Below, piece by piece: positions 1 to 64,000 of a DNA stretch of 64,000 nt; position 1 is the stretch's first letter, and the number at the start of each line of letters is the position of its first letter. Source of the stretch: Aquisphaera giovannonii (GTDB taxonomy: Bacteria; Planctomycetota; Planctomycetia; Isosphaerales; Isosphaeraceae); NCBI RefSeq assembly GCF_008087625.1, contig NZ_CP042997.1, positions 930,001 through 994,000 of the forward strand, given 5' to 3'. A program made the position numbers and the translations under genes. The notes under the pieces were generated by a model. It had not been told where the DNA came from, searched no databases, and was given only the letters and a program-made list of their open reading frames with translations.

Positions 1-125
1 GCCGGATAGGCCACTCCCACGGCGCCATTCTGCCCGCGGGCGGCCGACGCGCCGATGAGGAGTGCGGCCGCGAAGCCGGCGAGGGATTTCCAACGTGCGG
101 ACCGTCCGGCGAGCTCTTGTCTCAC
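1..125 (-). CDS. Start of a secreted protein, cut by the left window edge
   Basis: A GTG codon at 125 (minus strand) opens a frame that runs off the window. It is preceded by an AGGAG ribosome-binding site about 9 nt upstream. The first 41 residues read as a signal peptide: a short charged N-terminus (VRQELAGRSARWKS), a hydrophobic core (LAGFAAALLIGASAA) and a small-residue cleavage region around ARGQN. Only this leader and a few mature residues (GAVGVAYP) are inside the window, so the function cannot be told. The start site is well supported; identity is unknown. Confidence 0.6.
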   Translation of the reverse strand, partial: MRQELAGRSARWKSLAGFAAALLIGASAARGQNGAVGVAYP

Positions 126-473
126 GATCAGTCACTCCTGCGTGCAGTCGGGGTTGGCGGGTCGTCGGCGACGTCGGAGTAGGGTTGATGCTACTCCTTA
201 CACAGGCCAACCTCGGAGGCTTGAATTGGTCTCTTCGTCCCGCCGCCAAGATTCTTGGGGGCGTCGGGCCGAACCCGCCCAGGCAGGCGGCCGCCCGCCG
301 CCCTCGGAGCCGCCGCCTCGGGCACCCCTTGGGAGGCACGATCGGCGTCCGGCCGGGCGAGGTCTCCGCTCGAGCGCAGGCCGCCCGGACGTGGCTTCGC
401 GCCGGGCGGGATGGTATCGTCTGGGCCATGGCGCGACGGGCCTCGCGCCGGGGTTCCTCGCGGGAGGTCGGCG
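126..473. other. Intergenic region, divergent promoters expected
   Basis: 348 nt between the leftward secreted-protein start and the rightward esterase start. The open frames that cross it have no protein-like composition. It must hold the promoters of both divergent genes, but no convincing -35/-10 pair was found. I see nothing else in it. Confidence 0.4.
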
Positions 474-1736
474 ATGGCGGCAACGGCAGAGGATCGGAGT
501 CGGGAGATCAACTACGACGAGTCGAAGGTCGGGACGTACGTCCTGCCCGATCCCCTGGCCTTCGCCGACGGGACGCCGGTGAAGTCGCCGGAGGACTGGA
601 CGGCCCGCCGCAGGCCCGAGCTGGCCAAGCTCTTCGAGTCGCAGATGTTCGGCCGGCTGCCCGAGGCGGCCCGGGCGGTCAAGCCGCGCTGCGTCGTGAC
701 CTCCGAGGCGAAGGACGCGCTCTCCGGCAAGGCGGCGCGGCGGCTGGTCGACATCCACGTCGGCGATGACCCCGCCGCGCCGGCGATCCACCTGCTGGTC
801 TACCTGCCGGCGAACCTCGAGCCGGGCCGGCGCGTCCCGACGTTCCTCTGCCTGAACTTCTGGGCGAACCACGCCATCGCCGACGAGCCGGGCATCCCGC
901 TCTCGACGCGATGGATCGGCTCGGGCGCCCCGGCGGGCGTGGTCGACAATCGGGCCACCGAGAAGGCCCGCGGCAGCGACCACATGATCCCGGTGGAGCG
1001 GATCCTGGCCCGCGGCTACGCGGTGGCCACGGCGTACTACGGCGACATCGAGGAGGACCACGCCGGCGCGATGAAAAATGGCGTGCGCGGACTCTTCCTC
1101 CGCCCCGGCCAGGTCGAGCCGGCGGCCGACGAGTGGGGCGCGATCGCCGCGTGGGCCTGGGGCCTCAGCCGGGCGATGGATTACCTGGAGGCCGCGCCGG
1201 ACGTCGACGCCCGCCGCGTCGCCCTGATGGGCCACTCCCGACTGGGCAAGACCGCGCTCTGGGCCGGCGTGAACGACCCCCGGTTCGCGATCGTCATCTC
1301 GAACAACTCCGGTGAGGGGGGCGCGGCGCTCTCGAAGCGGAACTACGGCGAGACGATCGAGCACCTGAACACGTCCTTCCCTCACTGGTTCTGCGGCAAT
1401 TACAAGGCCTACACCGGCCGCCCGGACGCCCTGCCCTTCGATCAGCACGAGGAGATCGCCCTGATCGCCCCGCGGCCCGTGCTGGTCGTCAGCGCCGAGG
1501 AGGACCGCTGGGCCGATCCGAAGGGCGAGTTCCTCGCCGCCAAGGCCGCCGAGCCCGTCTACAAGCTGCTCGGCACGGACGGCCTGGGCCTGGACACCTG
1601 GCCGACCCCGGCGATCGACTCCCTCTCCAGGGGCACGATCGGCTATCGCTACCGGCCCGGCAAGCACGACGTCACCGTGGACGACTGGGTCGCGTACATG
1701 GACTTCGCGGATCATCACTGGAACATCCGCCGCTGA
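474..1736 (+). CDS. CE15-like (glucuronoyl/acetylxylan esterase-type) alpha/beta hydrolase
   Basis: 420-aa alpha/beta hydrolase. The nucleophile motif GHSRLGK (residues 253-259, Ser255) and the following NNSGEGGAALSKRNYGE block are characteristic of bacterial carbohydrate esterase family 15, whose members cut ester links between glucuronic acid and lignin alcohols or related sugar esters. Candidate acid and histidine are in SAEEDRW and KHDVT near the C-terminus. I chose the ATG at 474 because a GGGAGGT site lies 6 nt upstream; in-frame starts further upstream add only Arg/Pro/Gly-rich sequence. Most CE15 enzymes carry a signal peptide; none is visible here, so either it acts in the cytoplasm or the leader is lost. 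The family is fairly sure, the substrate is not. Confidence 0.8.
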   Translation: MAATAEDRSREINYDESKVGTYVLPDPLAFADGTPVKSPEDWTARRRPELAKLFESQMFGRLPEAARAVKPRCVVTSEAKDALSGKAARRLVDIHVGDDPAAPAIHLLVYLPANLEPGRRVPTFLCLNFWANHAIADEPGIPLSTRWIGSGAPAGVVDNRATEKARGSDHMIPVERILARGYAVATAYYGDIEEDHAGAMKNGVRGLFLRPGQVEPAADEWGAIAAWAWGLSRAMDYLEAAPDVDARRVALMGHSRLGKTALWAGVNDPRFAIVISNNSGEGGAALSKRNYGETIEHLNTSFPHWFCGNYKAYTGRPDALPFDQHEEIALIAPRPVLVVSAEEDRWADPKGEFLAAKAAEPVYKLLGTDGLGLDTWPTPAIDSLSRGTIGYRYRPGKHDVTVDDWVAYMDFADHHWNIRR

Positions 1737-1790
1737 GGGGAAGGACCCGGCCGGCTCGTTCATCCCTTGTCAATGCTGTGGATGTGATTT

Positions 1791-1952
1791 TCTTTTGTAG
1801 GGTGCGTCAAGCGCAGCGCGGACGCACCGGACCGCCGTCGCATCAGAGATGAGCCACGTCGAGGTGACCCCTGGCCACAAATAGGACGAGCCGGGGCCGT
1901 GTGCGAAGCCGATTCGGTGCGTCCGCGCCGCGCTTGACGCACCCACAAAAGA
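1791..1952. mobile_element. MITE-like element with hairpin terminal inverted repeats
   Basis: About 160 bp bounded by inverted copies of a 37-nt sequence. The left end (1791-1828) reads TCTTTTGTA then a hairpin with arms GGTGCGTC/GACGCACC. The right end (1916-1952) is its reverse complement with one base difference in the loop and one missing A. No coding frame is credible inside. A solo copy of the same hairpin lies at 9575-9602. The size, paired hairpin ends and dispersed copy fit a non-autonomous mobile repeat or REP-doublet. No target duplication could be established. Confidence 0.55.
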
Positions 1953-2025
1953 TTGTGATATCAGTACAGTGATGCCGCGTCGTGGGTCGGCCCTCGGACC
2001 GGCCGTGCGAGATAGGATTGGCTTG

Positions 2026-3600
2026 ATGCGACGGACACCATGGCGGCCCGCAGCGACCCTGGGAGCGCTGCTCCTCCTCAACGGCGCGGCCCTGGCGCAG
2101 GAGGCGCCTTCCCGGGCGGCGACGCCCACCTTCGCCGTAACCATCCGCCCCGGGCTCGCGGACGAGGAGGGCGCCTCGGGCCGGCTGCTCGTGGTGCTCG
2201 GCAAGCCCGGCGGGGGGGCGCCCCGGCTCGCCATCGGCCACACCGGCATGGACGCCGCCCCGGTGCTCGGCCGCGATGTCGATGGGCTGAAGCCGGGCGT
2301 GGCGGCCGTCCTGGATGACAAATCGCCCATCTTCCCCATCGCGAGCCTCGCGTCCCTCCGGCCGGGGCGATACGCCGTGCAGGCGGTCCTGCACACGAAC
2401 CGCGACCTGAATCTCGTGAACGCGCCGGGCGACCTGTACAGCGAGGCGAAGGTCGTCGAGATCGACCGTGCGTCCGGCCCTCCTCCGCGGATCGGGCTGG
2501 AGTTGTCCCGCGCGGTGCCCGCGGAGGCGATGCCCCGCGACGAGGGCCTGATCCGCTACCTGAAGATCGAGTCGAAGCTCCTGCGCGCCTTCCACGGCCG
2601 CCCCATCTTCCTCCGCGCGGGGGTGATCCTGCCGCGCGACTTCGACCGCGAGCCCGGCCGGCGATATCCCCTGCGCGTCCACGTCGGCGGCTACGGGGCA
2701 CGGTTCACGGGGGTCTCGGGGCGGATGGCTCCGGGGGCGGCCTTCCGCTCGGCCTGGATGGCGGACGACGCGCCGCGGATGATCCTCGTCCACCTCGACG
2801 GCGCCGGGCCGTACGGCGACCCGTACCAGGTGAACTCGGCCAACCATGGGCCGTATGGAGACGCGGTGACGCGCGAGCTGATCCCGGAGGTCGAGCGGCG
2901 GTTCCGGGGCATCGGCAAGGGGACGGCGCGGGCCGTGGACGGCGGCTCGACCGGCGGCTGGGTCTCGCTGGCGCTCCAGGTCTTCTACCCCGACTCCTTC
3001 GCCGGCGCCTGGTCGTCCTGCGCCGACGGCGTGGACTTCCGCTCGTTCCAGCTCGTGAACATCTATGAGGACGCAAACGCCTACGTTAACAGGCACGGCT
3101 TCGAGCGTCCCGGCTCCCGCGACACCACCGGCGAGGTCCGCACGACGATGCGCCACGAGTGCCAGGTCGAGAACGTCCTGGGCCTGGGCGACTCCTGGGC
3201 GATGTCCGGCGGCCAGTGGGCCGCCTGGAACGCGACCTACGGCCCCCGAGGCCCCGACGGCCGCCCCGTCCCGCTCTGGGACCCGCGCACCGGTCGCATC
3301 GACCGCTCGGCGGTGGACCACTGGAAGGCCTACGACCTGCGGCTCGTCCTCGAGACGAACTGGCCGAAGCTCGCCCCCCGACTCCGCGGCAAGCTCCACA
3401 TCTGGATGGGCGACGCCGACGACTACTTCCTGAACAACGCCATGCACCAGCTCGACGCGTTCCTCTCCCGCGCCGAGCCCCCCTACGAGGGGTCCATCAC
3501 CTTCGCCCCCGGCAAGGGCCACTGCTGGCAGGGCCTCTCCGAGGCCGAGATCCTCCGGCAAATGGACGCCGCCTTCCGCAAGGCCGGGGGCTTCGAGTGA
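2026..3600 (+). CDS. Secreted alpha/beta-hydrolase esterase
   Basis: 524-aa predicted exported hydrolase. The ATG at 2026 is chosen because it starts directly at a signal peptide (RR, then LGALLLLNGAALAQ, cleavage near residue 25); an upstream in-frame start would bury it. An N-terminal beta-rich domain (about 30-150) is followed by an esterase fold. GGSTGGW places the nucleophile at Ser308, WMGDADDYF gives a candidate aspartate and GKGHCWQ the histidine. This layout recalls enterochelin-esterase/feruloyl-esterase-like proteins. It follows the CE15-like gene on the same strand after a MITE-like repeat, which could suggest linked carbohydrate-ester breakdown. The exact substrate is unknown. 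Confidence 0.75.
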   Translation: MRRTPWRPAATLGALLLLNGAALAQEAPSRAATPTFAVTIRPGLADEEGASGRLLVVLGKPGGGAPRLAIGHTGMDAAPVLGRDVDGLKPGVAAVLDDKSPIFPIASLASLRPGRYAVQAVLHTNRDLNLVNAPGDLYSEAKVVEIDRASGPPPRIGLELSRAVPAEAMPRDEGLIRYLKIESKLLRAFHGRPIFLRAGVILPRDFDREPGRRYPLRVHVGGYGARFTGVSGRMAPGAAFRSAWMADDAPRMILVHLDGAGPYGDPYQVNSANHGPYGDAVTRELIPEVERRFRGIGKGTARAVDGGSTGGWVSLALQVFYPDSFAGAWSSCADGVDFRSFQLVNIYEDANAYVNRHGFERPGSRDTTGEVRTTMRHECQVENVLGLGDSWAMSGGQWAAWNATYGPRGPDGRPVPLWDPRTGRIDRSAVDHWKAYDLRLVLETNWPKLAPRLRGKLHIWMGDADDYFLNNAMHQLDAFLSRAEPPYEGSITFAPGKGHCWQGLSEAEILRQMDAAFRKAGGFE

Positions 3601-3615
3601 CAGTCTCGAGTCACG

Positions 3616-6600
3616 TCATGGGGACCCGGCCGGGATCGCCTTCAGCATGATCGTGCCGACGTCGAGCGGCTTCTCCGGCGGCCCGCCCGAGGCTCCCGGG
3701 ACGATGACTGGTACGTCCGCATCGGCCAGCTTCCGGCCGGGCTGTCCGGCTCGCTCATCAGTCGGGCCCTGCACCTCGGCCCTGAGACGGTAGCGTCCGG
3801 CGGGGACGTCCTCCACTCGAAAGGTACCGTCGGGACGGACGTTCGTGTCCGCGGTGAACCTCGCCCCAGGGGCATCTCCCGATCCGGACGTGACACGCTC
3901 AAGTTGCTGCCCCTGGATTGAGAAGGTGGCTGCGGGGTCGATGCCCGCAGGGATGATGAAGCGGCCGACCACCGGACGGCCGCTTCCGCCGAGGCTCACG
4001 CGAACGGTCCTCCCGGCCTCGATTCCGATGGCTAGCGAGTTGGCCCGGCCGTCCTCGGAGCTCGATCGAGCCAGGCGAAAGCTCCGCGCCACCGTGTATC
4101 GGCCCGGGAGCACCCGCTCGAACGCGTAGCGGCCCTCGACATCGGTCACACGCCTCTCGGACTGCATCATCGGCACTGCCTCTCCGGGCGACCAGGCGAT
4201 GCCGCCCTCGGACAGGAGATCGACCGAAGCACTTGCGGCAGGCTTCGAGCCGATCATCACGGTGCCCTCAACGCGTGCCCAGGGGCGGAGGCGTATCGTT
4301 GGCGTGCGGGCGGGTGCGGGTTCGAGGTCCCTGCCGTTCACCTCGGCGAAGCCGGTCTCGTGCTCGATGAAGATGCGGAAGGACTCCGCCTGCGGGGTGA
4401 AGCCGAAACGTCCCTCGGCATCGGTCCTCGTGGAAAGGTCAGACGCCACGAGGAAGGGAGGCCTGGAGGAGTACCACATGCCCCTCCCATAGCCGTCCCA
4501 GAGCACCACAGTCGCTCCGGCGAGCGGCCTGCCGTCGAGCCCCAGGACGACGCCCGAGGGGCCAACCGCCGGCTCGAGCTTCGCGTCGAAGACGGCCTCG
4601 CCGCCCGCGATGGCGATCCGCCCGGATGTGGCGGGCAGGTGTCCTTCGGCCTCGATCCGCACGCCCACCGCGGCAATGGAAGGCTGATCATATTCAATCT
4701 CGTAGGAACCGTCGGTGAACTCGCGCCGGGGTTCGTCGGAGGTCCAGCGGGGATGAGCCGTGTCGATGAACCCGAAGTGAGCATTGTCCTCGTAATATCC
4801 GTCGTGGATCGTGAACTTCGGGATCGGCCGGCCTGTCCTGGCATCCATGACACGCCCGCGGACGCGGAGCGGCTCGTGCATCACGACGTCGGCCTCCGGG
4901 TCGCCGGCCTGGAACAGGCGCTGGTCCTGCGTGTTGAAATCGGGATGAGAGAAGGTCAGGTAGACGGGCTCCGCTGGCGCCGCATCCCAGGCGTATCGTC
5001 CCTCGGCATCGGTCTTCCCGGACCAATCGAGAACCCTCAAGCCTTTCCATTGATGGACCTCGACCGTGACGTCTTTCAGGGGACTGCGACGCCGGTCGAC
5101 GACCCGCCCGGCGATCCGTCGCCCCGCCGCCAGCCGGAGCTCCAGAGGCTTCATCCCGGGTTCGACGGGCACCTTTGCCGTGGCGGGGGCAAACCCCTTC
5201 ACCTGCGCCGTGAGGTCGGCCATGCCGGCCGGAAGGTGGAAGCGAAACCGGCCCTCGGCGTCGGTCGTCGCGGGGCCGGGCCCCGAGTCGGCGTACGATC
5301 CGTAGTCGCCGGCCACGACCGAGGCGCCCGGCACGGCTCGTCCGGCCGGGTCGAGGACCAGCCCCTCCGCCACGATCCCCTCGTCGAGGACGATCGACGC
5401 CTTGCCGGTTCGGAGCTCATCGTCGGTCGGTTTTGGGGCGAGGGATGCCGGCTGGCGGAGCGTGGGGACGAAGTTCGGGTGCCAGGCATGGAGGCCCAGG
5501 GAGCTCCATGTCGGCGGAACCTCATCGAAGTGCCATCGTCCATGCTCGTCGGTGATCGACTTCGCCTCGATGTGGGTGTACGTCGGCGAGTCCTTGCTCC
5601 GGCTCGTCAGCCACAGGTTGACGGTCGCTCCTGCGATCGGTGCCTCGCGATGGTCCATGACGACCCCTCCGATCGATACCGCCCGCGTCAAATCCATCGT
5701 GACTTCCCGAGGGAGGCCGTCCCGTGGGGAGTGGACGCGACGGTAGTAGCTCCGCGCGGCGTAGCCCGCCTTGCGGGCGTCGATGCGGAAGGCCGGCAGG
5801 CGTTCGGGGAAGTCGATCCGGCAGAGTCCGAGCGCGTCGGTCCTCCGACGAATCATGGCATTCACCTCCCTATGCGAGGCATGCCACGGGCCGGCCGTTT
5901 TCACCTCGATCTCGGCCCCTTCGATGGGCCTTCCGAGTTCACGATCGACGGCCCGGAGTTCCAGGATTCGATTCGCGTGATCGTTGGCGGAGTTTGCGCC
6001 GGCGCCGGAGGCCCGCTCCCTTTCAGCCTGGTCGTTCGATGCGGGGCCGTTCGTCATCGCGGCCGCGCCGGTAACGACCGTGGCGACCATGACGGCCGTG
6101 GCCGCGATCGCCATCCGGGTCGCGGATCTCGCCGCATGGAACTGGGCGGCGAGCCTCGCGGGAGCGGTGACCACGGCGCGACCCGCCGCCAGGTCGATCG
6201 CCGACCTGGCCACCTTCTCGGCCCAATCGTGTGGCAACGCCAGCGGTGAACCGGCAGCCGGCTCCAGGCCGGCGCGGCGGAGGCGATCGCGGAGGCGATT
6301 GCGGGCGCGAAGGAGGCGGCTCTGGAAGGTCCGCAGCGGGAGGCCGAGGCGTTCGGCGGCCTCGGCGTGGGAGAGCCCCTCCAGGTGGCAGAGGACGATC
6401 GGCGCACGGTCGATCTTTGGCAGGCGGTCGAGCTCGCGACGGAGGTCCTCGCGGGCCAACGCCGAGAGGCGATCCTCCGGAGGCTCCACGACCCGGTCCG
6501 TCGCCTCGGCCCATCGCCGTTCGCGGCGTCGCCGGCGTTCGATCTCGCGGCGAGCGCGGAGGGCGACGTGGCGGGCCGTGCCGTGCAGCCAGCTCGCGAC

Positions 6601-6879
6601 TGAGCCGCGGCGGCGGACGCTCCTGGCCCGCCGGGCCAGGATCAGGAAGACGGCCTGGGAGGCGTCCTCGGCGTCCTCCGCGTGATCGAGCACGCCGAAG
6701 CAGACCCGACGGACCATCGCCCCGTGGCGGGCGACGATCGCGGCGAAGGCGGCCTCCGCGGCGGCGCGGTCACCGTCCAGGAAGATCTCGAGCAGTCGCG
6801 CGTCCGGCTCGCCGCCGAGCGTTCCGCGATCGAGCAGTGTCCCAATTCGTTCGTGTACGCTCGTTGAGGTGCCCATCAT
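3616..6879 (-). CDS. Membrane-tethered ECF sigma factor with carboxypeptidase-regulatory-like repeats
   Basis: 1087 aa. Residues 40-115 match sigma region 2 (the DAEDASQAVFLILARR block) and 140-200 match region 4 (LPKIDRAPIVLCHLEGLSHAEAA, a helix-turn-helix), i.e. an extracytoplasmic-function sigma-70 factor. A membrane segment follows at about 256-275 (MAIAATAVMVATVVTGAAAM). The remaining 800 residues are a chain of repeated beta-sandwich units with the signature V.D..G.P..GA.V and TDAEGRF, typical of carboxypeptidase-regulatory/CnaB-like domains, predicted outside the membrane. Family knowledge: such fusions are frequent in planctomycetes and are thought to sense an outside signal and control promoter choice. 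The start is backed by AGGAGG 7 nt upstream of ATGATG. There is no separate anti-sigma gene beside it. Confidence 0.88.
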   Translation of the reverse strand: MMGTSTSVHERIGTLLDRGTLGGEPDARLLEIFLDGDRAAAEAAFAAIVARHGAMVRRVCFGVLDHAEDAEDASQAVFLILARRARSVRRRGSVASWLHGTARHVALRARREIERRRRRERRWAEATDRVVEPPEDRLSALAREDLRRELDRLPKIDRAPIVLCHLEGLSHAEAAERLGLPLRTFQSRLLRARNRLRDRLRRAGLEPAAGSPLALPHDWAEKVARSAIDLAAGRAVVTAPARLAAQFHAARSATRMAIAATAVMVATVVTGAAAMTNGPASNDQAERERASGAGANSANDHANRILELRAVDRELGRPIEGAEIEVKTAGPWHASHREVNAMIRRRTDALGLCRIDFPERLPAFRIDARKAGYAARSYYRRVHSPRDGLPREVTMDLTRAVSIGGVVMDHREAPIAGATVNLWLTSRSKDSPTYTHIEAKSITDEHGRWHFDEVPPTWSSLGLHAWHPNFVPTLRQPASLAPKPTDDELRTGKASIVLDEGIVAEGLVLDPAGRAVPGASVVAGDYGSYADSGPGPATTDAEGRFRFHLPAGMADLTAQVKGFAPATAKVPVEPGMKPLELRLAAGRRIAGRVVDRRRSPLKDVTVEVHQWKGLRVLDWSGKTDAEGRYAWDAAPAEPVYLTFSHPDFNTQDQRLFQAGDPEADVVMHEPLRVRGRVMDARTGRPIPKFTIHDGYYEDNAHFGFIDTAHPRWTSDEPRREFTDGSYEIEYDQPSIAAVGVRIEAEGHLPATSGRIAIAGGEAVFDAKLEPAVGPSGVVLGLDGRPLAGATVVLWDGYGRGMWYSSRPPFLVASDLSTRTDAEGRFGFTPQAESFRIFIEHETGFAEVNGRDLEPAPARTPTIRLRPWARVEGTVMIGSKPAASASVDLLSEGGIAWSPGEAVPMMQSERRVTDVEGRYAFERVLPGRYTVARSFRLARSSSEDGRANSLAIGIEAGRTVRVSLGGSGRPVVGRFIIPAGIDPAATFSIQGQQLERVTSGSGDAPGARFTADTNVRPDGTFRVEDVPAGRYRLRAEVQGPTDERAGQPGRKLADADVPVIVPGASGGPPEKPLDVGTIMLKAIPAGSP

Positions 6880-6986
6880 CAGCCTGCCTCCTGCGTTCCC
6901 GGTGGTCCGCCCTCCTCGCAGGAATAGTCCCCGCCGCGACGTCGGTTTGCGTCAGGACCCCGCCGCAGATCGCGGGGCGTTCCGGC

Positions 6987-7805
6987 TCACCGCAGATGGG
7001 GCACGAACAGGATCGCCGAGACGGCGAGGATGCCGAGGGCGAGCGCGCCCTGGAGCCGCGTGATGGGCCGGCGGGCCAGCTCGCGGCGGTCGATCAGGAT
7101 GGCCGGGGGGAGGATCGCGCCGAGGATCAGGCCGCCGAGGAGGCCGCCCAGGAGGCACACGTTGGACACGATCGGGCTGAGGAGGCCCAGCGCGAGGGTG
7201 TACACCGCCCAGATCGCCAGGACGATGCCGACTCGATGATCCCGCAGCTCGATCCTCCGCCGACGCACGTAGACGAGGGAGATGATGGCGCCGGCCAGGC
7301 CGAAGATCGCCCCGGAGGCGCCGACGGCCGGCACCTCGGTCGTCATCGTCACCAGGCCGCCGGCGATGCACGCCGCGACGTAGAGGAACAGGAACGGCTG
7401 CACCCCGAAGGCGTGCTCGCAGGCCATGCCGAGGATGTATAGCAGGGCCATGTTGCCCAGCAGGTGCTCCAGGTTCGCGTGCATGAAGGCCCCGGACATC
7501 AGCCGCCAGGCCTGGCCGTCGAGGACCTCGTCCCGGTGCGTCGCGCCGGTCTGGATGACCCGGGCCGCGTTCGCCAGGCCGCCGACCTGGACCTGCCGGC
7601 CGTACACGACCAGGCAGGCGACGATGAGCAGGATGGTCGCCCTCGGGACGGGGCTCATCCCGGCTTCCAGGTCCACGCGCTCCTGGTGGAGCATGTCCTC
7701 GACGATGACGGGGATGTCCTCGTCCCCGTCGTCGGAGAGCCGGGCCGGGGCCGGGATGGCCGTGGCGGGAACGTCGGACTCTCTTGCGTCTGGCTCGCTC
7801 GCCAT
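6987..7805 (-). CDS. Rhomboid-family membrane protein, probably protease-dead
   Basis: 272 aa from the ATG at 7805 (an upstream GTG at 7841 is possible). About six membrane segments. The helix-2 motif HANLEHLLGN and the nucleophile motif GASGAIFG (Ser164) are those of rhomboid intramembrane serine proteases. In the helix-6 motif, where active enzymes have A-H-L-G-G, this protein reads C-L-L-G-G, so the catalytic histidine is replaced by leucine. It may therefore be an inactive rhomboid that binds or guides membrane proteins, or a decaying gene. The N-terminal 50 residues are acidic and soluble. It is on the same strand as the zinc-finger/LURP-like gene, 55 nt downstream of it. Confidence 0.8.
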   Translation of the reverse strand: MASEPDARESDVPATAIPAPARLSDDGDEDIPVIVEDMLHQERVDLEAGMSPVPRATILLIVACLVVYGRQVQVGGLANAARVIQTGATHRDEVLDGQAWRLMSGAFMHANLEHLLGNMALLYILGMACEHAFGVQPFLFLYVAACIAGGLVTMTTEVPAVGASGAIFGLAGAIISLVYVRRRRIELRDHRVGIVLAIWAVYTLALGLLSPIVSNVCLLGGLLGGLILGAILPPAILIDRRELARRPITRLQGALALGILAVSAILFVPHLR

Positions 7806-7860
7806 GGCGGGATGTCCTGCGCGGGTCGTCCTGTTTGCCACCGGGCCGTGGGGCGATGCC

Positions 7861-8796
7861 TCAGCGGTGCTCGCCGGTGTCCAGGAGCACGCCGAGGGCG
7901 ACGGCCAGCCGCCGGTCGAAGGTCCGCCCGCGGTCGCGGGTGAGGTCGAGCACGTAGCGGTCGAAGATCGTGAGCTTGCGGTTGAACTCGCCGAGGGGCC
8001 GCTCCTGGCCGTCGGGCGCGGGCGCCAGCAGGACGAAGTTCGTCCGGAGCATGCCGAACATGGGGCCGAGGAACCGGCGCAGGAGCGAGAGGATCAGGGA
8101 GTCCTCGCGGGCGATGAGGATGCGCCTGCCCTCCTCGTCCTTGACGACCCATCGCTTGCGGACGAAGTTATACAGGTAGTTCTTCTCCATCCGCCCCAGG
8201 AACTGACCCTCGGGCGTGAGCACGGTGTACGTCGCCGTGATCGGGGCCCATTTCCGGTCCTGGAGCACGTCCAGGAGCCGCTCCGATCGCGATTCGTCGC
8301 GGTAGAAATGGATGTGGCGGCGGGGCGAGAGGCCGATGCCCATGGCGATCCCCGAGCCGATTGCCAGGGCCAGGAAGGTGACGGCCAGCACGGCGCCGAC
8401 GGCATTGTTCCCCATCGCCTCGCCGATGCCGAACCCGGCGACGAGGCCGAGGAGGGTCCCCCCGACCGCGACGAGCACCGCGAGGAAGGCCACGCCGATG
8501 TTCTTCCAGAAGTGCGCGGGACGCTCCACGAAGAGGACCGGCCGGTCGTGCTCGTCGGTGACGTCGTAGCGGGCGTGGAGCGTCATGAGCTTCTGGCGGA
8601 GCAGGAACGTGTCGCGGTCGAACGCGGGGTGGAGGCCGTCGTCAGCCTGCCAGGCGTCGTGGGCCTCGTCCCCGTCGGGGGCCGCCGGCACGACCTGGAC
8701 TTCCTGGCATCCCGGGCAGCGGACCTTGCGGCCGGCGTATTCGTCCTTGAGCTGGTAGGACCGACCGCAGGTGGAGCAGACCAGGCTGATGGGCAT
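7861..8796 (-). CDS. MJ0042-type zinc-finger protein with membrane segments and LURP-one/scramblase-like domain
   Basis: 311 aa. Residues 1-35 form a zinc ribbon with two CxxC pairs (CSTC and CPGC) in the MJ0042 style. About residues 105-160 hold two or three membrane segments with Gly-rich loops. The C-terminal half (about 175-305: TYTVLTPEGQFLGRMEKN, RWVVKDEEGRRIL, GEFNRKLTIFDRYVLDLT) resembles the LURP-one-related/phospholipid-scramblase beta-barrel fold. Function is unknown. It sits 55 nt upstream of the rhomboid-like gene on the same strand, so a shared transcript and a membrane role are likely. The start ATG follows a GAGAGG site. Confidence 0.65.
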   Translation of the reverse strand: MPISLVCSTCGRSYQLKDEYAGRKVRCPGCQEVQVVPAAPDGDEAHDAWQADDGLHPAFDRDTFLLRQKLMTLHARYDVTDEHDRPVLFVERPAHFWKNIGVAFLAVLVAVGGTLLGLVAGFGIGEAMGNNAVGAVLAVTFLALAIGSGIAMGIGLSPRRHIHFYRDESRSERLLDVLQDRKWAPITATYTVLTPEGQFLGRMEKNYLYNFVRKRWVVKDEEGRRILIAREDSLILSLLRRFLGPMFGMLRTNFVLLAPAPDGQERPLGEFNRKLTIFDRYVLDLTRDRGRTFDRRLAVALGVLLDTGEHR

Positions 8797-8921
8797 CGCC
8801 CTCTCCGATCGGAGTCATTGCCCGCGGGCGTGCCGGATCTCGCCGCACCGATGCGGCGGCCATGCGGCCGCTCGTAAGCCGCGACGTCAGAGCGGGATGA
8901 TGCGATCCACGCACGGGGAAG

Positions 8922-9356
8922 TCAAGACGACAGCCCGGCCCGGATCGCCGCGGCGAGGCGGGCGGCGTCCTCGGGGGCGAGCCTGCCCTGGGGCCAGGGC
9001 CAGCGGATCGGGTCGCCCTGGAAGCGGGGGATGACGTGGTAGTGGACGTGGTCCACCGACTGGCCGGCGACGCGGCCGAGGTTGACGACCACGTTGGCGC
9101 CCTCGGCGTTCGTCGCCGCCTTCACCGCCCGGCAGAGGCGCGGGAGGAGCTCGCCGCAATGCGCGGCGAGGGCGTCGGGCAGGTCGGCCAGCTGGGCGTG
9201 ATGGGCCCGGGGGACGAGCAGCGTGTGCCCCGGGTTGAGCGGGAAGGCGTCCAGGAAGGCGACGGCCTCGTCGGTCTCCAGCACCCGCGTCGAGGGGATT
9301 TCCCCGTCGAGGAGCTTGCAGAAGATGCAGCCGGGGTCGGAGGTCGGCTCGGCCAT
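8922..9356 (-). CDS. HIT-family nucleotide hydrolase
   Basis: 144 aa, normal length for a histidine-triad protein. The C-terminal catalytic motif HVHYHV (in SVDHVHYHVIP) is the HxHxHx signature of nucleotidyl hydrolases/transferases that split nucleoside-phosphoramidates or dinucleoside polyphosphates. An N-terminal CIFCKLLDGEIPS segment supplies the usual metal-binding CxxC and the fold start. Cytoplasmic. It is the last non-ribosomal gene before the ribosomal cluster and has its own 5' gap. Confidence 0.92.
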   Translation of the reverse strand: MAEPTSDPGCIFCKLLDGEIPSTRVLETDEAVAFLDAFPLNPGHTLLVPRAHHAQLADLPDALAAHCGELLPRLCRAVKAATNAEGANVVVNLGRVAGQSVDHVHYHVIPRFQGDPIRWPWPQGRLAPEDAARLAAAIRAGLSS

Positions 9357-9469
9357 GGCGTTGCCTCGCGGAGGCTTGAAGACTTCGGCCCGCGGGCGCC
9401 GTCTCGTCCGCGGTTCTCCGCCTCATCCCAGGCCCGTCATCGGCCACGGACGGGGCGTCAGTCTCCGTC

Positions 9470-9492
9470 CCCTCCCCGCACCGTGGGGAGGG
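9470..9492. terminator. Perfect GC hairpin downstream of the ribosomal cluster
   Basis: CCCTCCCC, a 7-nt loop, then GGGGAGGG form a perfect 8-bp stem about 170 nt past the end of rplQ. There is no T-run on either side, so it is at best a weak or factor-aided terminator, and may instead be an intergenic repeat. The rest of the 305-nt gap (9357-9661) has no gene I can support. Confidence 0.3.
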
Positions 9493-9574
9493 TTCGGGAG
9501 AGGGGGCGGCACGAGCGGGGCAAGGCCATCGAGATGCGGAGACGGGAGCCTGGCCCGGCCGCCGGGGCGGTCGC

Positions 9575-9602
9575 GGTGCGTCCGCGCTGCGCTTGACGCA
9601 CC
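9575..9602. repeat. Solo copy of the GGTGCGTC...GACGCACC palindromic repeat
   Basis: Same hairpin (8-bp perfect arms, 12-nt loop) as the two ends of the element near 1.8-1.95 kb, here in single copy just past rplQ. It is followed by CCTACGAAA where the other copies have a T-rich stretch. In this place it could double as a transcription stop for the alpha operon. Confidence 0.6.
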
Positions 9603-9661
9603 CTACGAAACTCCCCCTCTTCTCCGTGCTCTCCGTGCCTCCGCGGTTCGTCCGTTCCCGC

Positions 9662-10072
9662 TCAGCTCGTGGTGACGACGGCGGGCTTGGCCGGGGCCTT
9701 GAGCTTGTCCTTCTCGCCGAGGAGGCTGATGACGGCCATGGGGGCCGCGTCGCCCTGGCGGACCTTGGCGAGCTTGTAGATGCGGGTGTATCCGCCGGAG
9801 CGGCCCTTGAAGGTGGGGCCGATCTCGTGGAAGAGCTTGTAGGTGACCTGCTTGCTGGTCAGCACGGACAGGCAGCGGCGGAAGTTGTTGAGGTTCCACC
9901 CCTCCTTGGCCAGCGTGATCAGCTTCTCGACGTAGGGCTGGACTTCCTTGGCCTTGGGGAGCGTCGTGCGGATCTTGCCGTGCTCGAGGACCGAGGTCGC
10001 CAGGTTGCGCAGGAGCATCCGGCGGTGCTCCGGGGATCGCTTGAACTTCCGGCCGGCTTTCTGGTGGCGCAT
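9662..10072 (-). CDS. rplQ: 50S ribosomal protein L17
   Basis: 136 aa. The N-terminus MRHQKAGRKFKRSPEHR and the following block LLRNLATSVLEHGKI are diagnostic for bL17. L17 lines the exit-tunnel region of the large subunit. It is the last gene of the alpha unit, 75 nt after rpoA, as in most bacteria. It has a short Ala/Lys/Pro-rich C-terminal tail beyond the core fold. Confidence 0.97.
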   Translation of the reverse strand: MRHQKAGRKFKRSPEHRRMLLRNLATSVLEHGKIRTTLPKAKEVQPYVEKLITLAKEGWNLNNFRRCLSVLTSKQVTYKLFHEIGPTFKGRSGGYTRIYKLAKVRQGDAAPMAVISLLGEKDKLKAPAKPAVVTTS

Positions 10073-10147
10073 GGTTCTCTCGTCAGTTCTCGTTTCGACT
10101 CATCGGATCGGGGCCCCGCCCTCCGGCGGGGCCGCGGCCAGCTCGCC

Positions 10148-11143
10148 TCAGCCCTTGGGCGGGACGTTCATGCCCAGGTCCAGGCCGATCTCGTGGAGCT
10201 TGGCGCGGACTTCCTTCAGGGTGGTCTCGCCGAAGTTGCGGACGTTCAGGAGCTGGTCCTCGGACCGGCTGACCAGGTGGCGGACGGTGGTGATGCCCTC
10301 GCTCTCCAGGCAGTTGGTGGCCCGGACGGAGAGCTCCAGCTCGGCCAGGCTCATGTCCAGCTTCCGCTCGAGCTCGGCGTCGATCGGGGCGTGCTGGCCG
10401 CCGTCGTGGCCGGAGGAGTCGGCCGAGATGCCCGGGCCCGGCTCGTTGTACTGGACGAACGGGTTGAGGTGCTTGCGGAGGATCTTGGCCGCCTCGACGA
10501 GCGCCATCTCGGGGCCGAGGACGCCGGTGGTCCAGATCCGCATGACGAGCTTCTCGTAGTTCGTGCGCTGGCCGACGCGGGTGTTCTGGACGTCGTATTC
10601 GACGCGCTGGACCGGGCTGAAGCTGGCGTCGACGGGGATCTCGCCGATCTCGATGTCCTCGGTGTGGCCCTCGGCGGCGGTCCGGTAGCCGCGGCCGTTC
10701 TCGACGGTCATGTCCATGTGGAACGCGACGTCGTCGGTGAGCGTGCAGAGGATGTGGTCGGGGTTGATGATCTCCACCGACTCGTCGTGGACGATGTCCG
10801 AGGCCGTGACGACGCCGCGGCGGTCGCGGTCGATGCGGATGGTCCGGCTGGTCTCGGAGTGGTTCTTGACGACCAGGAGCTTGACGTTGAGGACCAGGTC
10901 GGTGATGTCGTCGACCATGCCCGGGATCGACGAGAACTCGTGCTGGACGCCCTGGATCTTGATCTTGGTGATGGCCGACCCCTCGAGGCTGGAGAGGAGG
11001 ATCCGGCGCAGGCTGTTGCCGACGGTGTTCCCGAAGCCGCGTTCGAAGGGCTCGACGTGGAACTCGCCGAAGGTGTCGGTCAGGGTCTCGCGGTTGCAGA
11101 CGACGCGGCTGGGCAGCTCGAGGCCTCGCCAACGGATACGCAT
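10148..11143 (-). CDS. rpoA: RNA polymerase alpha subunit
   Basis: 331 aa from the ATG at 11143 ([14 protein letters not shown]), preceded by a GGGG-type site. The N-terminal assembly domain (about 1-235) contains [22 protein letters not shown], the dimerisation signature, and the C-terminal domain (about 260-325) holds [17 protein letters not shown] and [15 protein letters not shown], which bind UP elements and activators. The two are joined by an acidic, Gly-rich linker. It scaffolds RNA polymerase assembly. Its place between rpsD and rplQ is standard. Confidence 0.98.
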
Positions 11144-11306
11144 CAAAGTGTCCCCAAAAGGGCCGGTCGGTCGGTTCGGTCGGTGCGTGCCAGGCAGGAA
11201 CGGCAAGGGGCCGGAAACGGGGCCAGGCCGGGTCGGCCCGGTCGCGCGCCCCGGGCTCCCCGGCCCGCGGGCCCGGGCGGGTCGGTTCGGTCTCGTCGCC
11301 TTCGCC

Positions 11307-11933
11307 TCAGCGGCTCAGCAGCTCGACGATCAGCTGGGGCGTGACCGGGAGGCCGACGTCCTGGGTGGAGGGCAGCCGGGAGACGCGGCCCTCGGGGGGA
11401 TCGGAGCTGATGCGGTCGAGCCATTCGGGGACCGGCGGGGCGCCCTCGGCGACGTTGGTGGCGATCAGCTTGCGCGAGTGCTCGCGGTCCTTGATTGCGA
11501 TCTGGTCGCCCGGCTTGACCAGGTAGCTGGGGATGTCCAGCTTCCGGCCGTTGACCAGGATGTGGCCGTGGCGGATGGTCTGCCGCGCCTGGGGCCGGCT
11601 GACCGCGAAGCCCAGCCGGGTGACGACGTTGTCCAGCCGCCGCTCGAGCAGCGACATGAGGGCGTCGCCCGTGTTGCCGGCCTTGCGGTTGGCCTCGTAG
11701 AAGTACTTGCGGAACTGGCGCTCGAAGATGCCGTAGAACCGCTTGACCTTCTGCTTCTCGCGGAGGCGGATGGCGTATTCGCTCGACTTGCCCCGGCGAA
11801 ACTGATGCATGCCCGGCATCCCCTCGCGGCGATCGACGGCGCACTTCGGGGTATCGCACCGCGTGCCCTTGAGGAACAGTTTCGTCCCCTCGCGGCGGCA
11901 GAGCCGGCAGACCGGTCCCGTATGACGTCCCAT
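11307..11933 (-). CDS. rpsD: 30S ribosomal protein S4
   Basis: 208 aa, full length. It begins [16 protein letters not shown], with a CxxC pair of the zinc-binding S4 type, and carries the S4 RNA-binding domain ([29 protein letters not shown]). S4 nucleates 30S assembly on the 5' domain of 16S rRNA and is often the translational repressor of the alpha operon. The 163-nt gap to rpoA is wider than usual. Confidence 0.98.
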
Positions 11934-12027
11934 GGTTAAATCCGCATTCCTCGGTCGTGTCGAAATCGATTCGTGTTCGCGTACGTCCTGCGTCCGCCGA
12001 TGCCGGCGGGGGCGATGCCGCTCGCGC

Positions 12028-12408
12028 TCAGACGCGGCGCTTCTTGGGGGGGCGGCAGCCGTTGTGCGGCAGCGGGGTGACGTCCTCGATGGCCTTGATC
12101 GACAGGCCGGAGGCCTGGATGGCCGTGATCGCGGACTCCCGCCCGGAGCCCGGGCCCTTGACCTTCACTTCCACTTCCTTGACGCCGTACTTCGTCGCGG
12201 TCGCCGCGGCCGTCTCGGCGGCGCGCTGGGCGGCGAACGGCGTGCTCTTGCGGCTCCCCTTGAAGCCGACGGTCCCGGACGAGGCCCAGCACAACGCATC
12301 GCCGTTGGGGTCGGTGATCGTGACCGTCGTGTTGTTGAACGTCGCCTTGATGTGCACGACCGCGCGGCTGACGTTGCGTCGCGTCTTCCTCTTCTTGGCC
12401 TTGGCCAC
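12028..12408 (-). CDS. rpsK: 30S ribosomal protein S11
   Basis: 126 aa, full length. Typical uS11 blocks are visible: [38 protein letters not shown] and the C-terminal [18 protein letters not shown]. It forms part of the 30S platform near the mRNA path. It lies between rpsM and rpsD as in the standard alpha operon, 94 nt upstream of rpsD. Confidence 0.98.
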
Positions 12409-12629
12409 GGCTCCGTTGCTCCTGAATCAGTCAATCGATCGATCGGTCGGTTGTTCGGGTCCAGTTTCCGCTTCAGCTTCTGCGAGGGGCGAGGCCGCGG
12501 GCCCCCGGCCCGAGGGTCGGCCGGTCCGGTCCGCACGGCGGCGGGGCGACGGGGCCGCCGCCGGGGCGGATCGAGGCCCGCGATCGCGACGCGGCCGGCG
12601 CCCTGGTCGGCCGGGCCGCCGGGATCGGC

Positions 12630-13013
12630 TCAGCGCATCTCCTTGACGCCCTTCTTGCCGGCGACGGTCTTCCGCGGGCCCTTGCGGGTGCGGGCGTTGG
12701 TCCGGGTCCGCTGGCCCCGCACCGGCAGGCCCTTGCGGTGACGCAGGCCGCGGTAGCAGCCGATCTCGCGGAGCCGGCCGATGTTCTGCTGGATCTGGCG
12801 GCGGAGCTGGCCCTCCACCGTGTATTCGTTGTCCAGGAGCGCCGCGAGCTTCGCCAGATCGTCTTCGGTCAGGTCGCGCGCCGGCTTGGCCGGATCGATG
12901 CCCGACCGCTCGCACAACTGCTGGGCCAGGAACGGACCGATCCCGTAGATGTAGCGCAAGGAAATCTCCGTGCGCTTGTCGTTCGGAATATCGACACCGA
13001 GGATACGAGGCAT
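12630..13013 (-). CDS. rpsM: 30S ribosomal protein S13
   Basis: 127 aa from the ATG at 13013 ([17 protein letters not shown]). The family signature [20 protein letters not shown] is near the C-terminus. S13 sits in the 30S head and contacts the P-site tRNA and the L5 bridge. A 213-nt spacer separates it from rpmJ upstream and 221 nt from rpsK downstream, both unusually wide. Confidence 0.97.
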
Positions 13014-13226
13014 CCGCTGAGGTCTCCGTCGATCGGTCCCCGGGAGGACCGGCTCGCCCTTCGTCTGTACTGGAAAAAATCCAACGCCCTGGGCCCGGTG
13101 CTCTCGGGCTCCGGCCATCCGAGGCCGGATCGGGCCGCCGCGTGTCACGTCCTCTTGATTCGTCGGGGGCCGTCGTCCTCGCATCGCCGCCGAGGGCGCC
13201 GGCCGGGCCGGGGCGTTCCGCCCCGA

Positions 13227-13340
13227 TCAGCCCTGCTTCTGCTTGTGCCGGGGATTGCTGCAGATGACGTAGACCTTCCCCTCGCGGCGGACGATCTTGC
13301 AGTGCTCGCAAATCCGCTTGACGCTCGATCGCACTTTCAT
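13227..13340 (-). CDS. rpmJ: 50S ribosomal protein L36
   Basis: 37 aa, exactly the normal length. [21 protein letters not shown] with the C-x2-C ... C ... H zinc pattern (CEHC, CSNPRH) is diagnostic of zinc-binding bL36. It is the first gene of the alpha unit here and lies downstream of a good promoter. In many bacteria infA precedes it; infA is not in this position or elsewhere in the window. Confidence 0.95.
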
Positions 13341-13616
13341 CGCTGACAACTTTCCTGAATCGCCTTGCCCGCCCCGCCCCATCGACGGCCGGCCCGCCTT
13401 CCCCCCCATCCGACACCCCGCTCCCCGAGATCCTCACGACCTGGGGGCGGCGCGGGCCGCGCCGGCCGGTTCGGGGTGACACAGGCCCGACACCCCGCGG
13501 CAACGCCGCGATGATGGCCGGGAGCCGTAAATCCGTTGACGTTATGCCCCGGCACAAGGGCCGGAGAAGACCGAGGGGGGTGATGAGGCTTCGTCACATC
13601 CCGGGCCGAATAGGAC
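13341..13616 (-). other. Long 5' leader of the rpmJ-rplQ operon
   Basis: About 270 nt between the predicted start point and the rpmJ start codon, with no credible coding frame. It is much longer than needed for a ribosome-binding site, so a regulatory RNA structure (for example an S4- or S13-binding leader) could lie here. I could not fold it. Confidence 0.4.
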
Positions 13617-13645
13617 AATATAACCAGCACTTTGCGTGCTCGCAA
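13617..13645 (-). promoter_or_regulatory. Sigma-70-like promoter of the rpmJ operon
   Basis: On the minus strand TTGCGA (13640-13645) and TATATT (13617-13622) are separated by exactly 17 nt. It points at rpmJ and lies between it and the inserted hypothetical genes, explaining how the alpha-operon genes stay expressed despite being cut off from secY-map. Confidence 0.65.
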
Positions 13646-13720
13646 GAGCGCGAAAGGGCGGAAAGTTCGTTTTATCCCGACGATGAGGGCCCCGGATGCC
13701 GCCGATCCAGCTCCATCCGC

Positions 13721-14131
13721 TTACGCCCCTTCCTCAGCCTCCCAGGTCTCTCCGACTGGATCGTTGATTGATTGCTCATCGACGAGGCCAGGCCCGTTCG
13801 TCGCGTCCTCCCCCTCGACCCCGAGTCGGCCGGCCTTCAGGGACACGCCGACGAAGATCAGGACGAGGGCGACCGCGAGGCGTCCGAGCCAGGAGCGGAA
13901 GGCCCCGTGATTGTCCTCGCCGAGCCTTGCGACGCCGAGGTACGCGCCGGCGAGCGAGCACATCCCCCCGAGGACGAGGATCCACCCGAGCACCTGCTTC
14001 GCCGCCGGGGGATAGATCATGCGGACCTTCGCCGGGTCGAACGCCCGGCGGCAGCCGTCGCAAGTGACGGCCCGGCGGTGCTGCGGGCTCGGGAGGCGCC
14101 TGCCGCAATATGGGCATGTGATCCAGGCCAT
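13721..14131 (-). CDS. Small zinc-ribbon membrane protein, function unknown
   Basis: 136 aa from the ATG at 14131. Residues 1-30 form a zinc ribbon with CPYC and CDGC pairs (MAWITCPYCGRRLP, VTCDGCRRAF). Two membrane segments follow, about 48-70 (VLGWILVLGGMCSLAGAYLGV) and 85-105 (LGRLAVALVLIFVGVSLKAG). The C-terminal tail is acidic. This zinc-ribbon plus two-helix layout is common in planctomycete proteins of unknown role. It lies in the insertion between map and rpmJ. Confidence 0.6.
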   Translation of the reverse strand: MAWITCPYCGRRLPSPQHRRAVTCDGCRRAFDPAKVRMIYPPAAKQVLGWILVLGGMCSLAGAYLGVARLGEDNHGAFRSWLGRLAVALVLIFVGVSLKAGRLGVEGEDATNGPGLVDEQSINDPVGETWEAEEGA

Positions 14132-14360
14132 CGTGCAGGTCCATTCACGAATTCCACGCCGCCCGGTCGTCCCGCCGGGCACCGGCCGCTGCAACGAGGT
14201 CGGCCGTCGGGGCGTCGTGCAGCGGAACGGGCGCAAGGGGTACACGTCCGCGCCAGGACGGGATTCTATCGACCGGCCGAACATGCGTCGATGTCCCGCG
14301 ACGCCATGGCGGTCGGACCGTGGGGGAGGCACGAGGCCGAGGCCGGTGCGCGTCCCGGGG

Positions 14361-15188
14361 TCAGTCGAACGGCGTGCGGCCGGCGAGTGCCGGCGACCGC
14401 CTCGCGTCGTTGAGCGCCAGGGCGAGGCCCGCCCGGGGGCTCAGGCCGCGAGGGGTGAAGCCCAGGGTCCGGGCGGCCTCGTCGCCGAAGAGGCATTCGA
14501 CGGCGGTCCGCATGTCGGCGGCGTCGAGGAACGGGGCGATCGCCTCGCGGGTGTAGGCCAGGTCGTCCGCGTCCAGGACCGGCGCCTCGCATCCGGCGGC
14601 GGCCAGGACGTGACCCTCCTGCGCCAGCCGGTCGCGCAGCGTCATCGCGGGCCCGTGGCGATGAAGGTAGGCCAGGCGATGGATGGTCGCCAGGACCGAC
14701 TCCCGGACGGCGCGGACGGAGGCCGGCTCGCTGCTCCAGAGGGGGCACGAGAGCCAGGAGTGCTTCGCCCGGCGCGGGAGGTCCGGGGCGATCGGCGAGA
14801 CCCGATCCGCGCGGGGCCTCCCGGCGTCGTCCCGATGCCCGAAGCGATCCGTGAACTCGAAGGCGAAGCGATTGGTCCAGCCCCCCATCAAGTCGTCGGC
14901 GATGACCAGGCCGAGCTTGCAGGAGCCCGGGATCTCCGCGACCGTGGGGACCGCCTCGGCCACGGCCTCCGCCGCGATCCGGTCCGCGTCCAGGGCCAGC
15001 AGGTCGTCGAGCAGCGCGGTCACGTGGTCGCGGCCCATCGGGTTCATCGCGACCAGCGGCAGCCGTGCCCCGTCGGCGCCGCCTTCGTTGAGGATGGTCC
15101 GGATGTACGCGGAGAACCGGGGACGACCGCGCGGGAGGTCGTGGAGCTCTCGCTGGATCCTCAGGAGCGGGACATGGTCGATCTGCAC
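14361..15188 (-). CDS. Conserved-looking hypothetical protein
   Basis: 275 aa from a GTG at 15188 that has GGGGGAG 6-7 nt upstream; upstream extension gives Arg/Ser/Pro-rich sequence and is rejected. No signal peptide or membrane segment. Notable stretches: LVIADDLMGGWTNRFAFEFT, HSWLSCPLWSSEPASVRAV and a helical AVRESVLATIHRLAYLHRH. I do not recognise the family. It follows another unknown soluble protein (15301-15981) on the same strand, 112 nt apart, so the two may be co-transcribed and work together. Confidence 0.6.
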   Translation of the reverse strand: MQIDHVPLLRIQRELHDLPRGRPRFSAYIRTILNEGGADGARLPLVAMNPMGRDHVTALLDDLLALDADRIAAEAVAEAVPTVAEIPGSCKLGLVIADDLMGGWTNRFAFEFTDRFGHRDDAGRPRADRVSPIAPDLPRRAKHSWLSCPLWSSEPASVRAVRESVLATIHRLAYLHRHGPAMTLRDRLAQEGHVLAAAGCEAPVLDADDLAYTREAIAPFLDAADMRTAVECLFGDEAARTLGFTPRGLSPRAGLALALNDARRSPALAGRTPFD

Positions 15189-15300
15189 GGTCGGCTCCCC
15201 CCGGCGTCCCGTCTCGCCCCACGCGGGCCTCACCGATGGCGGACAGCGCGGGTCGGAGGCGGGTTCGCCTCGGATGTCGAGGCAGTCCGCTCCGTACGCC

Positions 15301-15981
15301 TCAGCGTCCGCGTCCCGGGCCGCCGGGCCCGCGCGAGAGGCCCCGCTGCGTTTCCGGCCCCGCCCGGTCCGGGCAGATGGACCTTCCGTGGGGCGTGAAG
15401 ACGAGCCCCAGGGAGAAATGGTCGGCCGGGATGCGGACGTCCCGGAGCAGGCAGTCCCGCTCGAGTTCGCCCGCGGAGGCACCGTCGAAGTCGAAGTAGA
15501 GCCACCGGGAGCCGTCGGCCGGCACGTAGGCGAAGACCCAGCCGACCCTCAGGCTGGGCGGGCCGAAGCGCGCGATCACGTCTCCGGCCGTCCAGTCCCG
15601 GTCGCGGCAGACCACGGGCAGGCCGAGCCGCATCCGCCCGAAGTCGGCGTCCGGCACCGTCGAGCCCATCGTCAGGTATCCGAGCCGGTGGGCCACGGCG
15701 GCGTACACCGAGGCCACCTCATCGCCGTACGAATTCCGGCTATCGACGTACTGGAGGAAGCTGCCCCTGACGGCCATCGAGCTGAACTGCCCCCGGGCCA
15801 CCAGGTCGTCCATGGCCGCCTTGAGGTCGCCTTCGCGCTCGTCGATGAACGTGAGGTCCCTGAGCAGCGTCTGCATCACCAGCTCGACGCCGAAGTCCGT
15901 CCCCCCGAACAGCCCCGGGCGCTGGACGGCCTGTCGGAGCGTATCGAGCAGGCGGTCGCGGACCTGGTGGATGGTCCTCAT
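15301..15981 (-). CDS. Hypothetical protein
   Basis: 226 aa, soluble, start ATG at 15981. The core has balanced composition with protein-like blocks (TDFGVELVMQTLLRDLTFIDE, RLGLPVVCRDRDWTAGDVIARFG, SRWLYFDFDGA); the last 20 residues are Gly/Arg/Pro-rich and may lie past the true domain. I do not recognise it. It begins 12 nt after the stop of the frameshifted small gene and precedes another unknown gene. Confidence 0.5.
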   Translation of the reverse strand: MRTIHQVRDRLLDTLRQAVQRPGLFGGTDFGVELVMQTLLRDLTFIDEREGDLKAAMDDLVARGQFSSMAVRGSFLQYVDSRNSYGDEVASVYAAVAHRLGYLTMGSTVPDADFGRMRLGLPVVCRDRDWTAGDVIARFGPPSLRVGWVFAYVPADGSRWLYFDFDGASAGELERDCLLRDVRIPADHFSLGLVFTPHGRSICPDRAGPETQRGLSRGPGGPGRGR

Positions 15982-15992
15982 GCGAGGAATTC

Positions 15993-16200
15993 CTACTCTC
16001 CTGCGGCGACGATCACCTCATCGGCTGGCGAGGATTCCGGGCGATCCTCGTTTCGATTGATGAGGCGGTCTCGATGCCGCTCTTGCAGTTGCATCAGGAA
16101 GGCCACGAGCTGTGCGGGATCGTGGTCGAACCCGGGCGGAGATGCTCCGACGGATTTCGCGGATCTCATCGATCACGGGATCCGTTCGCCTCTCCGTCAT
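15993..16200 (-). pseudogene. Frameshifted small protein gene
   Basis: The ATG at 16200 opens MTERRTDPVIDEIREIRRSISAR, then the frame turns into Arg/Pro-rich sequence. Shifting by one base at the CCCGGG at 16131-16136 restores a clean continuation, FDHDPAQLVAFLMQLQERH...DEVIVAAGE, ending at a TAG at 15993-15995. Together the two halves form a 68-residue protein of the kind seen in many copies in planctomycete genomes, often next to toxin-antitoxin genes (recalled, not checked). One extra G in the run explains the break; it may be a true mutation or a sequencing error. Confidence 0.6.
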
Positions 16201-16235
16201 CGTATCCTCCGTAGGAGACGAGCCACATCGGTCCG

Positions 16236-16535
16236 TTAAGGAAGTCTTTCTCTCCATTTGGCCGGATCGCGCGAAGTGTGGAGAACACCATAGATCGTGA
16301 CAGCATTACGAGCGTATTCGTAGAAGACCGCGTAAGGGAACTTCCGCACGAGGGCCCGCCGGAAATCCCCATGGAACGGGGCGTACGATTCGGGCAGCCG
16401 GAGGATCGACTGGATGCAGGCGTCAACCCGAACCAGGAAATCCTCGCCTCGCCCCATCGTCCGGGCCTCGTACCAGTCGTAAGCCTCCTGGAGATCCGTT
16501 GTCGCTTCGGGCGAGAAGATCAACTCAACGGCCAT
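16236..16535 (-). CDS. RelE/ParE-family toxin
   Basis: 99 aa, typical size. Hallmarks of the ParE/RelE fold are present: an N-terminal FSPEATTDLQEAYDWYEAR helix pair, a middle block SILRLPESYAPFHGDFRRALVRKFPYAVFYEY, and the final beta-strand VTIYGVLHTSRDPAKW. Such toxins cut mRNA on ribosomes or poison gyrase. The start overlaps the last 11 nt of the antitoxin gene, the usual translational coupling of a type II pair. Confidence 0.88.
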   Translation of the reverse strand: MAVELIFSPEATTDLQEAYDWYEARTMGRGEDFLVRVDACIQSILRLPESYAPFHGDFRRALVRKFPYAVFYEYARNAVTIYGVLHTSRDPAKWRERLP

Positions 16536-16749
16536 GGCGGTTGCGGATCCTCTGCTTGACCTGCTCCCACGTCACGCCCGATGCCGGATTGTTAAGGAGG
16601 TTGAGCTTGCGACGCTCCAACTCCTGGACCTGCCAGTCGTGGATCGGAACGTCCTCGGGATTCGCCGCCAAGTCGTCCCAGAGATCTTCGACGAGTTGCA
16701 GCTTCTCCGATGGCGTGAGGTCGAAGACGGATGCGATGGCCGGGTTCAT
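16525..16749 (-). CDS. Type II antitoxin, addiction-module component family
   Basis: 74 aa from the ATG at 16749 with a strong GAGGAGG site just upstream. The sequence LTPSEKLQLVEDLWDDLAANPEDVP is typical of the short unstable antitoxins (PF09720-like) that pair with RelE/ParE toxins, followed by a charged toxin-binding helix (VQELERRKLNLLNNP). It overlaps the toxin start by 11 nt and probably autoregulates the pair. Confidence 0.88.
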   Translation of the reverse strand: MNPAIASVFDLTPSEKLQLVEDLWDDLAANPEDVPIHDWQVQELERRKLNLLNNPASGVTWEQVKQRIRNRHGR

Positions 16750-16958
16750 GTTTCCTCCTCTTCCACATCCACCAGGGCTCGGATTCGCCGGCACCGACTC
16801 CCAGGGCGCGACCGGCGATGGTCTCATCCTAGTCGATAAGTTCAGAGACAGCACGCGACGTGGCCGATTCGTCGCGAGCCGATCCCGAAACGGTCGTATT
16901 GCGGCGTCGTCGCCCGCGAAGATGGTATACGACCGTCAGGACCGGGCTCGTCTTCGAG

Positions 16959-17216
16959 TCACGGGTCGTTCTCCGGCCCCGGGGAGAGGCGGATGAGCTC
17001 CCAGTCTCGTAGGCGGGCCAATGTGCGACAGATCGTTGCCAGACTGACCGCCATGCCGAAGTGACGAACGAGATGCGATTGAACGGCCCGCGGGGAGACG
17101 GGTGGTGGGAAGGCGAACGCGACCTGCGCGACGGCTCCCTGAATACTTGTCAGGCGATAGCCCTCGAGGGCCAGCAGCACCCGAAACTTGCCCAGCTCGT
17201 TCTCGAACATGGGCAT
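16959..17216 (-). CDS. Small winged-helix-like hypothetical protein
   Basis: 85 aa. The sequence looks like a winged helix (AVQSHLVRHFGMAVSLATICRTLARLRDWELIRL), the kind of DNA-binding domain found in small regulators, but no family is recognised. It lies alone between the antitoxin gene and map. A GGAG site lies 8 nt before ATGCCCATG. It might be a remnant of a longer regulator. Confidence 0.4.
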   Translation of the reverse strand: MPMFENELGKFRVLLALEGYRLTSIQGAVAQVAFAFPPPVSPRAVQSHLVRHFGMAVSLATICRTLARLRDWELIRLSPGPENDP

Positions 17217-17319
17217 CTCACCGGCTCCGGAGGACCGGCCTTCGGACGGAAATTCTGTCGACTTGACGCCGGCGTAGGCGGCTCTTGAACATCTGTCCCG
17301 CTCACGTCGGGAGAGCCCC

Positions 17320-18207
17320 TCAATCCTCCAGGTACGTCAGCACCCGGGGCCCCTCGGGGGTCATGGCGATGGTGTGCTCGAAGTGGGCGCTGTAGCGGCG
17401 GTCCTTGGTCTCGACGGTCCAGCCGTCGTCGAGGGTGCGGACCTCCTTGGTGCCGACCGCGACCATCGGCTCGACGGCGAGGACGATGCCCGGCTCGAGG
17501 CGGATGTCGCTCTTGCGGAGGGCCTTGCTGACGAAGTTCGGGACCTGCGGCTCCTCGTGCATGTCCTGGCCGATGCCGTGGCCGACGAACTTCTCGATGA
17601 CGTGGAAGCCCTGGCTCTTGACGTAGCGCTCCATCAGGCTCGCCACCTCGGACCAGGTCCGGCACCGGGTCATCGCCCGTATCGCCAGGTCCAGCGTCTC
17701 CTTCGTCACGCCCAGGAGCTTCTTCGACTCCGCCGAGACGGGGCCGATGGGGATCGTCACGGCCGAGTCGCCGCACCATCCGTTGAGGCGGCAGCCGGTG
17801 TCGATCGAGACGACGTCGCCCTCCTTCAGGGGGCGGCGATTCGGGATGCCGTGGACGATCTGCTCGTTCACGCTGGCGCAGATGACCGCCGGGAACGGCG
17901 GCTTGCCGCGGGTGGAGCTCGGATAGCCGAGGAACAACGGCTGGGCGCCATGCTCGCGGAAGACCTCCGCGACGGCGGCGTCCATGTCGGCCGTCGTGAC
18001 GCCCGGGGCGGCCATCTTCGTGCAGCGGTCCAGCGCGATGGCCACCACCCGGCCGGCCTCGCGCATCAGGGAAATCTCTCGGGGGCTCTTGAGCTTGACC
18101 ACGGGACGAGAGCCTCCGGGGCCCGTCGAGACCCCGGCGGGACGCTCCGGGGCCTTGAAGAGCGAGAACGTGGTAGGACGCCGGCCCGGATCCCGGTGGG
18201 AGGACAT
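17320..18207 (-). CDS. map: Methionine aminopeptidase, type I
   Basis: Removes the initiator methionine from new proteins; a two-metal cytosolic enzyme. Visible metal and substrate motifs: SIDTGCRLNGWCGDSAVT (two Asp ligands), KFVGHGIGQDMHEEPQVPN (His ligand), VLAVEPM (Glu) and HFEHTIAMT (Glu). The family core starts at VKLKSPREISLMREAG. Two starts fit: the ATG at 18207 with GAGGAG upstream (295 aa, extra low-complexity leader) or a GTG at 18102 (260 aa, the usual family length) with GGAGG 10 nt upstream. It follows secY, as commonly seen, but adk, usually between them, is missing. Confidence 0.95.
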   Translation of the reverse strand: MSSHRDPGRRPTTFSLFKAPERPAGVSTGPGGSRPVVKLKSPREISLMREAGRVVAIALDRCTKMAAPGVTTADMDAAVAEVFREHGAQPLFLGYPSSTRGKPPFPAVICASVNEQIVHGIPNRRPLKEGDVVSIDTGCRLNGWCGDSAVTIPIGPVSAESKKLLGVTKETLDLAIRAMTRCRTWSEVASLMERYVKSQGFHVIEKFVGHGIGQDMHEEPQVPNFVSKALRKSDIRLEPGIVLAVEPMVAVGTKEVRTLDDGWTVETKDRRYSAHFEHTIAMTPEGPRVLTYLED

Positions 18208-18256
18208 GCCGTTCGAGCTCCTCTGGGATCCCCGCGGCGAGCCCACCGGGCGATCC

Positions 18257-19630
18257 TCACTTGCGGTTGATCAGCCCCGTGTAGTTCCGCATCACGAGGT
18301 GGCTGTCAATCTTCTGGACGAGGTCAAGGCAGACGCTGATGACGATCAGCAGGCCGGTGCCGCCCAGGAAGTTGGCCACCGTGTTGTCCACGTTCAGCGA
18401 CGTCTGCACGAGCGACGGGATCACGGCCACGATGGCGAGGAACGCCGCGCCGACGTAGGTGATCCGCAGCATCACGTTCTCGAGGTAATCGGCCGTGCGC
18501 CGCCCGGGGCGATAGCCCGGGATGAAGCTGCCGTAATCCTTGAGGTTGTCCGCCATGTCCTTCGGGTTGAACGTGATGGCCGTCCAGAAGTAGCTGAAGA
18601 AGTAGATCAGCATGATGAAGCAGATCGTGTAGATGTAGCTCTGGCGGGTGAAGCCGTCGGCGAGCTCCTGGAACAATCCGGCGAAGGACGAGCCCACCGT
18701 CCAGGTGTCCCCCCTCCACCCGGCGGTCATGTTGGCCAGGCTCTTGAAGACGATCGACGGGAAGATGAGGAGGCTGGAGGCGAAGATGATCGGCATGACG
18801 CCCGCCTGATTCACCTTCAGCGGCAGGAACTGCCTCGTCCCGCCGAAGACCCGACGGCCGCGGACGTGCTTCGCCGACTGGGTCGGGATCCGCCGCTGGC
18901 TCTCGGTGATGGCGATGACCCCGACCACCACGCCGATGAAGAGCGCCAGGAGGAGCAGCAGCGTGATGATGCCGTACTTGCCCGGCTCCGGGGTGAGCTT
19001 GGAGGTCGCGTTCTGCCAGAGGCCGTTGAGCGCGACCGGCACGCGGGCCAGGATGCCCGCCATGATGAGGAGGCTGATGCCGTTGCCGATGCCGAACTCG
19101 TCGATCTGCTCGCCGACCCACATCAGGAAGATCGTCCCGGCGGTCATGATGCAGACGCAGACCAGGCCGTGCCAGAAGTCCCGATACTGCGGCAGGATGA
19201 TGCCTATGTTCGGGCTCATGATGTAGTTGATCCACGCCGCGCTCTGGACGGCGCAGAGGGCGACGGTGGCGTACCGCGTGTACTCGTTGATCCGCTTGCG
19301 GCCGCTCTCCCCCTCCTTCATCATCGCCTCCAGGGAGGGGACGACGCTGCCCAGGAGCTGGAAGATGATCGAGGCCGAGATGTACGGCATGATCCCCAGG
19401 CCGAAGATCGTGGACATGCCGATGGAGGTGCCGCCGAACATGGCGACGGTGCCGAAGAGCTTGCCGGCGGCGTTGGTGCTCTGCTGCTCCTCCCAGTTGT
19501 GGAGCTGCGCCTGGTTGACGATCGGGAGCGGGACGTAGAAGCCGATCCGGTAGATGGCCAGGAGCAGGGCCGTGAAGAGGATCTTCCGCCGGAGCTCCGG
19601 CACCTTGAAGATGGTGATCAGCTTGTCCAC
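18257..19630 (-). CDS. secY: Protein translocase channel subunit SecY
   Basis: 457 aa from a GTG at 19630 (VDKLITIFKVPELRRKI) with GGGGGAG about 10 nt upstream. Ten membrane segments; the family signatures GLGIMPYISASIIFQLL near the N-terminus and TQSAKHVRGRRVFGG in a cytoplasmic loop are visible. It forms the Sec channel with SecE and SecG for export and membrane insertion. It lies after rplO, as in the normal spc operon, with a 226-nt spacer. Confidence 0.98.
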   Translation of the reverse strand: MDKLITIFKVPELRRKILFTALLLAIYRIGFYVPLPIVNQAQLHNWEEQQSTNAAGKLFGTVAMFGGTSIGMSTIFGLGIMPYISASIIFQLLGSVVPSLEAMMKEGESGRKRINEYTRYATVALCAVQSAAWINYIMSPNIGIILPQYRDFWHGLVCVCIMTAGTIFLMWVGEQIDEFGIGNGISLLIMAGILARVPVALNGLWQNATSKLTPEPGKYGIITLLLLLALFIGVVVGVIAITESQRRIPTQSAKHVRGRRVFGGTRQFLPLKVNQAGVMPIIFASSLLIFPSIVFKSLANMTAGWRGDTWTVGSSFAGLFQELADGFTRQSYIYTICFIMLIYFFSYFWTAITFNPKDMADNLKDYGSFIPGYRPGRRTADYLENVMLRITYVGAAFLAIVAVIPSLVQTSLNVDNTVANFLGGTGLLIVISVCLDLVQKIDSHLVMRNYTGLINRK

Positions 19631-19856
19631 GTGCGGTGGTCTCCCCCGGCGGACGCCTTCCGCCCCTTTGCGCCTGCGTCGAACGGATGATCGAGGATCG
19701 AAGGAGCCGGCCGCGGGCGACGCCCCATCCCGGGGCCCGCTGGGCTCCTCATCTAATAGGACGGCGGCGGGCCGGCGGTTCGCCGGGCCGTCGCCTCGCG
19801 GTGCCCGCGGATCCGGGGGCGGGCCAGCCGCCCCCCCGGACCGCATCGACCGGCAC

Positions 19857-20357
19857 TCAGGCCTGCGTCGCGCCCTCGGCCTTCGGCTCCAGGCGGCGGC
19901 CCGTGTACGGGACGGCCTCGACCGTGCCGCCGGCGGCGGTGACCTTGGCGGCGGCGGCGGCGCTGAACTTCGTGACCCGGATGGTGAAGGCCTTCGTCAG
20001 GTCGCCGTCGGCCAGCAGCTTGATGCCGTCGTAGGCGTAGCCCTTGACGAGCCCGCGGGCCCGGAGGGCGGCCTCGTCGACGACCGTGCCGGCGTCGAAG
20101 GCCGCCTCGAGGTCGCCGACGTTGACCAGGATGTATTCCTTCTTGAACGCCCCGTTGAAGAAGCCCCGCTTGGGCACGCGGCGGGCCAGGGGCATCTGGC
20201 CGCCCTCGAAGATCGGGTTCTGCTTGAAGCCCTGGCGCGAGGAGTGGCCCTTGTGGCCCTTGCTCGAGGTCTTGCCGTGCCCCGAGCCGATGCCCCGGCC
20301 GACGCGCTTCTTGAGCTTGCGGCGATGAACGCCTTGGTGGACGTCGTGCAGTTGCAT
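19857..20357 (-). CDS. rplO: 50S ribosomal protein L15
   Basis: 166 aa. The uL15 signature RVGRGIGSGHGKTSSKGHKG is at residues 18-37, followed by FEGGQMPLARRVPKRGF. The ATG overlaps the stop of rpsE by one base, so the two are translationally coupled. rpmD (L30), which normally lies between rpsE and rplO, is absent. Confidence 0.98.
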   Translation of the reverse strand: MQLHDVHQGVHRRKLKKRVGRGIGSGHGKTSSKGHKGHSSRQGFKQNPIFEGGQMPLARRVPKRGFFNGAFKKEYILVNVGDLEAAFDAGTVVDEAALRARGLVKGYAYDGIKLLADGDLTKAFTIRVTKFSAAAAAKVTAAGGTVEAVPYTGRRLEPKAEGATQA

Positions 20358-20860
20358 CAGAGGGTCACTCCCCGAAGGCGGGCGATCTCGTCCTTCGTGC
20401 GAAGCTGGGTCAGGGCGTCGATGGCGGCCTTGACGAGGTTGAGCTTGTTGTTGGAGCCGAAGCTCTTGGTGAGGACGTCCTTGACGCCGGCCGCCTCGAC
20501 GACGGCGCGGACGGCGCCGCCGGCGATCACGCCGGTGCCGGGGACCGCCGGCATCAGCAGCACCCGCGCGGCGCCGAACTTGCCGACCACGGCGTGGGGG
20601 ATGGTGCCGGAGCGGAGGTTGACCCGCTTCATCTGCTTGTGGGCGTCCTTGACGCCCTTCTCGACGGCCGGGGGGACCTCGTTGGCCTTGCCGTAGCCCC
20701 AGGCGACCTGGCCGCGCCCGTTGCCGACGACGACCAGGGCGTTGAAGCTGAACCGGCGGCCGCCCTTGACGACGGCGGCGCAGCGGCGGATCGAGACGAC
20801 GCTCTCCGACCACTCGCCACGGTCACGATCTCGATCACGCGCGTCGCTCGACACGGACAT
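20357..20860 (-). CDS. rpsE: 30S ribosomal protein S5
   Basis: 167 aa. The S5 dsRNA-binding-like domain is seen as [34 protein letters not shown], and the C-terminal domain as [31 protein letters not shown]5 sits at the mRNA entry site and supports decoding accuracy. The short N-terminal stretch is Asp/Arg-rich ([11 protein letters not shown]). It directly joins rplO. Confidence 0.98.
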
Positions 20861-20935
20861 TCTCCTTCGCTGGGCCGGCCCGCACCTGGTTCCGGGGCCG
20901 GCCGCAAGGCGGATCAGATACGATGATTCCGGGGG

Positions 20936-21313
20936 TCAGAACTGGATGCCGGCCTCGCGGGCGGCCTGGGCGAGGGCTTCGACACGCCCATGATACTTGT
21001 AGCTTCGGCGGTCGAAGCAAACCTTGTCAATACCCGCCTGCTTCGCCCGCTCGGCGACGACCCGGCCGACCACGGCCGCGGCGGCCTTGTTGCCGCCGTA
21101 CTTGACCTGCGCCTTGATCTCGGGGTCCATGGTGCTGGCCTGGGCCAGCGTGGTCGCGTTCTCGTCGTTGACGAGCTGGGCGTAGATGTGCTTGGAGCTC
21201 CGGAAGACGGCCAGGCGGGGGCGCTCCGGGGTCCCGTGCAGCTTGCCGCGGACGCGCCGCTGGCGGCGGACCCGGCGGGTCTGGACGGCGAGGTGATGAT
21301 TGGCGGTGTCCAC
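20936..21313 (-). CDS. rplR: 50S ribosomal protein L18
   Basis: 125 aa. [31 protein letters not shown] and the C-terminal [28 protein letters not shown] are the uL18 hallmarks. L18 helps bring 5S rRNA into the large subunit with L5. Standard place between rplF and rpsE. Confidence 0.98.
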
Positions 21314-21390
21314 GGGACGATCCTCGAGGTTCTGCGGGGGCCGGCCTTCGGCCTCTCCGCCGGGGTCTCTGTCGCTTCAGTTCCGACCGA

Positions 21391-21942
21391 TTACTTGGAG
21401 CCGAAGGCCTTGCCGGCCTTGCGGCGGACGGCCTCGCCCTCGTAGCGGATGCCCTTGCCCTTGTACGGCTCCGGCGGGCGGACCTTGCGGACGACGGCGG
21501 CGAACTGGCCGACCGCCTGCTTGTCGGCGCCGGTGATCGTGATGTGGGTCGGGTCCGGGACGGCCACCGAGACGCCCGGCGGGGCCTCGAGGACGACCTG
21601 GTTGGCGTAGCCGACCTGCAGCGCCACGGTGTTGGCCTTCTTGAGCTGGGCCTGGTAGCCGACGCCGACGATCTCCAGCTTCTTGGTGTAGCCCTCGGCC
21701 ACGCCCTGGACCATGTTGGCGACGAGGCTCCGCGTCAGGCCGTGGAGCGACCGGCTGAGCCGCTCGTCGTCCTGCCGCTTGACGTCGACGGACCGCTTGG
21801 CCTCGTCGTAGGCGACCGAGATCTCGGGGCGATGCTCGAAGCTGAGCTTGCCCTTGGGGCCCTCGACGTGGACCGTCCGCTCGGCGATCGAGACCTTCAC
21901 GTTGGCCGGGACGGCGACCGGCTTGCGACCGATTCGGGACAT
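21391..21942 (-). CDS. rplF: 50S ribosomal protein L6
   Basis: 183 aa, full length with the two duplicated L6 domains. Starts MSRIGRKPVAVPANVKV, and the C-terminal signature PEPYKGKGIRYEGEAVRRKAGK is intact. L6 lies near the factor-binding region of the large subunit. Confidence 0.98.
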   Translation of the reverse strand: MSRIGRKPVAVPANVKVSIAERTVHVEGPKGKLSFEHRPEISVAYDEAKRSVDVKRQDDERLSRSLHGLTRSLVANMVQGVAEGYTKKLEIVGVGYQAQLKKANTVALQVGYANQVVLEAPPGVSVAVPDPTHITITGADKQAVGQFAAVVRKVRPPEPYKGKGIRYEGEAVRRKAGKAFGSK

Positions 21943-22003
21943 GGCTGACTCGTTCCTCCCTCCGCGGGATCTGGATTCTCGGGTGACCTGGGCTCCGGCC
22001 GCG

Positions 22004-22399
22004 TCAGTAGACGAGCGCCAGCACCTCGCCGCCGATCTTGGACTCGCGGGCGCGGCGGTCGCTGACGATCCCCTGGGGGGTGCTGAGGATCTGGATGCCC
22101 ATGCCGCCCAGGACCGGCCGGAGCTCCTTGTAGCCGCGGTAGACGCGCTTGCCGGGCTTGCTGATGCGGTCGATCTTGGTGATCAGCCGCTCGCCGTTGG
22201 GGCCGTACTTCATGTGCAGGCGGAGGGTCCGGGCCGGGGCGGTCTCGATCTCCTCATAGTCCCAGAGGTAGCCCTCGTCCTTGAGGACCTGGGCGATGCC
22301 CTTGCGCATGTTCGACGTCGGCATGTCGAGCTGCTGGCGCTCGATGCGGACGGCGTTGCGGATGCGGGTGAGCATGTCGGCGATGGGGTCGGTCATCAT
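22004..22399 (-). CDS. rpsH: 30S ribosomal protein S8
   Basis: 131 aa. DPIADMLTRIRNAVRIE at the N-terminus and GIQILSTPQGIVSDRRARESKIGGEVLALVY at the C-terminus (core STPQGIVSDRRA) are typical uS8. It may start at either of two adjacent ATGs. S8 binds the central 16S domain and in some bacteria represses the spc operon. Confidence 0.98.
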   Translation of the reverse strand: MMTDPIADMLTRIRNAVRIERQQLDMPTSNMRKGIAQVLKDEGYLWDYEEIETAPARTLRLHMKYGPNGERLITKIDRISKPGKRVYRGYKELRPVLGGMGIQILSTPQGIVSDRRARESKIGGEVLALVY

Positions 22400-22550
22400 G
22401 GGCGAAGAAGCCTTCCTGAGCCGTCGCGGGTAACGTGCCCGGGCCCTCGACGGGGGATGCGGGCGAGGTCGGCGCGGCGGGGGGGTCTCGACTCGGATGC
22501 GCTCGTGTGGTCGTCTGTCGTCGCGGCGGGCGGCCGGGCCGCCGGCCTCC

Positions 22551-22736
22551 CTACCAGCTCGCCTTCTTGACGCCCGGGATCAGCCCGCGGCTGGCGAGGT
22601 TCCGGAAGCAGATGCGGCAGACCCCGAACTTGCGGTAGAACGCGCGAGGGCGGCCGCAGAGGCGGCACCGGTTGCGGTGCTGCACCGCGAACTTGCGGGG
22701 CGTCTCGGACTTGATTCTCTGTGCCTTGGTCGACAT
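22551..22736 (-). CDS. rpsZ: 30S ribosomal protein S14, zinc-binding (type Z) form
   Basis: 61 aa, the short zinc form. The CRLC...CRIC pattern (two CxxC pairs, 12 residues apart) binds zinc. Family knowledge: this form differs from the longer zinc-free S14. It lies between rplE and rpsH, its normal spc place. Confidence 0.97.
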
Positions 22737-22818
22737 GCTCAGCCTTCACTCGCCGGGGGGACTTGGCGCCCTGGGGGCGCCGGAACCAACCGTCTCCGAT
22801 CCCTTGCTCGATGGCCGG

Positions 22819-23394
22819 TCAGGGCCTGCCGCCCGGGCCGCCCTTGCCGGCGCCCGGCTGGCGGAACGGGACGCCGAAGTGGCGGAGGAGCTCGCGGGCC
22901 TGGTCGTCGTTGGGGGCCGTGGTCACGATCGTGATGTCCATGCCCTGGGTGTGGTGCAGCTTGTCGGCGTCGATCTCCGGGAAGACCACCTGCTCCGCCA
23001 GGCCCAGGCTGTAGTTGCCGTGGCCGTCGAAGCTGTTGGGGTTGACGCCGCGGAAGTCGCGGATACGGGGCAGGGCGATCGACACCAGGCGGTCGAGGAA
23101 CTCGTACATCCGGCTGCCGCGGAGGGTCACCTTGCAGCCGATGTCGTTGCCCTCGCGGAGGCGGAACCCGGAGACCGAGGTCTTGGCCTTGGTGATCACC
23201 GGCTTCTGCCCGCTGATCCTGCCGAGGCTCTCCGCGGCCGTTTCCAGCAGGGCCTTGTCCTGGGTCGCCCGGCCCACGCCCATGTTGATGACGATCTTCT
23301 CGAGGCGGGGGATCGCCATGGGGTTGGTCAGGTTGAACTTCGAAGCCATCGCCTTGGCGATGTCGCTCTTGTAGAGGTCTTGGAGGCGAGCCAT
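22819..23394 (-). CDS. rplE: 50S ribosomal protein L5
   Basis: 191 aa. [18 protein letters not shown] (the uL5 signature) and the C-terminal block [20 protein letters not shown] are clear. L5 binds 5S rRNA and forms the B1b bridge to S13. A Gly/Pro-rich tail extends slightly past the usual end. Confidence 0.98.
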
Positions 23395-23487
23395 TCCGCA
23401 GGTCCTTCGAATCCGCCGGGATTACGCGCTAGAATTTCGGTCGGGTCCGCTCGGGGGGCCGTTGCTCCGATCGCGGGGCCGGGCCGC

Positions 23488-23865
23488 TCAGGCCTTCTTC
23501 GGGGCGGCCGCGGCGTGGGCCGCCTTGCGGGGCCCGACGTCCCCCAGCGACTGGCCGCACTTCTTGCAGTAGCGCTGCTTCTGCCCCTCGGCGGTGAACC
23601 GGTGGCCGACGCGGACCCCGCGGTTGCACTTGAAGCAGACGAGCAGGGCGTTGGAGGCGTCGATCGGCATCTCCTTGGAGAGCCGGCCGCCCTGGGGGTT
23701 CTTGCTGCTGGGCCGCATGTGCTTGTACACGCGGTTGACGCCCTCGACGACGATCTTGTTCCGCGCCGGGAAGACGCGGAGGACCTTGGCGAACTTGCGA
23801 TTGTCGGGCGTGCCCTTGTCGTCGCCGGCGATGACTTCGACCTGGTCGTCTTTTCTGATGTACAT
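23488..23865 (-). CDS. rplX: 50S ribosomal protein L24 with a C-terminal zinc ribbon
   Basis: 125 aa. The N-terminal KOW motif (DQVEVIAGDDKGTPDNRKFAKVL) and VNRVYKHMRPSSKNPQGG identify uL24. The C-terminal part has two CxxC pairs (CFKC and CKKC) about 30 residues apart that can bind zinc, followed by an Ala/Lys tail. L24 begins large-subunit assembly. In many bacterial L24 proteins the zinc cysteines are missing, so this is the zinc-type form. Confidence 0.96.
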   Translation of the reverse strand: MYIRKDDQVEVIAGDDKGTPDNRKFAKVLRVFPARNKIVVEGVNRVYKHMRPSSKNPQGGRLSKEMPIDASNALLVCFKCNRGVRVGHRFTAEGQKQRYCKKCGQSLGDVGPRKAAHAAAAPKKA

Positions 23866-23918
23866 GATCGTCTCGTTTCGGGTCGCGGCGCGTCCGGCCT
23901 CCGCCCTCGCGGGGGCGG

Positions 23919-24299
23919 TCAGACGACCTCGGCCGCGAGGCTGATGATCTTCATGAACTGGCGGTCCCGCAGCTCCCGGGCGATGGCGCCGAAGATGCGG
24001 GTGCCCTTGGGGTTCTTCTCGGCGTCGATGAGGACCACGGCGTTGCGGTCGAACTTCACGTAGGAGCCGTCGGGCCGCCGGGTCTGGTTGCGGGTGCGGA
24101 CGATCACGCAGCGGACGACGTCGCCCGCCTTCACGTCGCCGCCGGAGGTCGCCTTCTTGACGCTGGCGATGATCGTGTCACCGAGGCCCGCGGTGCGCCG
24201 CTTGTAGCGCGACGCGCTGCCGCCGAGGACCTTGATGCACATGACTTCCTTGGCCCCCGTGTTGTCGGCCACGTCGAGCCGGGTCTGCATCTGGATCAT
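23919..24299 (-). CDS. rplN: 50S ribosomal protein L14
   Basis: 126 aa. [24 protein letters not shown] and [18 protein letters not shown] are strongly conserved uL14 blocks. It forms the B8 bridge and the binding place of several silencing factors. Normal neighbour of rpsQ and rplX. Confidence 0.98.
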
Positions 24300-24400
24300 G
24301 GTACGGACACCCTATGCGTGTTGTTCGACTGCGTTCCTGGGGGCGGCCCGGGGCGGGAGGGGGCCCCGGGCGGGGCTTCATCGTCTCGGTCGCGCCCGGC

Positions 24401-24739
24401 TCAGCCCTGCGCGTTGGGCTGCCCCTCGCCGGCGAGGGCCTGCTGGGCCCCCTTGCGGACGATCCGGACGATCCGCCACCGCTTGAGCTTGGACAGCGGG
24501 CGGGTCTCCATGATCTCCACGGTGTCGCCGACGTGGGTCTCGTTCGCCTCGTCGTGGGCGTGGCAGACGGTCCGTCGCTTCATCATCTTGCCGTACTTGG
24601 GGTGCGGCACCAGGCGCTCGACGACGATCCGCCGGGTCTTGTCCATCTTGTCGGACGCCACGACCCCGATCTCCGTCTTGCGGCGGGTCCGCGGGGCCGC
24701 GGGCGTGTTCGTCGTGCTGGCTTTGGGTTCGGGGCTCAT
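24401..24739 (-). CDS. rpsQ: 30S ribosomal protein S17
   Basis: 112 aa from the ATG at 24739. The OB-fold core is VVASDKMDKTRRIVVER and HDEANETHVGDTVEIMETRPLSKLKRWRI, standard uS17. It has about 20 extra residues (a Thr/Pro/Ala-rich lead) and a 12-residue tail compared with the usual 84-90 aa. It lies between rpmC and rplN. Confidence 0.96.
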   Translation of the reverse strand: MSPEPKASTTNTPAAPRTRRKTEIGVVASDKMDKTRRIVVERLVPHPKYGKMMKRRTVCHAHDEANETHVGDTVEIMETRPLSKLKRWRIVRIVRKGAQQALAGEGQPNAQG

Positions 24740-24818
24740 GGGGCTCGGTGGCTGCTTTCGGGGGATCCTTGGGGTCGTCCGCCGGGGGGCCGCTGCGCGC
24801 CCCCGCCGGCCCGGTCGT

Positions 24819-25046
24819 TCACGAGGACGTCGGGGCGGCCGCCGCGGCGGCCCGCTCGATCTCGCGCTGGCGGAGGATCGTCTTGATCCGGGCGATCTCC
24901 CGCTTGGCCTTGATGATCTCGCTGGGGGCCTCGAGCCGCTCGGTCTCGCTCTGGAGCCGGAGGCGGAACAGGTTGCTCTGCACATCCTTGAGGGCGATGT
25001 GGAGCTGCTCGTCGTCGTGCTCGCGGAGTTCTGAGGGCTTGCTCAT
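24819..25046 (-). CDS. rpmC: 50S ribosomal protein L29
   Basis: 75 aa from the ATG at 25046. ELREHDDEQLHIALKDVQSNLFRLRLQ and the KREIARIKTILRQRE end are the uL29 coiled-hairpin signature; a short Ala-rich tail follows. L29 sits by the exit tunnel and helps recruit trigger factor and SRP. Normal place between rplP and rpsQ. Confidence 0.96.
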   Translation of the reverse strand: MSKPSELREHDDEQLHIALKDVQSNLFRLRLQSETERLEAPSEIIKAKREIARIKTILRQREIERAAAAAAPTSS

Positions 25047-25132
25047 GGGTCTCTCCCGGGGGCGTGCCCGGCCGCCTCGCGGCCGCCGGCGACGCCCCTG
25101 GCTTGTCTGGTCGATTCGGCTCGGGCGTCGGG

Positions 25133-25552
25133 TCAGATCGTCGGCCGGCGGCCGATGAACCGGCAGGGGATCGGCATCTTGTGGGCGACGCGGGCGAAGG
25201 CCGCGCGGGCGGCCTCCTCGCTCAGGCCGCTGACCTCGTAGAGGACGGTGCCCGGCTTGACGACCGCCGCCCAGTACTCGATCTCGCCCTTGCCCTTGCC
25301 CATCCGGGTCTCCGCCGGGATCGCCGTCACGCTCTTCTGGGGGAAGATCCGGATGAACAGCTTGCCCCCCCCCTTGACCGACTGGCTGGCCACCACGCGG
25401 CCGGCCTCGATGGTCTGGGCGCTGATCCGCCCCGGCGCCAGGGCCTGCAGGCCCCACTCGCCGAAGGCGACGTAGTTGCCGCGGGTCGCATTACCTCTTA
25501 CGCGGCCTTTTTGGCTTTTTCGGAACTTGACCCGCTTGGGCATCAGAGCCAT
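25133..25552 (-). CDS. rplP: 50S ribosomal protein L16
   Basis: 139 aa. LMPKRVKFRKSQKGRVRGNATRG, GAGKLF-type GGGKLFIRIFPQKSVT and MGKGKGEIEYWAAVVKPG are uL16 blocks. L16 organises the A-site tRNA region. Its first 62 nt overlap the last part of rpsC in another frame (53 nt if the second ATG at 25543 is used), much more than the usual few bases. Confidence 0.97.
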   Translation of the reverse strand: MALMPKRVKFRKSQKGRVRGNATRGNYVAFGEWGLQALAPGRISAQTIEAGRVVASQSVKGGGKLFIRIFPQKSVTAIPAETRMGKGKGEIEYWAAVVKPGTVLYEVSGLSEEAARAAFARVAHKMPIPCRFIGRRPTI

Positions 25553-26192
25553 CGCCGGCCTCCATCTTCAAATAGTCGCCCTGGTTGACCCACACCTTGA
25601 TCCCGATGTGGCCCTGCGCCGTCTTGGCCTCGGTGAAGCCGTAGTCGACGCGGGCCCGCAATGTGCTGAGGGGGACGGAGCCGGCGGCCGAGGCCTCGGT
25701 CCGGGACATCTCGGCGCCGCCCAGGCGGCCGGAGAGCTGGATCTTGACCCCCTTGGCCCCGCCGTCCATCGTGTTCTCGATGGCCCGCTTCATGGTCCGG
25801 CGGAAGCTCGACCGCTTCTGGAGCTGCTCGGCGATGTCCTCGCTGATGAGCTGGGCGTCGATCTCCGGCCGGGCCACCTCGACGATCTTGATCTCGATCC
25901 GGCGGCCGGTGAGGTTCTGGAGCTCCTCCTGGAGCTTCTCCACCTCGGCCCCCTTGCGGCCGATGATCACGCCCGGCCGCGCCGTGGACAGCAGCACGGT
26001 CACCGCGTCCCGCGTCCGCTCGATCTCGATCTTGGGGATGCCGGCGAAGCCGTACTTGCCCTTGATGAACTTGCGGATCTTGAAATCTTCGACGAGCAGG
26101 TCGCTGAACTCGTGCTTGGAGGCGTACCAGCGGCTACGCCAGTCCTCCATGATGCCCACGCGGAACCCGGTCGGTCGAACCTTCTGGCCCAT
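25491..26192 (-). CDS. rpsC: 30S ribosomal protein S3
   Basis: 233 aa from the ATG at 26192 (MGQKVRPTGFRVGI). The KH domain (RPGVIIGRKGAEVEKLQEELQ) and the C-terminal signature (SGRLGGAEMSRTE ... YGFTEAKTAQGHIGIKVWV) are intact. S3 forms the mRNA entry helicase with S4 and S5. The last 20 residues (DAQAGQVPKKPKRPRKR) are a basic tail read from DNA that also codes for the N-terminus of L16. Confidence 0.98.
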   Translation of the reverse strand: MGQKVRPTGFRVGIMEDWRSRWYASKHEFSDLLVEDFKIRKFIKGKYGFAGIPKIEIERTRDAVTVLLSTARPGVIIGRKGAEVEKLQEELQNLTGRRIEIKIVEVARPEIDAQLISEDIAEQLQKRSSFRRTMKRAIENTMDGGAKGVKIQLSGRLGGAEMSRTEASAAGSVPLSTLRARVDYGFTEAKTAQGHIGIKVWVNQGDYLKMEAGDGSDAQAGQVPKKPKRPRKR

Positions 26193-26251
26193 GGGATAAC
26201 GCCCTTCGGTTGGGTTGAGTCTCGCTTCGGGGGCGGCGGCCTGGGGGCCGC

Positions 26252-26650
26252 TCAGTCCTCGTCGTGATCGTGATCGTGGTCGTCGTGGCCGTGGTCTTCG
26301 ATGGCCGCCAGGTCGGTCAGGCCGATGGCGATGTGCGCGCTGCGGCGGCGGATCAGGTAGGCCATGCCGCGGGCCCTCGGCATGAGCCGCTTGAACATCG
26401 GGCCGCCGTCGCCCCGGGCGTCCACGATCACGAGGTCGCCGGCGTTGCGGATCCCCTGGTCCTCGGCGTTGGCCATGGCGCTCTTGAGCACCTGCTCGAT
26501 CATCCGGGCGCCCCGGTGCGGCATGTACTTGAGGATGTCCATGGCGTCGTCGGCGTACTTGCCCCGGACGAGGTCCAGGAGCGGCCGGAGCTTGCGGACC
26601 GAGATCCGTGCGAACCGGTGGGTCGCCTTGTACTGGGTGATGGTGCTCAT
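26252..26650 (-). CDS. rplV: 50S ribosomal protein L22 with a His/Asp tail
   Basis: 132 aa. Core uL22 (ATHRFARISVRKLRPLLDLVRGKYADDAMDIL, MPRARGMAYLIRRRSAHIAIGL) is normal. The C-terminus adds a run of alternating His and Asp (HGHDDHDHDHDED), which could bind metal ions. L22 lines the exit tunnel with a long hairpin. It lies between rpsS and rpsC as usual. Confidence 0.97.
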   Translation of the reverse strand: MSTITQYKATHRFARISVRKLRPLLDLVRGKYADDAMDILKYMPHRGARMIEQVLKSAMANAEDQGIRNAGDLVIVDARGDGGPMFKRLMPRARGMAYLIRRRSAHIAIGLTDLAAIEDHGHDDHDHDHDED

Positions 26651-26745
26651 GGCCTCTATCCGGGTCTCGATCCTGGTTTCGGTGTCGGTCCGGGACGGGG
26701 GCTGCCCCGTCCGCTCGTGTCAACGCCGGGCGGCGCCCGGCCGGC

Positions 26746-27027
26746 TCACTTCTTGCCGCCCTTGCCCGCCTTGCCGCCGTGGACCTTGAAGGTCCGCGTG
26801 GGGGCGAACTCGCCGAACTTGTGGCCGACCATGTCCTCGGTCACGTAGAGCTTCATGAACGTGCGGCCGTTGTGGATCGCGAAGTTCTTGCCGATGAACT
26901 CGGGCACGATCGTGCAGGCCCGGGCCCAGAGCTTGATCGGTTCGCGGTTGCCGGTGCTCTCGGCCCTGGCGACCTTCTCGAGCAGCCGCTCGACGACGTA
27001 CGGGCCTTTCTTGAGCGAGCGTCCCAT
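26746..27027 (-). CDS. rpsS: 30S ribosomal protein S19
   Basis: 93 aa, full length. MGRSLKKGPYVVERLLEKV and the signature FIGKNFAIHNGRTFMKLYVTEDMVGHKFGEFAPTR (core HNGRTF, VGHKFGEF) are clear uS19. It is in the 30S head near S13. Normal place between rplB and rplV. Confidence 0.98.
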   Translation of the reverse strand: MGRSLKKGPYVVERLLEKVARAESTGNREPIKLWARACTIVPEFIGKNFAIHNGRTFMKLYVTEDMVGHKFGEFAPTRTFKVHGGKAGKGGKK

Positions 27028-27087
27028 CGACTGTCCTCGGTGAATCGTGATCCGTTCGGGGATGACTGGCTGCGGGCGACTTCGCGG

Positions 27088-27945
27088 TCAGACCTTGAGC
27101 TGGCCGTAGCGGACGCTGGTGCGGCGGCGGATGATCGCCTTGTTGGACGGCTTGCGGCGGCGGCGGGTCTTGCCGCCCTTGGCGAGCACGCCGGTCGGGG
27201 ACTGCGGGGTGTGGCCCTTGGACCGCCCCTCGCCGCCGCCCATCGGGTGGTCGACCGGGTTCATGGCCATGCCGCGGACGTGCGGCCGGCGGCCCAGCCA
27301 GCGGCTGCGGCCGGCCTTGCCCAGGCGGATGTTCATGTGGTCGGCGTTGCCCACCATGCCGATCGTCGCCCGGCAGGCGGCGGGCAGGCGGCGGACCTCG
27401 CCGGAGGGCAGGGTGATCTGGGCCCAGGCCCCCTCGCGGGCGGTGAGCGTGGCGCCCACGCCGGCGGACCGGCAGAGCTTGGCCCCGCTGCCCGGCTCCA
27501 TCTCCAGGTTGTGGATGGACATGCCGGTCGGGATCTTGGAGAGCGGCAGGCAGTTGCCCACCTTCGGCTCGGCGGACGGGCCGCTGGAGACGCTCATCCC
27601 CGCCTTCAGTCCCTCCGGCGCGATGATGTACCGCTTCACGCCGTCGGGGTAGACGATCAGGGCGATCCGGGCCGACCGGTTGGGGTCGTACTCGATGTGG
27701 GTCACCTGGGCGACCTGGCCGTCGCGGTCGTTGCGGCGGAAGTCGATCAGGCGGTACTTCCGCTTGTGGCCGCCGCCGCGGTGCCGGGCCGTGATGACCC
27801 CCTGGTTGTTCCGCCCGCCCGTCTTCGTGAGCGGCTCGGTGAGCGACTTCTCGGGCTTCTTGTTCTTGTCGGTCAGCTCGGAGAAGTCGCTGACCGAGGC
27901 GTTCCGCCGCCCGGGCGTCGTCGGCTTGTATGTGCGAATGCCCAT
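27088..27945 (-). CDS. rplB: 50S ribosomal protein L2
   Basis: 285 aa. The uL2 signature [19 protein letters not shown] is at the C-terminal part (with the conserved histidine near the peptidyl-transferase centre), together with [17 protein letters not shown] and [13 protein letters not shown]2 is needed for subunit joining. Full length and intact. Confidence 0.98.
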
Positions 27946-28033
27946 CGGAGATCCTTCAGGATTGCCCTGCTACCGGCGGCCCAGGGCCGCGATCGTCGGC
28001 TGGTCCCTACGACTGTTGGCTCGGCGGCTTCTC

Positions 28034-28360
28034 TCAATAGAAGTCGATGCGGTACTGCTCGTGGAGCGAGACGATGGCCTTCTTCCAGTCCCGCATCCGG
28101 CCCGACTTGAGGCGGTACCGTCGCATCTTGCCGCGGCGGTTCTGCGTCCGGACGTCCAGCACCTTGACCGGGAAGAGGGCCTCGACGGCCTCCTTGATCT
28201 CGGTCTTGGTGGCCAGCGGGTTGACCTCGAACGTGTAGGCGTTGTGCCGCTCAGAGAGGTGCGTGGCCTTCTCGGTGATCAGCGGCCGGATGACGACCTG
28301 GTAGGGGTCGAGCTTGGGCCCCTTGCGCTCGTACTGGGGGGCGCGACGGAGGGTGACCAT
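28034..28360 (-). CDS. rplW: 50S ribosomal protein L23
   Basis: 108 aa. VVIRPLITEKATHLSERHNAYTFEVNPLATKTEIKEAVE is the uL23 start; it docks trigger factor and SRP at the tunnel exit. Its ATG is 3 nt after the TAA of rplD, so the two are coupled. It has about 15 extra basic residues before the normal start of the fold. Confidence 0.97.
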   Translation of the reverse strand: MVTLRRAPQYERKGPKLDPYQVVIRPLITEKATHLSERHNAYTFEVNPLATKTEIKEAVEALFPVKVLDVRTQNRRGKMRRYRLKSGRMRDWKKAIVSLHEQYRIDFY

Positions 28361-28363
28361 GGC

Positions 28364-29131
28364 TTAGCTGTTCTCCGTGCCGGCGGCCGCGGCCGCGGGG
28401 CTGGTGGTGGCGGGCTCGCGGCGGGCGCCCTGCGCCTGCACGCGGTCCTTGAGGGCCGCCAGGGCCTCCCGCGTGAGGACCAGGTAGCGCTGCTTCAGGA
28501 TGTCGTACGTGTTGAACTCGGCGACCGGCGCCACCGTCATCCCTTCGATGTTGCGGGCCGACCGGTAGAGGACCGGATCCTGGCCGGGCAGCCCCAGCAG
28601 CACGGTCCGGCCGTCGAGCGTCCGGCGGAGGGCGGCGGCCTTGGTCTCGCCGACGTTCTCGGCCGCCTCGGCCTCGGTCAGGTCGGGCCGGCGGATCGCC
28701 CTGAGGGCCTTCACCACGGCCTTCGTCTGGGGCTTCTCCAGGCTCAGGCCGTCGATGACGAGGGCCTGGTTGTCCTGGAACTTGGACAGCAGGGCCATCC
28801 GGATCGCCGACCGCACGGCCTTCTTGGGCATCGTGTAGCGGTAGTCGCGGTTGCGGCGGGCGAACGCCATGCCGCCGCCCTTCCGCTTGTTGGTCCGCTT
28901 GGCGCCGGCGCGGGCGTTGCCGGTCCCCTTCTGCCGGAAGAGCTTCTTCCCCGAGCCGGCGACGTCGGCGCGGCCCCGGGTGTTCACCGTGCCGACCCGG
29001 CGGGCCGCCAGGTGCATCAGGACGACGTCGTGGAGCAATTGCTTGTTGATCGCGCCGCCGAAGTCGGCCGGGTCGATCTGTTCCTCGCCCACCCGCTCGC
29101 CGGCGAGGTTGAACACGGGTATGGTCAGCAT
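28364..29131 (-). CDS. rplD: 50S ribosomal protein L4
   Basis: 255 aa from the ATG at 29131 (MLTIPVFNLAGERVG); another ATG 5 codons upstream is possible. Typical blocks: LHDVVLMHLAARRVGT, GSGKKLFRQKGTGNARAG and KRKGGGMAF (uL4 loop reaching the tunnel). A long Ala/Thr/Pro-rich C-terminal tail (about 25 residues) goes beyond the usual 205-aa protein. In Escherichia coli L4 represses its own S10 operon; whether it does so here cannot be told. Confidence 0.97.
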   Translation of the reverse strand: MLTIPVFNLAGERVGEEQIDPADFGGAINKQLLHDVVLMHLAARRVGTVNTRGRADVAGSGKKLFRQKGTGNARAGAKRTNKRKGGGMAFARRNRDYRYTMPKKAVRSAIRMALLSKFQDNQALVIDGLSLEKPQTKAVVKALRAIRRPDLTEAEAAENVGETKAAALRRTLDGRTVLLGLPGQDPVLYRSARNIEGMTVAPVAEFNTYDILKQRYLVLTREALAALKDRVQAQGARREPATTSPAAAAAGTENS

Positions 29132-29227
29132 TGATCGTCCATCCATCAGCTTGAGGACCGGCGTGGCCCGGCGCCCGACGGTGGGGGGGCGGCTGCGGGC
29201 GTCATCTCATCCGGGCGAGTTCGGAGG

Positions 29228-29860
29228 TCAAACCTTGTTGGTCTGGCGGACCGTGAGGTAGCCGCCGTTGGGGCCCGGGACGGCGCCCCGGATCAGGATC
29301 AGGTTGTTCGCCGGGTCGATCTTCACGACCTCGAGGTTGCGGACGGTCGACCGGACGTTGCCGAACTGGCCCGGCTTGCGGATCCCCTTCTGGGTCCGCG
29401 ACGGGTCGGCGCTGGGGCCGGAGGAGCCCGGGTGGCGGTGCATCCGCTTCACGCCGTGCGTCGCCCGCAGGCCGCGGAAGCCGTGCCGCTTGATGACGCC
29501 CGCGTAGCCGCGGCCCTTGCTCGTCCCGGTCACATCCACCCGCTTGATCCCGTCGAAGACCTCCACGGTCAGCGTCTGCCCCTCGGCGACCTCCGCGGGC
29601 TTCTGCTGCCGGACCTCGCGGATGTACCGCTTGGGCTCGGCGTTGACCTTCTTGGCGTGGCCCCTCGCCGCCTGGGTCGCGTTCTTCCGCTTCTTGTCGT
29701 CGAAGCCGAGCTGCACGGCGTGGTACCCGTCGCGCTCCTCGGTGCGGACCTGGAGCACGGTGCACGGGCCGCATTCCAGGACAGTGACGGGCACCGAGGT
29801 GCCGTCCTCCTGGTAGATCTGGGTCATGCCGACCTTTCGTCCCAGCAGTCCCACTTGCAT
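29228..29860 (-). CDS. rplC: 50S ribosomal protein L3
   Basis: 210 aa. MQVGLLGRKVGMTQIYQEDG at the start and the signature FRGLRATHGVKRMHRHPGSSG in the middle are diagnostic uL3. It begins large-subunit assembly and reaches the peptidyl-transferase centre. It is preceded by an unusually long 312-nt gap to rpsJ. Confidence 0.98.
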   Translation of the reverse strand: MQVGLLGRKVGMTQIYQEDGTSVPVTVLECGPCTVLQVRTEERDGYHAVQLGFDDKKRKNATQAARGHAKKVNAEPKRYIREVRQQKPAEVAEGQTLTVEVFDGIKRVDVTGTSKGRGYAGVIKRHGFRGLRATHGVKRMHRHPGSSGPSADPSRTQKGIRKPGQFGNVRSTVRNLEVVKIDPANNLILIRGAVPGPNGGYLTVRQTNKV

Positions 29861-30094
29861 CGTCTGGCTCCGTCGTCGGGTCGTCTCGGTATCGGTACGC
29901 GGCCGCCCGACGGCAGGGCCCGGGAGGCCCCATCTGGGGCCCCGCGGGATGCGGGTGGCCGCTGATCACCTGGAGGTGGAGGTCAGGTTTCACGAGGGCC
30001 GCTGCCAGGCATTCCGGCGGCCCTGGCGTCGGGGCTGTCTCTCGGCGGGCCCACGACGGCCCGGCGATTGAGGCGTCCGACGCGACCGGACGGT

Positions 30095-30116
30095 CGCACG
30101 CGGGGGGACGCGTGCG
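30095..30116. promoter_or_regulatory. Perfect GC hairpin in the rpsJ-rplC gap
   Basis: CGCACGCG, a 6-nt G-rich loop, then CGCGTGCG: an 8-bp perfect stem about 60 nt downstream of rpsJ. There is no T-run, so a simple intrinsic stop is unlikely. It could be an attenuator, an RNA-processing or stability site, or a protein-binding leader of rplC. The rest of the 312-nt gap (29861-30172) shows no gene. Confidence 0.35.
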
Positions 30117-30172
30117 GTCCAGGAAACCCCATGACCCGCTCGAACTTACCGGAGGAGGGGGACGACCGTCAA

Positions 30173-30505
30173 TCAGGCACCCGACTGGGAGGCCTTGATC
30201 TTGATGTCCACGCCGGCCGGCAGGCTCAGCTTGTTGAGGGCGTCGATCGTCTTGTTGGTCGGCTGAACGATGTCGATCAGCCGCTTGTGCGTCCGGATCT
30301 CGAACTGCTCCCGCGACTTCTTATCGATGTGCGGGCTCCGGAGCACGGTGTAACGCTCGATGCGCGTCGGCAGCGGGATGGGGCCCCGGACGATGGCTTC
30401 GGTGCGCTTTGCGGTATCCACGATGTCCTTCGCCGACTGATCCAGGATGGTGTGATCGTACGCCTCCATCCGGATCCGAATCCGCTCGTTGCTGATACCC
30501 GCCAC
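30173..30505 (-). CDS. rpsJ: 30S ribosomal protein S10
   Basis: 110 aa from a GTG at 30505 ([22 protein letters not shown]) with AGGA 8-9 nt upstream; longer upstream versions are not S10-like. The signature [32 protein letters not shown] is intact. S10 is also the NusE transcription antitermination factor. It is the first gene of the superoperon; the usual tuf-fusA-rpsG-rpsL genes are not upstream. Confidence 0.97.
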
Positions 30506-30586
30506 CGAAGTCGTCCTTCCCGAACCTGGCCATTTCCCGGCGGGGACCATACCCGCCCTTCGTCGCACATCACGCAGGAAAGGAAG

Positions 30587-30615
30587 AGTGTATCAGCAGC
30601 CCCGGGACGCGTCAA
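30587..30615 (-). promoter_or_regulatory. Sigma-70-like promoter of the S10-spc operon
   Basis: On the minus strand TTGACG (30610-30615) and TACACT (30587-30592) lie 17 nt apart, near-consensus and rare in such GC-rich DNA. It would give a leader of about 75 nt before the rpsJ start at 30505. The remaining DNA between rpsJ and the rightward gene at 30940 (434 nt in all) shows no gene. Confidence 0.75.
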
Positions 30616-30939
30616 CGCTTCGACCCCGCGTTTTTGATTTTGGCCGCGAACCTCGGGAAGGCCGGGGTGTCAATGGCAGATTTCCCGGCTTGGTCCTTCC
30701 CCGGACTGCCTGCGTGCTCCAGACTCTATAAGTGGAATATTCGACGACCACGGGGATTTCCCGACGTTTTGTGCGACGGATCCCCGGGCGGTTCGCGTTG
30801 ACTTCCCGACGGCCGCGCCGGGGAGGCGTCGGGCCCCGCCCGCACGCCAGGGTCGCGGCCGCCCGACGCGACGGTCCCCGATGCCGCGTCGCGTGCGACG
30901 TTTCGCCGACGAACACCCAAGACACACAGCAGGGATACG

Positions 30940-33642
30940 ATGAGCACTCCCAGACGAGTCCGCAGGCCCGGGGCCCGCGCGCTCCGCGCGCGGGGCTTCC
31001 GCGTCGAGCACCTGGAAGATCGCCGGCTGCTGGCGACGAGCCCCTTCAATGCCCCTTCCCTGTCGGGCCTGATCGCCGAGGCATGGCAGGGCCAGGACAC
31101 CTCCCGCGCCGCGATCCGCACGATGGTGACCGCGCTGCAGTCGCAGCTCACCGGCGGCCCGCTCGCGGACTACACCGCAGGCACCGTGGACGGCAGCGGG
31201 CTCGTCTCCGAGGCGACGGGCCTGGTGGCCGGCTATGTGCAGAGCGCCGATTCGCAGCTCCTGCCCCACTTCGTGAACATCGACACGATCCTCCGGCTCC
31301 AGGGCCAGAAGGTGGTGGCCGACCTGGCGTCGCTCAACCAGCAGCTCTCCGCCGGCCTGATCACCGACTCCGACTTCCAGACGCAGGCGAAGACGGCGAT
31401 CGACTCGCTGACGGCCGGGCCGATCAAGTCCCTGGACACGCCCGTCGGCGCGTACGTCACCACGACCCAGGCGTTCGTGACCCAGCTCGAGACGCAGGGG
31501 CAGAGCTTGCTCTCCGGCACTTCGGCCTCGACCGCCGACCTGACGACGACGTTCCAGGCGGCCGTGGCGGCCTACCGCGCCGACATGTTCGCCGGCCTGC
31601 TCGTGACGCACCCGAACATCGCGGGCCGGGTGGACGCGTCGCTCACCACGCTCGAGGACTCGATCGCGGCGATCGACCCGACCGACCCGACCGCGGCGCT
31701 CTCCTCGGCCAAGACGGCGATCACGACGTTCCAGACCGCGATGCTGGGATCCTCCGGGCTGTTCGGCACCGGCGGCCCGGTCTACGCGGCGAACGACCGC
31801 TACGGCTACGTGCCGATCAACCTGACGGTCCCGCAGTCCAGCACGACCATCACCGACGTCTCGGCCGCCGCGGACTTCGGCGGCACGGCCACGCTGACGG
31901 CCAAGCTGGCGACGGCCTCCGGGTCCCCCCTCTCGGGCCAGGACGTGAGCTTCCTGCTCGACGGGGCGTTCGTCGGCACGGCCGTGACCGACGACACCGG
32001 GGTGGCGACGCTCTCGGGCGTCCCCACGAGCGACGCCGTCGGCACGACGTCCAACGCCGTGGTCGCCAGCTTCGCCGGGGCCCGGGGCGATCGCCCGGCG
32101 GCCTCGGCCGGCGACCTCGTCGTCAGCCAGGCGGCGACGGCCCTGGGCGCGGTCTCCGGGACGGGGACCTTCGGCGGGACCGCCTCCCTGACCGCCACGC
32201 TCACGTCGGGCCAGGCGAACGACCCCGTCGTCGGCCAGACCGTCTCGTTCGCGGTGAGCGGGACGAATGTGGGCACCGCGGTGACCAACAGCAGCGGCGT
32301 GGCCACCCTCGCGGGCGTGACGACCTCTCTGCCGGTGGGGACCAACACGGGGGCGGTGACCGCCAGCTTCGCCGGCGGCGGCAACTACGCGGCCGCCACC
32401 TCGGCCACCGGGAACGTGGTCATCAGCGCGGCGCAGACGACGCTCGCGAGCGTCTCCGGGACGGCCAGCTTCGGCGGGACGGCCACCCTGGTGGCCACCC
32501 TGACTTCGAACGCGACCAGCCAGCCGGTCTCGGGCGCCACGGTCACCTTCACGCTCGACGGCACGAACGTGGGCACCGCCACCACCAATAGCAGCGGCGT
32601 GGCCACCCTGACGGGCGTGACGACCACCGACGCCGCCGGCACGCACACCGGCGCGGTCGTCGCCAGCTTCGCCGGGAACGGCAGCTTCGGCGGGGCCGCC
32701 AATGCGACGGGCAACCTGGTGGTCAGCCAGGCGGCGACGGCGCTCTCGGCGGCCTCCGGCTCGGCGACCTTCGGCGGGACCGCGACGCTGACCGCGACCT
32801 TGAACTCGTCGGCGACGAACGCCCCGATCTCGGGCGCGACGGTCACCTTCACGCTCGACGGCACGTCCGTGGGCAGCGCGACGACCAATAGCAGCGGCGT
32901 GGCGACCCTGTCCGGGGTGACCACGACCGACGCCGCGGGGACGCATACCGGCGCGGTCGTCGCCGCCTACGCCGGCGACGCGAACCACGCGGCCGCCGCC
33001 AACGCGACGGGGAACCTGGTGGTCGGCCAGGCCGCCACCGCGCTCTCGGCCGCCTCCGGGACGGCGACCTTCGGCGGGACGGCCACCCTGACCGCGACGC
33101 TGAAGTCGTCGGTGACGAACGCCCCGATCTCCGGCGCGGTCGTGACCTTCACGCTCGACGGCGCGTCCGCGGGCCAGGCGACGACCGACAGCAACGGCGT
33201 GGCCCAGCTCACGGGCGTGGCCACCACCGACGCCGCCGGCACGCACGCCGGCGCGGTCGTCGCCAGCTATGCCGGCTCCACCAACTACCTGGCCGCGACG
33301 AACGCCACCGGGGACCTGGTGGTCAGCCAGGCCGCGACGACGCTGGGCGCCGTGTCCGGGACGGGCAGCAGCGACCCCGGCGGGACGGTCGCCCTGACGG
33401 CGACCCTGACCTCGCCGGCCGCCCCGGGCGGCGTGCAGGGCCAGACCGTGTCCTTCTACCTGGGGACCAGCACCACCGCCGTGGGCACGGCCCAGACCAA
33501 CGGCAGCGGCGTGGCGACGCTCTCCGGCCTGGACAACACCGGGCTGACCAACGGCGAGACCGTCACGGCGAAGTTCGCCGGCGCCGGCAACTTCGCCGCG
33601 GCGACCGACGCGACCGGCACGCTGACCCTGGCGACCGGCTGA
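30940..33642 (+). CDS. Ig-like repeat surface protein with LEPR-XLL-type N-terminus
   Basis: 900 aa. The N-terminus is basic and contains the motif RVEHLEDRRLLAT (residues 21-33), resembling the LEPR-XLL motif that opens many large planctomycete surface proteins. Residues 35-295 are a helical domain I do not recognise. Residues 300-900 are six tandem Ig-like (Big_3_5-type) units of about 100 residues, each with FGGTATLTATL, VTFTLDGT.VG.A.TNSSGVATL and DAAGTHTGAVVA blocks. It is probably displayed outside the cell, in adhesion or wall structure. The start follows a weak AGGGA site. No sortase motif or C-terminal anchor is seen. Confidence 0.8.
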   Translation: MSTPRRVRRPGARALRARGFRVEHLEDRRLLATSPFNAPSLSGLIAEAWQGQDTSRAAIRTMVTALQSQLTGGPLADYTAGTVDGSGLVSEATGLVAGYVQSADSQLLPHFVNIDTILRLQGQKVVADLASLNQQLSAGLITDSDFQTQAKTAIDSLTAGPIKSLDTPVGAYVTTTQAFVTQLETQGQSLLSGTSASTADLTTTFQAAVAAYRADMFAGLLVTHPNIAGRVDASLTTLEDSIAAIDPTDPTAALSSAKTAITTFQTAMLGSSGLFGTGGPVYAANDRYGYVPINLTVPQSSTTITDVSAAADFGGTATLTAKLATASGSPLSGQDVSFLLDGAFVGTAVTDDTGVATLSGVPTSDAVGTTSNAVVASFAGARGDRPAASAGDLVVSQAATALGAVSGTGTFGGTASLTATLTSGQANDPVVGQTVSFAVSGTNVGTAVTNSSGVATLAGVTTSLPVGTNTGAVTASFAGGGNYAAATSATGNVVISAAQTTLASVSGTASFGGTATLVATLTSNATSQPVSGATVTFTLDGTNVGTATTNSSGVATLTGVTTTDAAGTHTGAVVASFAGNGSFGGAANATGNLVVSQAATALSAASGSATFGGTATLTATLNSSATNAPISGATVTFTLDGTSVGSATTNSSGVATLSGVTTTDAAGTHTGAVVAAYAGDANHAAAANATGNLVVGQAATALSAASGTATFGGTATLTATLKSSVTNAPISGAVVTFTLDGASAGQATTDSNGVAQLTGVATTDAAGTHAGAVVASYAGSTNYLAATNATGDLVVSQAATTLGAVSGTGSSDPGGTVALTATLTSPAAPGGVQGQTVSFYLGTSTTAVGTAQTNGSGVATLSGLDNTGLTNGETVTAKFAGAGNFAAATDATGTLTLATG
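31831..33640 (+). repeat. Six tandem ~300-nt coding repeats
   Basis: Repeats inside the Ig-like protein gene. The TTCGGCGG landmark falls at 31876, 32170, 32470, 32770 and 33070: one step of 294 nt, then exact 300-nt steps. The last unit starts at 33331 and has diverged at the landmark. Units 4 and 5 are the most alike at DNA level, which points to recent duplication or gene conversion and to a gene that can change its repeat number. Confidence 0.85.
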
Positions 33643-33753
33643 TCGCCGGCCCCAGCTCGCAAGCCTCGCGTCGCGTGAGCCCCGGGTCGATCCTCGTCGC
33701 CGAGCGTCGCCGGCGGACGCCGCCTCCTCGCTCGGCCTTGCTCACCGGGGCGT

Positions 33754-33776
33754 CCGCCGGCCCATCCGGCCGGCGG
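33754..33776. terminator. Hairpin between convergent surface-protein genes (first)
   Basis: CCGCCGGCC, a 5-nt loop, GGCCGGCGG: a perfect 9-bp stem just past the end of the Ig-like protein gene. No T-run; a likely stop or mRNA end-protecting structure for the rightward transcript. Confidence 0.45.
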
Positions 33777-33788
33777 CTCGACGGACGG

Positions 33789-33829
33789 GCCTCGCGACGC
33801 CGCCCGAGGTCGGTGCGGCGTCGCGAGGC
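33789..33829. terminator. Perfect 15-bp hairpin between convergent genes (second)
   Basis: GCCTCGCGACGCCGC and its exact reverse complement are separated by 11 nt, 34 nt from the stop of the giant gene. Such a long perfect stem between two converging genes fits a bidirectional terminator, though T-runs are lacking. Confidence 0.6.
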
Positions 33830-33862
33830 GTGGTCGCGGCCGAGTGGGCTTCGTGGCCGGGG

Positions 33863-36800
33863 TTAGCGTGCCGTCATGTAGTTATAGAAGAAATTGGACA
33901 CGTACAGCTTGCCGTTGGGGCCGAGGTGGTAGTATCCCAGGCCCGCGACGAACTGGAAGGTGTCGCAGGTGATCGAGATGTCGCCCCCGGAGACGATGCC
34001 GGAGGAGCTATCATTCGAGGTCCCGAAGTTGTAGTACACCCCGATGTTCGCGTTGCTCGTGGTCGTGCCGAAGACGCCCATCGGGTAGACCGTGGGGGAC
34101 GAACCGGCCGTCCCCGGGCGGAAGTGATCGATGACCGTCATCGGATTGGGAAGGTCAGGCGAGCCCACGGCGCCGGTCTCATACACCCACACCAGGTAGT
34201 TGAACGTGGGAGAGACCGTCTGGACGACCGGATCCGCAAGGTACAAGGTGACCGATCCGCCGCCGAAGACCCGGTCGATGGCGGCCATTGCGTAGAAGGG
34301 GATGTATCCGCCTCCGTAGTACCTGTAGTACTCCTGCAGCTCCAGGTAGACGTTGCCCTGGGCGTACACCGAGCGAGATCCCTGGCCGGCGGCCCGCAGC
34401 CCGTCGGGGCTCTCCACCACCCGGATCGGCAGGTAGTTGTAGTACGTGCCGACGGCCCTGGCCGCGTAGAGCGAGAAGCTGTCCGTGATGATCTGGCCCG
34501 TCGCGGACGCGATCGAGGGCCCCGCGGCGATGTGGATGATCTCGCCGCCGGGGGAGTAGATGCTCCCGGTGTAGCTGCTGATCTGCGTGTTGCCGATCGG
34601 GTTGTCGATCGTGCCGTTGACGACGACGTCCGACGGGGCCTGGGACGTCCCGCCGTAGTCGGTGACCGTGATGTAGGTGGGGCTGAAGACGTGCTTCACG
34701 CTGAACTGGAAGGCGCCCACGTCGTTGGCGTCCAGCGTGATCTGGTTCTGGAAGTTGTACGGGCTCCGGTTGATGGGGCTGATGTCGTTGAGGTTCAGGG
34801 CGTACGGCGAGCTGTTGGTGATGTTGACCGTCCGGTAGGCCTCGCGGTAGGTGAACAGCGGGCCCGTCGGCCGGCTCGTCGCGATGACCGTCCCGCCGGA
34901 GGGGTCGGACTGGAAGAGCGCCTGGGCGCGGATGGAGTTGTAGATCGAGTCCACGGAAATGAGTCCGTTGACGTTCCCCGACCGCTGGCCGAAGTTGACG
35001 CTGGCGTTCACCGCCCGGACGATGTTGCCGGCGGAGTCGATCTCCAGGTCGGGATCCGGCCCGCTCAGGAACGTGACGTCCGCGTCCCAGTCGATCCGCC
35101 GCGAGCCGGAGGGGCCGGAGGCGTCGGCGTACAGGGCGAGCACCGGGAAGCCGGACGGGGTGGCCAGCGGGGTGGCGTACGAGGCCGGCAGGCCCGCCGC
35201 CGCGGGCGTCCTCGGCCCGACGACGAGCGTGGCGCCCGCCATGGCCTTCACCTGGGTGGTGAGGTTGGTGTTGATGTTGGAGTCGGCGTCGGCGTCGCCG
35301 ATCCCGTAGAAGGCGGCGTGGTTGTGCTGGTTCGCGCCGACTCCGCCGGTCACCGCCTTGATGTCCAGCCCGCCGTCGGCCTCGATCGCGGCCCCGCCGG
35401 AGATCTGGGCCAGGATCAACGGGTTCCAGGTGCCGTTGGTGCTGGCGTCCGTGCCGCCGAAGAGGCCGCCGGCGGTCGCGTCCGTCGACAGGTCGCCGCG
35501 GGCCGACGTCAGGTTCGCCAGGATGCTGACCGTCCTCGCCGTGACGCTCGCCGCGCCGCCGATGACCGCCCGCGTCGTGCCGTAGAAGTCGCTGTTCGAC
35601 TGGGCGTCGGCGTGGGAGTAGAGCCCGCCCCCGTCGGAGCTGGCCGACACGTTCGTGTTGGCCAGCGATGAGGTCGAGGCGATCCTCAGGTTGCCGCCGA
35701 CGGACACGGTCATGCCGGTCGCGTCGATGACGCCGTTCCCCTTGTCGAGGCCGAGGAACGCCGAGGTGTTGTCCTTGAAGCTCGTGCCGGCCTCGACGCT
35801 GCTGCCGAAGGCGAGCCCGCCGCCGGAGTTGTCGCCGTGCGCCGTGGTGCTGGCCGTGGCGTTGGAGAGGATCGTCAGGTTGCCGTCGACTTGGAGCGAC
35901 GAGGCGGCGTCGTAGGCGTTGACCGTGGCGCTCGCGTTCGTGTGCGCCGACGGCTTGCCCGAGGCCACGATGCCGCCCTCGCCCCCCTCGGCCGAGGTCG
36001 AAGAAACCCCGTCGCCCGGCGGCGGCGCGGCCGTCCGCAGCGAGACCCCGCCCGGACCGAGCAGCTTGTCGTTGCCGGCCGGCGCGGTGCTGAGGTCGAT
36101 GTGCAGGGACTGGGTGCCCGACGACGCCGACAGGTCGATGCCGGCCGCGCGGAACGCGTGGGCCCCCTTGACGTCGGCCGGCGAGCCGACGCCCAGCGCG
36201 AGGATCGACCCGGCGGGGGTCGCCGAGAGCTGGAACGTGGAGGACGTGGCGTTGCGGACGTAGTACGTCCGGCCGTCCACGAGCCCGGAGATCGGCGCGG
36301 GGACCAGGGCGTGGCGGACGGCCGCCGCCGCCGTGCCCTTGTCGGGCGTCAGGGCGATCGGCTTGTTGGCGATCGCGTCGGCGTAGCTGGCGGCGAGCTG
36401 CACCGTGTAGTCCGAGGTCTTGATGACCCAGTAGGTGCCGCCGCTCGTGAGTCCGCCGATCGGCGCCATGCCCGGCTCGACCCGGTAGGTGACCCGTTCG
36501 CCGGTGAGGAGGCCGTGGCCGAGGATCGCGCCCTGCCCGTTGTTGGTCCCGAGGTAGATGTTGTTGGCGTTGGCGTCATTCCCGCCGATCGTGTGGTCGG
36601 CCGCGAGCGAGACGTCCACCCCCTGGCTGCCGAACAACGCCGCGGCGGGGGCGTCGTAGGTCACCGCCTGGCCGTTCGCGAACCCGTGCCCGGGCAGCGT
36701 GATCGTCGAGCCGGAGACCGCGCCGGCGGCCGAAGGATCGAACGTCTTGCCGGCGGCGGTCGCGGCGGCCTTCGTCGCGTAGAGCTGGATGGTGAAGTCA

Positions 36801-39800
36801 TCCACCTTGCGGACGTAGTACGTGCCGGCCGCGTTCAGCCCGGCACCGATGGAGGCCTTGCCGGCGGGGTCATACTTGACCGCGTCGCCGGTCTCGAAGC
36901 GGTGCGGCGTGGCGAAGCGGATCACGTCGAGGTTGGGATCCACGCCGGCCTGCGGGCTGAACACGTCGCCGGCATTCGCCGAGGCGGCGTTGAACGCGGC
37001 GCCGAGCATGAGCGTGTTGGCGTCCATGACCAGCACCCCGAACGCGCCGGTGCGGAGCGCGCCGCCGGGGGTGCCGACGGGCGTGCTGCCATTGGGGTTG
37101 TAAGTGACCGTGTCGCCGGTGACCAGCCCGTGCGCCGGGAAGGTGATCGTGTCCGCGGCCACGTTCACGGCCTTCGAGGGGTCGAAGGTGTCGCCCGGGA
37201 CGGCCCCGGTGGGCTGGGCGGTCGAGGAGGCCGAGAGGAGGACGTTCCCCACGACGTAGACGATCGAGCCGGCGCCGAGGAACGCGTTGACGGTCGGGCT
37301 GCTGTTGACGGTCGAGTTCGAGGCCCCGACGAACGACGCCCCGCCGCCGTCCACCTCCGCGGTGGCGTCGCCCTCGGCCCGGATCGACTGGGCCTGGATC
37401 GTGAGGTTGCCCGTGACGTACTCGACGAGCACGTCCTTGCCGACGAAGGCCTGGGTCGTCGGGTTGAGGTCGGCCCTGGCGTCGGCGCCGCCGTCGGAGA
37501 AGACTCCCCCGCTGCCCGAGAAGGCGCGGGAGCTGCCGGTCGCGGTGCTGTAGGCGTCGAACTCGAGGTTCCCCGCCTGCCAGATGTTGGACTTGTCGTC
37601 GGCGAAGGCCTGGGTCAGGCCGCCGATGGTGGTGCTCGCCGCGAGGGACGAGCCGTTGATGAGGCCGCCGCCGCCGCCGGTCGCGGTCGCCGTCGCGGTC
37701 GGGACGGCCGTCGCCTTGAACAGGGCGTTGCCGGTGACGGTGAAGCTGGCCCCGGTGCTCAGCCGGGCCTGCGTCGTCCCGATGGCCCGGGCGTCCGCGT
37801 GGCCGCTGCCGCCGCCGGCGACGTTGATGCTGATCACCTCGGCGTCCGCATCGGAGGTCTGGGCCGACGCGGCGGTCACCGAGAGGCTCGAGGCATCCAC
37901 GGTGCCGTCCGCGTGGGCCAGGGTGCCGCCCTGGACGAGCGCCCGGGGGCTGACGTCGGCGAGGCCCAGGACGTTGCCCTGCACCCCGTTGGACGAGGCG
38001 TCGGCCCGCTGGTTCGACGTCGCCCCGACCGCCACGGCGCCGGAGGCGGTGATGCTGGAGCCGGCGCCCAGGTAGGCCTCCACCGTGTGCTGGGCGGTGG
38101 CCGACGGATCCAGCTTCACCGAGCCGAGCAGGCTGATCCCGACGCTCGATTGCGAGGCGGACGCCCGACTCGTGGAGTCCGCCAGGAAGGAGACGTTGCC
38201 GGCGGTCAGCGAGGCCCCGTTGCCGGCGTACGCCCTGGTCCCGCCCTGCTCGACCGCGGCGGCCGACAGGGACGCCACGTTGGCGACCCCGAGGCTGACG
38301 CTCGTCGAATCCGCCGAGGCGGAGTCGTTCGACGTGGCGCGGAAGGTCAGCGGCCCCCCGCCGACCGTGACGACCGCCCCCGCGGACAGGTAGGAGTCGG
38401 TCTCGTGCGAGGCCGTGACCGGGTTCGAGCCCACGGCGGAGTTCACCGCGCCGATGTCCAGGGAGAAGGTCTTCGTGGTCGCCACCACGGCCGGGGCGCT
38501 CGCCGTGACGTTCACCGCGGAGGCATTGATTTTGAAGTTGCCCCCCAGGTGGGCCAGGGTGCTCCCCCCCGCGTTGATGGAGGGCCGCACCGTCCGGACG
38601 TTGACCGCGCCGACCGCGATGTTGGTGCCGCTCACCTGGGCCGTGTCGTTCGAAGTTGCGGTGAGGTTGGCCGCCCCGGAGAGCGCGATGCTGCCGCTCA
38701 GCCCGGCGTCCGGCGCAACGCCCGCGGCGGGCCCGACGAACACCTGCACGTCGTCGGTCGTCGCGGCCGTGGGCTTGATGGTGGCGACCGTGACCGCGCC
38801 GGCGAGGGCCATGGTGACCGCGGCGTTGGCCGTGTTCGCGGCGTTCGCGGTCGCGTTCAAGGCCGGGGCCTTGAGGCTGGTCCCCTCGCCGACGTAGGCC
38901 CACGTGACGCCGCCGGCGTTCGCGCTGGGCTGGACGAGCGCCACGGGCACCGCGGCGAGGTTGACCGTCAGGCCGCCGGCCGTCGCGGTGTTGATCGCCT
39001 CGGCGTCGAGGCCGAGGGGCGCGCCGGAGACCGTCACGTTCGACTTCCGGCCCACGAACGCGGCGGTGGTGTGGGCGGTCGCGGCCGACTTGATGGCGTC
39101 GGTCACGCTCACCCCGCTCAGCTCCACCGAGACCGCGTTGGCGGTCGCCGTGCTGGCCGAGCTCGCCAGGAAGTTGACCTTGCCGGCGGAGATCCCGAAC
39201 GTCCCCCCGAGGTGGCTCAGGGTCGCGCCGCCGGCGGTCACCTCGGGATGGAGGATGCTCACGGCCACGCCGCTGACGCCCACGTCGAAGGAGTCCACCG
39301 TGGCCTTGTTGGTGGAGCTTGCGGTCGCCGTGACGGCCCCGCTGCCGACCGCGATGTTGCCCGAAAGGCCGGCCGTCGGGTCGGCGTACCCCGCCGGGCC
39401 GACGTAGACCTCCGTCGTGTGCGAGGTCTTCGCGATCGGGTGGGCGACCGCGACCTTCACCGCGGCGACCCCGAAGTTCACCGGGTTGGCCTCGGCCGTG
39501 TTGCTGGAGACGGCGGAGAGGTCCAGCCCCTTCGCCGTGACGGATGCCCCTTCCCGGACGGACGCCGTGGTGGACCCGCCGGCGTCGGCCTCCGACTTGA
39601 CGACGGCCACGTCCACCCCGCTGATGGCGATGGCCGCGCCCCCCGACTTCGCCGTGTTCACGGAGGTAGAATGGAGCGAGAGCAGGCCGCTGATCGCCAG
39701 GCTCGAGCCGGCGGCGGCGTAGGCGTCCGTCGCGTGGCTCGTCGCGGCGGCCTTGTCGGCGACGCCGACCTTGGCGGTGGCCGCGACGACGCTGACGGCG

Positions 39801-42800
39801 TTGCCGGTCGCGAGGTTGTCCGGGGAGCTCGCCAGTACGTCCACCGTGGAGGCGGTGATCCCGTACTTGCCGCCGACGTGCGCGGTCGTCGCGCCGCCGG
39901 CGATCACCCGCGGCTGCTCCACGCTCACGGAGATCGTGCCGAGCTTGATCGCGACCTGCTGGACCGTCGCCTCGTTCCTGTCGGTCGTGGCGTGCACGGC
40001 GATCGCCGTGCTGCCGACGTTGATCGAGCCCGAGAGGCCGGCGTTGGTGGCCTTGCCGGTGTCCGGACCGATGTAGGCCTCGACGACGTGGCTCGTCTGT
40101 GCGGTCGGCTGCGCGATCGCGACGTTGAAGGCGGACAGCGCCGCGGTGAAGCTGTTGGCCGCGGCCGTGTTCGAGGCGTTCGCCAGGACGCTCAGGCCGG
40201 CGGCCTTGATCGTCGCCCCCTCCTGCACGTCGGCCCGCGTGCTGCCGCCGGCGTTGGCCTCGGCCTTGGCGTACTGGACGCCGCCGAAGTTGGCCAGGAT
40301 GTTCGCCTCGCCGGCCGTCGCCGCGTTGGTCGAGCCGGCCTTGATCGACAGCGTGCCGTTGAGCGCCAGGGCGGCCCGGGCGCCGACGCCGGCCTCCGTC
40401 GCGTGGTTGGTGAAGGCGCCCTGCGTGTTCCCGACGCCGGTCGCGGCGGCCACGTCCACGGAGATCACGTTCGAGGTCGCCGCGTTCGAGGAGGTCCCCG
40501 CCACGTTCACCGCCGCGGCCGTGATGCCGAAGGTGCCGCCGAGGTGCGCCCGCGTCGAGCCGCCGACGGTCGCCTGCGGGTGCATATACGACAGCGTCAG
40601 CGCGCCGGCCTGGGCGGTGACCTCGTTGATGGTGGCCGTGTTCGAGGGCGAGATCGCGATGATCGCGACGTTGCCCGCGCCGACGTTGATCGACCCGGAG
40701 AGGCCGCCGTTGGGGGCCTGGTCGTATGCCGGGCCGACGTACGCCTCGACGTCGTGCGACGTGCTCGCCTTGGGGTTGGAGTAGGCCCCGGAGATCCCGC
40801 CGGCGGAGATCAGAAAGGGCGTAACGACGGCCTTGTTGGCCGCGTCGGCCTGGACGGTCAGGCCCGAGGCGGCCAGGTGAGCCCCCTCGGCGACGAAGGC
40901 CCGCGTCGAGCCGCCCGCGTCGGCGACGGGCAGCAGGGCCGCGCCCGTGATGGCGCCGGCGTTCAGGTGGAGGTCGAACGCGGTGGCGGTGTTCGTGGAG
41001 CTGGCGTGCGGGCCCGTCAGCGTCGTGACCTTGACGTTGGCGGACGAGCCGAGCGAGGCCGACGTCTGGAGCGACGTCCGGGCCGTCGGGTTCGCCGCGG
41101 TCGCCGTGATCGCCCCGGCGCCGACGAGCACGCTCTCGGCCGACGGGGTGTTCGTCGAGGTCGCCGTCACGGTCAGCGAGGGCGCCGTCACCGTGCTGTC
41201 CACCGCGGCCGAGGTGAGGCCGGGCGTGCCGCCGACGGAGACCGAGCCGACCTTGATCGCCGAGAACGTGGCGCCGCCGATGTCGGTCAGGCTGTACATG
41301 CCCTGCCCGCTCACGGCGCCGAGCGAGCCGACGACGGCGATGACGTCGTCGTCGCTCACGCTGTTGGCCACCACCACGACGCTCCCCGGCGCCGTGATCT
41401 GGGCCCCGGCGTCGGTGTGCGCCTGGGTCCGGTCCTGGATGATGTGCATCGAGCCCGCCGCGGCGACCGAGACGAGCCCGCCCAGGTTCAGGGTGCCGGA
41501 GAACGAGTTGAGGTCGTCGGTCGAGCTGGCGCGGACCTCCACGCTGGAGTTGGACGCGACGATCGCCCCGGCGCCCAGGTACGCCTCCGTGTCCTTGGAA
41601 AGCAGCGCGAAGTCGAAGGTCGCGGAGACCCCGACGCCGAGCGCGGCGCCGACGTCGCCCGCGATCCCGCGGAAGACGGTGTCGTCGCGGGAGAGGACGT
41701 TCACGAGCTGCGACGCGGCCGCGCCGGCGTCGTTCTGGTTGACCTTCGCGCCGGCGTCGATGTCGGCGACCACGTGGTTGTCCACCACCGTGGCGATGCC
41801 CGAGCCCTGCACGGCGACAATCCCCGCGGCGCCGATCGCCCCGGCGAGCGGCTTGAACTCGTCGTAGTTGGTCGCCGCGACCGACACGCCGCGGACCTGC
41901 CTCGTCGTCGGCGCGGAGCCGGGGCCGGCGTCCGTCGGCACGGTGGCGAGTCCGCGGAGGGCCAGGGCGTCGACGGAGCCGCCGCTGACGTAGGCCCGGG
42001 TGTCCGCCGACTTGTAGAAGAGCGCGCCCGAGACGTTCACCGCCCCGATGAGGCCGAGCGCGCCGGTGCCGGCGAGCGGCGCGTAGGACGAGGTGCTCCT
42101 CGCCGAGACGATGACGTTGCCGTCGGCGCGGACGGTCGCGCCCTTGGCGAACGCCCAGGTGTGCTCATTCAGGGCCACGCCGGTGGCCGCCGCGCTCAGG
42201 GTCGCGGCGCCCAGCCCCAGGCCGCCGGCGAGCGAGAGCGGCACGTCGGTGGTGCCGGCGTTGATCGTCACGTCGCCGTAGGCGTGCACGGAGGCCCCGG
42301 CGTCCAGGTGCGCCTGGACCGTCCGGCTGAGCACGTCGGCGCGGACGGCCGCGTCCACGGTCCCCGCGGCCACGCTGCCGGCGGCCGCCCCCCCCTGGAG
42401 GGTGTTGCGCCCGGTCGCGTTGATCGTCACGTTGCCCTTGGACGCCTCGAGCTGGCCGGCGACGGCGACGTTGGTCATCTCCTGGAGGAACGAGCCGGCG
42501 ATCGACGCGCCGGCCCCCGCCGCGAGCCCGAGCGTCGAGCCCCCCGCGAGGGTCGTCGAGGTCACGTCGCTGGCGGCGGTCAGGTTGATGTCGCCGGCGG
42601 TCGCCGTGAGCTTGGAGCCGGCCCCGACGGTCACCTGGATCGTGTCCGGCGAGGAGGGGGCGCCGGCGTTGATCGCCGCGGCGGCCGCCGCGGACGCCAC
42701 GGATCCCGCACCTGCGGAGGCCCTGGCCGTCAGCGACTGCGACCCCGCCCCGCCCGCGGCGAGCGAGATGGAGGGCGCGGTGATCGACGCGCCATTGCCC

Positions 42801-45800
42801 ACGGCGACGGTGTTGCTGCCGCCGGCGTAGTTGGCCGCCAGGGAGAGGTGGGCGGCCACGGCGGAGCCGGTGGCGCCGCCGTCGGCCGTGCTGACGGGGT
42901 TGTCGGACACGTTGGTCCGGATCGAGACCGGCGTGGCCGAGGTGAGCGCGGCGTTCGCGCCAATCTGGGCGAGCGTCTGGGGGAGCATGCCGCTGACGGC
43001 GACGGCGGCCGAGGCCGAGAGCGGGGGAAGCTTGACGCCGATCTGGTCCTGGATCGCGGTCAGGGTGTCGCCGACGAGCGGGAGCTTCACCTGCCCCGGC
43101 TTGCCCGCGTTCGGATCCGCCAGGGCGATCGCCGAGTTGACGAAGTCGCCGAGCGACTTCCCGAGGTCCTTGCCCCCGGCGGCCCCGGCGTTCGCGGTGG
43201 TGACCGCCGGGGACGTCTCGTCGGCCTGGAGGACGATCGCGTTGACGGTGGCGCTGCGGACGAGCTGAGCGGTCGTGACCTCGCGGTCGATCCCGGCTGC
43301 GATGGCGGCGCCGACCCCGACGCCCGACCCGGCGGCCTTGCCGTCCGCGGTCGTCGTCAGCGTGGCGGCGTCGGTGGCGTGGATGGTAAGCGTGCCGGGG
43401 ATCGTCAGCGCGGCCGGGCCGGCGAGGACCTCGGCCACGGTCTGGTTCCCCGCGAAGCCGACGGCGATCGCCGCCGCGGCGGCCGCGGACGGGACGCTCG
43501 CGCCGGAGTTGCTGGAGGTCGTCACCGCGTGGGTGCCGTCGGCGTCCGCGGTGAGGTCCTTCTCCCCGGTGATCGTCGCCGAGCCGATGGAGGCGCGGCT
43601 CTGATTGGCCGAGGCGTTGAGCGCGACCGAGGCCCCGAGCCCGACGACGGTCGCGCCCGAGGGCTTCGCCAGGGCGGTGGAGAGGTCCTTGGTCGCATCG
43701 GCCGAATGGACGAGCAGGCCGCCCCCGGCGATGGTCAGCTTCGCCCCGTCCCGGACCGCCGCGGTGGCCTGGCTGGCCCCCACGTTGACCGCCAGGGCGC
43801 CGGCCACGCCGGTGGCCGCCGTGCCGGCGCCGGAGGTCGCGTTCGCCTGGAACGTGTAGACCCCGTTGCTCCCCATCGCGGCCTCGACCGTGATCGCCGA
43901 CGCCGCGGCCGTGCCGGCGAGGCTCGCCGCGACCGAAGGACGGGCCACGTTCACCGCGAGGGCCGCGCCGACGCCGGCGGTCGAGCCGTTGGCGGGCCGG
44001 CCGTCGGCGGTGGCGGAGTCGTCGAGGTTGCTCAGCGTGTGGACGACCAGCGGGCCGGTGGTCGTGACCGAGCCCGTCGCCGCGAGCGTCGCCCCTCCGG
44101 TCGTCAGGTCCACGTTCGCCGCCGCGGCGGCCGCCAGGGCGAGGTCGCCGCTGGGCGTGGTCGCGGTGGGCACCGCCACCGTGGCGGGCAGCCAGCCGGA
44201 CGACTTGCCGAAGGCGACCGCCTTGCCGATGATGCCGTTGATGCCCGTTCCGCCCGACGCCGCCCCCTTCGCGCCGGCCAGCCCCTGGGCCGTGCCGGTC
44301 TCGCCCAGGTCGGCCTCGACGGTCACCGAGCTCGCCTTCGTCACCTTGCCTGCGATCGTCGCCTCGTCGTCGTCCAGCCCGATGCCCACGCCGAGCGCCG
44401 CGCCGACGGCGACGGCCGAGCCGGCGGTGTCGCCGCGGCCCTGGGAGGAGGTCTTGCCGCGATGTCGGGCCCTCACGAGCACCTGGCCGCCGGCCCCGAT
44501 CACGGCCGCCGCGCCCACCAGGGCCATGGTGACGTTGTGCGACGTCGCGAGCGCCAGCGCGGGCGCCACGGCCGTGCCGCCGGCCGCCCCGGCCGCGGCC
44601 AGGGCGCTCGTGGCGTAGTTCCCGGTGGCCGCGACCGTCACCTGGTCGGGCGAGGTGACCGCGCCGGAGACCTCGGCCTTCGCCCCGTTCGCGGCGACGT
44701 CGATCGCGACCGACGCGCCCACGCCGGTCTTCGCGAAGCCGGCCGCCTTGCCGTCGGCGGTCGCGACGTCGCCGGAGACGTTGGTCGTCGCCTGCACGAC
44801 CACGTCGGCCGTCGCCGGGCCGTTCAGGGTGACGCCCCCTCCGGCCGCGATCGCGGCGTAGCTGGAGGCGGACGGCAGGTCCAGCGCCAGCGCGCCGGCG
44901 ACGCCGACGGCCGTGGAGCCCTGCCCGGAGTTGGCCGTGACCGTGGTCTGGCCGTTCGCCGTCGCGGTGATCGTGGCGGCCGTGGCGGTCGCCTTGCCGG
45001 CGACGGTCGCCTCGGCCGTCGGGCTGGACGCATTGATCGCCACGGCCCCCGCGACGTTCGTCGTCGAGTTCACGGCCAGCGCCTTCGCCGTGGCGGCGTC
45101 GGCGCCGGTGCTCGTCGCCTGGATCGTGAGGGCCCCTCCGGCCTGGAGCACGGCCCCGGCGAGCAGCCCCGCGGAGGCGTCCAGGCTGGCGAGGTTCACG
45201 GCGATCGCGGCGGCGACGCCGAGCTGGCCGTCGGGCGTCGCCGCCTTCGGGATCGCCACCGTCCCGGGCGTCCAGCCCTGCCCGCTGGCGAAGGTCGCCA
45301 GGTTGCCGAGCAGCGTGTTGACGGCCGTCGTCCCCGGCTTGGCCCCGGCCGTGCTGGCCAGGGCCGTGGTGGCGGCGGTCCCCTGCCCCGTCGCCTGGAT
45401 CGTGACCGCGGCCGGCCCGGTCGTCACGCTACGCCCGATCGTCGCGGCGGCCGTCTCGTCGGCGATCGTCACCGCGGTCGACGCGCCGACGGCGACCCCG
45501 GACGTCGCCGTCGCCGAGTCGACGTTCGTCGTGGCCGTCGTCGTCCGGCTCGCCGCCAGTGAGAGCCCGCCGGTGAGGGCCAGCGCCGGCCCCGTGTCGA
45601 CGATGGCCTGCGTGTCGCCCGAGGGGACGTCCAGGCTCAGCGCGCCGGCCACGGCGGTCCCGCCCGCCGCCCCGGCCAGCGACGAGGCCGTCGCGGTGTG
45701 ATTCCCCGTCGCGGAGAGTGTCAGCGAGCGGGCCCCGGCGATAGCGGCGTTCTTCTCGACGGCCGCGCGGGAGCTCACGTCGGGGGCGTCCATCGCGACC

Positions 45801-47587
45801 GAGGCCCCCACGCCGACGCTCGCGCCGCCGACGACCTTCGGCAGGGCGGAGGTGGGGCTGGACGTGGTCGACTGCGCGGTCAGCGTCAGGTCCGCCCCGT
45901 GCAGGTTCACGGCCGCGCCCGGCTCGATGATCGCCCTGGCGGCGACGGTCGTCGCGTCGATGGCCAGCGCCCCGGCCACGCCGATCGCCGCGGCCGAGGG
46001 GCCCGATGTGGCCGAGACGGAGTACCGGCTCGCCGGCGTCACGCCGTTGACCGTCGCCGGCATCAGGCCGCTGACGTTCACCGCCGGGGCGGTCACGCTC
46101 GCCGTGCCGCCGAGGGAGGCCAGGTCGTCCGCCGTCGTCTTGCCGATGGCCACCGCGGCGCCCACGCCCGTGCCCGCCGCCCCGGTCGTCGGCGAGGCGT
46201 CCGCCGTCGTGGTCGGGTGCTGGGATGCGGTGGCGGCGATCGCGAGCGGGGCCGCCGTGGACGTCAGCGTGCCGCCGATCACCCGCGCCTTCGTGTCCCC
46301 CTTCAGGCTGGTCACGGCCACCGCGCCGGCGACGGTCACGCTGCCGTCGGGCGTCTTCGCGCCGTAGGTGGTGAGGGCCTGCTGCCCCCTCGTCGGGCCG
46401 GGGCTGCCCGCCGCGGCCCCGCCCTGCGTGGACCGAGCGTACGTCGTCACGGTGCGGTTGCTGGTCGCCGACACGCTCACGCCGGCCGCGTTCAGCGTGC
46501 CCCCGCTCACCGTCGCGGAGGTGTCGCCGGACAGGGCCGTGACCGCCACGGCGCCCCCCGCGGCGGTCTTGGCGAAGGTCCCCAGGGTGCCGTCGGCGTT
46601 CGTCGTGAGGTTGACCGTATTCGTGCTGGCGATCGTCGCCTTGCCCGAGGGCGCCGAGAGCGTCCCGCCGGAGATCGCCACGGTGGCCGCGCTGGCGACC
46701 GTCGAGGTGGACGACGCCGCGTCGGCCTTGGTCGTGCCCGCCGCCGCCGGCGCGGCGGCCAGCGCGACGTTGACGCTCGAGCTCGCCGTGATGTTCAGGT
46801 CCGCCGAGGCCGTCAGCGTGCCGCCGCTGACCTGAACGCTGGCACCCGAGCTCGACGTCACCAGCCCGACCCCCACCAGGCCGCCGAAGAGGGAGGAGGC
46901 CTGGCTGTTCACGCCCACGGTCGATTGCGCGGCGAGCGTGATGCTGCGGCCGGTCAGCGCACCCCCCGTCATCGTGATGCCGGCCGTCGCGTTGGCCGCG
47001 ATCGTCCCCGCCGGCCCGACCGCGCCGGCGGACTGCTGGACGGCCGAGAGCGTGATGTCCTGGGCCGCCTTGAGCGTCCCGGCGACCGAGATTGGGGCGT
47101 CGCTCGTTAGCGCGAACGACGTCGGCTGGTAGGCCGCCCCCGACCCCGCGACGGCCACCTTGTCGGCGACGCCGCCCGCGGGCAGCCCCCCCTTGAAGAC
47201 CACGCTGATGGGCTCCGCCGTGCCGACTCCCGCGTAGCTGAGGTCGATCGTGAGGGAGTCGCTCGCCTTGTCGGCGCCGGTGACCTGGACCTTCACGTCC
47301 TGGGTGAGCGCGGCCTGCTGGATCACCGTGGCGTGGGCGTTGTCGTAGAGCTGGAGGTTGGCCACCCCCCCGACGGAGGCCACGCGGAGGACGAGGTTCG
47401 ATCCCGCCGCCGGGGCCGTGTAGTTGAGGAAGGCCGTCAGCGCGAGACGCTGCTCCAGCTCCTCCATGAGCGGCAGGTGGAGCCTCCTCGCCGGATGCTT
47501 CCCGGCCCGGACCGCCCGCCTCGACGGACGTCCGCGGCGATCCGCCATCCTGCCGTACCCGGCCCGCCCCGCCTTGTCGCTCGCCAT
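33863..47587 (-). CDS. Giant repeat-built surface protein (4574 aa)
   Basis: One uninterrupted frame of 13.7 kb. The N-terminus is basic and holds LMEELEQRLALTAF (about 40-53), a variant of the LE-x-R-x-L motif of planctomycete surface proteins. Most of the rest is Ala/Gly/Thr/Val/Ser-rich beta-repeat sequence with almost no Cys or Trp, as in long adhesins. Two super-repeats are visible: about 360 aa (roughly 43.0-45.3 kb) and 222 aa (38.2-40.9 kb). Then four HG.x.GD.V.Y units (36.2-37.2 kb) and a Tyr-rich unique C-terminal part of about 330 aa, perhaps an anchoring or export domain. The start ATG has GAGAGG upstream. Likely role: cell-surface filament or adhesin. Function is not shown. Confidence 0.85.
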   Translation of the reverse strand: MASDKAGRAGYGRMADRRGRPSRRAVRAGKHPARRLHLPLMEELEQRLALTAFLNYTAPAAGSNLVLRVASVGGVANLQLYDNAHATVIQQAALTQDVKVQVTGADKASDSLTIDLSYAGVGTAEPISVVFKGGLPAGGVADKVAVAGSGAAYQPTSFALTSDAPISVAGTLKAAQDITLSAVQQSAGAVGPAGTIAANATAGITMTGGALTGRSITLAAQSTVGVNSQASSLFGGLVGVGLVTSSSGASVQVSGGTLTASADLNITASSSVNVALAAAPAAAGTTKADAASSTSTVASAATVAISGGTLSAPSGKATIASTNTVNLTTNADGTLGTFAKTAAGGAVAVTALSGDTSATVSGGTLNAAGVSVSATSNRTVTTYARSTQGGAAAGSPGPTRGQQALTTYGAKTPDGSVTVAGAVAVTSLKGDTKARVIGGTLTSTAAPLAIAATASQHPTTTADASPTTGAAGTGVGAAVAIGKTTADDLASLGGTASVTAPAVNVSGLMPATVNGVTPASRYSVSATSGPSAAAIGVAGALAIDATTVAARAIIEPGAAVNLHGADLTLTAQSTTSSPTSALPKVVGGASVGVGASVAMDAPDVSSRAAVEKNAAIAGARSLTLSATGNHTATASSLAGAAGGTAVAGALSLDVPSGDTQAIVDTGPALALTGGLSLAASRTTTATTNVDSATATSGVAVGASTAVTIADETAAATIGRSVTTGPAAVTIQATGQGTAATTALASTAGAKPGTTAVNTLLGNLATFASGQGWTPGTVAIPKAATPDGQLGVAAAIAVNLASLDASAGLLAGAVLQAGGALTIQATSTGADAATAKALAVNSTTNVAGAVAINASSPTAEATVAGKATATAATITATANGQTTVTANSGQGSTAVGVAGALALDLPSASSYAAIAAGGGVTLNGPATADVVVQATTNVSGDVATADGKAAGFAKTGVGASVAIDVAANGAKAEVSGAVTSPDQVTVAATGNYATSALAAAGAAGGTAVAPALALATSHNVTMALVGAAAVIGAGGQVLVRARHRGKTSSQGRGDTAGSAVAVGAALGVGIGLDDDEATIAGKVTKASSVTVEADLGETGTAQGLAGAKGAASGGTGINGIIGKAVAFGKSSGWLPATVAVPTATTPSGDLALAAAAAANVDLTTGGATLAATGSVTTTGPLVVHTLSNLDDSATADGRPANGSTAGVGAALAVNVARPSVAASLAGTAAASAITVEAAMGSNGVYTFQANATSGAGTAATGVAGALAVNVGASQATAAVRDGAKLTIAGGGLLVHSADATKDLSTALAKPSGATVVGLGASVALNASANQSRASIGSATITGEKDLTADADGTHAVTTSSNSGASVPSAAAAAAIAVGFAGNQTVAEVLAGPAALTIPGTLTIHATDAATLTTTADGKAAGSGVGVGAAIAAGIDREVTTAQLVRSATVNAIVLQADETSPAVTTANAGAAGGKDLGKSLGDFVNSAIALADPNAGKPGQVKLPLVGDTLTAIQDQIGVKLPPLSASAAVAVSGMLPQTLAQIGANAALTSATPVSIRTNVSDNPVSTADGGATGSAVAAHLSLAANYAGGSNTVAVGNGASITAPSISLAAGGAGSQSLTARASAGAGSVASAAAAAAINAGAPSSPDTIQVTVGAGSKLTATAGDINLTAASDVTSTTLAGGSTLGLAAGAGASIAGSFLQEMTNVAVAGQLEASKGNVTINATGRNTLQGGAAAGSVAAGTVDAAVRADVLSRTVQAHLDAGASVHAYGDVTINAGTTDVPLSLAGGLGLGAATLSAAATGVALNEHTWAFAKGATVRADGNVIVSARSTSSYAPLAGTGALGLIGAVNVSGALFYKSADTRAYVSGGSVDALALRGLATVPTDAGPGSAPTTRQVRGVSVAATNYDEFKPLAGAIGAAGIVAVQGSGIATVVDNHVVADIDAGAKVNQNDAGAAASQLVNVLSRDDTVFRGIAGDVGAALGVGVSATFDFALLSKDTEAYLGAGAIVASNSSVEVRASSTDDLNSFSGTLNLGGLVSVAAAGSMHIIQDRTQAHTDAGAQITAPGSVVVVANSVSDDDVIAVVGSLGAVSGQGMYSLTDIGGATFSAIKVGSVSVGGTPGLTSAAVDSTVTAPSLTVTATSTNTPSAESVLVGAGAITATAANPTARTSLQTSASLGSSANVKVTTLTGPHASSTNTATAFDLHLNAGAITGAALLPVADAGGSTRAFVAEGAHLAASGLTVQADAANKAVVTPFLISAGGISGAYSNPKASTSHDVEAYVGPAYDQAPNGGLSGSINVGAGNVAIIAISPSNTATINEVTAQAGALTLSYMHPQATVGGSTRAHLGGTFGITAAAVNVAGTSSNAATSNVISVDVAAATGVGNTQGAFTNHATEAGVGARAALALNGTLSIKAGSTNAATAGEANILANFGGVQYAKAEANAGGSTRADVQEGATIKAAGLSVLANASNTAAANSFTAALSAFNVAIAQPTAQTSHVVEAYIGPDTGKATNAGLSGSINVGSTAIAVHATTDRNEATVQQVAIKLGTISVSVEQPRVIAGGATTAHVGGKYGITASTVDVLASSPDNLATGNAVSVVAATAKVGVADKAAATSHATDAYAAAGSSLAISGLLSLHSTSVNTAKSGGAAIAISGVDVAVVKSEADAGGSTTASVREGASVTAKGLDLSAVSSNTAEANPVNFGVAAVKVAVAHPIAKTSHTTEVYVGPAGYADPTAGLSGNIAVGSGAVTATASSTNKATVDSFDVGVSGVAVSILHPEVTAGGATLSHLGGTFGISAGKVNFLASSASTATANAVSVELSGVSVTDAIKSAATAHTTAAFVGRKSNVTVSGAPLGLDAEAINTATAGGLTVNLAAVPVALVQPSANAGGVTWAYVGEGTSLKAPALNATANAANTANAAVTMALAGAVTVATIKPTAATTDDVQVFVGPAAGVAPDAGLSGSIALSGAANLTATSNDTAQVSGTNIAVGAVNVRTVRPSINAGGSTLAHLGGNFKINASAVNVTASAPAVVATTKTFSLDIGAVNSAVGSNPVTASHETDSYLSAGAVVTVGGGPLTFRATSNDSASADSTSVSLGVANVASLSAAAVEQGGTRAYAGNGASLTAGNVSFLADSTSRASASQSSVGISLLGSVKLDPSATAQHTVEAYLGAGSSITASGAVAVGATSNQRADASSNGVQGNVLGLADVSPRALVQGGTLAHADGTVDASSLSVTAASAQTSDADAEVISINVAGGGSGHADARAIGTTQARLSTGASFTVTGNALFKATAVPTATATATGGGGGLINGSSLAASTTIGGLTQAFADDKSNIWQAGNLEFDAYSTATGSSRAFSGSGGVFSDGGADARADLNPTTQAFVGKDVLVEYVTGNLTIQAQSIRAEGDATAEVDGGGASFVGASNSTVNSSPTVNAFLGAGSIVYVVGNVLLSASSTAQPTGAVPGDTFDPSKAVNVAADTITFPAHGLVTGDTVTYNPNGSTPVGTPGGALRTGAFGVLVMDANTLMLGAAFNAASANAGDVFSPQAGVDPNLDVIRFATPHRFETGDAVKYDPAGKASIGAGLNAAGTYYVRKVDDFTIQLYATKAAATAAGKTFDPSAAGAVSGSTITLPGHGFANGQAVTYDAPAAALFGSQGVDVSLAADHTIGGNDANANNIYLGTNNGQGAILGHGLLTGERVTYRVEPGMAPIGGLTSGGTYWVIKTSDYTVQLAASYADAIANKPIALTPDKGTAAAAVRHALVPAPISGLVDGRTYYVRNATSSTFQLSATPAGSILALGVGSPADVKGAHAFRAAGIDLSASSGTQSLHIDLSTAPAGNDKLLGPGGVSLRTAAPPPGDGVSSTSAEGGEGGIVASGKPSAHTNASATVNAYDAASSLQVDGNLTILSNATASTTAHGDNSGGGLAFGSSVEAGTSFKDNTSAFLGLDKGNGVIDATGMTVSVGGNLRIASTSSLANTNVSASSDGGGLYSHADAQSNSDFYGTTRAVIGGAASVTARTVSILANLTSARGDLSTDATAGGLFGGTDASTNGTWNPLILAQISGGAAIEADGGLDIKAVTGGVGANQHNHAAFYGIGDADADSNINTNLTTQVKAMAGATLVVGPRTPAAAGLPASYATPLATPSGFPVLALYADASGPSGSRRIDWDADVTFLSGPDPDLEIDSAGNIVRAVNASVNFGQRSGNVNGLISVDSIYNSIRAQALFQSDPSGGTVIATSRPTGPLFTYREAYRTVNITNSSPYALNLNDISPINRSPYNFQNQITLDANDVGAFQFSVKHVFSPTYITVTDYGGTSQAPSDVVVNGTIDNPIGNTQISSYTGSIYSPGGEIIHIAAGPSIASATGQIITDSFSLYAARAVGTYYNYLPIRVVESPDGLRAAGQGSRSVYAQGNVYLELQEYYRYYGGGYIPFYAMAAIDRVFGGGSVTLYLADPVVQTVSPTFNYLVWVYETGAVGSPDLPNPMTVIDHFRPGTAGSSPTVYPMGVFGTTTSNANIGVYYNFGTSNDSSSGIVSGGDISITCDTFQFVAGLGYYHLGPNGKLYVSNFFYNYMTAR
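36240..37170 (-). repeat. Four HG-x-x-x-GD-x-V-x-Y coding units inside the giant gene
   Basis: Four units with the patterns HGLVTGDTVTY, HRFETGDAVKY, HGFANGQAVTY and HGLLTGERVTY, each followed by a Gly-rich turn and a TYYV/TYWV...T.QL strand. They differ clearly from the surrounding beta-repeats and may form a separate domain. Confidence 0.6.
38216..40883 (-). repeat. 222-codon super-repeat in the giant gene
   Basis: The EG landmark codon of the module STRA.V.EGA.L recurs at 40883, 40217, 39548, 38882 and 38216: steps of 666, 669, 666 and 666 nt. Each super-repeat joins an EG module, a YVGP...GLSGSI.VG module and an HLGG.FGI.A..VNV.AS module. The last copy is diverged. Confidence 0.85.
43079..45250 (-). 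repeat. ~360-codon super-repeat in the giant gene
   Basis: Landmarks GWTPGTVAIP, GWLPATVAVP and the diverged GKPGQVKLPL lie 1080 and 1089 nt apart (45248, 44168, 43079). Each is followed by a G/D-rich turn and an AAAIAVN-like strand. This is a second repeat family with a different length from the 222-codon one. Confidence 0.7.
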
Positions 47588-48180
47588 GGTGTGCCTCTCA
47601 GTTTAATTCCTGCGCATGCCCCGTGCGCAGCGTCCCCGCATGGGCCGCCTTGCGGCCACCGGGTGCTCCGTCTCTGCATCGGATTAGGGGTCCCGCCACG
47701 CGGGAGTGCATTCGTGCTGCGGCCGATTCCGTCCTGATGGATGCGATCGCGATCAGCTTCCGTCCCGTTTGTCCGAATCATCCTCCAAAAAAGAGTGACC
47801 CAAACCGAAGTCGAGCGGGACAGTCCCCTCCGAAAATGCGCGGGAAGGCGAGTCGTCCTGCCCGGTGGGGGCCTCGCGGGATCGTGAGCCTGAGCCGCGG
47901 TCACGGCGGGGGCCGCGGCCCGGCGTCTGCAAGGCACGAGGCCGCCCCGGGCAGATTCGCCTTCGATGGTGGCCTCCTCCGAAGCGGGCCCGGCGGAGCG
48001 TGCCTAGGAGGCGACCGGGCTTGACGGGGGATTCCCTTCCGTCTCTCATGGCCGGCTGCCGATGAGGGATCGTAGCCCGCCGCCGCGCGCCCGGCGGGAG
48101 GATCGCCGCGGGGGGCTTGCCTCGCGGTGGCGTCGGCAGTCAGGCCTGGACGGGTCGGGATGACCCGGGAGCATCATATC
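47588..48180. other. Divergent intergenic region
   Basis: 593 nt between the giant gene (leftward) and the AsmA-like gene (rightward). No coding frame is credible. It should hold both promoters; on the minus strand TTGGGT and TGATTC are 17 nt apart but are too weak to call. Confidence 0.35.
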
Positions 48181-51100
48181 ATGGACGACACGGGTGCCCG
48201 GGGCGGCTCCGAGGGATCGAAGCAGAAGCCGAAGCGGCCCTGGCGGCGGCGATTGTGCCTCGCCGCGCTGCTGCTCGTGGCGGCCGGCGGGCTGCTCCTC
48301 TGGGCCCTGCCGTGGATGGCGGGGCTCTCGCCGTCGCGTCTGGCGATCGTCGCGAGGGTGAACCGGGCCCTGGCGCCCAGCCGGGTGGAGGTCGGCGGGC
48401 TCTCGATCTCCTGGTTCGGGACGATCCGGGCCACGGGGCTCTCGCTCACGGACAAGGACGGCAAGGTGATCGTCACCGCCGAGGGCGCGGAGCTCGACCG
48501 GGGCCTCGCGGCGCTGCTGATCGACCCGTCGCGGCTCGGCACGATCACGGTGGACGGGGCGAAGGCCGACATCGAGCGCCGGGCCGACGGCTCGATCGAC
48601 CTGGTGGACGCCCTCACGCCGCCGCGCCCCGCGGAGAAGACTCCGCCGCCCCGGGGTGAGGGGAAGCCGCTGGACCTGACGCTGAAGATCGTCCGCAGCG
48701 CGGTCGTGGTCCGCTCCCCGGAGCTCGTCGAGCCGATCACGGCGGGCCAGGCCGAGGTCACGGTCCGGCTGCCGGCCGCCGCCGACAAGAAGCTCGGCTG
48801 GCAGGTCCGGCTGGCGACCCCGCCCGGCGGCATCGCGGAGCAGACGCTCGCGGTCGACGGCGAGTTCGACCATCGCGCCGAGGGCTCGCCGGACACCGCG
48901 GTCCGGATCGCGGGGAAGGACTGGCCGCTCGCGATCGCCGCCGGGGGGCTCGTCACGCGAGGGCGGCTCGACGGCGAGATCCGGGCCGGCCGTTCGGCGG
49001 GCCGCTGGGGGGCGTCGGGCGAGGCGGACGTGCTGGGCCTCGACGTCGACGGCCCGGCGCTGGCCGGCGACCGGCTGAAGCTCGACGCGGTCAAGGGCTC
49101 CTGGGACCTGGCGCAGGACGGCGGGGCGTGGGCGATCCGGAAGCTCGCGGTCGATTGCCCGGTCGGCTCCCTCGGGGCCGCCGCGACCGTCGGCGGGGAC
49201 CCCGCCAAGGGGGCCGACGCCCACCTGGAGGGGCGGATCGACCTCGCGGCGCTCGCGAGGCTGATCCCCCGGGCGCTCCGGCTCCGCGAGGGCATCGCGC
49301 TGGACCGCGGCGAGGCCCGCGTCGTCCTGGACCTTAAGACGGCGGGCGACGCGCAGGAGGCCTCGCTGGAGGCGAACGTCTCCGACCTGGCGGGCCGGGA
49401 GGGGGCCCGGGTGTTCACGCTCGGCGCGCCGGCGACGCTCGTCGCCCGCGGACGGCGTTCGGCGGCGGGGCTGACCGTGGACGCGCTCGAGCTGAAGTCC
49501 GCCTTCGCGTCCCTCAAGGGCTCCGGCGACCCGGGGAGCGGGATCAAGGTGTCCGGGACGTTCGACCTGGCCGCGGTGCAGGCCCAGTTCCGCGAGCTGA
49601 TCGACTTCGGCGGCGTTGCCCTGGCCGGCCGGGGCGGCCTGGCGGCGGACTATCGCCGCGAGAAGTCCGCGTTCATCGGCCGCGGCGTGCTGGAGGTCCG
49701 CGGGCTCGACCTCGCCGGGCTGGCCGCGTCGCCGTACTCCCGGGAGGTCCTCCGGCTCGAGGTCGACGCCACCGGCCCGGCGGACCCGGCCGGCCTGCCG
49801 GCGTCCTGGGCGGAGCTCCGGGCCAAGTTCCAGACGCCCCGCGAGGTGGCCTCCCTCGCCGCGACCTCGCGGGACGGCGCGGTGGCCTGGAAGGGCGCGG
49901 CCTCGCTCCCGGTGGCCCTCGCGACGCGGAGCGGCCGGGCCGGGGCCGAGTCCTCCGGCCGATGGACAACCGCGGCGGCGACGGCGCCCGGCCGGGGCGT
50001 GATCGAGGTGGACGAGCTCCGCCTGAACGCCCGCCCGGACGACCCGGCGCTCGCCGCCGACGGGCTCCTGCTGGCCTCCGTCCGCGGCCGGCTGGACCTC
50101 GACGCCGACGAGCTGACGGTCGCCCCCCTGCCCCCTCGCCCCGGCGAGAAGACCCCGCTGGAGCTGGCCGGCAACGGCCTCAAGCTCCGCGGCCTGCTGA
50201 AGAACCCCTCGGCGCCGGAGTCCGCCGACGTGGAGGTCCGGGGCGACCTCGCGGCCATCGACCGGGCCCTCGCCATCTGGACGGGGCAGGCCGGCTCCGG
50301 GCTGGCCGGCCCGGCCGCGGCCCGGATCATCGCCGAGCCCGACGGCGGCCGGCTCAAGCTGCGACTCGCCGCGAAGGCCCCCGCCGCGCTCGGGGGCAAG
50401 GCCGTGGACCTGGCCTTCCGCGGGGCCTACGAAGCGGCGACCGACCGGCTGGATTGCCAGTCGCTGACGGCCGTCACCCCCTATGCCCGGGTCGACGCCT
50501 CCGGCCAGGTCGTCGAGGCGACCGCCCGCCGCGTCGCCGACCTCTCCGGCACGCTCGCCCCGGACTGGCAGGCCCTGACCGCGATCGTGGAGCAGGCCGT
50601 CGAGGCCGAGGCCAGGCTCGAGGGCAGGCCGCGTGGCTTCCGCGTCAAGGGCCCGCTCTCCGGCGGCTCCCTGGCCGCGATCGTCAAGGGGCTGGAGGAG
50701 GCGGAGCTCGGCGTGGACCTCACCTCGGCCGACGTCTTCGGCCTGGCTCTCGGCGAGGCCCCCGTCGTGGTCCGCTGCAAGGGGGGCGTGCTCGCCGTCG
50801 ATCGCATCCAGACGACCCTGAACGAGGGCCGCGTGGACCTGCGCCCGGGCCTCACCGTCGACGACGCCCAGGGGATCGCCGTCCTCCTCGGCGAGGGCTC
50901 CGCGCTCTCGGGGGTGAAGGTCAATGACGAGGTCTCCCGCCGGGTGCTCAGCTACGTGGCGCCGGTGCTCGACCGGGCGACGCACGTGAGCGGGACGATC
51001 GCGGCCGACATGAAGGGCGAGATCCCGATCACCGGCCCGCCGAGCCGGACGACCACGCTGAACGGCCACCTCGCGTTCCAGGACGTGGTCTTCGCCCCCG

Positions 51101-51633
51101 GCCCGGCCGCGGCCGAGGTCCTCTCGGTGGTCGGCCGCAGGGCCCAGGAGGGCATCCGCATGCAGCAGCCGGTCCAGCTCTCGATCGCCAACCGGCGGGT
51201 GATCCAGGAGGGGCTGAAGGTCACCGTCCGCCAGGGCGTGGACGTCGGCCTGAAGGGCTCGGTGGGCTTCGACCAGACGCTGGAGCTGAAGGCCACCGTC
51301 CCCATCACGAAGGCCATGCTCGGCTCGCAGGCCCCCGCGCAGCTCGGCGACGCCCTCCGCGGCAACGACATCACCATCCCGATCGGCGGCACCGTCTCCC
51401 ACCCGACGGTCGACCGCAGGGCCCTCCGCGTGGCCCTCGGCAACCTCTCCAAGGGGGCCGTCCGGCAGGGCCTCCAGAAGGAGGCCTCGAAGCTCCTCGA
51501 CCGCCTGGGCCCTCCCCCGGCCGCCGGCCCCGGCACGCCCCCGGGGGCGAGGCGCCCGAGGTCCAAGGCCGATGCCCTCGAGGGCCTGGAGGACCAGCTC
51601 CTGAGGCGCGTCCTCCCCGGCGGCAAGCCCTGA
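48181..51633 (+). CDS. AsmA/TamB-like envelope protein
   Basis: 1150 aa from the ATG at 48181 (GGGAG about 9 nt upstream; starts at 48127 or 48160 are possible). A basic N-terminus and one membrane segment (about 25-43) are followed by a long beta-rich extracytoplasmic region: LSISWFGTIRATGLSL near the start and, at the end, the AsmA-like block GTIAADMKGEIPITG, LNGHLAFQDVVF, KGSVGFDQTLELKATVPI, IPIGGTVSHPTVDR. The family carries lipids between membranes or supports outer-membrane assembly. It is divergent from the giant surface-protein gene, so a role in building the envelope in which that protein sits is possible but not shown. Confidence 0.75.
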   Translation: MDDTGARGGSEGSKQKPKRPWRRRLCLAALLLVAAGGLLLWALPWMAGLSPSRLAIVARVNRALAPSRVEVGGLSISWFGTIRATGLSLTDKDGKVIVTAEGAELDRGLAALLIDPSRLGTITVDGAKADIERRADGSIDLVDALTPPRPAEKTPPPRGEGKPLDLTLKIVRSAVVVRSPELVEPITAGQAEVTVRLPAAADKKLGWQVRLATPPGGIAEQTLAVDGEFDHRAEGSPDTAVRIAGKDWPLAIAAGGLVTRGRLDGEIRAGRSAGRWGASGEADVLGLDVDGPALAGDRLKLDAVKGSWDLAQDGGAWAIRKLAVDCPVGSLGAAATVGGDPAKGADAHLEGRIDLAALARLIPRALRLREGIALDRGEARVVLDLKTAGDAQEASLEANVSDLAGREGARVFTLGAPATLVARGRRSAAGLTVDALELKSAFASLKGSGDPGSGIKVSGTFDLAAVQAQFRELIDFGGVALAGRGGLAADYRREKSAFIGRGVLEVRGLDLAGLAASPYSREVLRLEVDATGPADPAGLPASWAELRAKFQTPREVASLAATSRDGAVAWKGAASLPVALATRSGRAGAESSGRWTTAAATAPGRGVIEVDELRLNARPDDPALAADGLLLASVRGRLDLDADELTVAPLPPRPGEKTPLELAGNGLKLRGLLKNPSAPESADVEVRGDLAAIDRALAIWTGQAGSGLAGPAAARIIAEPDGGRLKLRLAAKAPAALGGKAVDLAFRGAYEAATDRLDCQSLTAVTPYARVDASGQVVEATARRVADLSGTLAPDWQALTAIVEQAVEAEARLEGRPRGFRVKGPLSGGSLAAIVKGLEEAELGVDLTSADVFGLALGEAPVVVRCKGGVLAVDRIQTTLNEGRVDLRPGLTVDDAQGIAVLLGEGSALSGVKVNDEVSRRVLSYVAPVLDRATHVSGTIAADMKGEIPITGPPSRTTTLNGHLAFQDVVFAPGPAAAEVLSVVGRRAQEGIRMQQPVQLSIANRRVIQEGLKVTVRQGVDVGLKGSVGFDQTLELKATVPITKAMLGSQAPAQLGDALRGNDITIPIGGTVSHPTVDRRALRVALGNLSKGAVRQGLQKEASKLLDRLGPPPAAGPGTPPGARRPRSKADALEGLEDQLLRRVLPGGKP

Positions 51634-52697
51634 CCCGCGCCCCCGCGCGTTCCCGAGACCAGGACTGGCGGGATGGGGCACTCGCGGCCTCTTCGGAACC
51701 GGGGCCTCGCGGCGGCGGGGGTGGCCGGGCCAAGGCTGCCTCCGACCGCCGGCCGCCTCCCGCGCCCTCGGATGCCTCCCGCGTCCGCGTCGTCCTGGGC
51801 CACGCTCCGTGGCTCTGCTCGTCGCGCGGCCTTGCTTCGAAAGATTCGCCGCAAGTCGATCGCGGAGAACACCTTGACCTCGGTTTTCGAACGGCTTCGC
51901 CACCCCATTCGCCGAGGCCTTTCCTCGCCGCTTCGCCCCTCTCCCCGGCCCGGGGCGCCGGGGCGGACTCGCGGGCGACTCCCGGGATCGGCCTGCTCGC
52001 CGGGGGGGCCGACCGCCTCGCGGAGCCTCTCGCGGCTGTGGCGTCGCGGCACCTTGGCTCCTTCGCCCGCTTGCCGGAGCGGGGTGAGGTGCGAGCCTGC
52101 GATCGGGTCGACCTCCTTGACGTGCCCTCGACGCGGGGCTCGTCACGGTCGCGACGGCAGGCGGCGAGGCGCGAAGGCCCGCACCGCCGTCAACCCACCC
52201 TCTCCCGCAGGGCGGGCGAGGGAGAGATCCCTGCTCGTCGGTCTCGGCCGGCGCAACCGAACTGGCCATCGCGACCTCACGTCAACGCCCTTGAAAGCCG
52301 ACGGCGTCCGGCGGCCCGGGATGTCCCCGACCTCACCATGGCCCGGACCCTCCGCGACGATCCGAGAACGGGGACGAACGCGCGGTCTCTCGCAGCTTTT
52401 ACCCAGTACGCTCCCCCCTGGACTTTCTCCGGTTTCATCGGACCGGGGATTTCTCCGGGGGAGTCGTCCCGCGCCGTCGCCACCGTGCCGGCCGGGGCGC
52501 CGGACAGACTGCCGTGCGTCTCGCCCCGTCGCGGGCCGGTTGCCGGAGTTCCAACCCCCGGAAGCCAGGGATACGATTCGGTCCGGCAGGCCCCCGTCCC
52601 CGCAGGTCACCCGCAACGGGCGTCCGGACGGTCGGGTCCTCACGACCAGCAACAGCCTTGAGGCCGCGCGACGCCTCGGGCAGAAAGGGCGGCGTTG
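51634..52697. other. Long non-coding stretch
   Basis: 1064 nt with open frames on both strands that are Arg/Pro/Ser-rich and not protein-like. One imperfect inverted repeat (CCTCTCCCGC ... GCGGGCGAGGGAGAG) lies near 52.2 kb. I see no gene, tRNA or repeat array; it may be decayed sequence. Confidence 0.4.
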
Positions 52698-53045
52698 ATG
52701 GACGCGGACGACTTCCGAGAACTGGCGATCGGCTTCGATGACGTCGAGGAAGGCGCCCACATGGGGGCCGCCGACTTCCGCGTCGGGGGGCGCATCTTCG
52801 CCACGCTCGCCCATGGGCATCTCGGGCTCGGGAACCTGATGCTCTCTCCCGAGCTGCAGCGGTCGCTCATCGCCGAGGCCCCGGACGTTTTCCTCCCCGT
52901 CTCCGGCGGCTGGGGGCGGCAGGGCGCGACCCACATCCGCCTGGCGGAGGCGTCTCCCGAGCAGTTGCTCCACGGGCTCCGGCTCGCCTGGAACCTCCGA
53001 GTCCAGAAGAACGCCCGGTCCGGCAAGCGTAAGGCTCCTCACTGA
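52698..53045 (+). CDS. MmcQ/YjbR-family protein
   Basis: 115 aa. DFRELAIGFDDVEEGAHMGAADFRVGGRIFATL is typical of the YjbR/MmcQ fold, a small alpha/beta protein whose relatives bind DNA or double as stand-alone CyaY-like domains; the cellular role is unclear. The start ATG at 52698 is chosen over a TTG just before it. It stands alone before the cupin gene. Confidence 0.8.
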   Translation: MDADDFRELAIGFDDVEEGAHMGAADFRVGGRIFATLAHGHLGLGNLMLSPELQRSLIAEAPDVFLPVSGGWGRQGATHIRLAEASPEQLLHGLRLAWNLRVQKNARSGKRKAPH

Positions 53046-53142
53046 CCGCGACGCCCGGCGTCGCGTGCCCTGGCTCAAGTCCCGGCCCGCTCTCACCGAT
53101 GATCTTCTCCTCTGATCCCGATCCGTCATCCCGCGAGGTACC

Positions 53143-53613
53143 ATGGAACCGAAGATTGTCGAAGCCGGGGCCGGCCGCTCCCTGAACGTCCTCGGCGACA
53201 ACCAGCTCATCCGCCTGACGGGCGAGGACACCGGCGGGGCGCTCACGCTCGTCGAGCAGGCCAACCCGCCCGGCGTCGGGGTGCCCATGCACGTCCACGC
53301 GAACGAGGACGAGGTCTTCCACGTCCTCGAAGGGGCGCTGGACTTCACCGTCGGCGGCCGGACGCGGCGGGCCGAGGCCGGGGCGGTGGTCTTCCTGCCG
53401 CGCAACGTGCCGCATGCTTTCGTCGCCGTGGGGCCGGGGACGACTCGCTCGACGGTCACGGCCTTCCCGGCCGGGATCGAGCTCATGTTCTACGAGCTGG
53501 GCGAGCTGCCGCCCGGCCCGCCGGACATGGCCCGGGTGCTCGATATCTGCGGCCGGTACGGCATCCGGTTCCTCGAGCCCGCGCAGCCCGGCGACGACGT
53601 GGCGGGTGTGTAA
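53143..53613 (+). CDS. Cupin-domain protein
   Basis: 156 aa, one cupin barrel. Metal-binding motif 1 is PMHVHANEDEVFHVLEG (two His, one Glu, one His) and motif 2 is LPRNVPHAF. The C-terminal extension (PGPPDMARVLDICGRYGIRFL) is seen in many quercetin-dioxygenase-like cupins of soil bacteria. The substrate is unknown. Next to it is the degraded deaminase gene. Confidence 0.85.
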   Translation: MEPKIVEAGAGRSLNVLGDNQLIRLTGEDTGGALTLVEQANPPGVGVPMHVHANEDEVFHVLEGALDFTVGGRTRRAEAGAVVFLPRNVPHAFVAVGPGTTRSTVTAFPAGIELMFYELGELPPGPPDMARVLDICGRYGIRFLEPAQPGDDVAGV

Positions 53614-53637
53614 CCCGGCGGCGGCGAGGAGCTCAGT

Positions 53638-54040
53638 ATGACGGGCGGCCGCGGGCGTTTCATGCGACCGTGCCTCGAGCTCGCCGCCGCGGCCCCGGCG
53701 ACACCCCGGTCGGCAGCGTCGTCGTCCTCGACGGTGCGATCCTCGGCGAAGGGATCGAGGCCCTCCCCGCCGGCGACTCGATCACCGGCCACGCCGAGAC
53801 GCTCGCCTGCCGGGCGGCGCTCGACGCGACCGGCCGCAGGGACCTCGCCGGGGCGATCGTATACACCGCCGCCGAGCCGTGCTCCCCGTGCGGCTCCGGG
53901 AAGGAGACCCCGGTCATCGGCGCCGTCACCTCGATCCATCCCATCCCGATCGACCCCCGCTCGTCGGCCGGCGCCCGGCCCCGTCCGTGATCGCCGGGGT
54001 CCTGCGCGACGAATGCGAGCGGCCGAAGTCGAGGCGATGA
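53638..54040 (+). pseudogene. Decayed nucleoside/cytidine deaminase gene
   Basis: Three reading frames must be joined: RFMRPCLELAAAAP near 53.65 kb, then GDTPVGSVVVLDGAI ... GHAETLACRAALD ... YTAAEPCSPC in the next frame, and VIAGVLRDECERPKSRR ending at 54038-54040 in a third. The HAE and PCxxC zinc-ligand motifs of the CMP/dCMP-type deaminase fold remain, but the residues normally between PCxxC and ETPVIGAVTSIHP are deleted. Two frameshifts plus a deletion mean no functional product. Confidence 0.75.
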
Positions 54041-54356
54041 CCCCGGCGAGTGCCTGAGTCTCCGTGCGCGAACCGGTTCGGTCCCCGACCGCGCTCCACC
54101 GGAGCCCGGGCCCGCGGGCCATCGCCGGATCCTGGCTCTCCAGACAATCGGGGGACCAGCGACCGCCGGTCCGACGTTGGACCGCTTCGTGCGACGCCGC
54201 GAAAGCCGGATAGTCCGCCTGAAGCCCCGCCAGGCGGCCCCGTCTGGCGCGGGCGGACACGCCCGACCGCGGGGGGCGTCCGGCCGCCCGCACCCCCGCT
54301 GCCCCCCAGCACAAGGTGCACCCCTCAAATCCATCGGCTTCGGCCAGGGTGGTTCA

Positions 54357-54445
54357 TCTGTACTCTACGAATAAGAAGATAATAATACTATATTTGAAAA
54401 TGATGTATAGATTGCGAATTTCGCCGATTTGACGGATGGCATAAT
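54357..54445. other. AT-rich island
   Basis: About 90 nt with runs such as AATAAGAAGATAATAATACTA in strong contrast to the 65-75% GC around it. There is no coding frame of note. It may be a promoter or binding region, or a scar of foreign DNA. The rest of the gap from 54041 to 54643 shows no gene. Confidence 0.4.
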
Positions 54446-54643
54446 GGAAGAAAGAGTCCTTGCTGGGCGGCGTGTTCGTAGAAGAAACAGGACCCGTGCC
54501 GTATCCAAGATGCCGCCAGGCAGGAAGAGCTGCCGGTCGACTCGTTCCACTCCCGGCCGGCGTGGCAGGTGAGCATCACTCTCGCCCGGGGCCCAGGTCG
54601 AGGATCGCATGCAGAAAGGCTACCACTCCCCGGAGGTGTTGCT

Positions 54644-55084
54644 GTGGGACCCGATCTTTCCGAACCTGCCGACTTCCTGACGAGTCACAAGTTCCACGAC
54701 GATCCCGATATCCTCGCCGCGGCCCCCGACGCGATAGGGGCGGGGCCGGTCAAGCCGCGGAGGCGCGACCTCTTCGACGACGAGACTTTCCTGAAAATCA
54801 CCGGCAGGACGCGGGAAGAGTTCGAGGAAGAGAAGGAGTACGACGACCTGTTGCGCCGCGGGGCGAGGTCCCAGGAGGTGAGCCAGGCATTCGCCATCAT
54901 CCGCTTGGGTTTCCTGACATTGGTGAGCGGCCTGGCCGTCACGTTCTGGACGCTGGCATTCGCCGTCTATCGAGGTGGGGGCGTCTACGTCCTGGCGTGG
55001 GGACCTGTCCTGTTCGGTGGCCTCTGCATCTTCAGGGGCCTGGGGTTGCTCTTCTCGTCTCCTCCACTCAAGGACGGCCGATAA
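54644..55084 (+). CDS. Small membrane protein, function unknown
   Basis: 146 aa from a GTG at 54644, chosen because GGAGG lies 7 nt upstream. Residues 1-75 are charged and soluble (FLTSHKFHDDPDIL, DDETFLKITGRTREEFEEEK). Two membrane segments follow, about 82-105 (IIRLGFLTLVSGLAVTFWTLAFAVY) and 112-135 (VLAWGPVLFGGLCIFRGLGLLF). I do not recognise the family. It stands alone. Confidence 0.6.
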   Translation: MGPDLSEPADFLTSHKFHDDPDILAAAPDAIGAGPVKPRRRDLFDDETFLKITGRTREEFEEEKEYDDLLRRGARSQEVSQAFAIIRLGFLTLVSGLAVTFWTLAFAVYRGGGVYVLAWGPVLFGGLCIFRGLGLLFSSPPLKDGR

Positions 55085-55383
55085 TCCCGGCGCCACGCGA
55101 TCGTCTGCCCGTCGTGGCCGCACGGCATGGCAGCCTGGTCATCCCTCTCGGTCGTTCTTACTGGAACCTCCCAGTCGGGCGGGCATCGGCTCTGCAGCGA
55201 TGCCCCCGCGGCCGCCCCCGGTATAGCGACGTCTCGCGTCCGCCTGCTTCCGCCCCGACGGGGCCGGCCGAACGAGACCACCCATCCGTCGAGCCTTCGT
55301 TCAGCCCCGTCCGGCGACCGTGCGAGCCAGGGCCCGCCAGCGTTCCCCGCGGCGACCGGCCCCCGCATTGGCTTGGGGCGGGC

Positions 55384-56073
55384 TCATCGCGAGAGCTGCC
55401 GGGCCAGGTCCTGAAGGTCCTCGGCGATCAGGTCGACGTAGGGGGCCTTCGTCGGGTCACCGGCATCCTCTCCGGCCCGCCGGACGAACGCCGTCCGGAA
55501 TCCCAGAGCCTTCGCGCCTTCGAGGTCGAAGAGGTGCGCGGCGACCATCATGACTTCCTCCCCCTCGAGCCCCAGTCGCCGCAAGGCCATGCAGTAAACA
55601 CGGGGGCTGGGCTTGTAGGCCCGGACGGTCTCGGGACCGAGCACCTGGTCCCACGGGAGGTTGGCATGACGGGCCAGCGCGATCGACAGGGCCGTGTTGG
55701 CGTTCGACAGGCAGGCCAGGAGGTAGCGTGACCGGAGGCGTTCCAGACCGGGTAACGTGTCCGGCCACGGATCCAGCCGACTCCATAGGCCGGACCAGCT
55801 CTCGTGCTCGGCCGGCGTCAGTCCCTTGATCCGGAACTCCTCGAGGACCTCGCCACCCGCCCGCCGCAGGATCTGGTCGAGGGGGAGCCATGGTCCCTGC
55901 CGATTCCTCGCCTCGGCGTATTTCCGGGCCCAGCGGTCGGCGACGGCCGTCCAGTCGACCTGGATTCCCTTCGCCGCGCCGAGTCGTTCCCCCTCGCGGA
56001 TGATGGTGCCGCGCCAATCGACGGTCGTGCCGAACACGTCGAAGGTGAGTGCCCTGATGTCGCCGTGCTGCAT
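55384..56073 (-). CDS. Haloacid-dehalogenase-type HAD hydrolase
   Basis: 229 aa. LTFDVFGTTVDWR carries the nucleophile Asp12, CLSNANTAL the second motif, and RAYKPSPRVYCMAL the lysine motif. The final motif VAAHLFDLEGAKALGFRTAFVRR is the one typical of (S)-2-haloacid dehalogenases, which remove halide from 2-haloacids. Some relatives act on other phosphate substrates. It lies 186 nt after an epoxide-hydrolase-like gene on the same strand; both are detoxification-type enzymes. Confidence 0.88.
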   Translation of the reverse strand: MQHGDIRALTFDVFGTTVDWRGTIIREGERLGAAKGIQVDWTAVADRWARKYAEARNRQGPWLPLDQILRRAGGEVLEEFRIKGLTPAEHESWSGLWSRLDPWPDTLPGLERLRSRYLLACLSNANTALSIALARHANLPWDQVLGPETVRAYKPSPRVYCMALRRLGLEGEEVMMVAAHLFDLEGAKALGFRTAFVRRAGEDAGDPTKAPYVDLIAEDLQDLARQLSR

Positions 56074-56259
56074 CGGGAAAGAGCCCCCCTGGAACCACTC
56101 CGATCGTGCTCGGCCGCCTGGGCTGGGTAGCCCCTACTCCGCCTGGGCGTGCCCGGCTACGGTAGTCCGGATCGCGCCGCCCGGATCGCCACTCCTCGTC
56201 GCCGAAGGCGCCGGAGATCGTCGCGTCCGCCATCGGGCGCCGGCCCTCGTGAAGCGGGT

Positions 56260-57147
56260 TCACGCCCGCAGGAAGCCGACCAACGCCTCGGCGACGGCCT
56301 CGGGGTTCTCCTCGGCGATCCAGTGCCCGGCCGCGGGGATCGCCCGCACGGTCGCGTGCTCGGCCACCTCCTTCATCATGGGCTCGTCGGCGCCCGGGGC
56401 AAGGACGCTGTGCGCGCCGCCAAGGGACAGGACCGGCATCCGGAGTCGCCCCCGCGCCTCCAGGGCCGCCCGGTTGTCCTCCGCGTCTTTGTCGAACGCG
56501 CGGAAGACCTCGAAGCCCGCGCGCATGGCGCCCGCCGAGGCGAAGGCCTCGGCGTACCGCGCCCGATCCTCGAGGCTGATCGCGCCGGGGTTGAACGCCA
56601 GCCGGTCGTAGAAGCTGTCGATGTAGGCCCGCTCGCGGCCGAAGGTGAGCGCCTCGGCGAGGTTGTCCCCCGCGTTGTGGAAGGAGAAATGCCAGAGCGG
56701 GTCGCCCGCCAGCCGGGTCTTGCCGACGACCTCGTCGTAGGTGCGGGTGCCGGGCAGCGGGGCCTCGCACAGCGACAGGTGCGAGACGTCGTCCGGGAAT
56801 TGGAGGGCGAACGCGAAGGCGACCATGCTGCCGATGTCGTGGCCGACCACGGCCAGCGGGCCCTCGATCTTCAGGTGCTCGCGGACGAGCGCGCGGAGGT
56901 CGGCGGCCATCGTCCGCTTGTCGTAGCCGGCCGTCGGCTTGCTCGAGCGGCCCGCGCCCCGATAGTCGGGGACGACCACGCGGAACCCGGCGGCCGCCAG
57001 CGGCCCGACCACGTGACGCCACTGCCACCCGTTCTGCGGATAGCCGTGGATCAGCAGGGCCGTCGCCTCCCCCTCGCCCCCGAGGCCGTAGTGGATGCGA
57101 ACGTCGGACGAAAGCTGGGCGATGCCGTGCGATAAGGGCGCGTCCAT
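56260..57147 (-). CDS. Epoxide-hydrolase/haloalkane-dehalogenase-like alpha/beta hydrolase
   Basis: 295 aa. HGYPQNGWQWRHV gives the oxyanion region, VVGHDIGSMVAFAFALQ has Asp as nucleophile (GHDIGS instead of GxSxG) and AAGHWIAEENPEAVAEAL carries the histidine. The Asp nucleophile points to epoxide hydrolases or haloalkane dehalogenases rather than esterases. Cytoplasmic, no signal peptide. Confidence 0.88.
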   Translation of the reverse strand: MDAPLSHGIAQLSSDVRIHYGLGGEGEATALLIHGYPQNGWQWRHVVGPLAAAGFRVVVPDYRGAGRSSKPTAGYDKRTMAADLRALVREHLKIEGPLAVVGHDIGSMVAFAFALQFPDDVSHLSLCEAPLPGTRTYDEVVGKTRLAGDPLWHFSFHNAGDNLAEALTFGRERAYIDSFYDRLAFNPGAISLEDRARYAEAFASAGAMRAGFEVFRAFDKDAEDNRAALEARGRLRMPVLSLGGAHSVLAPGADEPMMKEVAEHATVRAIPAAGHWIAEENPEAVAEALVGFLRA

Positions 57148-57246
57148 CGGCGGTGCTCCGGTGAAGAAGTCGGGATCTTCCCGATGTCCTCTGACTTGTC
57201 TCGTTGGCGAGCTCGCCAGGCCTTGCGGGATTATCGGCCGACCAGG

Positions 57247-57510
57247 TCAGGGCGTGCGAGCCGAGGAGGAGTCCCACTCCCCGGACCCCCGGAAGTCCTC
57301 CGGTGGGTCATCAAGGTGCCCCGGGGAGAGGACCGACCCTCGCAGCGTGCCGGGGCGGGGGATGGGCCGATCCTCGGCGGAGGGGACGGGCAACACCCGG
57401 CGGGCGACGGGACGATCGCCGTCGATGATGAGGTCCTCCTCGCCGGAAGCCAGGCGATGGACCAGATCGGATACAGTCGCCTGGGCCTGCTGGAGCGTGA
57501 TCGTGGACAT
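57247..57510 (-). CDS. Phd/YefM-type antitoxin without a partner
   Basis: 87 aa. MSTITLQQAQATVSDLVHRLASGEEDLIIDGDRPVARRV is the DNA-binding half of the Phd/YefM family. The C-terminal part (HLDDPPEDFRGSGEW) looks like the usual toxin-binding tail followed by extra residues. No PIN-domain or other toxin gene lies within several hundred bases, so it is an orphan, a regulator of something else, or a remnant. Confidence 0.75.
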   Translation of the reverse strand: MSTITLQQAQATVSDLVHRLASGEEDLIIDGDRPVARRVLPVPSAEDRPIPRPGTLRGSVLSPGHLDDPPEDFRGSGEWDSSSARTP

Positions 57511-57997
57511 GGCCCGGCCTCCGTCGGATCAGCTTGAACTCCGGGGCGATCCCCTGCTCTGGGGTTACCCATCCGATGATCGCTTGCGGAGAAGCAGACG
57601 GCAACCACGGCGGTCCGCTTCCCGACTGGGGATCACCTCCAGGGCCTTCGAGATGGATCGGAAAGCACCAGGCTGACTGCTCAACTTTGCCGAAACACCG
57701 GAAATTACGGCGACGGACTGTTCCGGAGTCCTCGGCATCGCGTCGCTCCGCCGGGCCGCGAGCCGGAACATGCTCATGTTCGCAAGCCACCCGGGGGGGC
57801 GGGCGCGATCTCTTTGGGGACATGGCTTTGGGGTCCTGGTTCCTCTTGACGTGTTTCGCCCCGCCGCCCCGCCAGGCTGAGAGCCAGTTGAAAGCAACTT
57901 TGGGCGGGGGCGAGAGATTTGCCACAGCGAGCCGGGCGCTTGATGAAATCGCCTGGGCAAGGCCGTGGAGCCTCCGACCGAGGACGGGAGATGGATC

Positions 57998-58315
57998 ATG
58001 TGCAACAAGTCGCTGCGCGCGCCCGAATTGGCATGCCCCTCGTGGCACGAGATCGGTCGGGCGATCCATCGCGACGACTCCGAGGACCCGGCGAGGGCCG
58101 CGTATGAACTCGGCCGGCGTGTCAACTCCAGGCCGGAGGGCCATTTCTGCCTGGAATGCCGGACGGAGGTGGATGGCCCCGTTCGCCCTCCTCATCTGGC
58201 ATGTTCCACAGGAGGCGATCCGTATGTCCCCCCGCGAGTCGCTCCTCCTTTTCGGGCCGATCCGGTGCCTCATTTAGGTCGAATCATCACGCGGGACGGC
58301 TTGGATGTTTGTTGA
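57998..58315 (+). CDS. Doubtful small hypothetical protein
   Basis: 105 aa from the ATG at 57998, which has GGGAG 8 nt upstream. The first half has GC-rich third positions as real genes here do, and a CLEC pair (HFCLECRTEV); the second half loses that bias. There is no family resemblance. It is the only frame in the 1.2-kb stretch 57511-58733 that I would mention; the rest shows nothing. Confidence 0.3.
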   Translation: MCNKSLRAPELACPSWHEIGRAIHRDDSEDPARAAYELGRRVNSRPEGHFCLECRTEVDGPVRPPHLACSTGGDPYVPPRVAPPFRADPVPHLGRIITRDGLDVC

Positions 58316-58733
58316 TTCCTTCCACCTCTGATTTGACGTGGGGCGGGCGATGACCTTGGGTTTCTACGGGACTCGCGCGAGACCTTTCGACCGCCTGGCC
58401 GGCCAGCCGAGCCGCGACCAGGAGGGCAGCTCCGGCGGGTTCAGTCCGCCGGTGATCCGGGCCCCTCGGACGCCTCGGCTCATACGCACCGCGGCGGGAA
58501 GCCGGTCGAATGCGTCCCTCCCGGCAAGCCGCCCACGGCCATCGGCCCGGGGATGCGCGGGCGATCGCCGTCGCCCTCACACCACGCGATCCTCTCCACC
58601 GTCAAGGACGATCAGGCAAATGATGAGGAGGTAGGCAGTGGTCGGTCACCGATCTCCCAGCATTGGAGGGCCACGCGATCCCGGCCGCCGTCACGGGGCG
58701 ACGCCCCTCGGTCCGCGAGGGCGATGCGAGATC

Positions 58734-60527
58734 ATGCAGAGCATGGCCCCGGCCGACCTTGGTCGGCGCCGACGTGCGGACCGGACGCCGGGGCATCGGC
58801 GGCACGTCCTCGAATTCGTCCGGGAGGGCCTCGAGGATCGCACGGCCCTGAGCGGCCCCGGCGCCCTGCCGCTCGCCGGCCTTGCGTCCGCGATCTCGCC
58901 GGTCGCGAGCATCGTCCGGGACGTCGTGCCTTCGGGCGGCCCCGGCGGACCGGCGGTCGCGACCTCTCCGGGGCCGACGGGGCTGCCCCTCTCGATCGGG
59001 GGTGGCACGACGGCCTCGAGCTCCGCGTCTCCGGGCATCCCGCTCGTGGGCTCGCTCGCGTCGGTGACCGGTGCGGTGCTCGGCGCGGCGGGCTCGGGCC
59101 TGGGCCTGCTGGGAGGTCCGACCTCGCCGAATCCGACGGCACTCGCCCCCGCGAGCTCGGGGGCGACGAGCCCGGGCGCCTCGGCCGCGAGTGCGACGGG
59201 CGGGGACGCCGGGATCTCGCTGGATCTCCTCGGCCTCGTGGGGGCGAGAGTCAGCCTGCCGTCCCTCCTGTCCGACGTCGCCGACGTCGGGACGGGCGCG
59301 GTCGGGGTGGTCGGCGACGTCCTGGGCCCGCTTGGCGGAGGCCTGCTGGACATCGCGACCGGGGGGGGCTCCGGGGCCGCGAACGGGGGCATCTCGATCG
59401 GCGTGGGCCCGGACCTCGGGGGCACGAGGAGCTCGACCTCCGCCCCGACCCTGGGGCTGTCGCTCCTCGGGCTCTCGGTGGATCTCGACCTCGCGACCCC
59501 GCTGCTCGGCCCGACCGGAGGGTCGTCCGGCCCGAGTTCGCCTCCCACCTCACCGCCGCCCGCGACGCCGGGCGACCCGACCCACGGGCCGATCTCGTCG
59601 CCGTCGCAGCGAGGGGCCCCACCCACGGACGAGCCAGGCTCCCCGTCGGGCAACCCAGGCGGCTCATCCGGCATCCCAGTCACCCCGCCGGGCACGGGCG
59701 GATCAGGAAGCACCGGCGGCACGGGCGGATCAGGAAGCACCGGCGGTGTCGGCGGTGTCTCGACCTCGCCGCCGGGCACGGGCGGCACCGGCGGCACGTC
59801 GACCTCGACGACGAACCCGGCCGGCCCGGGAGGATCGTCCACCTCGACGACGGTCGGCGGCCCGGGTGGCACGCCGACCTCGACGGATGCCGGAACCTCA
59901 GGCTCCGTCGGGCTGCCCGGCCGAGGGCCGGCCCCGGCGACCGGGCTGGGGTCGAGTGACCCGCAGGTCGACGGGGGCATGGCCGGGGCGGCGGCCGTCG
60001 CGGTCGCTCCGGGCGCGGGATCGGCCCGGGGCCCGGATGCCGCCGGGGACGCGGCCCGGGCGGGCGGCGCGCCCCCGGCGGGGCAGACCGCCCCGGCGAC
60101 GGCGGCGAGCCCCGCCGGGGCGGCGGGAGATGAGGCCGTCGCGGGCGATCGCCGTCACGAGATCGGGGCGGAGCCCGCCGGCATCGAGCGTCCGGCGGCC
60201 CCGGAGGTCTCCCCCGCCGACCTGCTGCCCGGCGACCTGGACGGCCTGGAGCGTGCCCTGGTCAGGCTGATGCGGCGGCTCGACGGGATGGGCCAGGACC
60301 TGGGCGGTTGGCTCGCGCACTGCGATATGCTCGCGATGCTCGCGGCCGCGGGCACGGCGGCGCTGACCTTCGAGGTCCTCCGCCGTCTCGAAGGCCGGAG
60401 GCAGCTCGCGATCCCCCGGGCCCGGTTCGCATCCACCGGCCGGCCGGGGCCGTTCTATCGGCCGAGGGAGTGTCGCTCGGGGCGGCCCGGGGCGGGTCGA
60501 CGGATGGGCGGGGCCGCGATCATCTGA
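58734..60527 (+). CDS. Low-complexity surface protein with LE-x-R motif and C-terminal membrane segment
   Basis: 597 aa. The basic N-terminus is followed by HVLEFVREGLEDRTALSG, the same kind of LE-x-R-x-L motif as in the two large surface proteins. The body is Gly/Ser/Thr/Pro/Ala-rich, including tandem copies of GGSGSTGG and STST units. A more ordinary segment near the C-terminus (PADLLPGDLDGLERALVRLM) precedes one membrane segment (MLAMLAAAGTAALTFEVL). Probably an extracellular linker-type protein. It lies 108 nt upstream of the kinase gene on the same strand. Confidence 0.65.
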   Translation: MQSMAPADLGRRRRADRTPGHRRHVLEFVREGLEDRTALSGPGALPLAGLASAISPVASIVRDVVPSGGPGGPAVATSPGPTGLPLSIGGGTTASSSASPGIPLVGSLASVTGAVLGAAGSGLGLLGGPTSPNPTALAPASSGATSPGASAASATGGDAGISLDLLGLVGARVSLPSLLSDVADVGTGAVGVVGDVLGPLGGGLLDIATGGGSGAANGGISIGVGPDLGGTRSSTSAPTLGLSLLGLSVDLDLATPLLGPTGGSSGPSSPPTSPPPATPGDPTHGPISSPSQRGAPPTDEPGSPSGNPGGSSGIPVTPPGTGGSGSTGGTGGSGSTGGVGGVSTSPPGTGGTGGTSTSTTNPAGPGGSSTSTTVGGPGGTPTSTDAGTSGSVGLPGRGPAPATGLGSSDPQVDGGMAGAAAVAVAPGAGSARGPDAAGDAARAGGAPPAGQTAPATAASPAGAAGDEAVAGDRRHEIGAEPAGIERPAAPEVSPADLLPGDLDGLERALVRLMRRLDGMGQDLGGWLAHCDMLAMLAAAGTAALTFEVLRRLEGRRQLAIPRARFASTGRPGPFYRPRECRSGRPGAGRRMGGAAII

Positions 60528-60635
60528 CGCCGGCACCGACGCGGGCGTCGAAAGGAGGGGGCGACTCCGGACGGGGCGGCCGGGGCCGCCCCCGGACGCC
60601 CGGGGATTCGAGCTCGACCGCCCGAGGCCGCGCCG

Positions 60636-62924
60636 ATGGATCCACGAGCCCGATACGTCTTCCCCCGCCGGTGGAGTTCCGACAGGCTGGCGAGCCCGGA
60701 GGAGTTGCGGTTCAGGGCCCGTCCCGACAGCGCCCTGAGGGAAGCCGTTGCCGGGTGGGCCGTGGGAGATGCCGAGCCGACCGGGGCCGTCGTCGACCTC
60801 GACGCCGAAACGAGGGCGCCGACGGGCGACGCCGCCGCCCCGGATGCGGAGGATTCCGGCCGTCGGGGGGCTCCGGACTCCGAGCCGCCTTCGACGGCCC
60901 ACCTACGCCCCATGGACGAGCTCGCCGGCTTCCGGATCGTCGCCAAGCTGGGACAGGGTGCCGAAGGGGCGGTCTACCTGGCGACCCAGACCGATCTGGC
61001 CGACCGGCCGGTGGTCCTCAAGGTCGGCCCGCTCCTGGGGGGCGAGCATCGATCGCTGGCGCGGCTCCAGCACGCGCACATCGTGCCGATCCTGTCCATG
61101 CAGGACCTGCCCGAGAAGGGCCTGCGGCTCCTCTGCCTCCCCTACCTGGGGGGGGCGACCCTGGAACGCCTGCTGGACGAGCTGGCCGGTGTCCCGCTGC
61201 GGGTGCGCCGCGGACGACACATCCTGGAGGCACTGGACTGGCACCCGTGCCCGGTCGCGATCCCGCCGCCCGCCGCGGGGCCCGCGCGCCAGTTCCTCGC
61301 CGTGGAGTCCTACGAGAGGTCGATCGCCTGGATCGGCCTGTGCCTGGCGGAGGCCCTCCACCACGCGCACGTCCGGGACCTCGTGCACTGGGACGTGAAG
61401 CCGGCGAACATCCTGCTGGCGTCCGACGGCATGCCCCTGCTGCTCGACTTCCACCTGGCCCAGCCCCCGCTGAGGCCCGGCGGGCCCGTGCCGCAGAGGA
61501 CGGGCGGCACGCCGCCGTACCTGGCGCCCGAGCAATTCGCCGCGATGGTGGCCATCGCCGAGGGCCGGCCCGTCCCGGCCGTCGGCCCCGGGGCGGACAT
61601 CTACGCGCTGGCGATGGTGCTCCACGTCGCGCTGGCCGACAAGCTGCCGTCGGGCGACGCCCGGATCGCCGCGCGGCTGCGGCGGGCCAACCCCCGGGTG
61701 AGTCCGGGGCTGGCCGCGATCCTCGCGCGGGCCCTGGCGAGGGATCCGCGGCGGCGCTATCCCAGCGCGGCCGCGTTCGCCGAGGACCTCGGGCGGCACC
61801 TCGACGACCGGCCCCTGGCGGGCGTGGCGAACCGCAGCCCGGTGGAACTCTGGACGAAATGGCACCAGAACCATCCCGTCGCCCTGGCGCGGGCCGGGGC
61901 GGCCGCGACGGCCCTGCTGGGGCTCGCGGCGGCGGGGCTCGTCGCCTGGTTCGCGGCCGACCGCCGCATCGGCGACGCGGTGGGCGAGCTGGAGCGGGGT
62001 CGGCTCCAGCTCGCGGCCGGGGACCATCGCGGGGCCGCCCAGAGCTTCGACCATGGCCTCGCCATACTCGCGTCCGGCACCCCGCTCGACCGGCTCCTGC
62101 CCCGGGCCCGCGAGGCGTGGGCCGGCCTGGTCGCCGCCAGGGCGCGCGGGCGGCGGGCCGAGGCGGCCGCCGAGCTCCACGGCCTCGCCGATCGGGTCCG
62201 CTTCCTCTACGCGGCCGGCCCGAGGCCCACGGACGCCGCGCGGAGGCTCGAGGGGCGCCTGGCCGCGATCTGGCGCGCCCGAGGGCGAATCCGGCGGCAG
62301 TTCGCGGAGGACGCCGACGAGGAATCGCGTGCCCGCCTCCGCGCCGACCTGCTGGATCTCGCCATCCTGTGGGCGGACCTGCGCGTCGAGCTCGCCGACG
62401 AGCCCCTGCGCCCCGAGGCCCATCGCGAGGCGATGCGGACGCTGGCCGAGGCCGAGGCCGAGGCCGGGCCCTCGCCCGTGCTGTCGGAGGAGCGCCGCTT
62501 CCACGCCGAGGCCATCGGCCTGCGCGAGCCGCCGTCGCGGGACTGCGGGACGCCACCGCGCACGGCCTGGGAGCACTACGCGCTCGCGCGTGCCCTGCTC
62601 CGTCGCGGCGACCTCGAGGGGGCCGCCGCGGCGCTCGACCTCGCCGTGGCCTTGCAACCGCAGAGCCTGTGGGCCCAGTTCTACCGGGGGCGGTGCGCGC
62701 TGCTCCGCAATCGGCCGGCCGAGGCCGTCGACGCCTTCGGCGCCTGCGTCGCCCTGGCCCCCGAGGCCGTCTGCTACTTCAACCGGTCCCTGGCCTATGC
62801 CGGCCTCGGCGTCGCCGATCGGTCCAGGGACGACCTCGCACGGGCCCGCGCGATCGACGCGGGCCTCACCGCCCTCCCCCCGCGAGTCCCAGCGGCGCGG
62901 CGGGCGGTCCCGGGCCGGCGGTAG
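60636..62924 (+). CDS. Membrane Ser/Thr protein kinase with TPR-like C-terminal part
   Basis: 762 aa. Kinase domain about 98-395: glycine loop GQGAEGAVYLA, Lys129 (VVLK), catalytic loop HWDVKPANIL (Asp253), DFHLAQ in place of DFG (Asp271), and APE (297-299). The HRD arginine is Trp and the DFG glycine is His, changes that usually alter activation-loop control. A membrane segment follows (about 417-440) and then an alpha-helical, TPR-like region (RGDLEGAAAALDLAVALQP, RPAEAVDAFGACVALAP) predicted outside. Such kinases are numerous in planctomycetes. The first 95 residues are disordered. Confidence 0.88.
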   Translation: MDPRARYVFPRRWSSDRLASPEELRFRARPDSALREAVAGWAVGDAEPTGAVVDLDAETRAPTGDAAAPDAEDSGRRGAPDSEPPSTAHLRPMDELAGFRIVAKLGQGAEGAVYLATQTDLADRPVVLKVGPLLGGEHRSLARLQHAHIVPILSMQDLPEKGLRLLCLPYLGGATLERLLDELAGVPLRVRRGRHILEALDWHPCPVAIPPPAAGPARQFLAVESYERSIAWIGLCLAEALHHAHVRDLVHWDVKPANILLASDGMPLLLDFHLAQPPLRPGGPVPQRTGGTPPYLAPEQFAAMVAIAEGRPVPAVGPGADIYALAMVLHVALADKLPSGDARIAARLRRANPRVSPGLAAILARALARDPRRRYPSAAAFAEDLGRHLDDRPLAGVANRSPVELWTKWHQNHPVALARAGAAATALLGLAAAGLVAWFAADRRIGDAVGELERGRLQLAAGDHRGAAQSFDHGLAILASGTPLDRLLPRAREAWAGLVAARARGRRAEAAAELHGLADRVRFLYAAGPRPTDAARRLEGRLAAIWRARGRIRRQFAEDADEESRARLRADLLDLAILWADLRVELADEPLRPEAHREAMRTLAEAEAEAGPSPVLSEERRFHAEAIGLREPPSRDCGTPPRTAWEHYALARALLRRGDLEGAAAALDLAVALQPQSLWAQFYRGRCALLRNRPAEAVDAFGACVALAPEAVCYFNRSLAYAGLGVADRSRDDLARARAIDAGLTALPPRVPAARRAVPGRR

Positions 62925-62935
62925 GGGCCGCGGCC

Positions 62936-63667
62936 TCACCCCTCGCCCCGACGCAGCCGCCCCTCCACGCCGGCCTGCCAGAGCTCCGAGGTGTCGATGT
63001 CCATCGCGGTCAGCCATGTGCCGGCGCAGCAGGCGGTGTCGATGCACTTGATGTGCCCCAGGTCCAGGATCTCCCCCGCCCGCTGGGCGGTGTGGCCGAC
63101 GATGACCGGCTTGTTCCAGGGGAGAGGCAGGGGGACCGTCTCGCTCAGCGACTTCCAGCGCGATATCGAGGACGGCTGCGCCTGGAGCGGCAGGTAGGGG
63201 TCATAGTTCGCGTGGAGGAAGACGTGCGTGTCCGTCTCGAAGTGGTCCACGCTCTCCTCGATGAACCGGACATGGTCCGTGGGGATCCGGCCGACGTCCG
63301 ATCCGGCGCCGTAAGACCTGAGGGTCGCGTCGCCCCCCATCATGGTCCACCACCTGAGCGGGAGCCGCCCCGCGCGCACATCGAGCAGCATCTCCTCGTG
63401 ATTGCCCATCAAGTGCACCAGGCGGCAGCGGCGGCCCAGGTCGATGAGCATCTCGATGACGCCGCGGCTGTCCGGGCCCCTGTCGATGTAATCCCCGAGC
63501 ACCACGACCAGATCCTCGGGCGTCGGGGCGATCGCACCGATCAGGGCCTCCAGGGCCCGTGAGCAGCCGTGGATGTCGCCGATCGCGATGGTCCGAGGTC
63601 GCGAGTGCGTGATCCACCTCCCCGCCGGATCGGATCGGGGGCGAAAGTCGGCCCGTCTGCGCTTCAT
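62936..63667 (-). CDS. PPP-type metallophosphatase
   Basis: 243 aa from the ATG at 63667. All metal-binding motifs of the PPP/calcineurin-like family are present: AIGDIHGC, VVLGDYIDRGPDSRG, LMGNHEEM, HANYDP and IVGHTAQ. Such enzymes remove phosphate from Ser/Thr (some from Tyr or nucleotides). It converges on the kinase gene with 11 nt between their stop codons, making a kinase/phosphatase pair likely to act on shared targets; this is inference. Confidence 0.9.
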   Translation of the reverse strand: MKRRRADFRPRSDPAGRWITHSRPRTIAIGDIHGCSRALEALIGAIAPTPEDLVVVLGDYIDRGPDSRGVIEMLIDLGRRCRLVHLMGNHEEMLLDVRAGRLPLRWWTMMGGDATLRSYGAGSDVGRIPTDHVRFIEESVDHFETDTHVFLHANYDPYLPLQAQPSSISRWKSLSETVPLPLPWNKPVIVGHTAQRAGEILDLGHIKCIDTACCAGTWLTAMDIDTSELWQAGVEGRLRRGEG

Positions 63668-63874
63668 TCCAAAGTCTATGACATGAACTCCATGCTGGAA
63701 TATCGGCGGTCGAGGCGACGCTCCGCGGCGGAACATCGCGAGAGTGGCCCGATGACCTCGATGACGGAGGGTGGACGGCCGGTGGGGGACTCTTCGATTG
63801 CTCCCGGGGACGGGAGGCAGGTGAAACGCCGCCCCCGGAGCCCGACGACGAGGGTATGGCAGGGGGACCGGGCC

Positions 63875-64000
63875 TCAGATCCGCCCACGGGCGGGCAGCC
63901 GGGGCTGGATGATTACCCCGGCGAGGAAGAAGATCACGTTGTGCGGGTCCTGAGGCTCTCATACCCCTCGGTGAGGGGTGGGCCGGATTCGATTCCCCCC
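63875..64000 (-). pseudogene. Possible frameshifted gene tail at the right edge
   Basis: On the minus strand, one frame reads GIESGPPLTEGYESLRT from the edge, and another continues DPHNVIFFLAGVIIQPRLP to a TGA at 63875-63877. Both pieces look protein-like and join with a single frameshift near 63950. The family is not recognised, and the remaining gap 63668-63874 shows no gene. Confidence 0.3.

Follow-up and report, generated by a model that had tools for sequence, protein, structure and literature searches.

The locus examined here raises the question of what kind of protein is encoded by a 13.7-kb gene composed largely of internal repeats, and whether that protein represents an undescribed surface structure, as the original prediction proposed. 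In the window, by which is meant the whole 64,000-nucleotide stretch of Aquisphaera giovannonii DNA that was analysed, the gene occupies positions 33863..47587 and is indeed unbroken, running from ATG to stop through 4574 codons with zero internal stops. It lies on the minus strand, a detail absent from the original prediction, and its product has a calculated mass of 439 kDa and a pI of 5.1. GC at codon positions 1, 2 and 3 amounts to 63.6, 59.4 and 97.4%, the last value comparing with 96.2, 97.4, 97.1 and 92.7% at the third positions of four neighbouring ORFs. A plus-strand ORF of 3241 aa (35837-45562) is an antisense shadow of the gene, since the high GC (97.8%) falls on its codon position 1. 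No family was named by Pfam in the whole 4574-aa protein at E <= 1, no anchor or autotransporter domain was named in it by Pfam or NCBIfam, and an Rfam search with a promoter and terminator scan of 33600-33900 gave no result. The host genome measures 10.53 Mb in 3 contigs. On the plus strand, divergent from the giant gene, the ORF at 48127-51633 resembles DUF748/AsmA-like proteins (Pfam, E 1e-6) and GspN_Lepto (NCBIfam, E 8.7e-4), both under the cut-off. A further ORF, at 28364-29146 on the minus strand, was recognised by eye as resembling ribosomal protein L4, and the giant gene may therefore adjoin a ribosomal protein cluster.

Both super-repeat lengths named in the original prediction were recovered. 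The period of 222 codons is visible in DNA repeat family D14 (spacings of 666, 669 and 666), in family D2 (666 and 666) and in protein lags of 221-223, 443-445 and 665-667, while the period of about 360 codons appears as protein lags of 359-365 and 724/725. The lag scan of the protein contains 222, 445, 667 and 360/361, and 53 is its second strongest lag. Self-BLAST with a single query returned no off-diagonal rows and the repeats were measured by lag scans. Ungapped 60-aa self-matches scoring at least 70 numbered 73, whereas three shuffles preserving local composition gave 1, 1 and 3. The 360-codon block covers aa ~549-1435 (43283..45943, minus strand) with about six units and an insert of about 39 aa; its clearest period displays unit steps of 53, 53, 92, 54, 53 and 58, the following period being less regular. 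Four tetrads of 222 aa extend over aa 2228-3116 (38240..40906, minus strand), starting at aa 2228, 2450, 2673 and 2895, with unit steps of 64, 53, 52 and 53 and an insert of about 11 aa in every fourth unit. The GLSGSI-type insert was found at four places in this protein and in none of the relatives read.

The recurrence of steps close to 53 aa was analysed with a unit profile grown from 17 seeds within the 222 block. At a lax cut-off the last round of the search returned 64 rows, lying between aa 209 and 4078, against 268 rows in ten shuffled copies of the protein, so that rows below about 15-20 bits are unreliable. Fifty-one units reached at least 20 bits, compared with 0 in ten block shuffles whose top score was 15.7, and 57 reached at least 10 bits, compared with 2.7 per shuffled copy; training of the profile on this same protein inflates all these scores. 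Steps between units fell at 48-58 aa in 32 of 50 cases, with 4 more at 62-65 aa. Judged from its sequence, the protein contains some fifty to sixty probable copies of a ~53-aa unit. They form a first array at aa 209-1855 (42023..46963, minus strand), defined by the unit profile and by NCBIfam model NF012206 on pieces, a second array at aa 2000-3460 (37208..41590, minus strand), defined by the unit profile, and a third short solenoid-type stretch at aa 3893-4078 (35354..35911, minus strand), where 3 of the 4 profile rows are weak.

The relation between the two super-repeats was addressed with a profile built from the 222 block only and scanned on aa 200-1900. Seven hits of at least 10 bits were obtained, the mean of 50 shuffles being 0.76 and their maximum 4; a single hit reached 15 bits or more, and the best real score (16.5) stayed below the best shuffled one (20.6). 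Kinship of the 222 and 360 blocks therefore holds for the set of units and is weak unit by unit. With this qualification, the 222- and 360-codon super-repeats appear to be multiples of one ~53-aa unit. The two families of the original prediction are thus real as lengths but share a common unit, and the reading as two unrelated repeat families was rejected. The separate duplication events that it suggested survive as separate amplifications, although of one 53-aa unit, and several relatives show other super-repeat lengths. In the host genome the unit profile matched at E <= 0.01 in 30 places, all 30 inside the giant gene. A 1111-aa query from the 222 block, run against 59 genomes with at most 12 candidates scored per genome, recovered the giant gene alone, perhaps owing to its strongly biased composition. 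Judged by title or opening of the abstract, none of the open-licence papers among the matches listed was seen to deal with this 53-aa repeat in planctomycetes.

Two tetrads (aa 2228-2672, eight units, 445 aa) were modelled with AlphaFold2 from a 10-row alignment consisting of seven stretches of the window protein, two of L059 and one of L060. The model has a pLDDT of 89.9 and a pTM of 0.88 and is made of strands only. The PDB was searched with the repeat by sequence and by profile without a match, and Foldseek found no PDB match to the model at E <= 0.001 (best E 0.54, TM about 0.1); its one match among the BFVD viral models (E 4.5e-4, prob 0.09, TM 0.09) is not convincing. VIA-align, which re-aligned only the 19 top chains of Foldseek, gave 4dn7 a Z of 16.1 and three SufD-type chains a Z of 15.1-15.2, with rmsd of 3.2-3.6 over 227-235 residues, followed by CsgA (Z 14.2 at rmsd 7.9), UpaB (Z 9.1) and EtpA (Z 8.6). 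We take 4dn7 and the three SufD-type chains to be SufB/SufD-like beta-helices, and presumably UpaB and EtpA are beta-helices as well. The eight-unit model is best read as a predicted beta-solenoid. The AlphaFold2 model of the C-terminal 1200 aa is poor (pLDDT 47); over about aa 3865-4034 its pLDDT lies at 59-80 in blocks of ten, the rest of the model being poor. The title of PDB entry 4dn7 is that of a putative ABC transporter.

Beyond the second array lies the distinct HG-x-x-x-GD domain noticed in the original prediction. It was located at aa ~3465-3800 (36188..37195, minus strand) as four units spaced 57-76 aa, plus a decayed fifth recognised by eye; the relaxed pattern occurs at aa 3486, 3562, 3634 and 3691 and the strict HGxxxGD only at aa 3486. 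The pattern occurs 19 times in the window protein plus the relatives read, four of these matches being one gene counted twice (G019, L060). Across 53 positions, a profile of 13 such units matched endosialidase 4hiz (E 0.0018). The likeness to the endosialidase beta-barrel domain (PF12195; PDB 4hiz) lies in the HGLKxGDxV pattern, but the match is single and weak, and Pfam found the domain in 2 of the 13 members with a best E of 0.016. The ubiquitin-E1 FCCH domain, tried as a candidate for these units, matched 1 of 13 members (E 0.055), the endosialidase barrel being somewhat better.

The terminal module extends over aa ~4150-4574 (33866..35140, minus strand) and could be aligned to aa 4418 with planctomycetes and to aa 4539 with L059. 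Tyrosine makes up 9.2% of the last 325 aa versus 1.9% overall, and 8.6% of aa 4240-4540 versus 1.7% in the roughly homologous stretch of L059. The Tyr-rich unique end of the original prediction is therefore Tyr-rich and non-repetitive but not unique, as its relatives are found inside other giants. Pairwise BLAST related parts of about aa 4010 to 4418 to giants of genomes G002, G053, G032 and G019; in G053, these parts and the HG block stand in reversed order. Among 59 genomes, 7 contain relatives of aa 3461-4083 and 3 contain relatives of the C-terminal 375 aa, the host genome being counted in both. The check for C-terminal domains shared with other giants of the same genome was negative, as the final 375 aa have no second match there at E <= 0.001. 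The hierarchical repeat structure is clear, and to judge from these alignments the putative head cassette is shared with other giants.

Contigs were also scanned with a three-row alignment by means of two HG-block peptide patterns, and 3 of the 43 candidates were confirmed: a Betaproteobacteria MAG, G019 and G032. The giant of the MAG, RI_222, matches query residues 1-1139 of 1174 (aa 3401-4539), with 38% in the best segment. The Betaproteobacteria label may reflect a binning error, although three frames of this MAG contain the unit (7172, 7916 and 8458 aa). Its 8458-aa giant combines, within one frame, an N-terminal LEPRLLLS with RTX, beta-helix and cohesin domains; a dockerin match also occurs there, slightly short of the cut-off. 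RTX, beta-helix, cohesin and dockerin are extracellular domain types. The RI_222 giant (L059, L065, L066) thus resembles the window protein in the aa 3401-4539 module, in the 53-aa units upstream of it and in the N terminus; it differs in being longer, in carrying RTX, beta-helix, cohesin and a weak dockerin, and in an end that is not Tyr-rich.

Lags in the relatives were read mostly from partial frames and are descriptive values. The strong ones are 110, 220, 330 and 873 in G016; 817, 271 and 1088 in G002 C270; 185, 543 and 272 in G002 C280; 162 in G019; 54 and 482 in G053; and 55, 53, 106 and 223 in L059. Many of the relatives' lags lie near multiples of 53-55, while others fall off them (185 and 80 in C280; 62 and 123 in G019; several at 61-64; 43, 83 and 1395 in G032). 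Frames G002C280_39380 and G002C270_7060 were taken as antisense and left out of these rows, although present in the pairwise BLAST set. L059 has a lag of 223 as well, so a tetrad-like period may also occur outside the window protein. In the 7853-aa ORF of G016 C74 (L057/L058), a very strong period of 110 aa (z 14.3) corresponds to about two units and is far sharper than the periods of the window protein.

At the other end of the protein, a degenerate LExRxLL surface/export motif was found at aa 36-52 (LHLPLMEELEQRLALTA; 47432..47482, minus strand), where the protein reads MEELEQRLALT, with a matrix score of 20.4; the LEQR core was chosen by eye before matrix scoring. This score lies inside the leave-one-out range of the 15 training N-termini (17.1-36.1); 2 of 2000 shuffled versions of aa 1-120 scored as high, and the best score elsewhere in the protein was 11.0. 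PF07595 (Planc_extracel) did not match aa 1-120, and the giant gene is absent from its 29 genome matches at E <= 1; the model is noisy, as 5 of 14 control genomes match at that threshold. The only Pfam match on aa 1-120 was PF20205 (E 0.2). An LExR-type start was found in 7 of 7 giants whose N terminus was read, five of relatives (LEDRTLLS, LEDRIAPA, LEDRTLLS, MEERILLT, LEERLAPA) and two of the MAG (LEPRLLLS in both). In the host genome, 7 of 12 loci picked by PF07595 contain the motif, the pattern giving no clear motif in the other five. Among the seven is the plus-strand gene at 30940-33642, which is convergent with the giant gene across a gap of about 220 bp and encodes a surface-type protein with N-terminal HLEDRRLLA and six stretches of Big_3_5 Ig-like repeats. 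A Ser/Gly/Pro-rich ORF at 58638-60527 on the plus strand has an N-terminal GLEDRTALS motif and is matched by neither Pfam nor NCBIfam at E <= 1.

The consensus RRLxxExLExRxLLA was derived from R. baltica, according to the available extracts of PMC8567305. The same extracts describe 52 motif genes in Tuwongella, with 20 proteins detected, 8 of them in the SDS fraction only, and place the motif in 8 of the 10 longest proteins (4,016-10,566 aa), which are likely surface exposed. Partial texts of PMC5177795 and PMC5352709 report that every one of the 29 planctomycete genomes available at the time contains giant genes above 5 kb, with 16-36 in each of four Isosphaeraceae, and an excerpt of PMC11573180 describes the Planctomycetota as rich in huge proteins. 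Lactic acid bacteria have giant surface proteins that bear solenoids (PMC12863079, in extract), which offer a comparison of kind only. The window protein shares with the PF07595 giants its size class, its phylum, the LExR motif at aa 36-52 and a repeat-rich make-up, but its motif is degenerate and missed by PF07595; a difference from the Tuwongella giants is that two of the latter carry integrin-beta domains (PMC8567305, same extracts). We conclude that the giant protein is most likely an ordinary example of already described giant surface proteins of Planctomycetota.

From the LExR motif, the solenoid model and the literature on giants, we infer an exported, rod-like surface or extracellular-matrix protein, its export, location, adhesion and ligand included, with a probability of roughly 70%. 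A structural protein kept inside the envelope, in the periplasm or internal membrane system, and serving stiffness, not adhesion, is an improbable alternative. It would agree with the lack of any anchor named by Pfam or NCBIfam, and the SDS-fraction recovery of some Tuwongella motif proteins, as extracted from PMC8567305, would not by itself amount to proof of surface exposure; against it, the similarly built relative in the MAG has cohesin and RTX domains together with a weak dockerin match.

A further alternative comes from the likeness of the repeat to LktA_tand_53 (NF012206). This model matched the whole protein at E 2.7e-4 in 9 stretches, at 21.1 bits versus a curated cut-off of 50. By pieces, it matched aa 201-520 (E 7e-6), aa 521-860 (E 0.028) and aa 1521-2080 (E 2.1e-8), the best piece attaining 34.2 bits, again below 50; nothing was found on aa 861-1520, 2081-2740, 2741-3480 and 3861-4100, that is 4 of 7 pieces, the 222-codon block included. 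Two of 28 single units matched at E <= 0.05. In a set of 59 genomes that includes the host, the model has matches at E <= 0.001 in 13 and matches above the cut-off in 5, the host not being among these five; 0 of 14 control genomes match, and the matching frames range from 1005 to 9501 aa among the matches listed. The giant protein thus resembles LktA_tand_53 in its tandem units of 53-aa period but remains under the curated cut-off and has no TPS domain named by Pfam or NCBIfam. A two-partner (LktA/FHA-type) filamentous adhesin secreted through a TpsB-type outer-membrane pore would account for this resemblance and for the VIA-align placement of the unit model near EtpA and UpaB, but it is made quite unlikely by the TPS secretion domain named by neither database in the whole protein; the lack of a ShlB match in the genome weighs little against it, 14 of 14 controls being equally silent. 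The autotransporter route (type Va) was rejected, as the PF03797 beta-barrel was found neither in the protein nor in the genome at E <= 0.001, with 2 of 14 controls matching. That the array is functionless, being either unexpressed or in decay, is very improbable, since this sole gene of its genome with the unit profile, whose tetrad with insert was absent from the relatives read, is nevertheless open over 13.7 kb, has a third-position GC like its neighbours and contains modules conserved in the Betaproteobacteria MAG.

The surface rod favoured here could be organised as follows. The N-terminal LExR-type motif would direct export, as its motif class suggests, and some fifty to sixty 53-aa units would stack as a beta-solenoid shaft, on part of which the 11-aa loop of every fourth unit may form a regular decoration. 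The small HGxxxGD units, the short second shaft segment and the C-terminal module would together constitute a head, most likely touching sugars or surfaces. Units would multiply by recombination in blocks such as tetrads and hexads, so that shaft length and decoration would vary by lineage while the 53-aa unit is kept. The surface structure announced in the original prediction is retained by inference, and the word undescribed is not: giant LExR proteins of 4,016-10,566 aa are known in a planctomycete (PMC8567305, in extract) and the repeat resembles an NCBIfam model.

A broader proposal is more speculative and, in our estimate, would hold in a minority of outcomes. The 53-aa unit may represent a wide beta-solenoid class, without good solved counterpart, in Planctomycetota and Proteobacteria. 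Lineage-specific block amplification, in tetrads here and in pairs or five-unit blocks in relatives, would set shaft length and side-loop spacing, producing a modular ruler with an interchangeable head cassette moved between phyla. The finding shows that super-repeats of unequal length in a giant protein can arise from one small folding unit amplified in differing blocks, and that head modules are common to planctomycete giants and those of a Betaproteobacteria MAG. Two tetrads (445 aa) provide a testable construct for the structure of a repeat class without a PDB sequence match.
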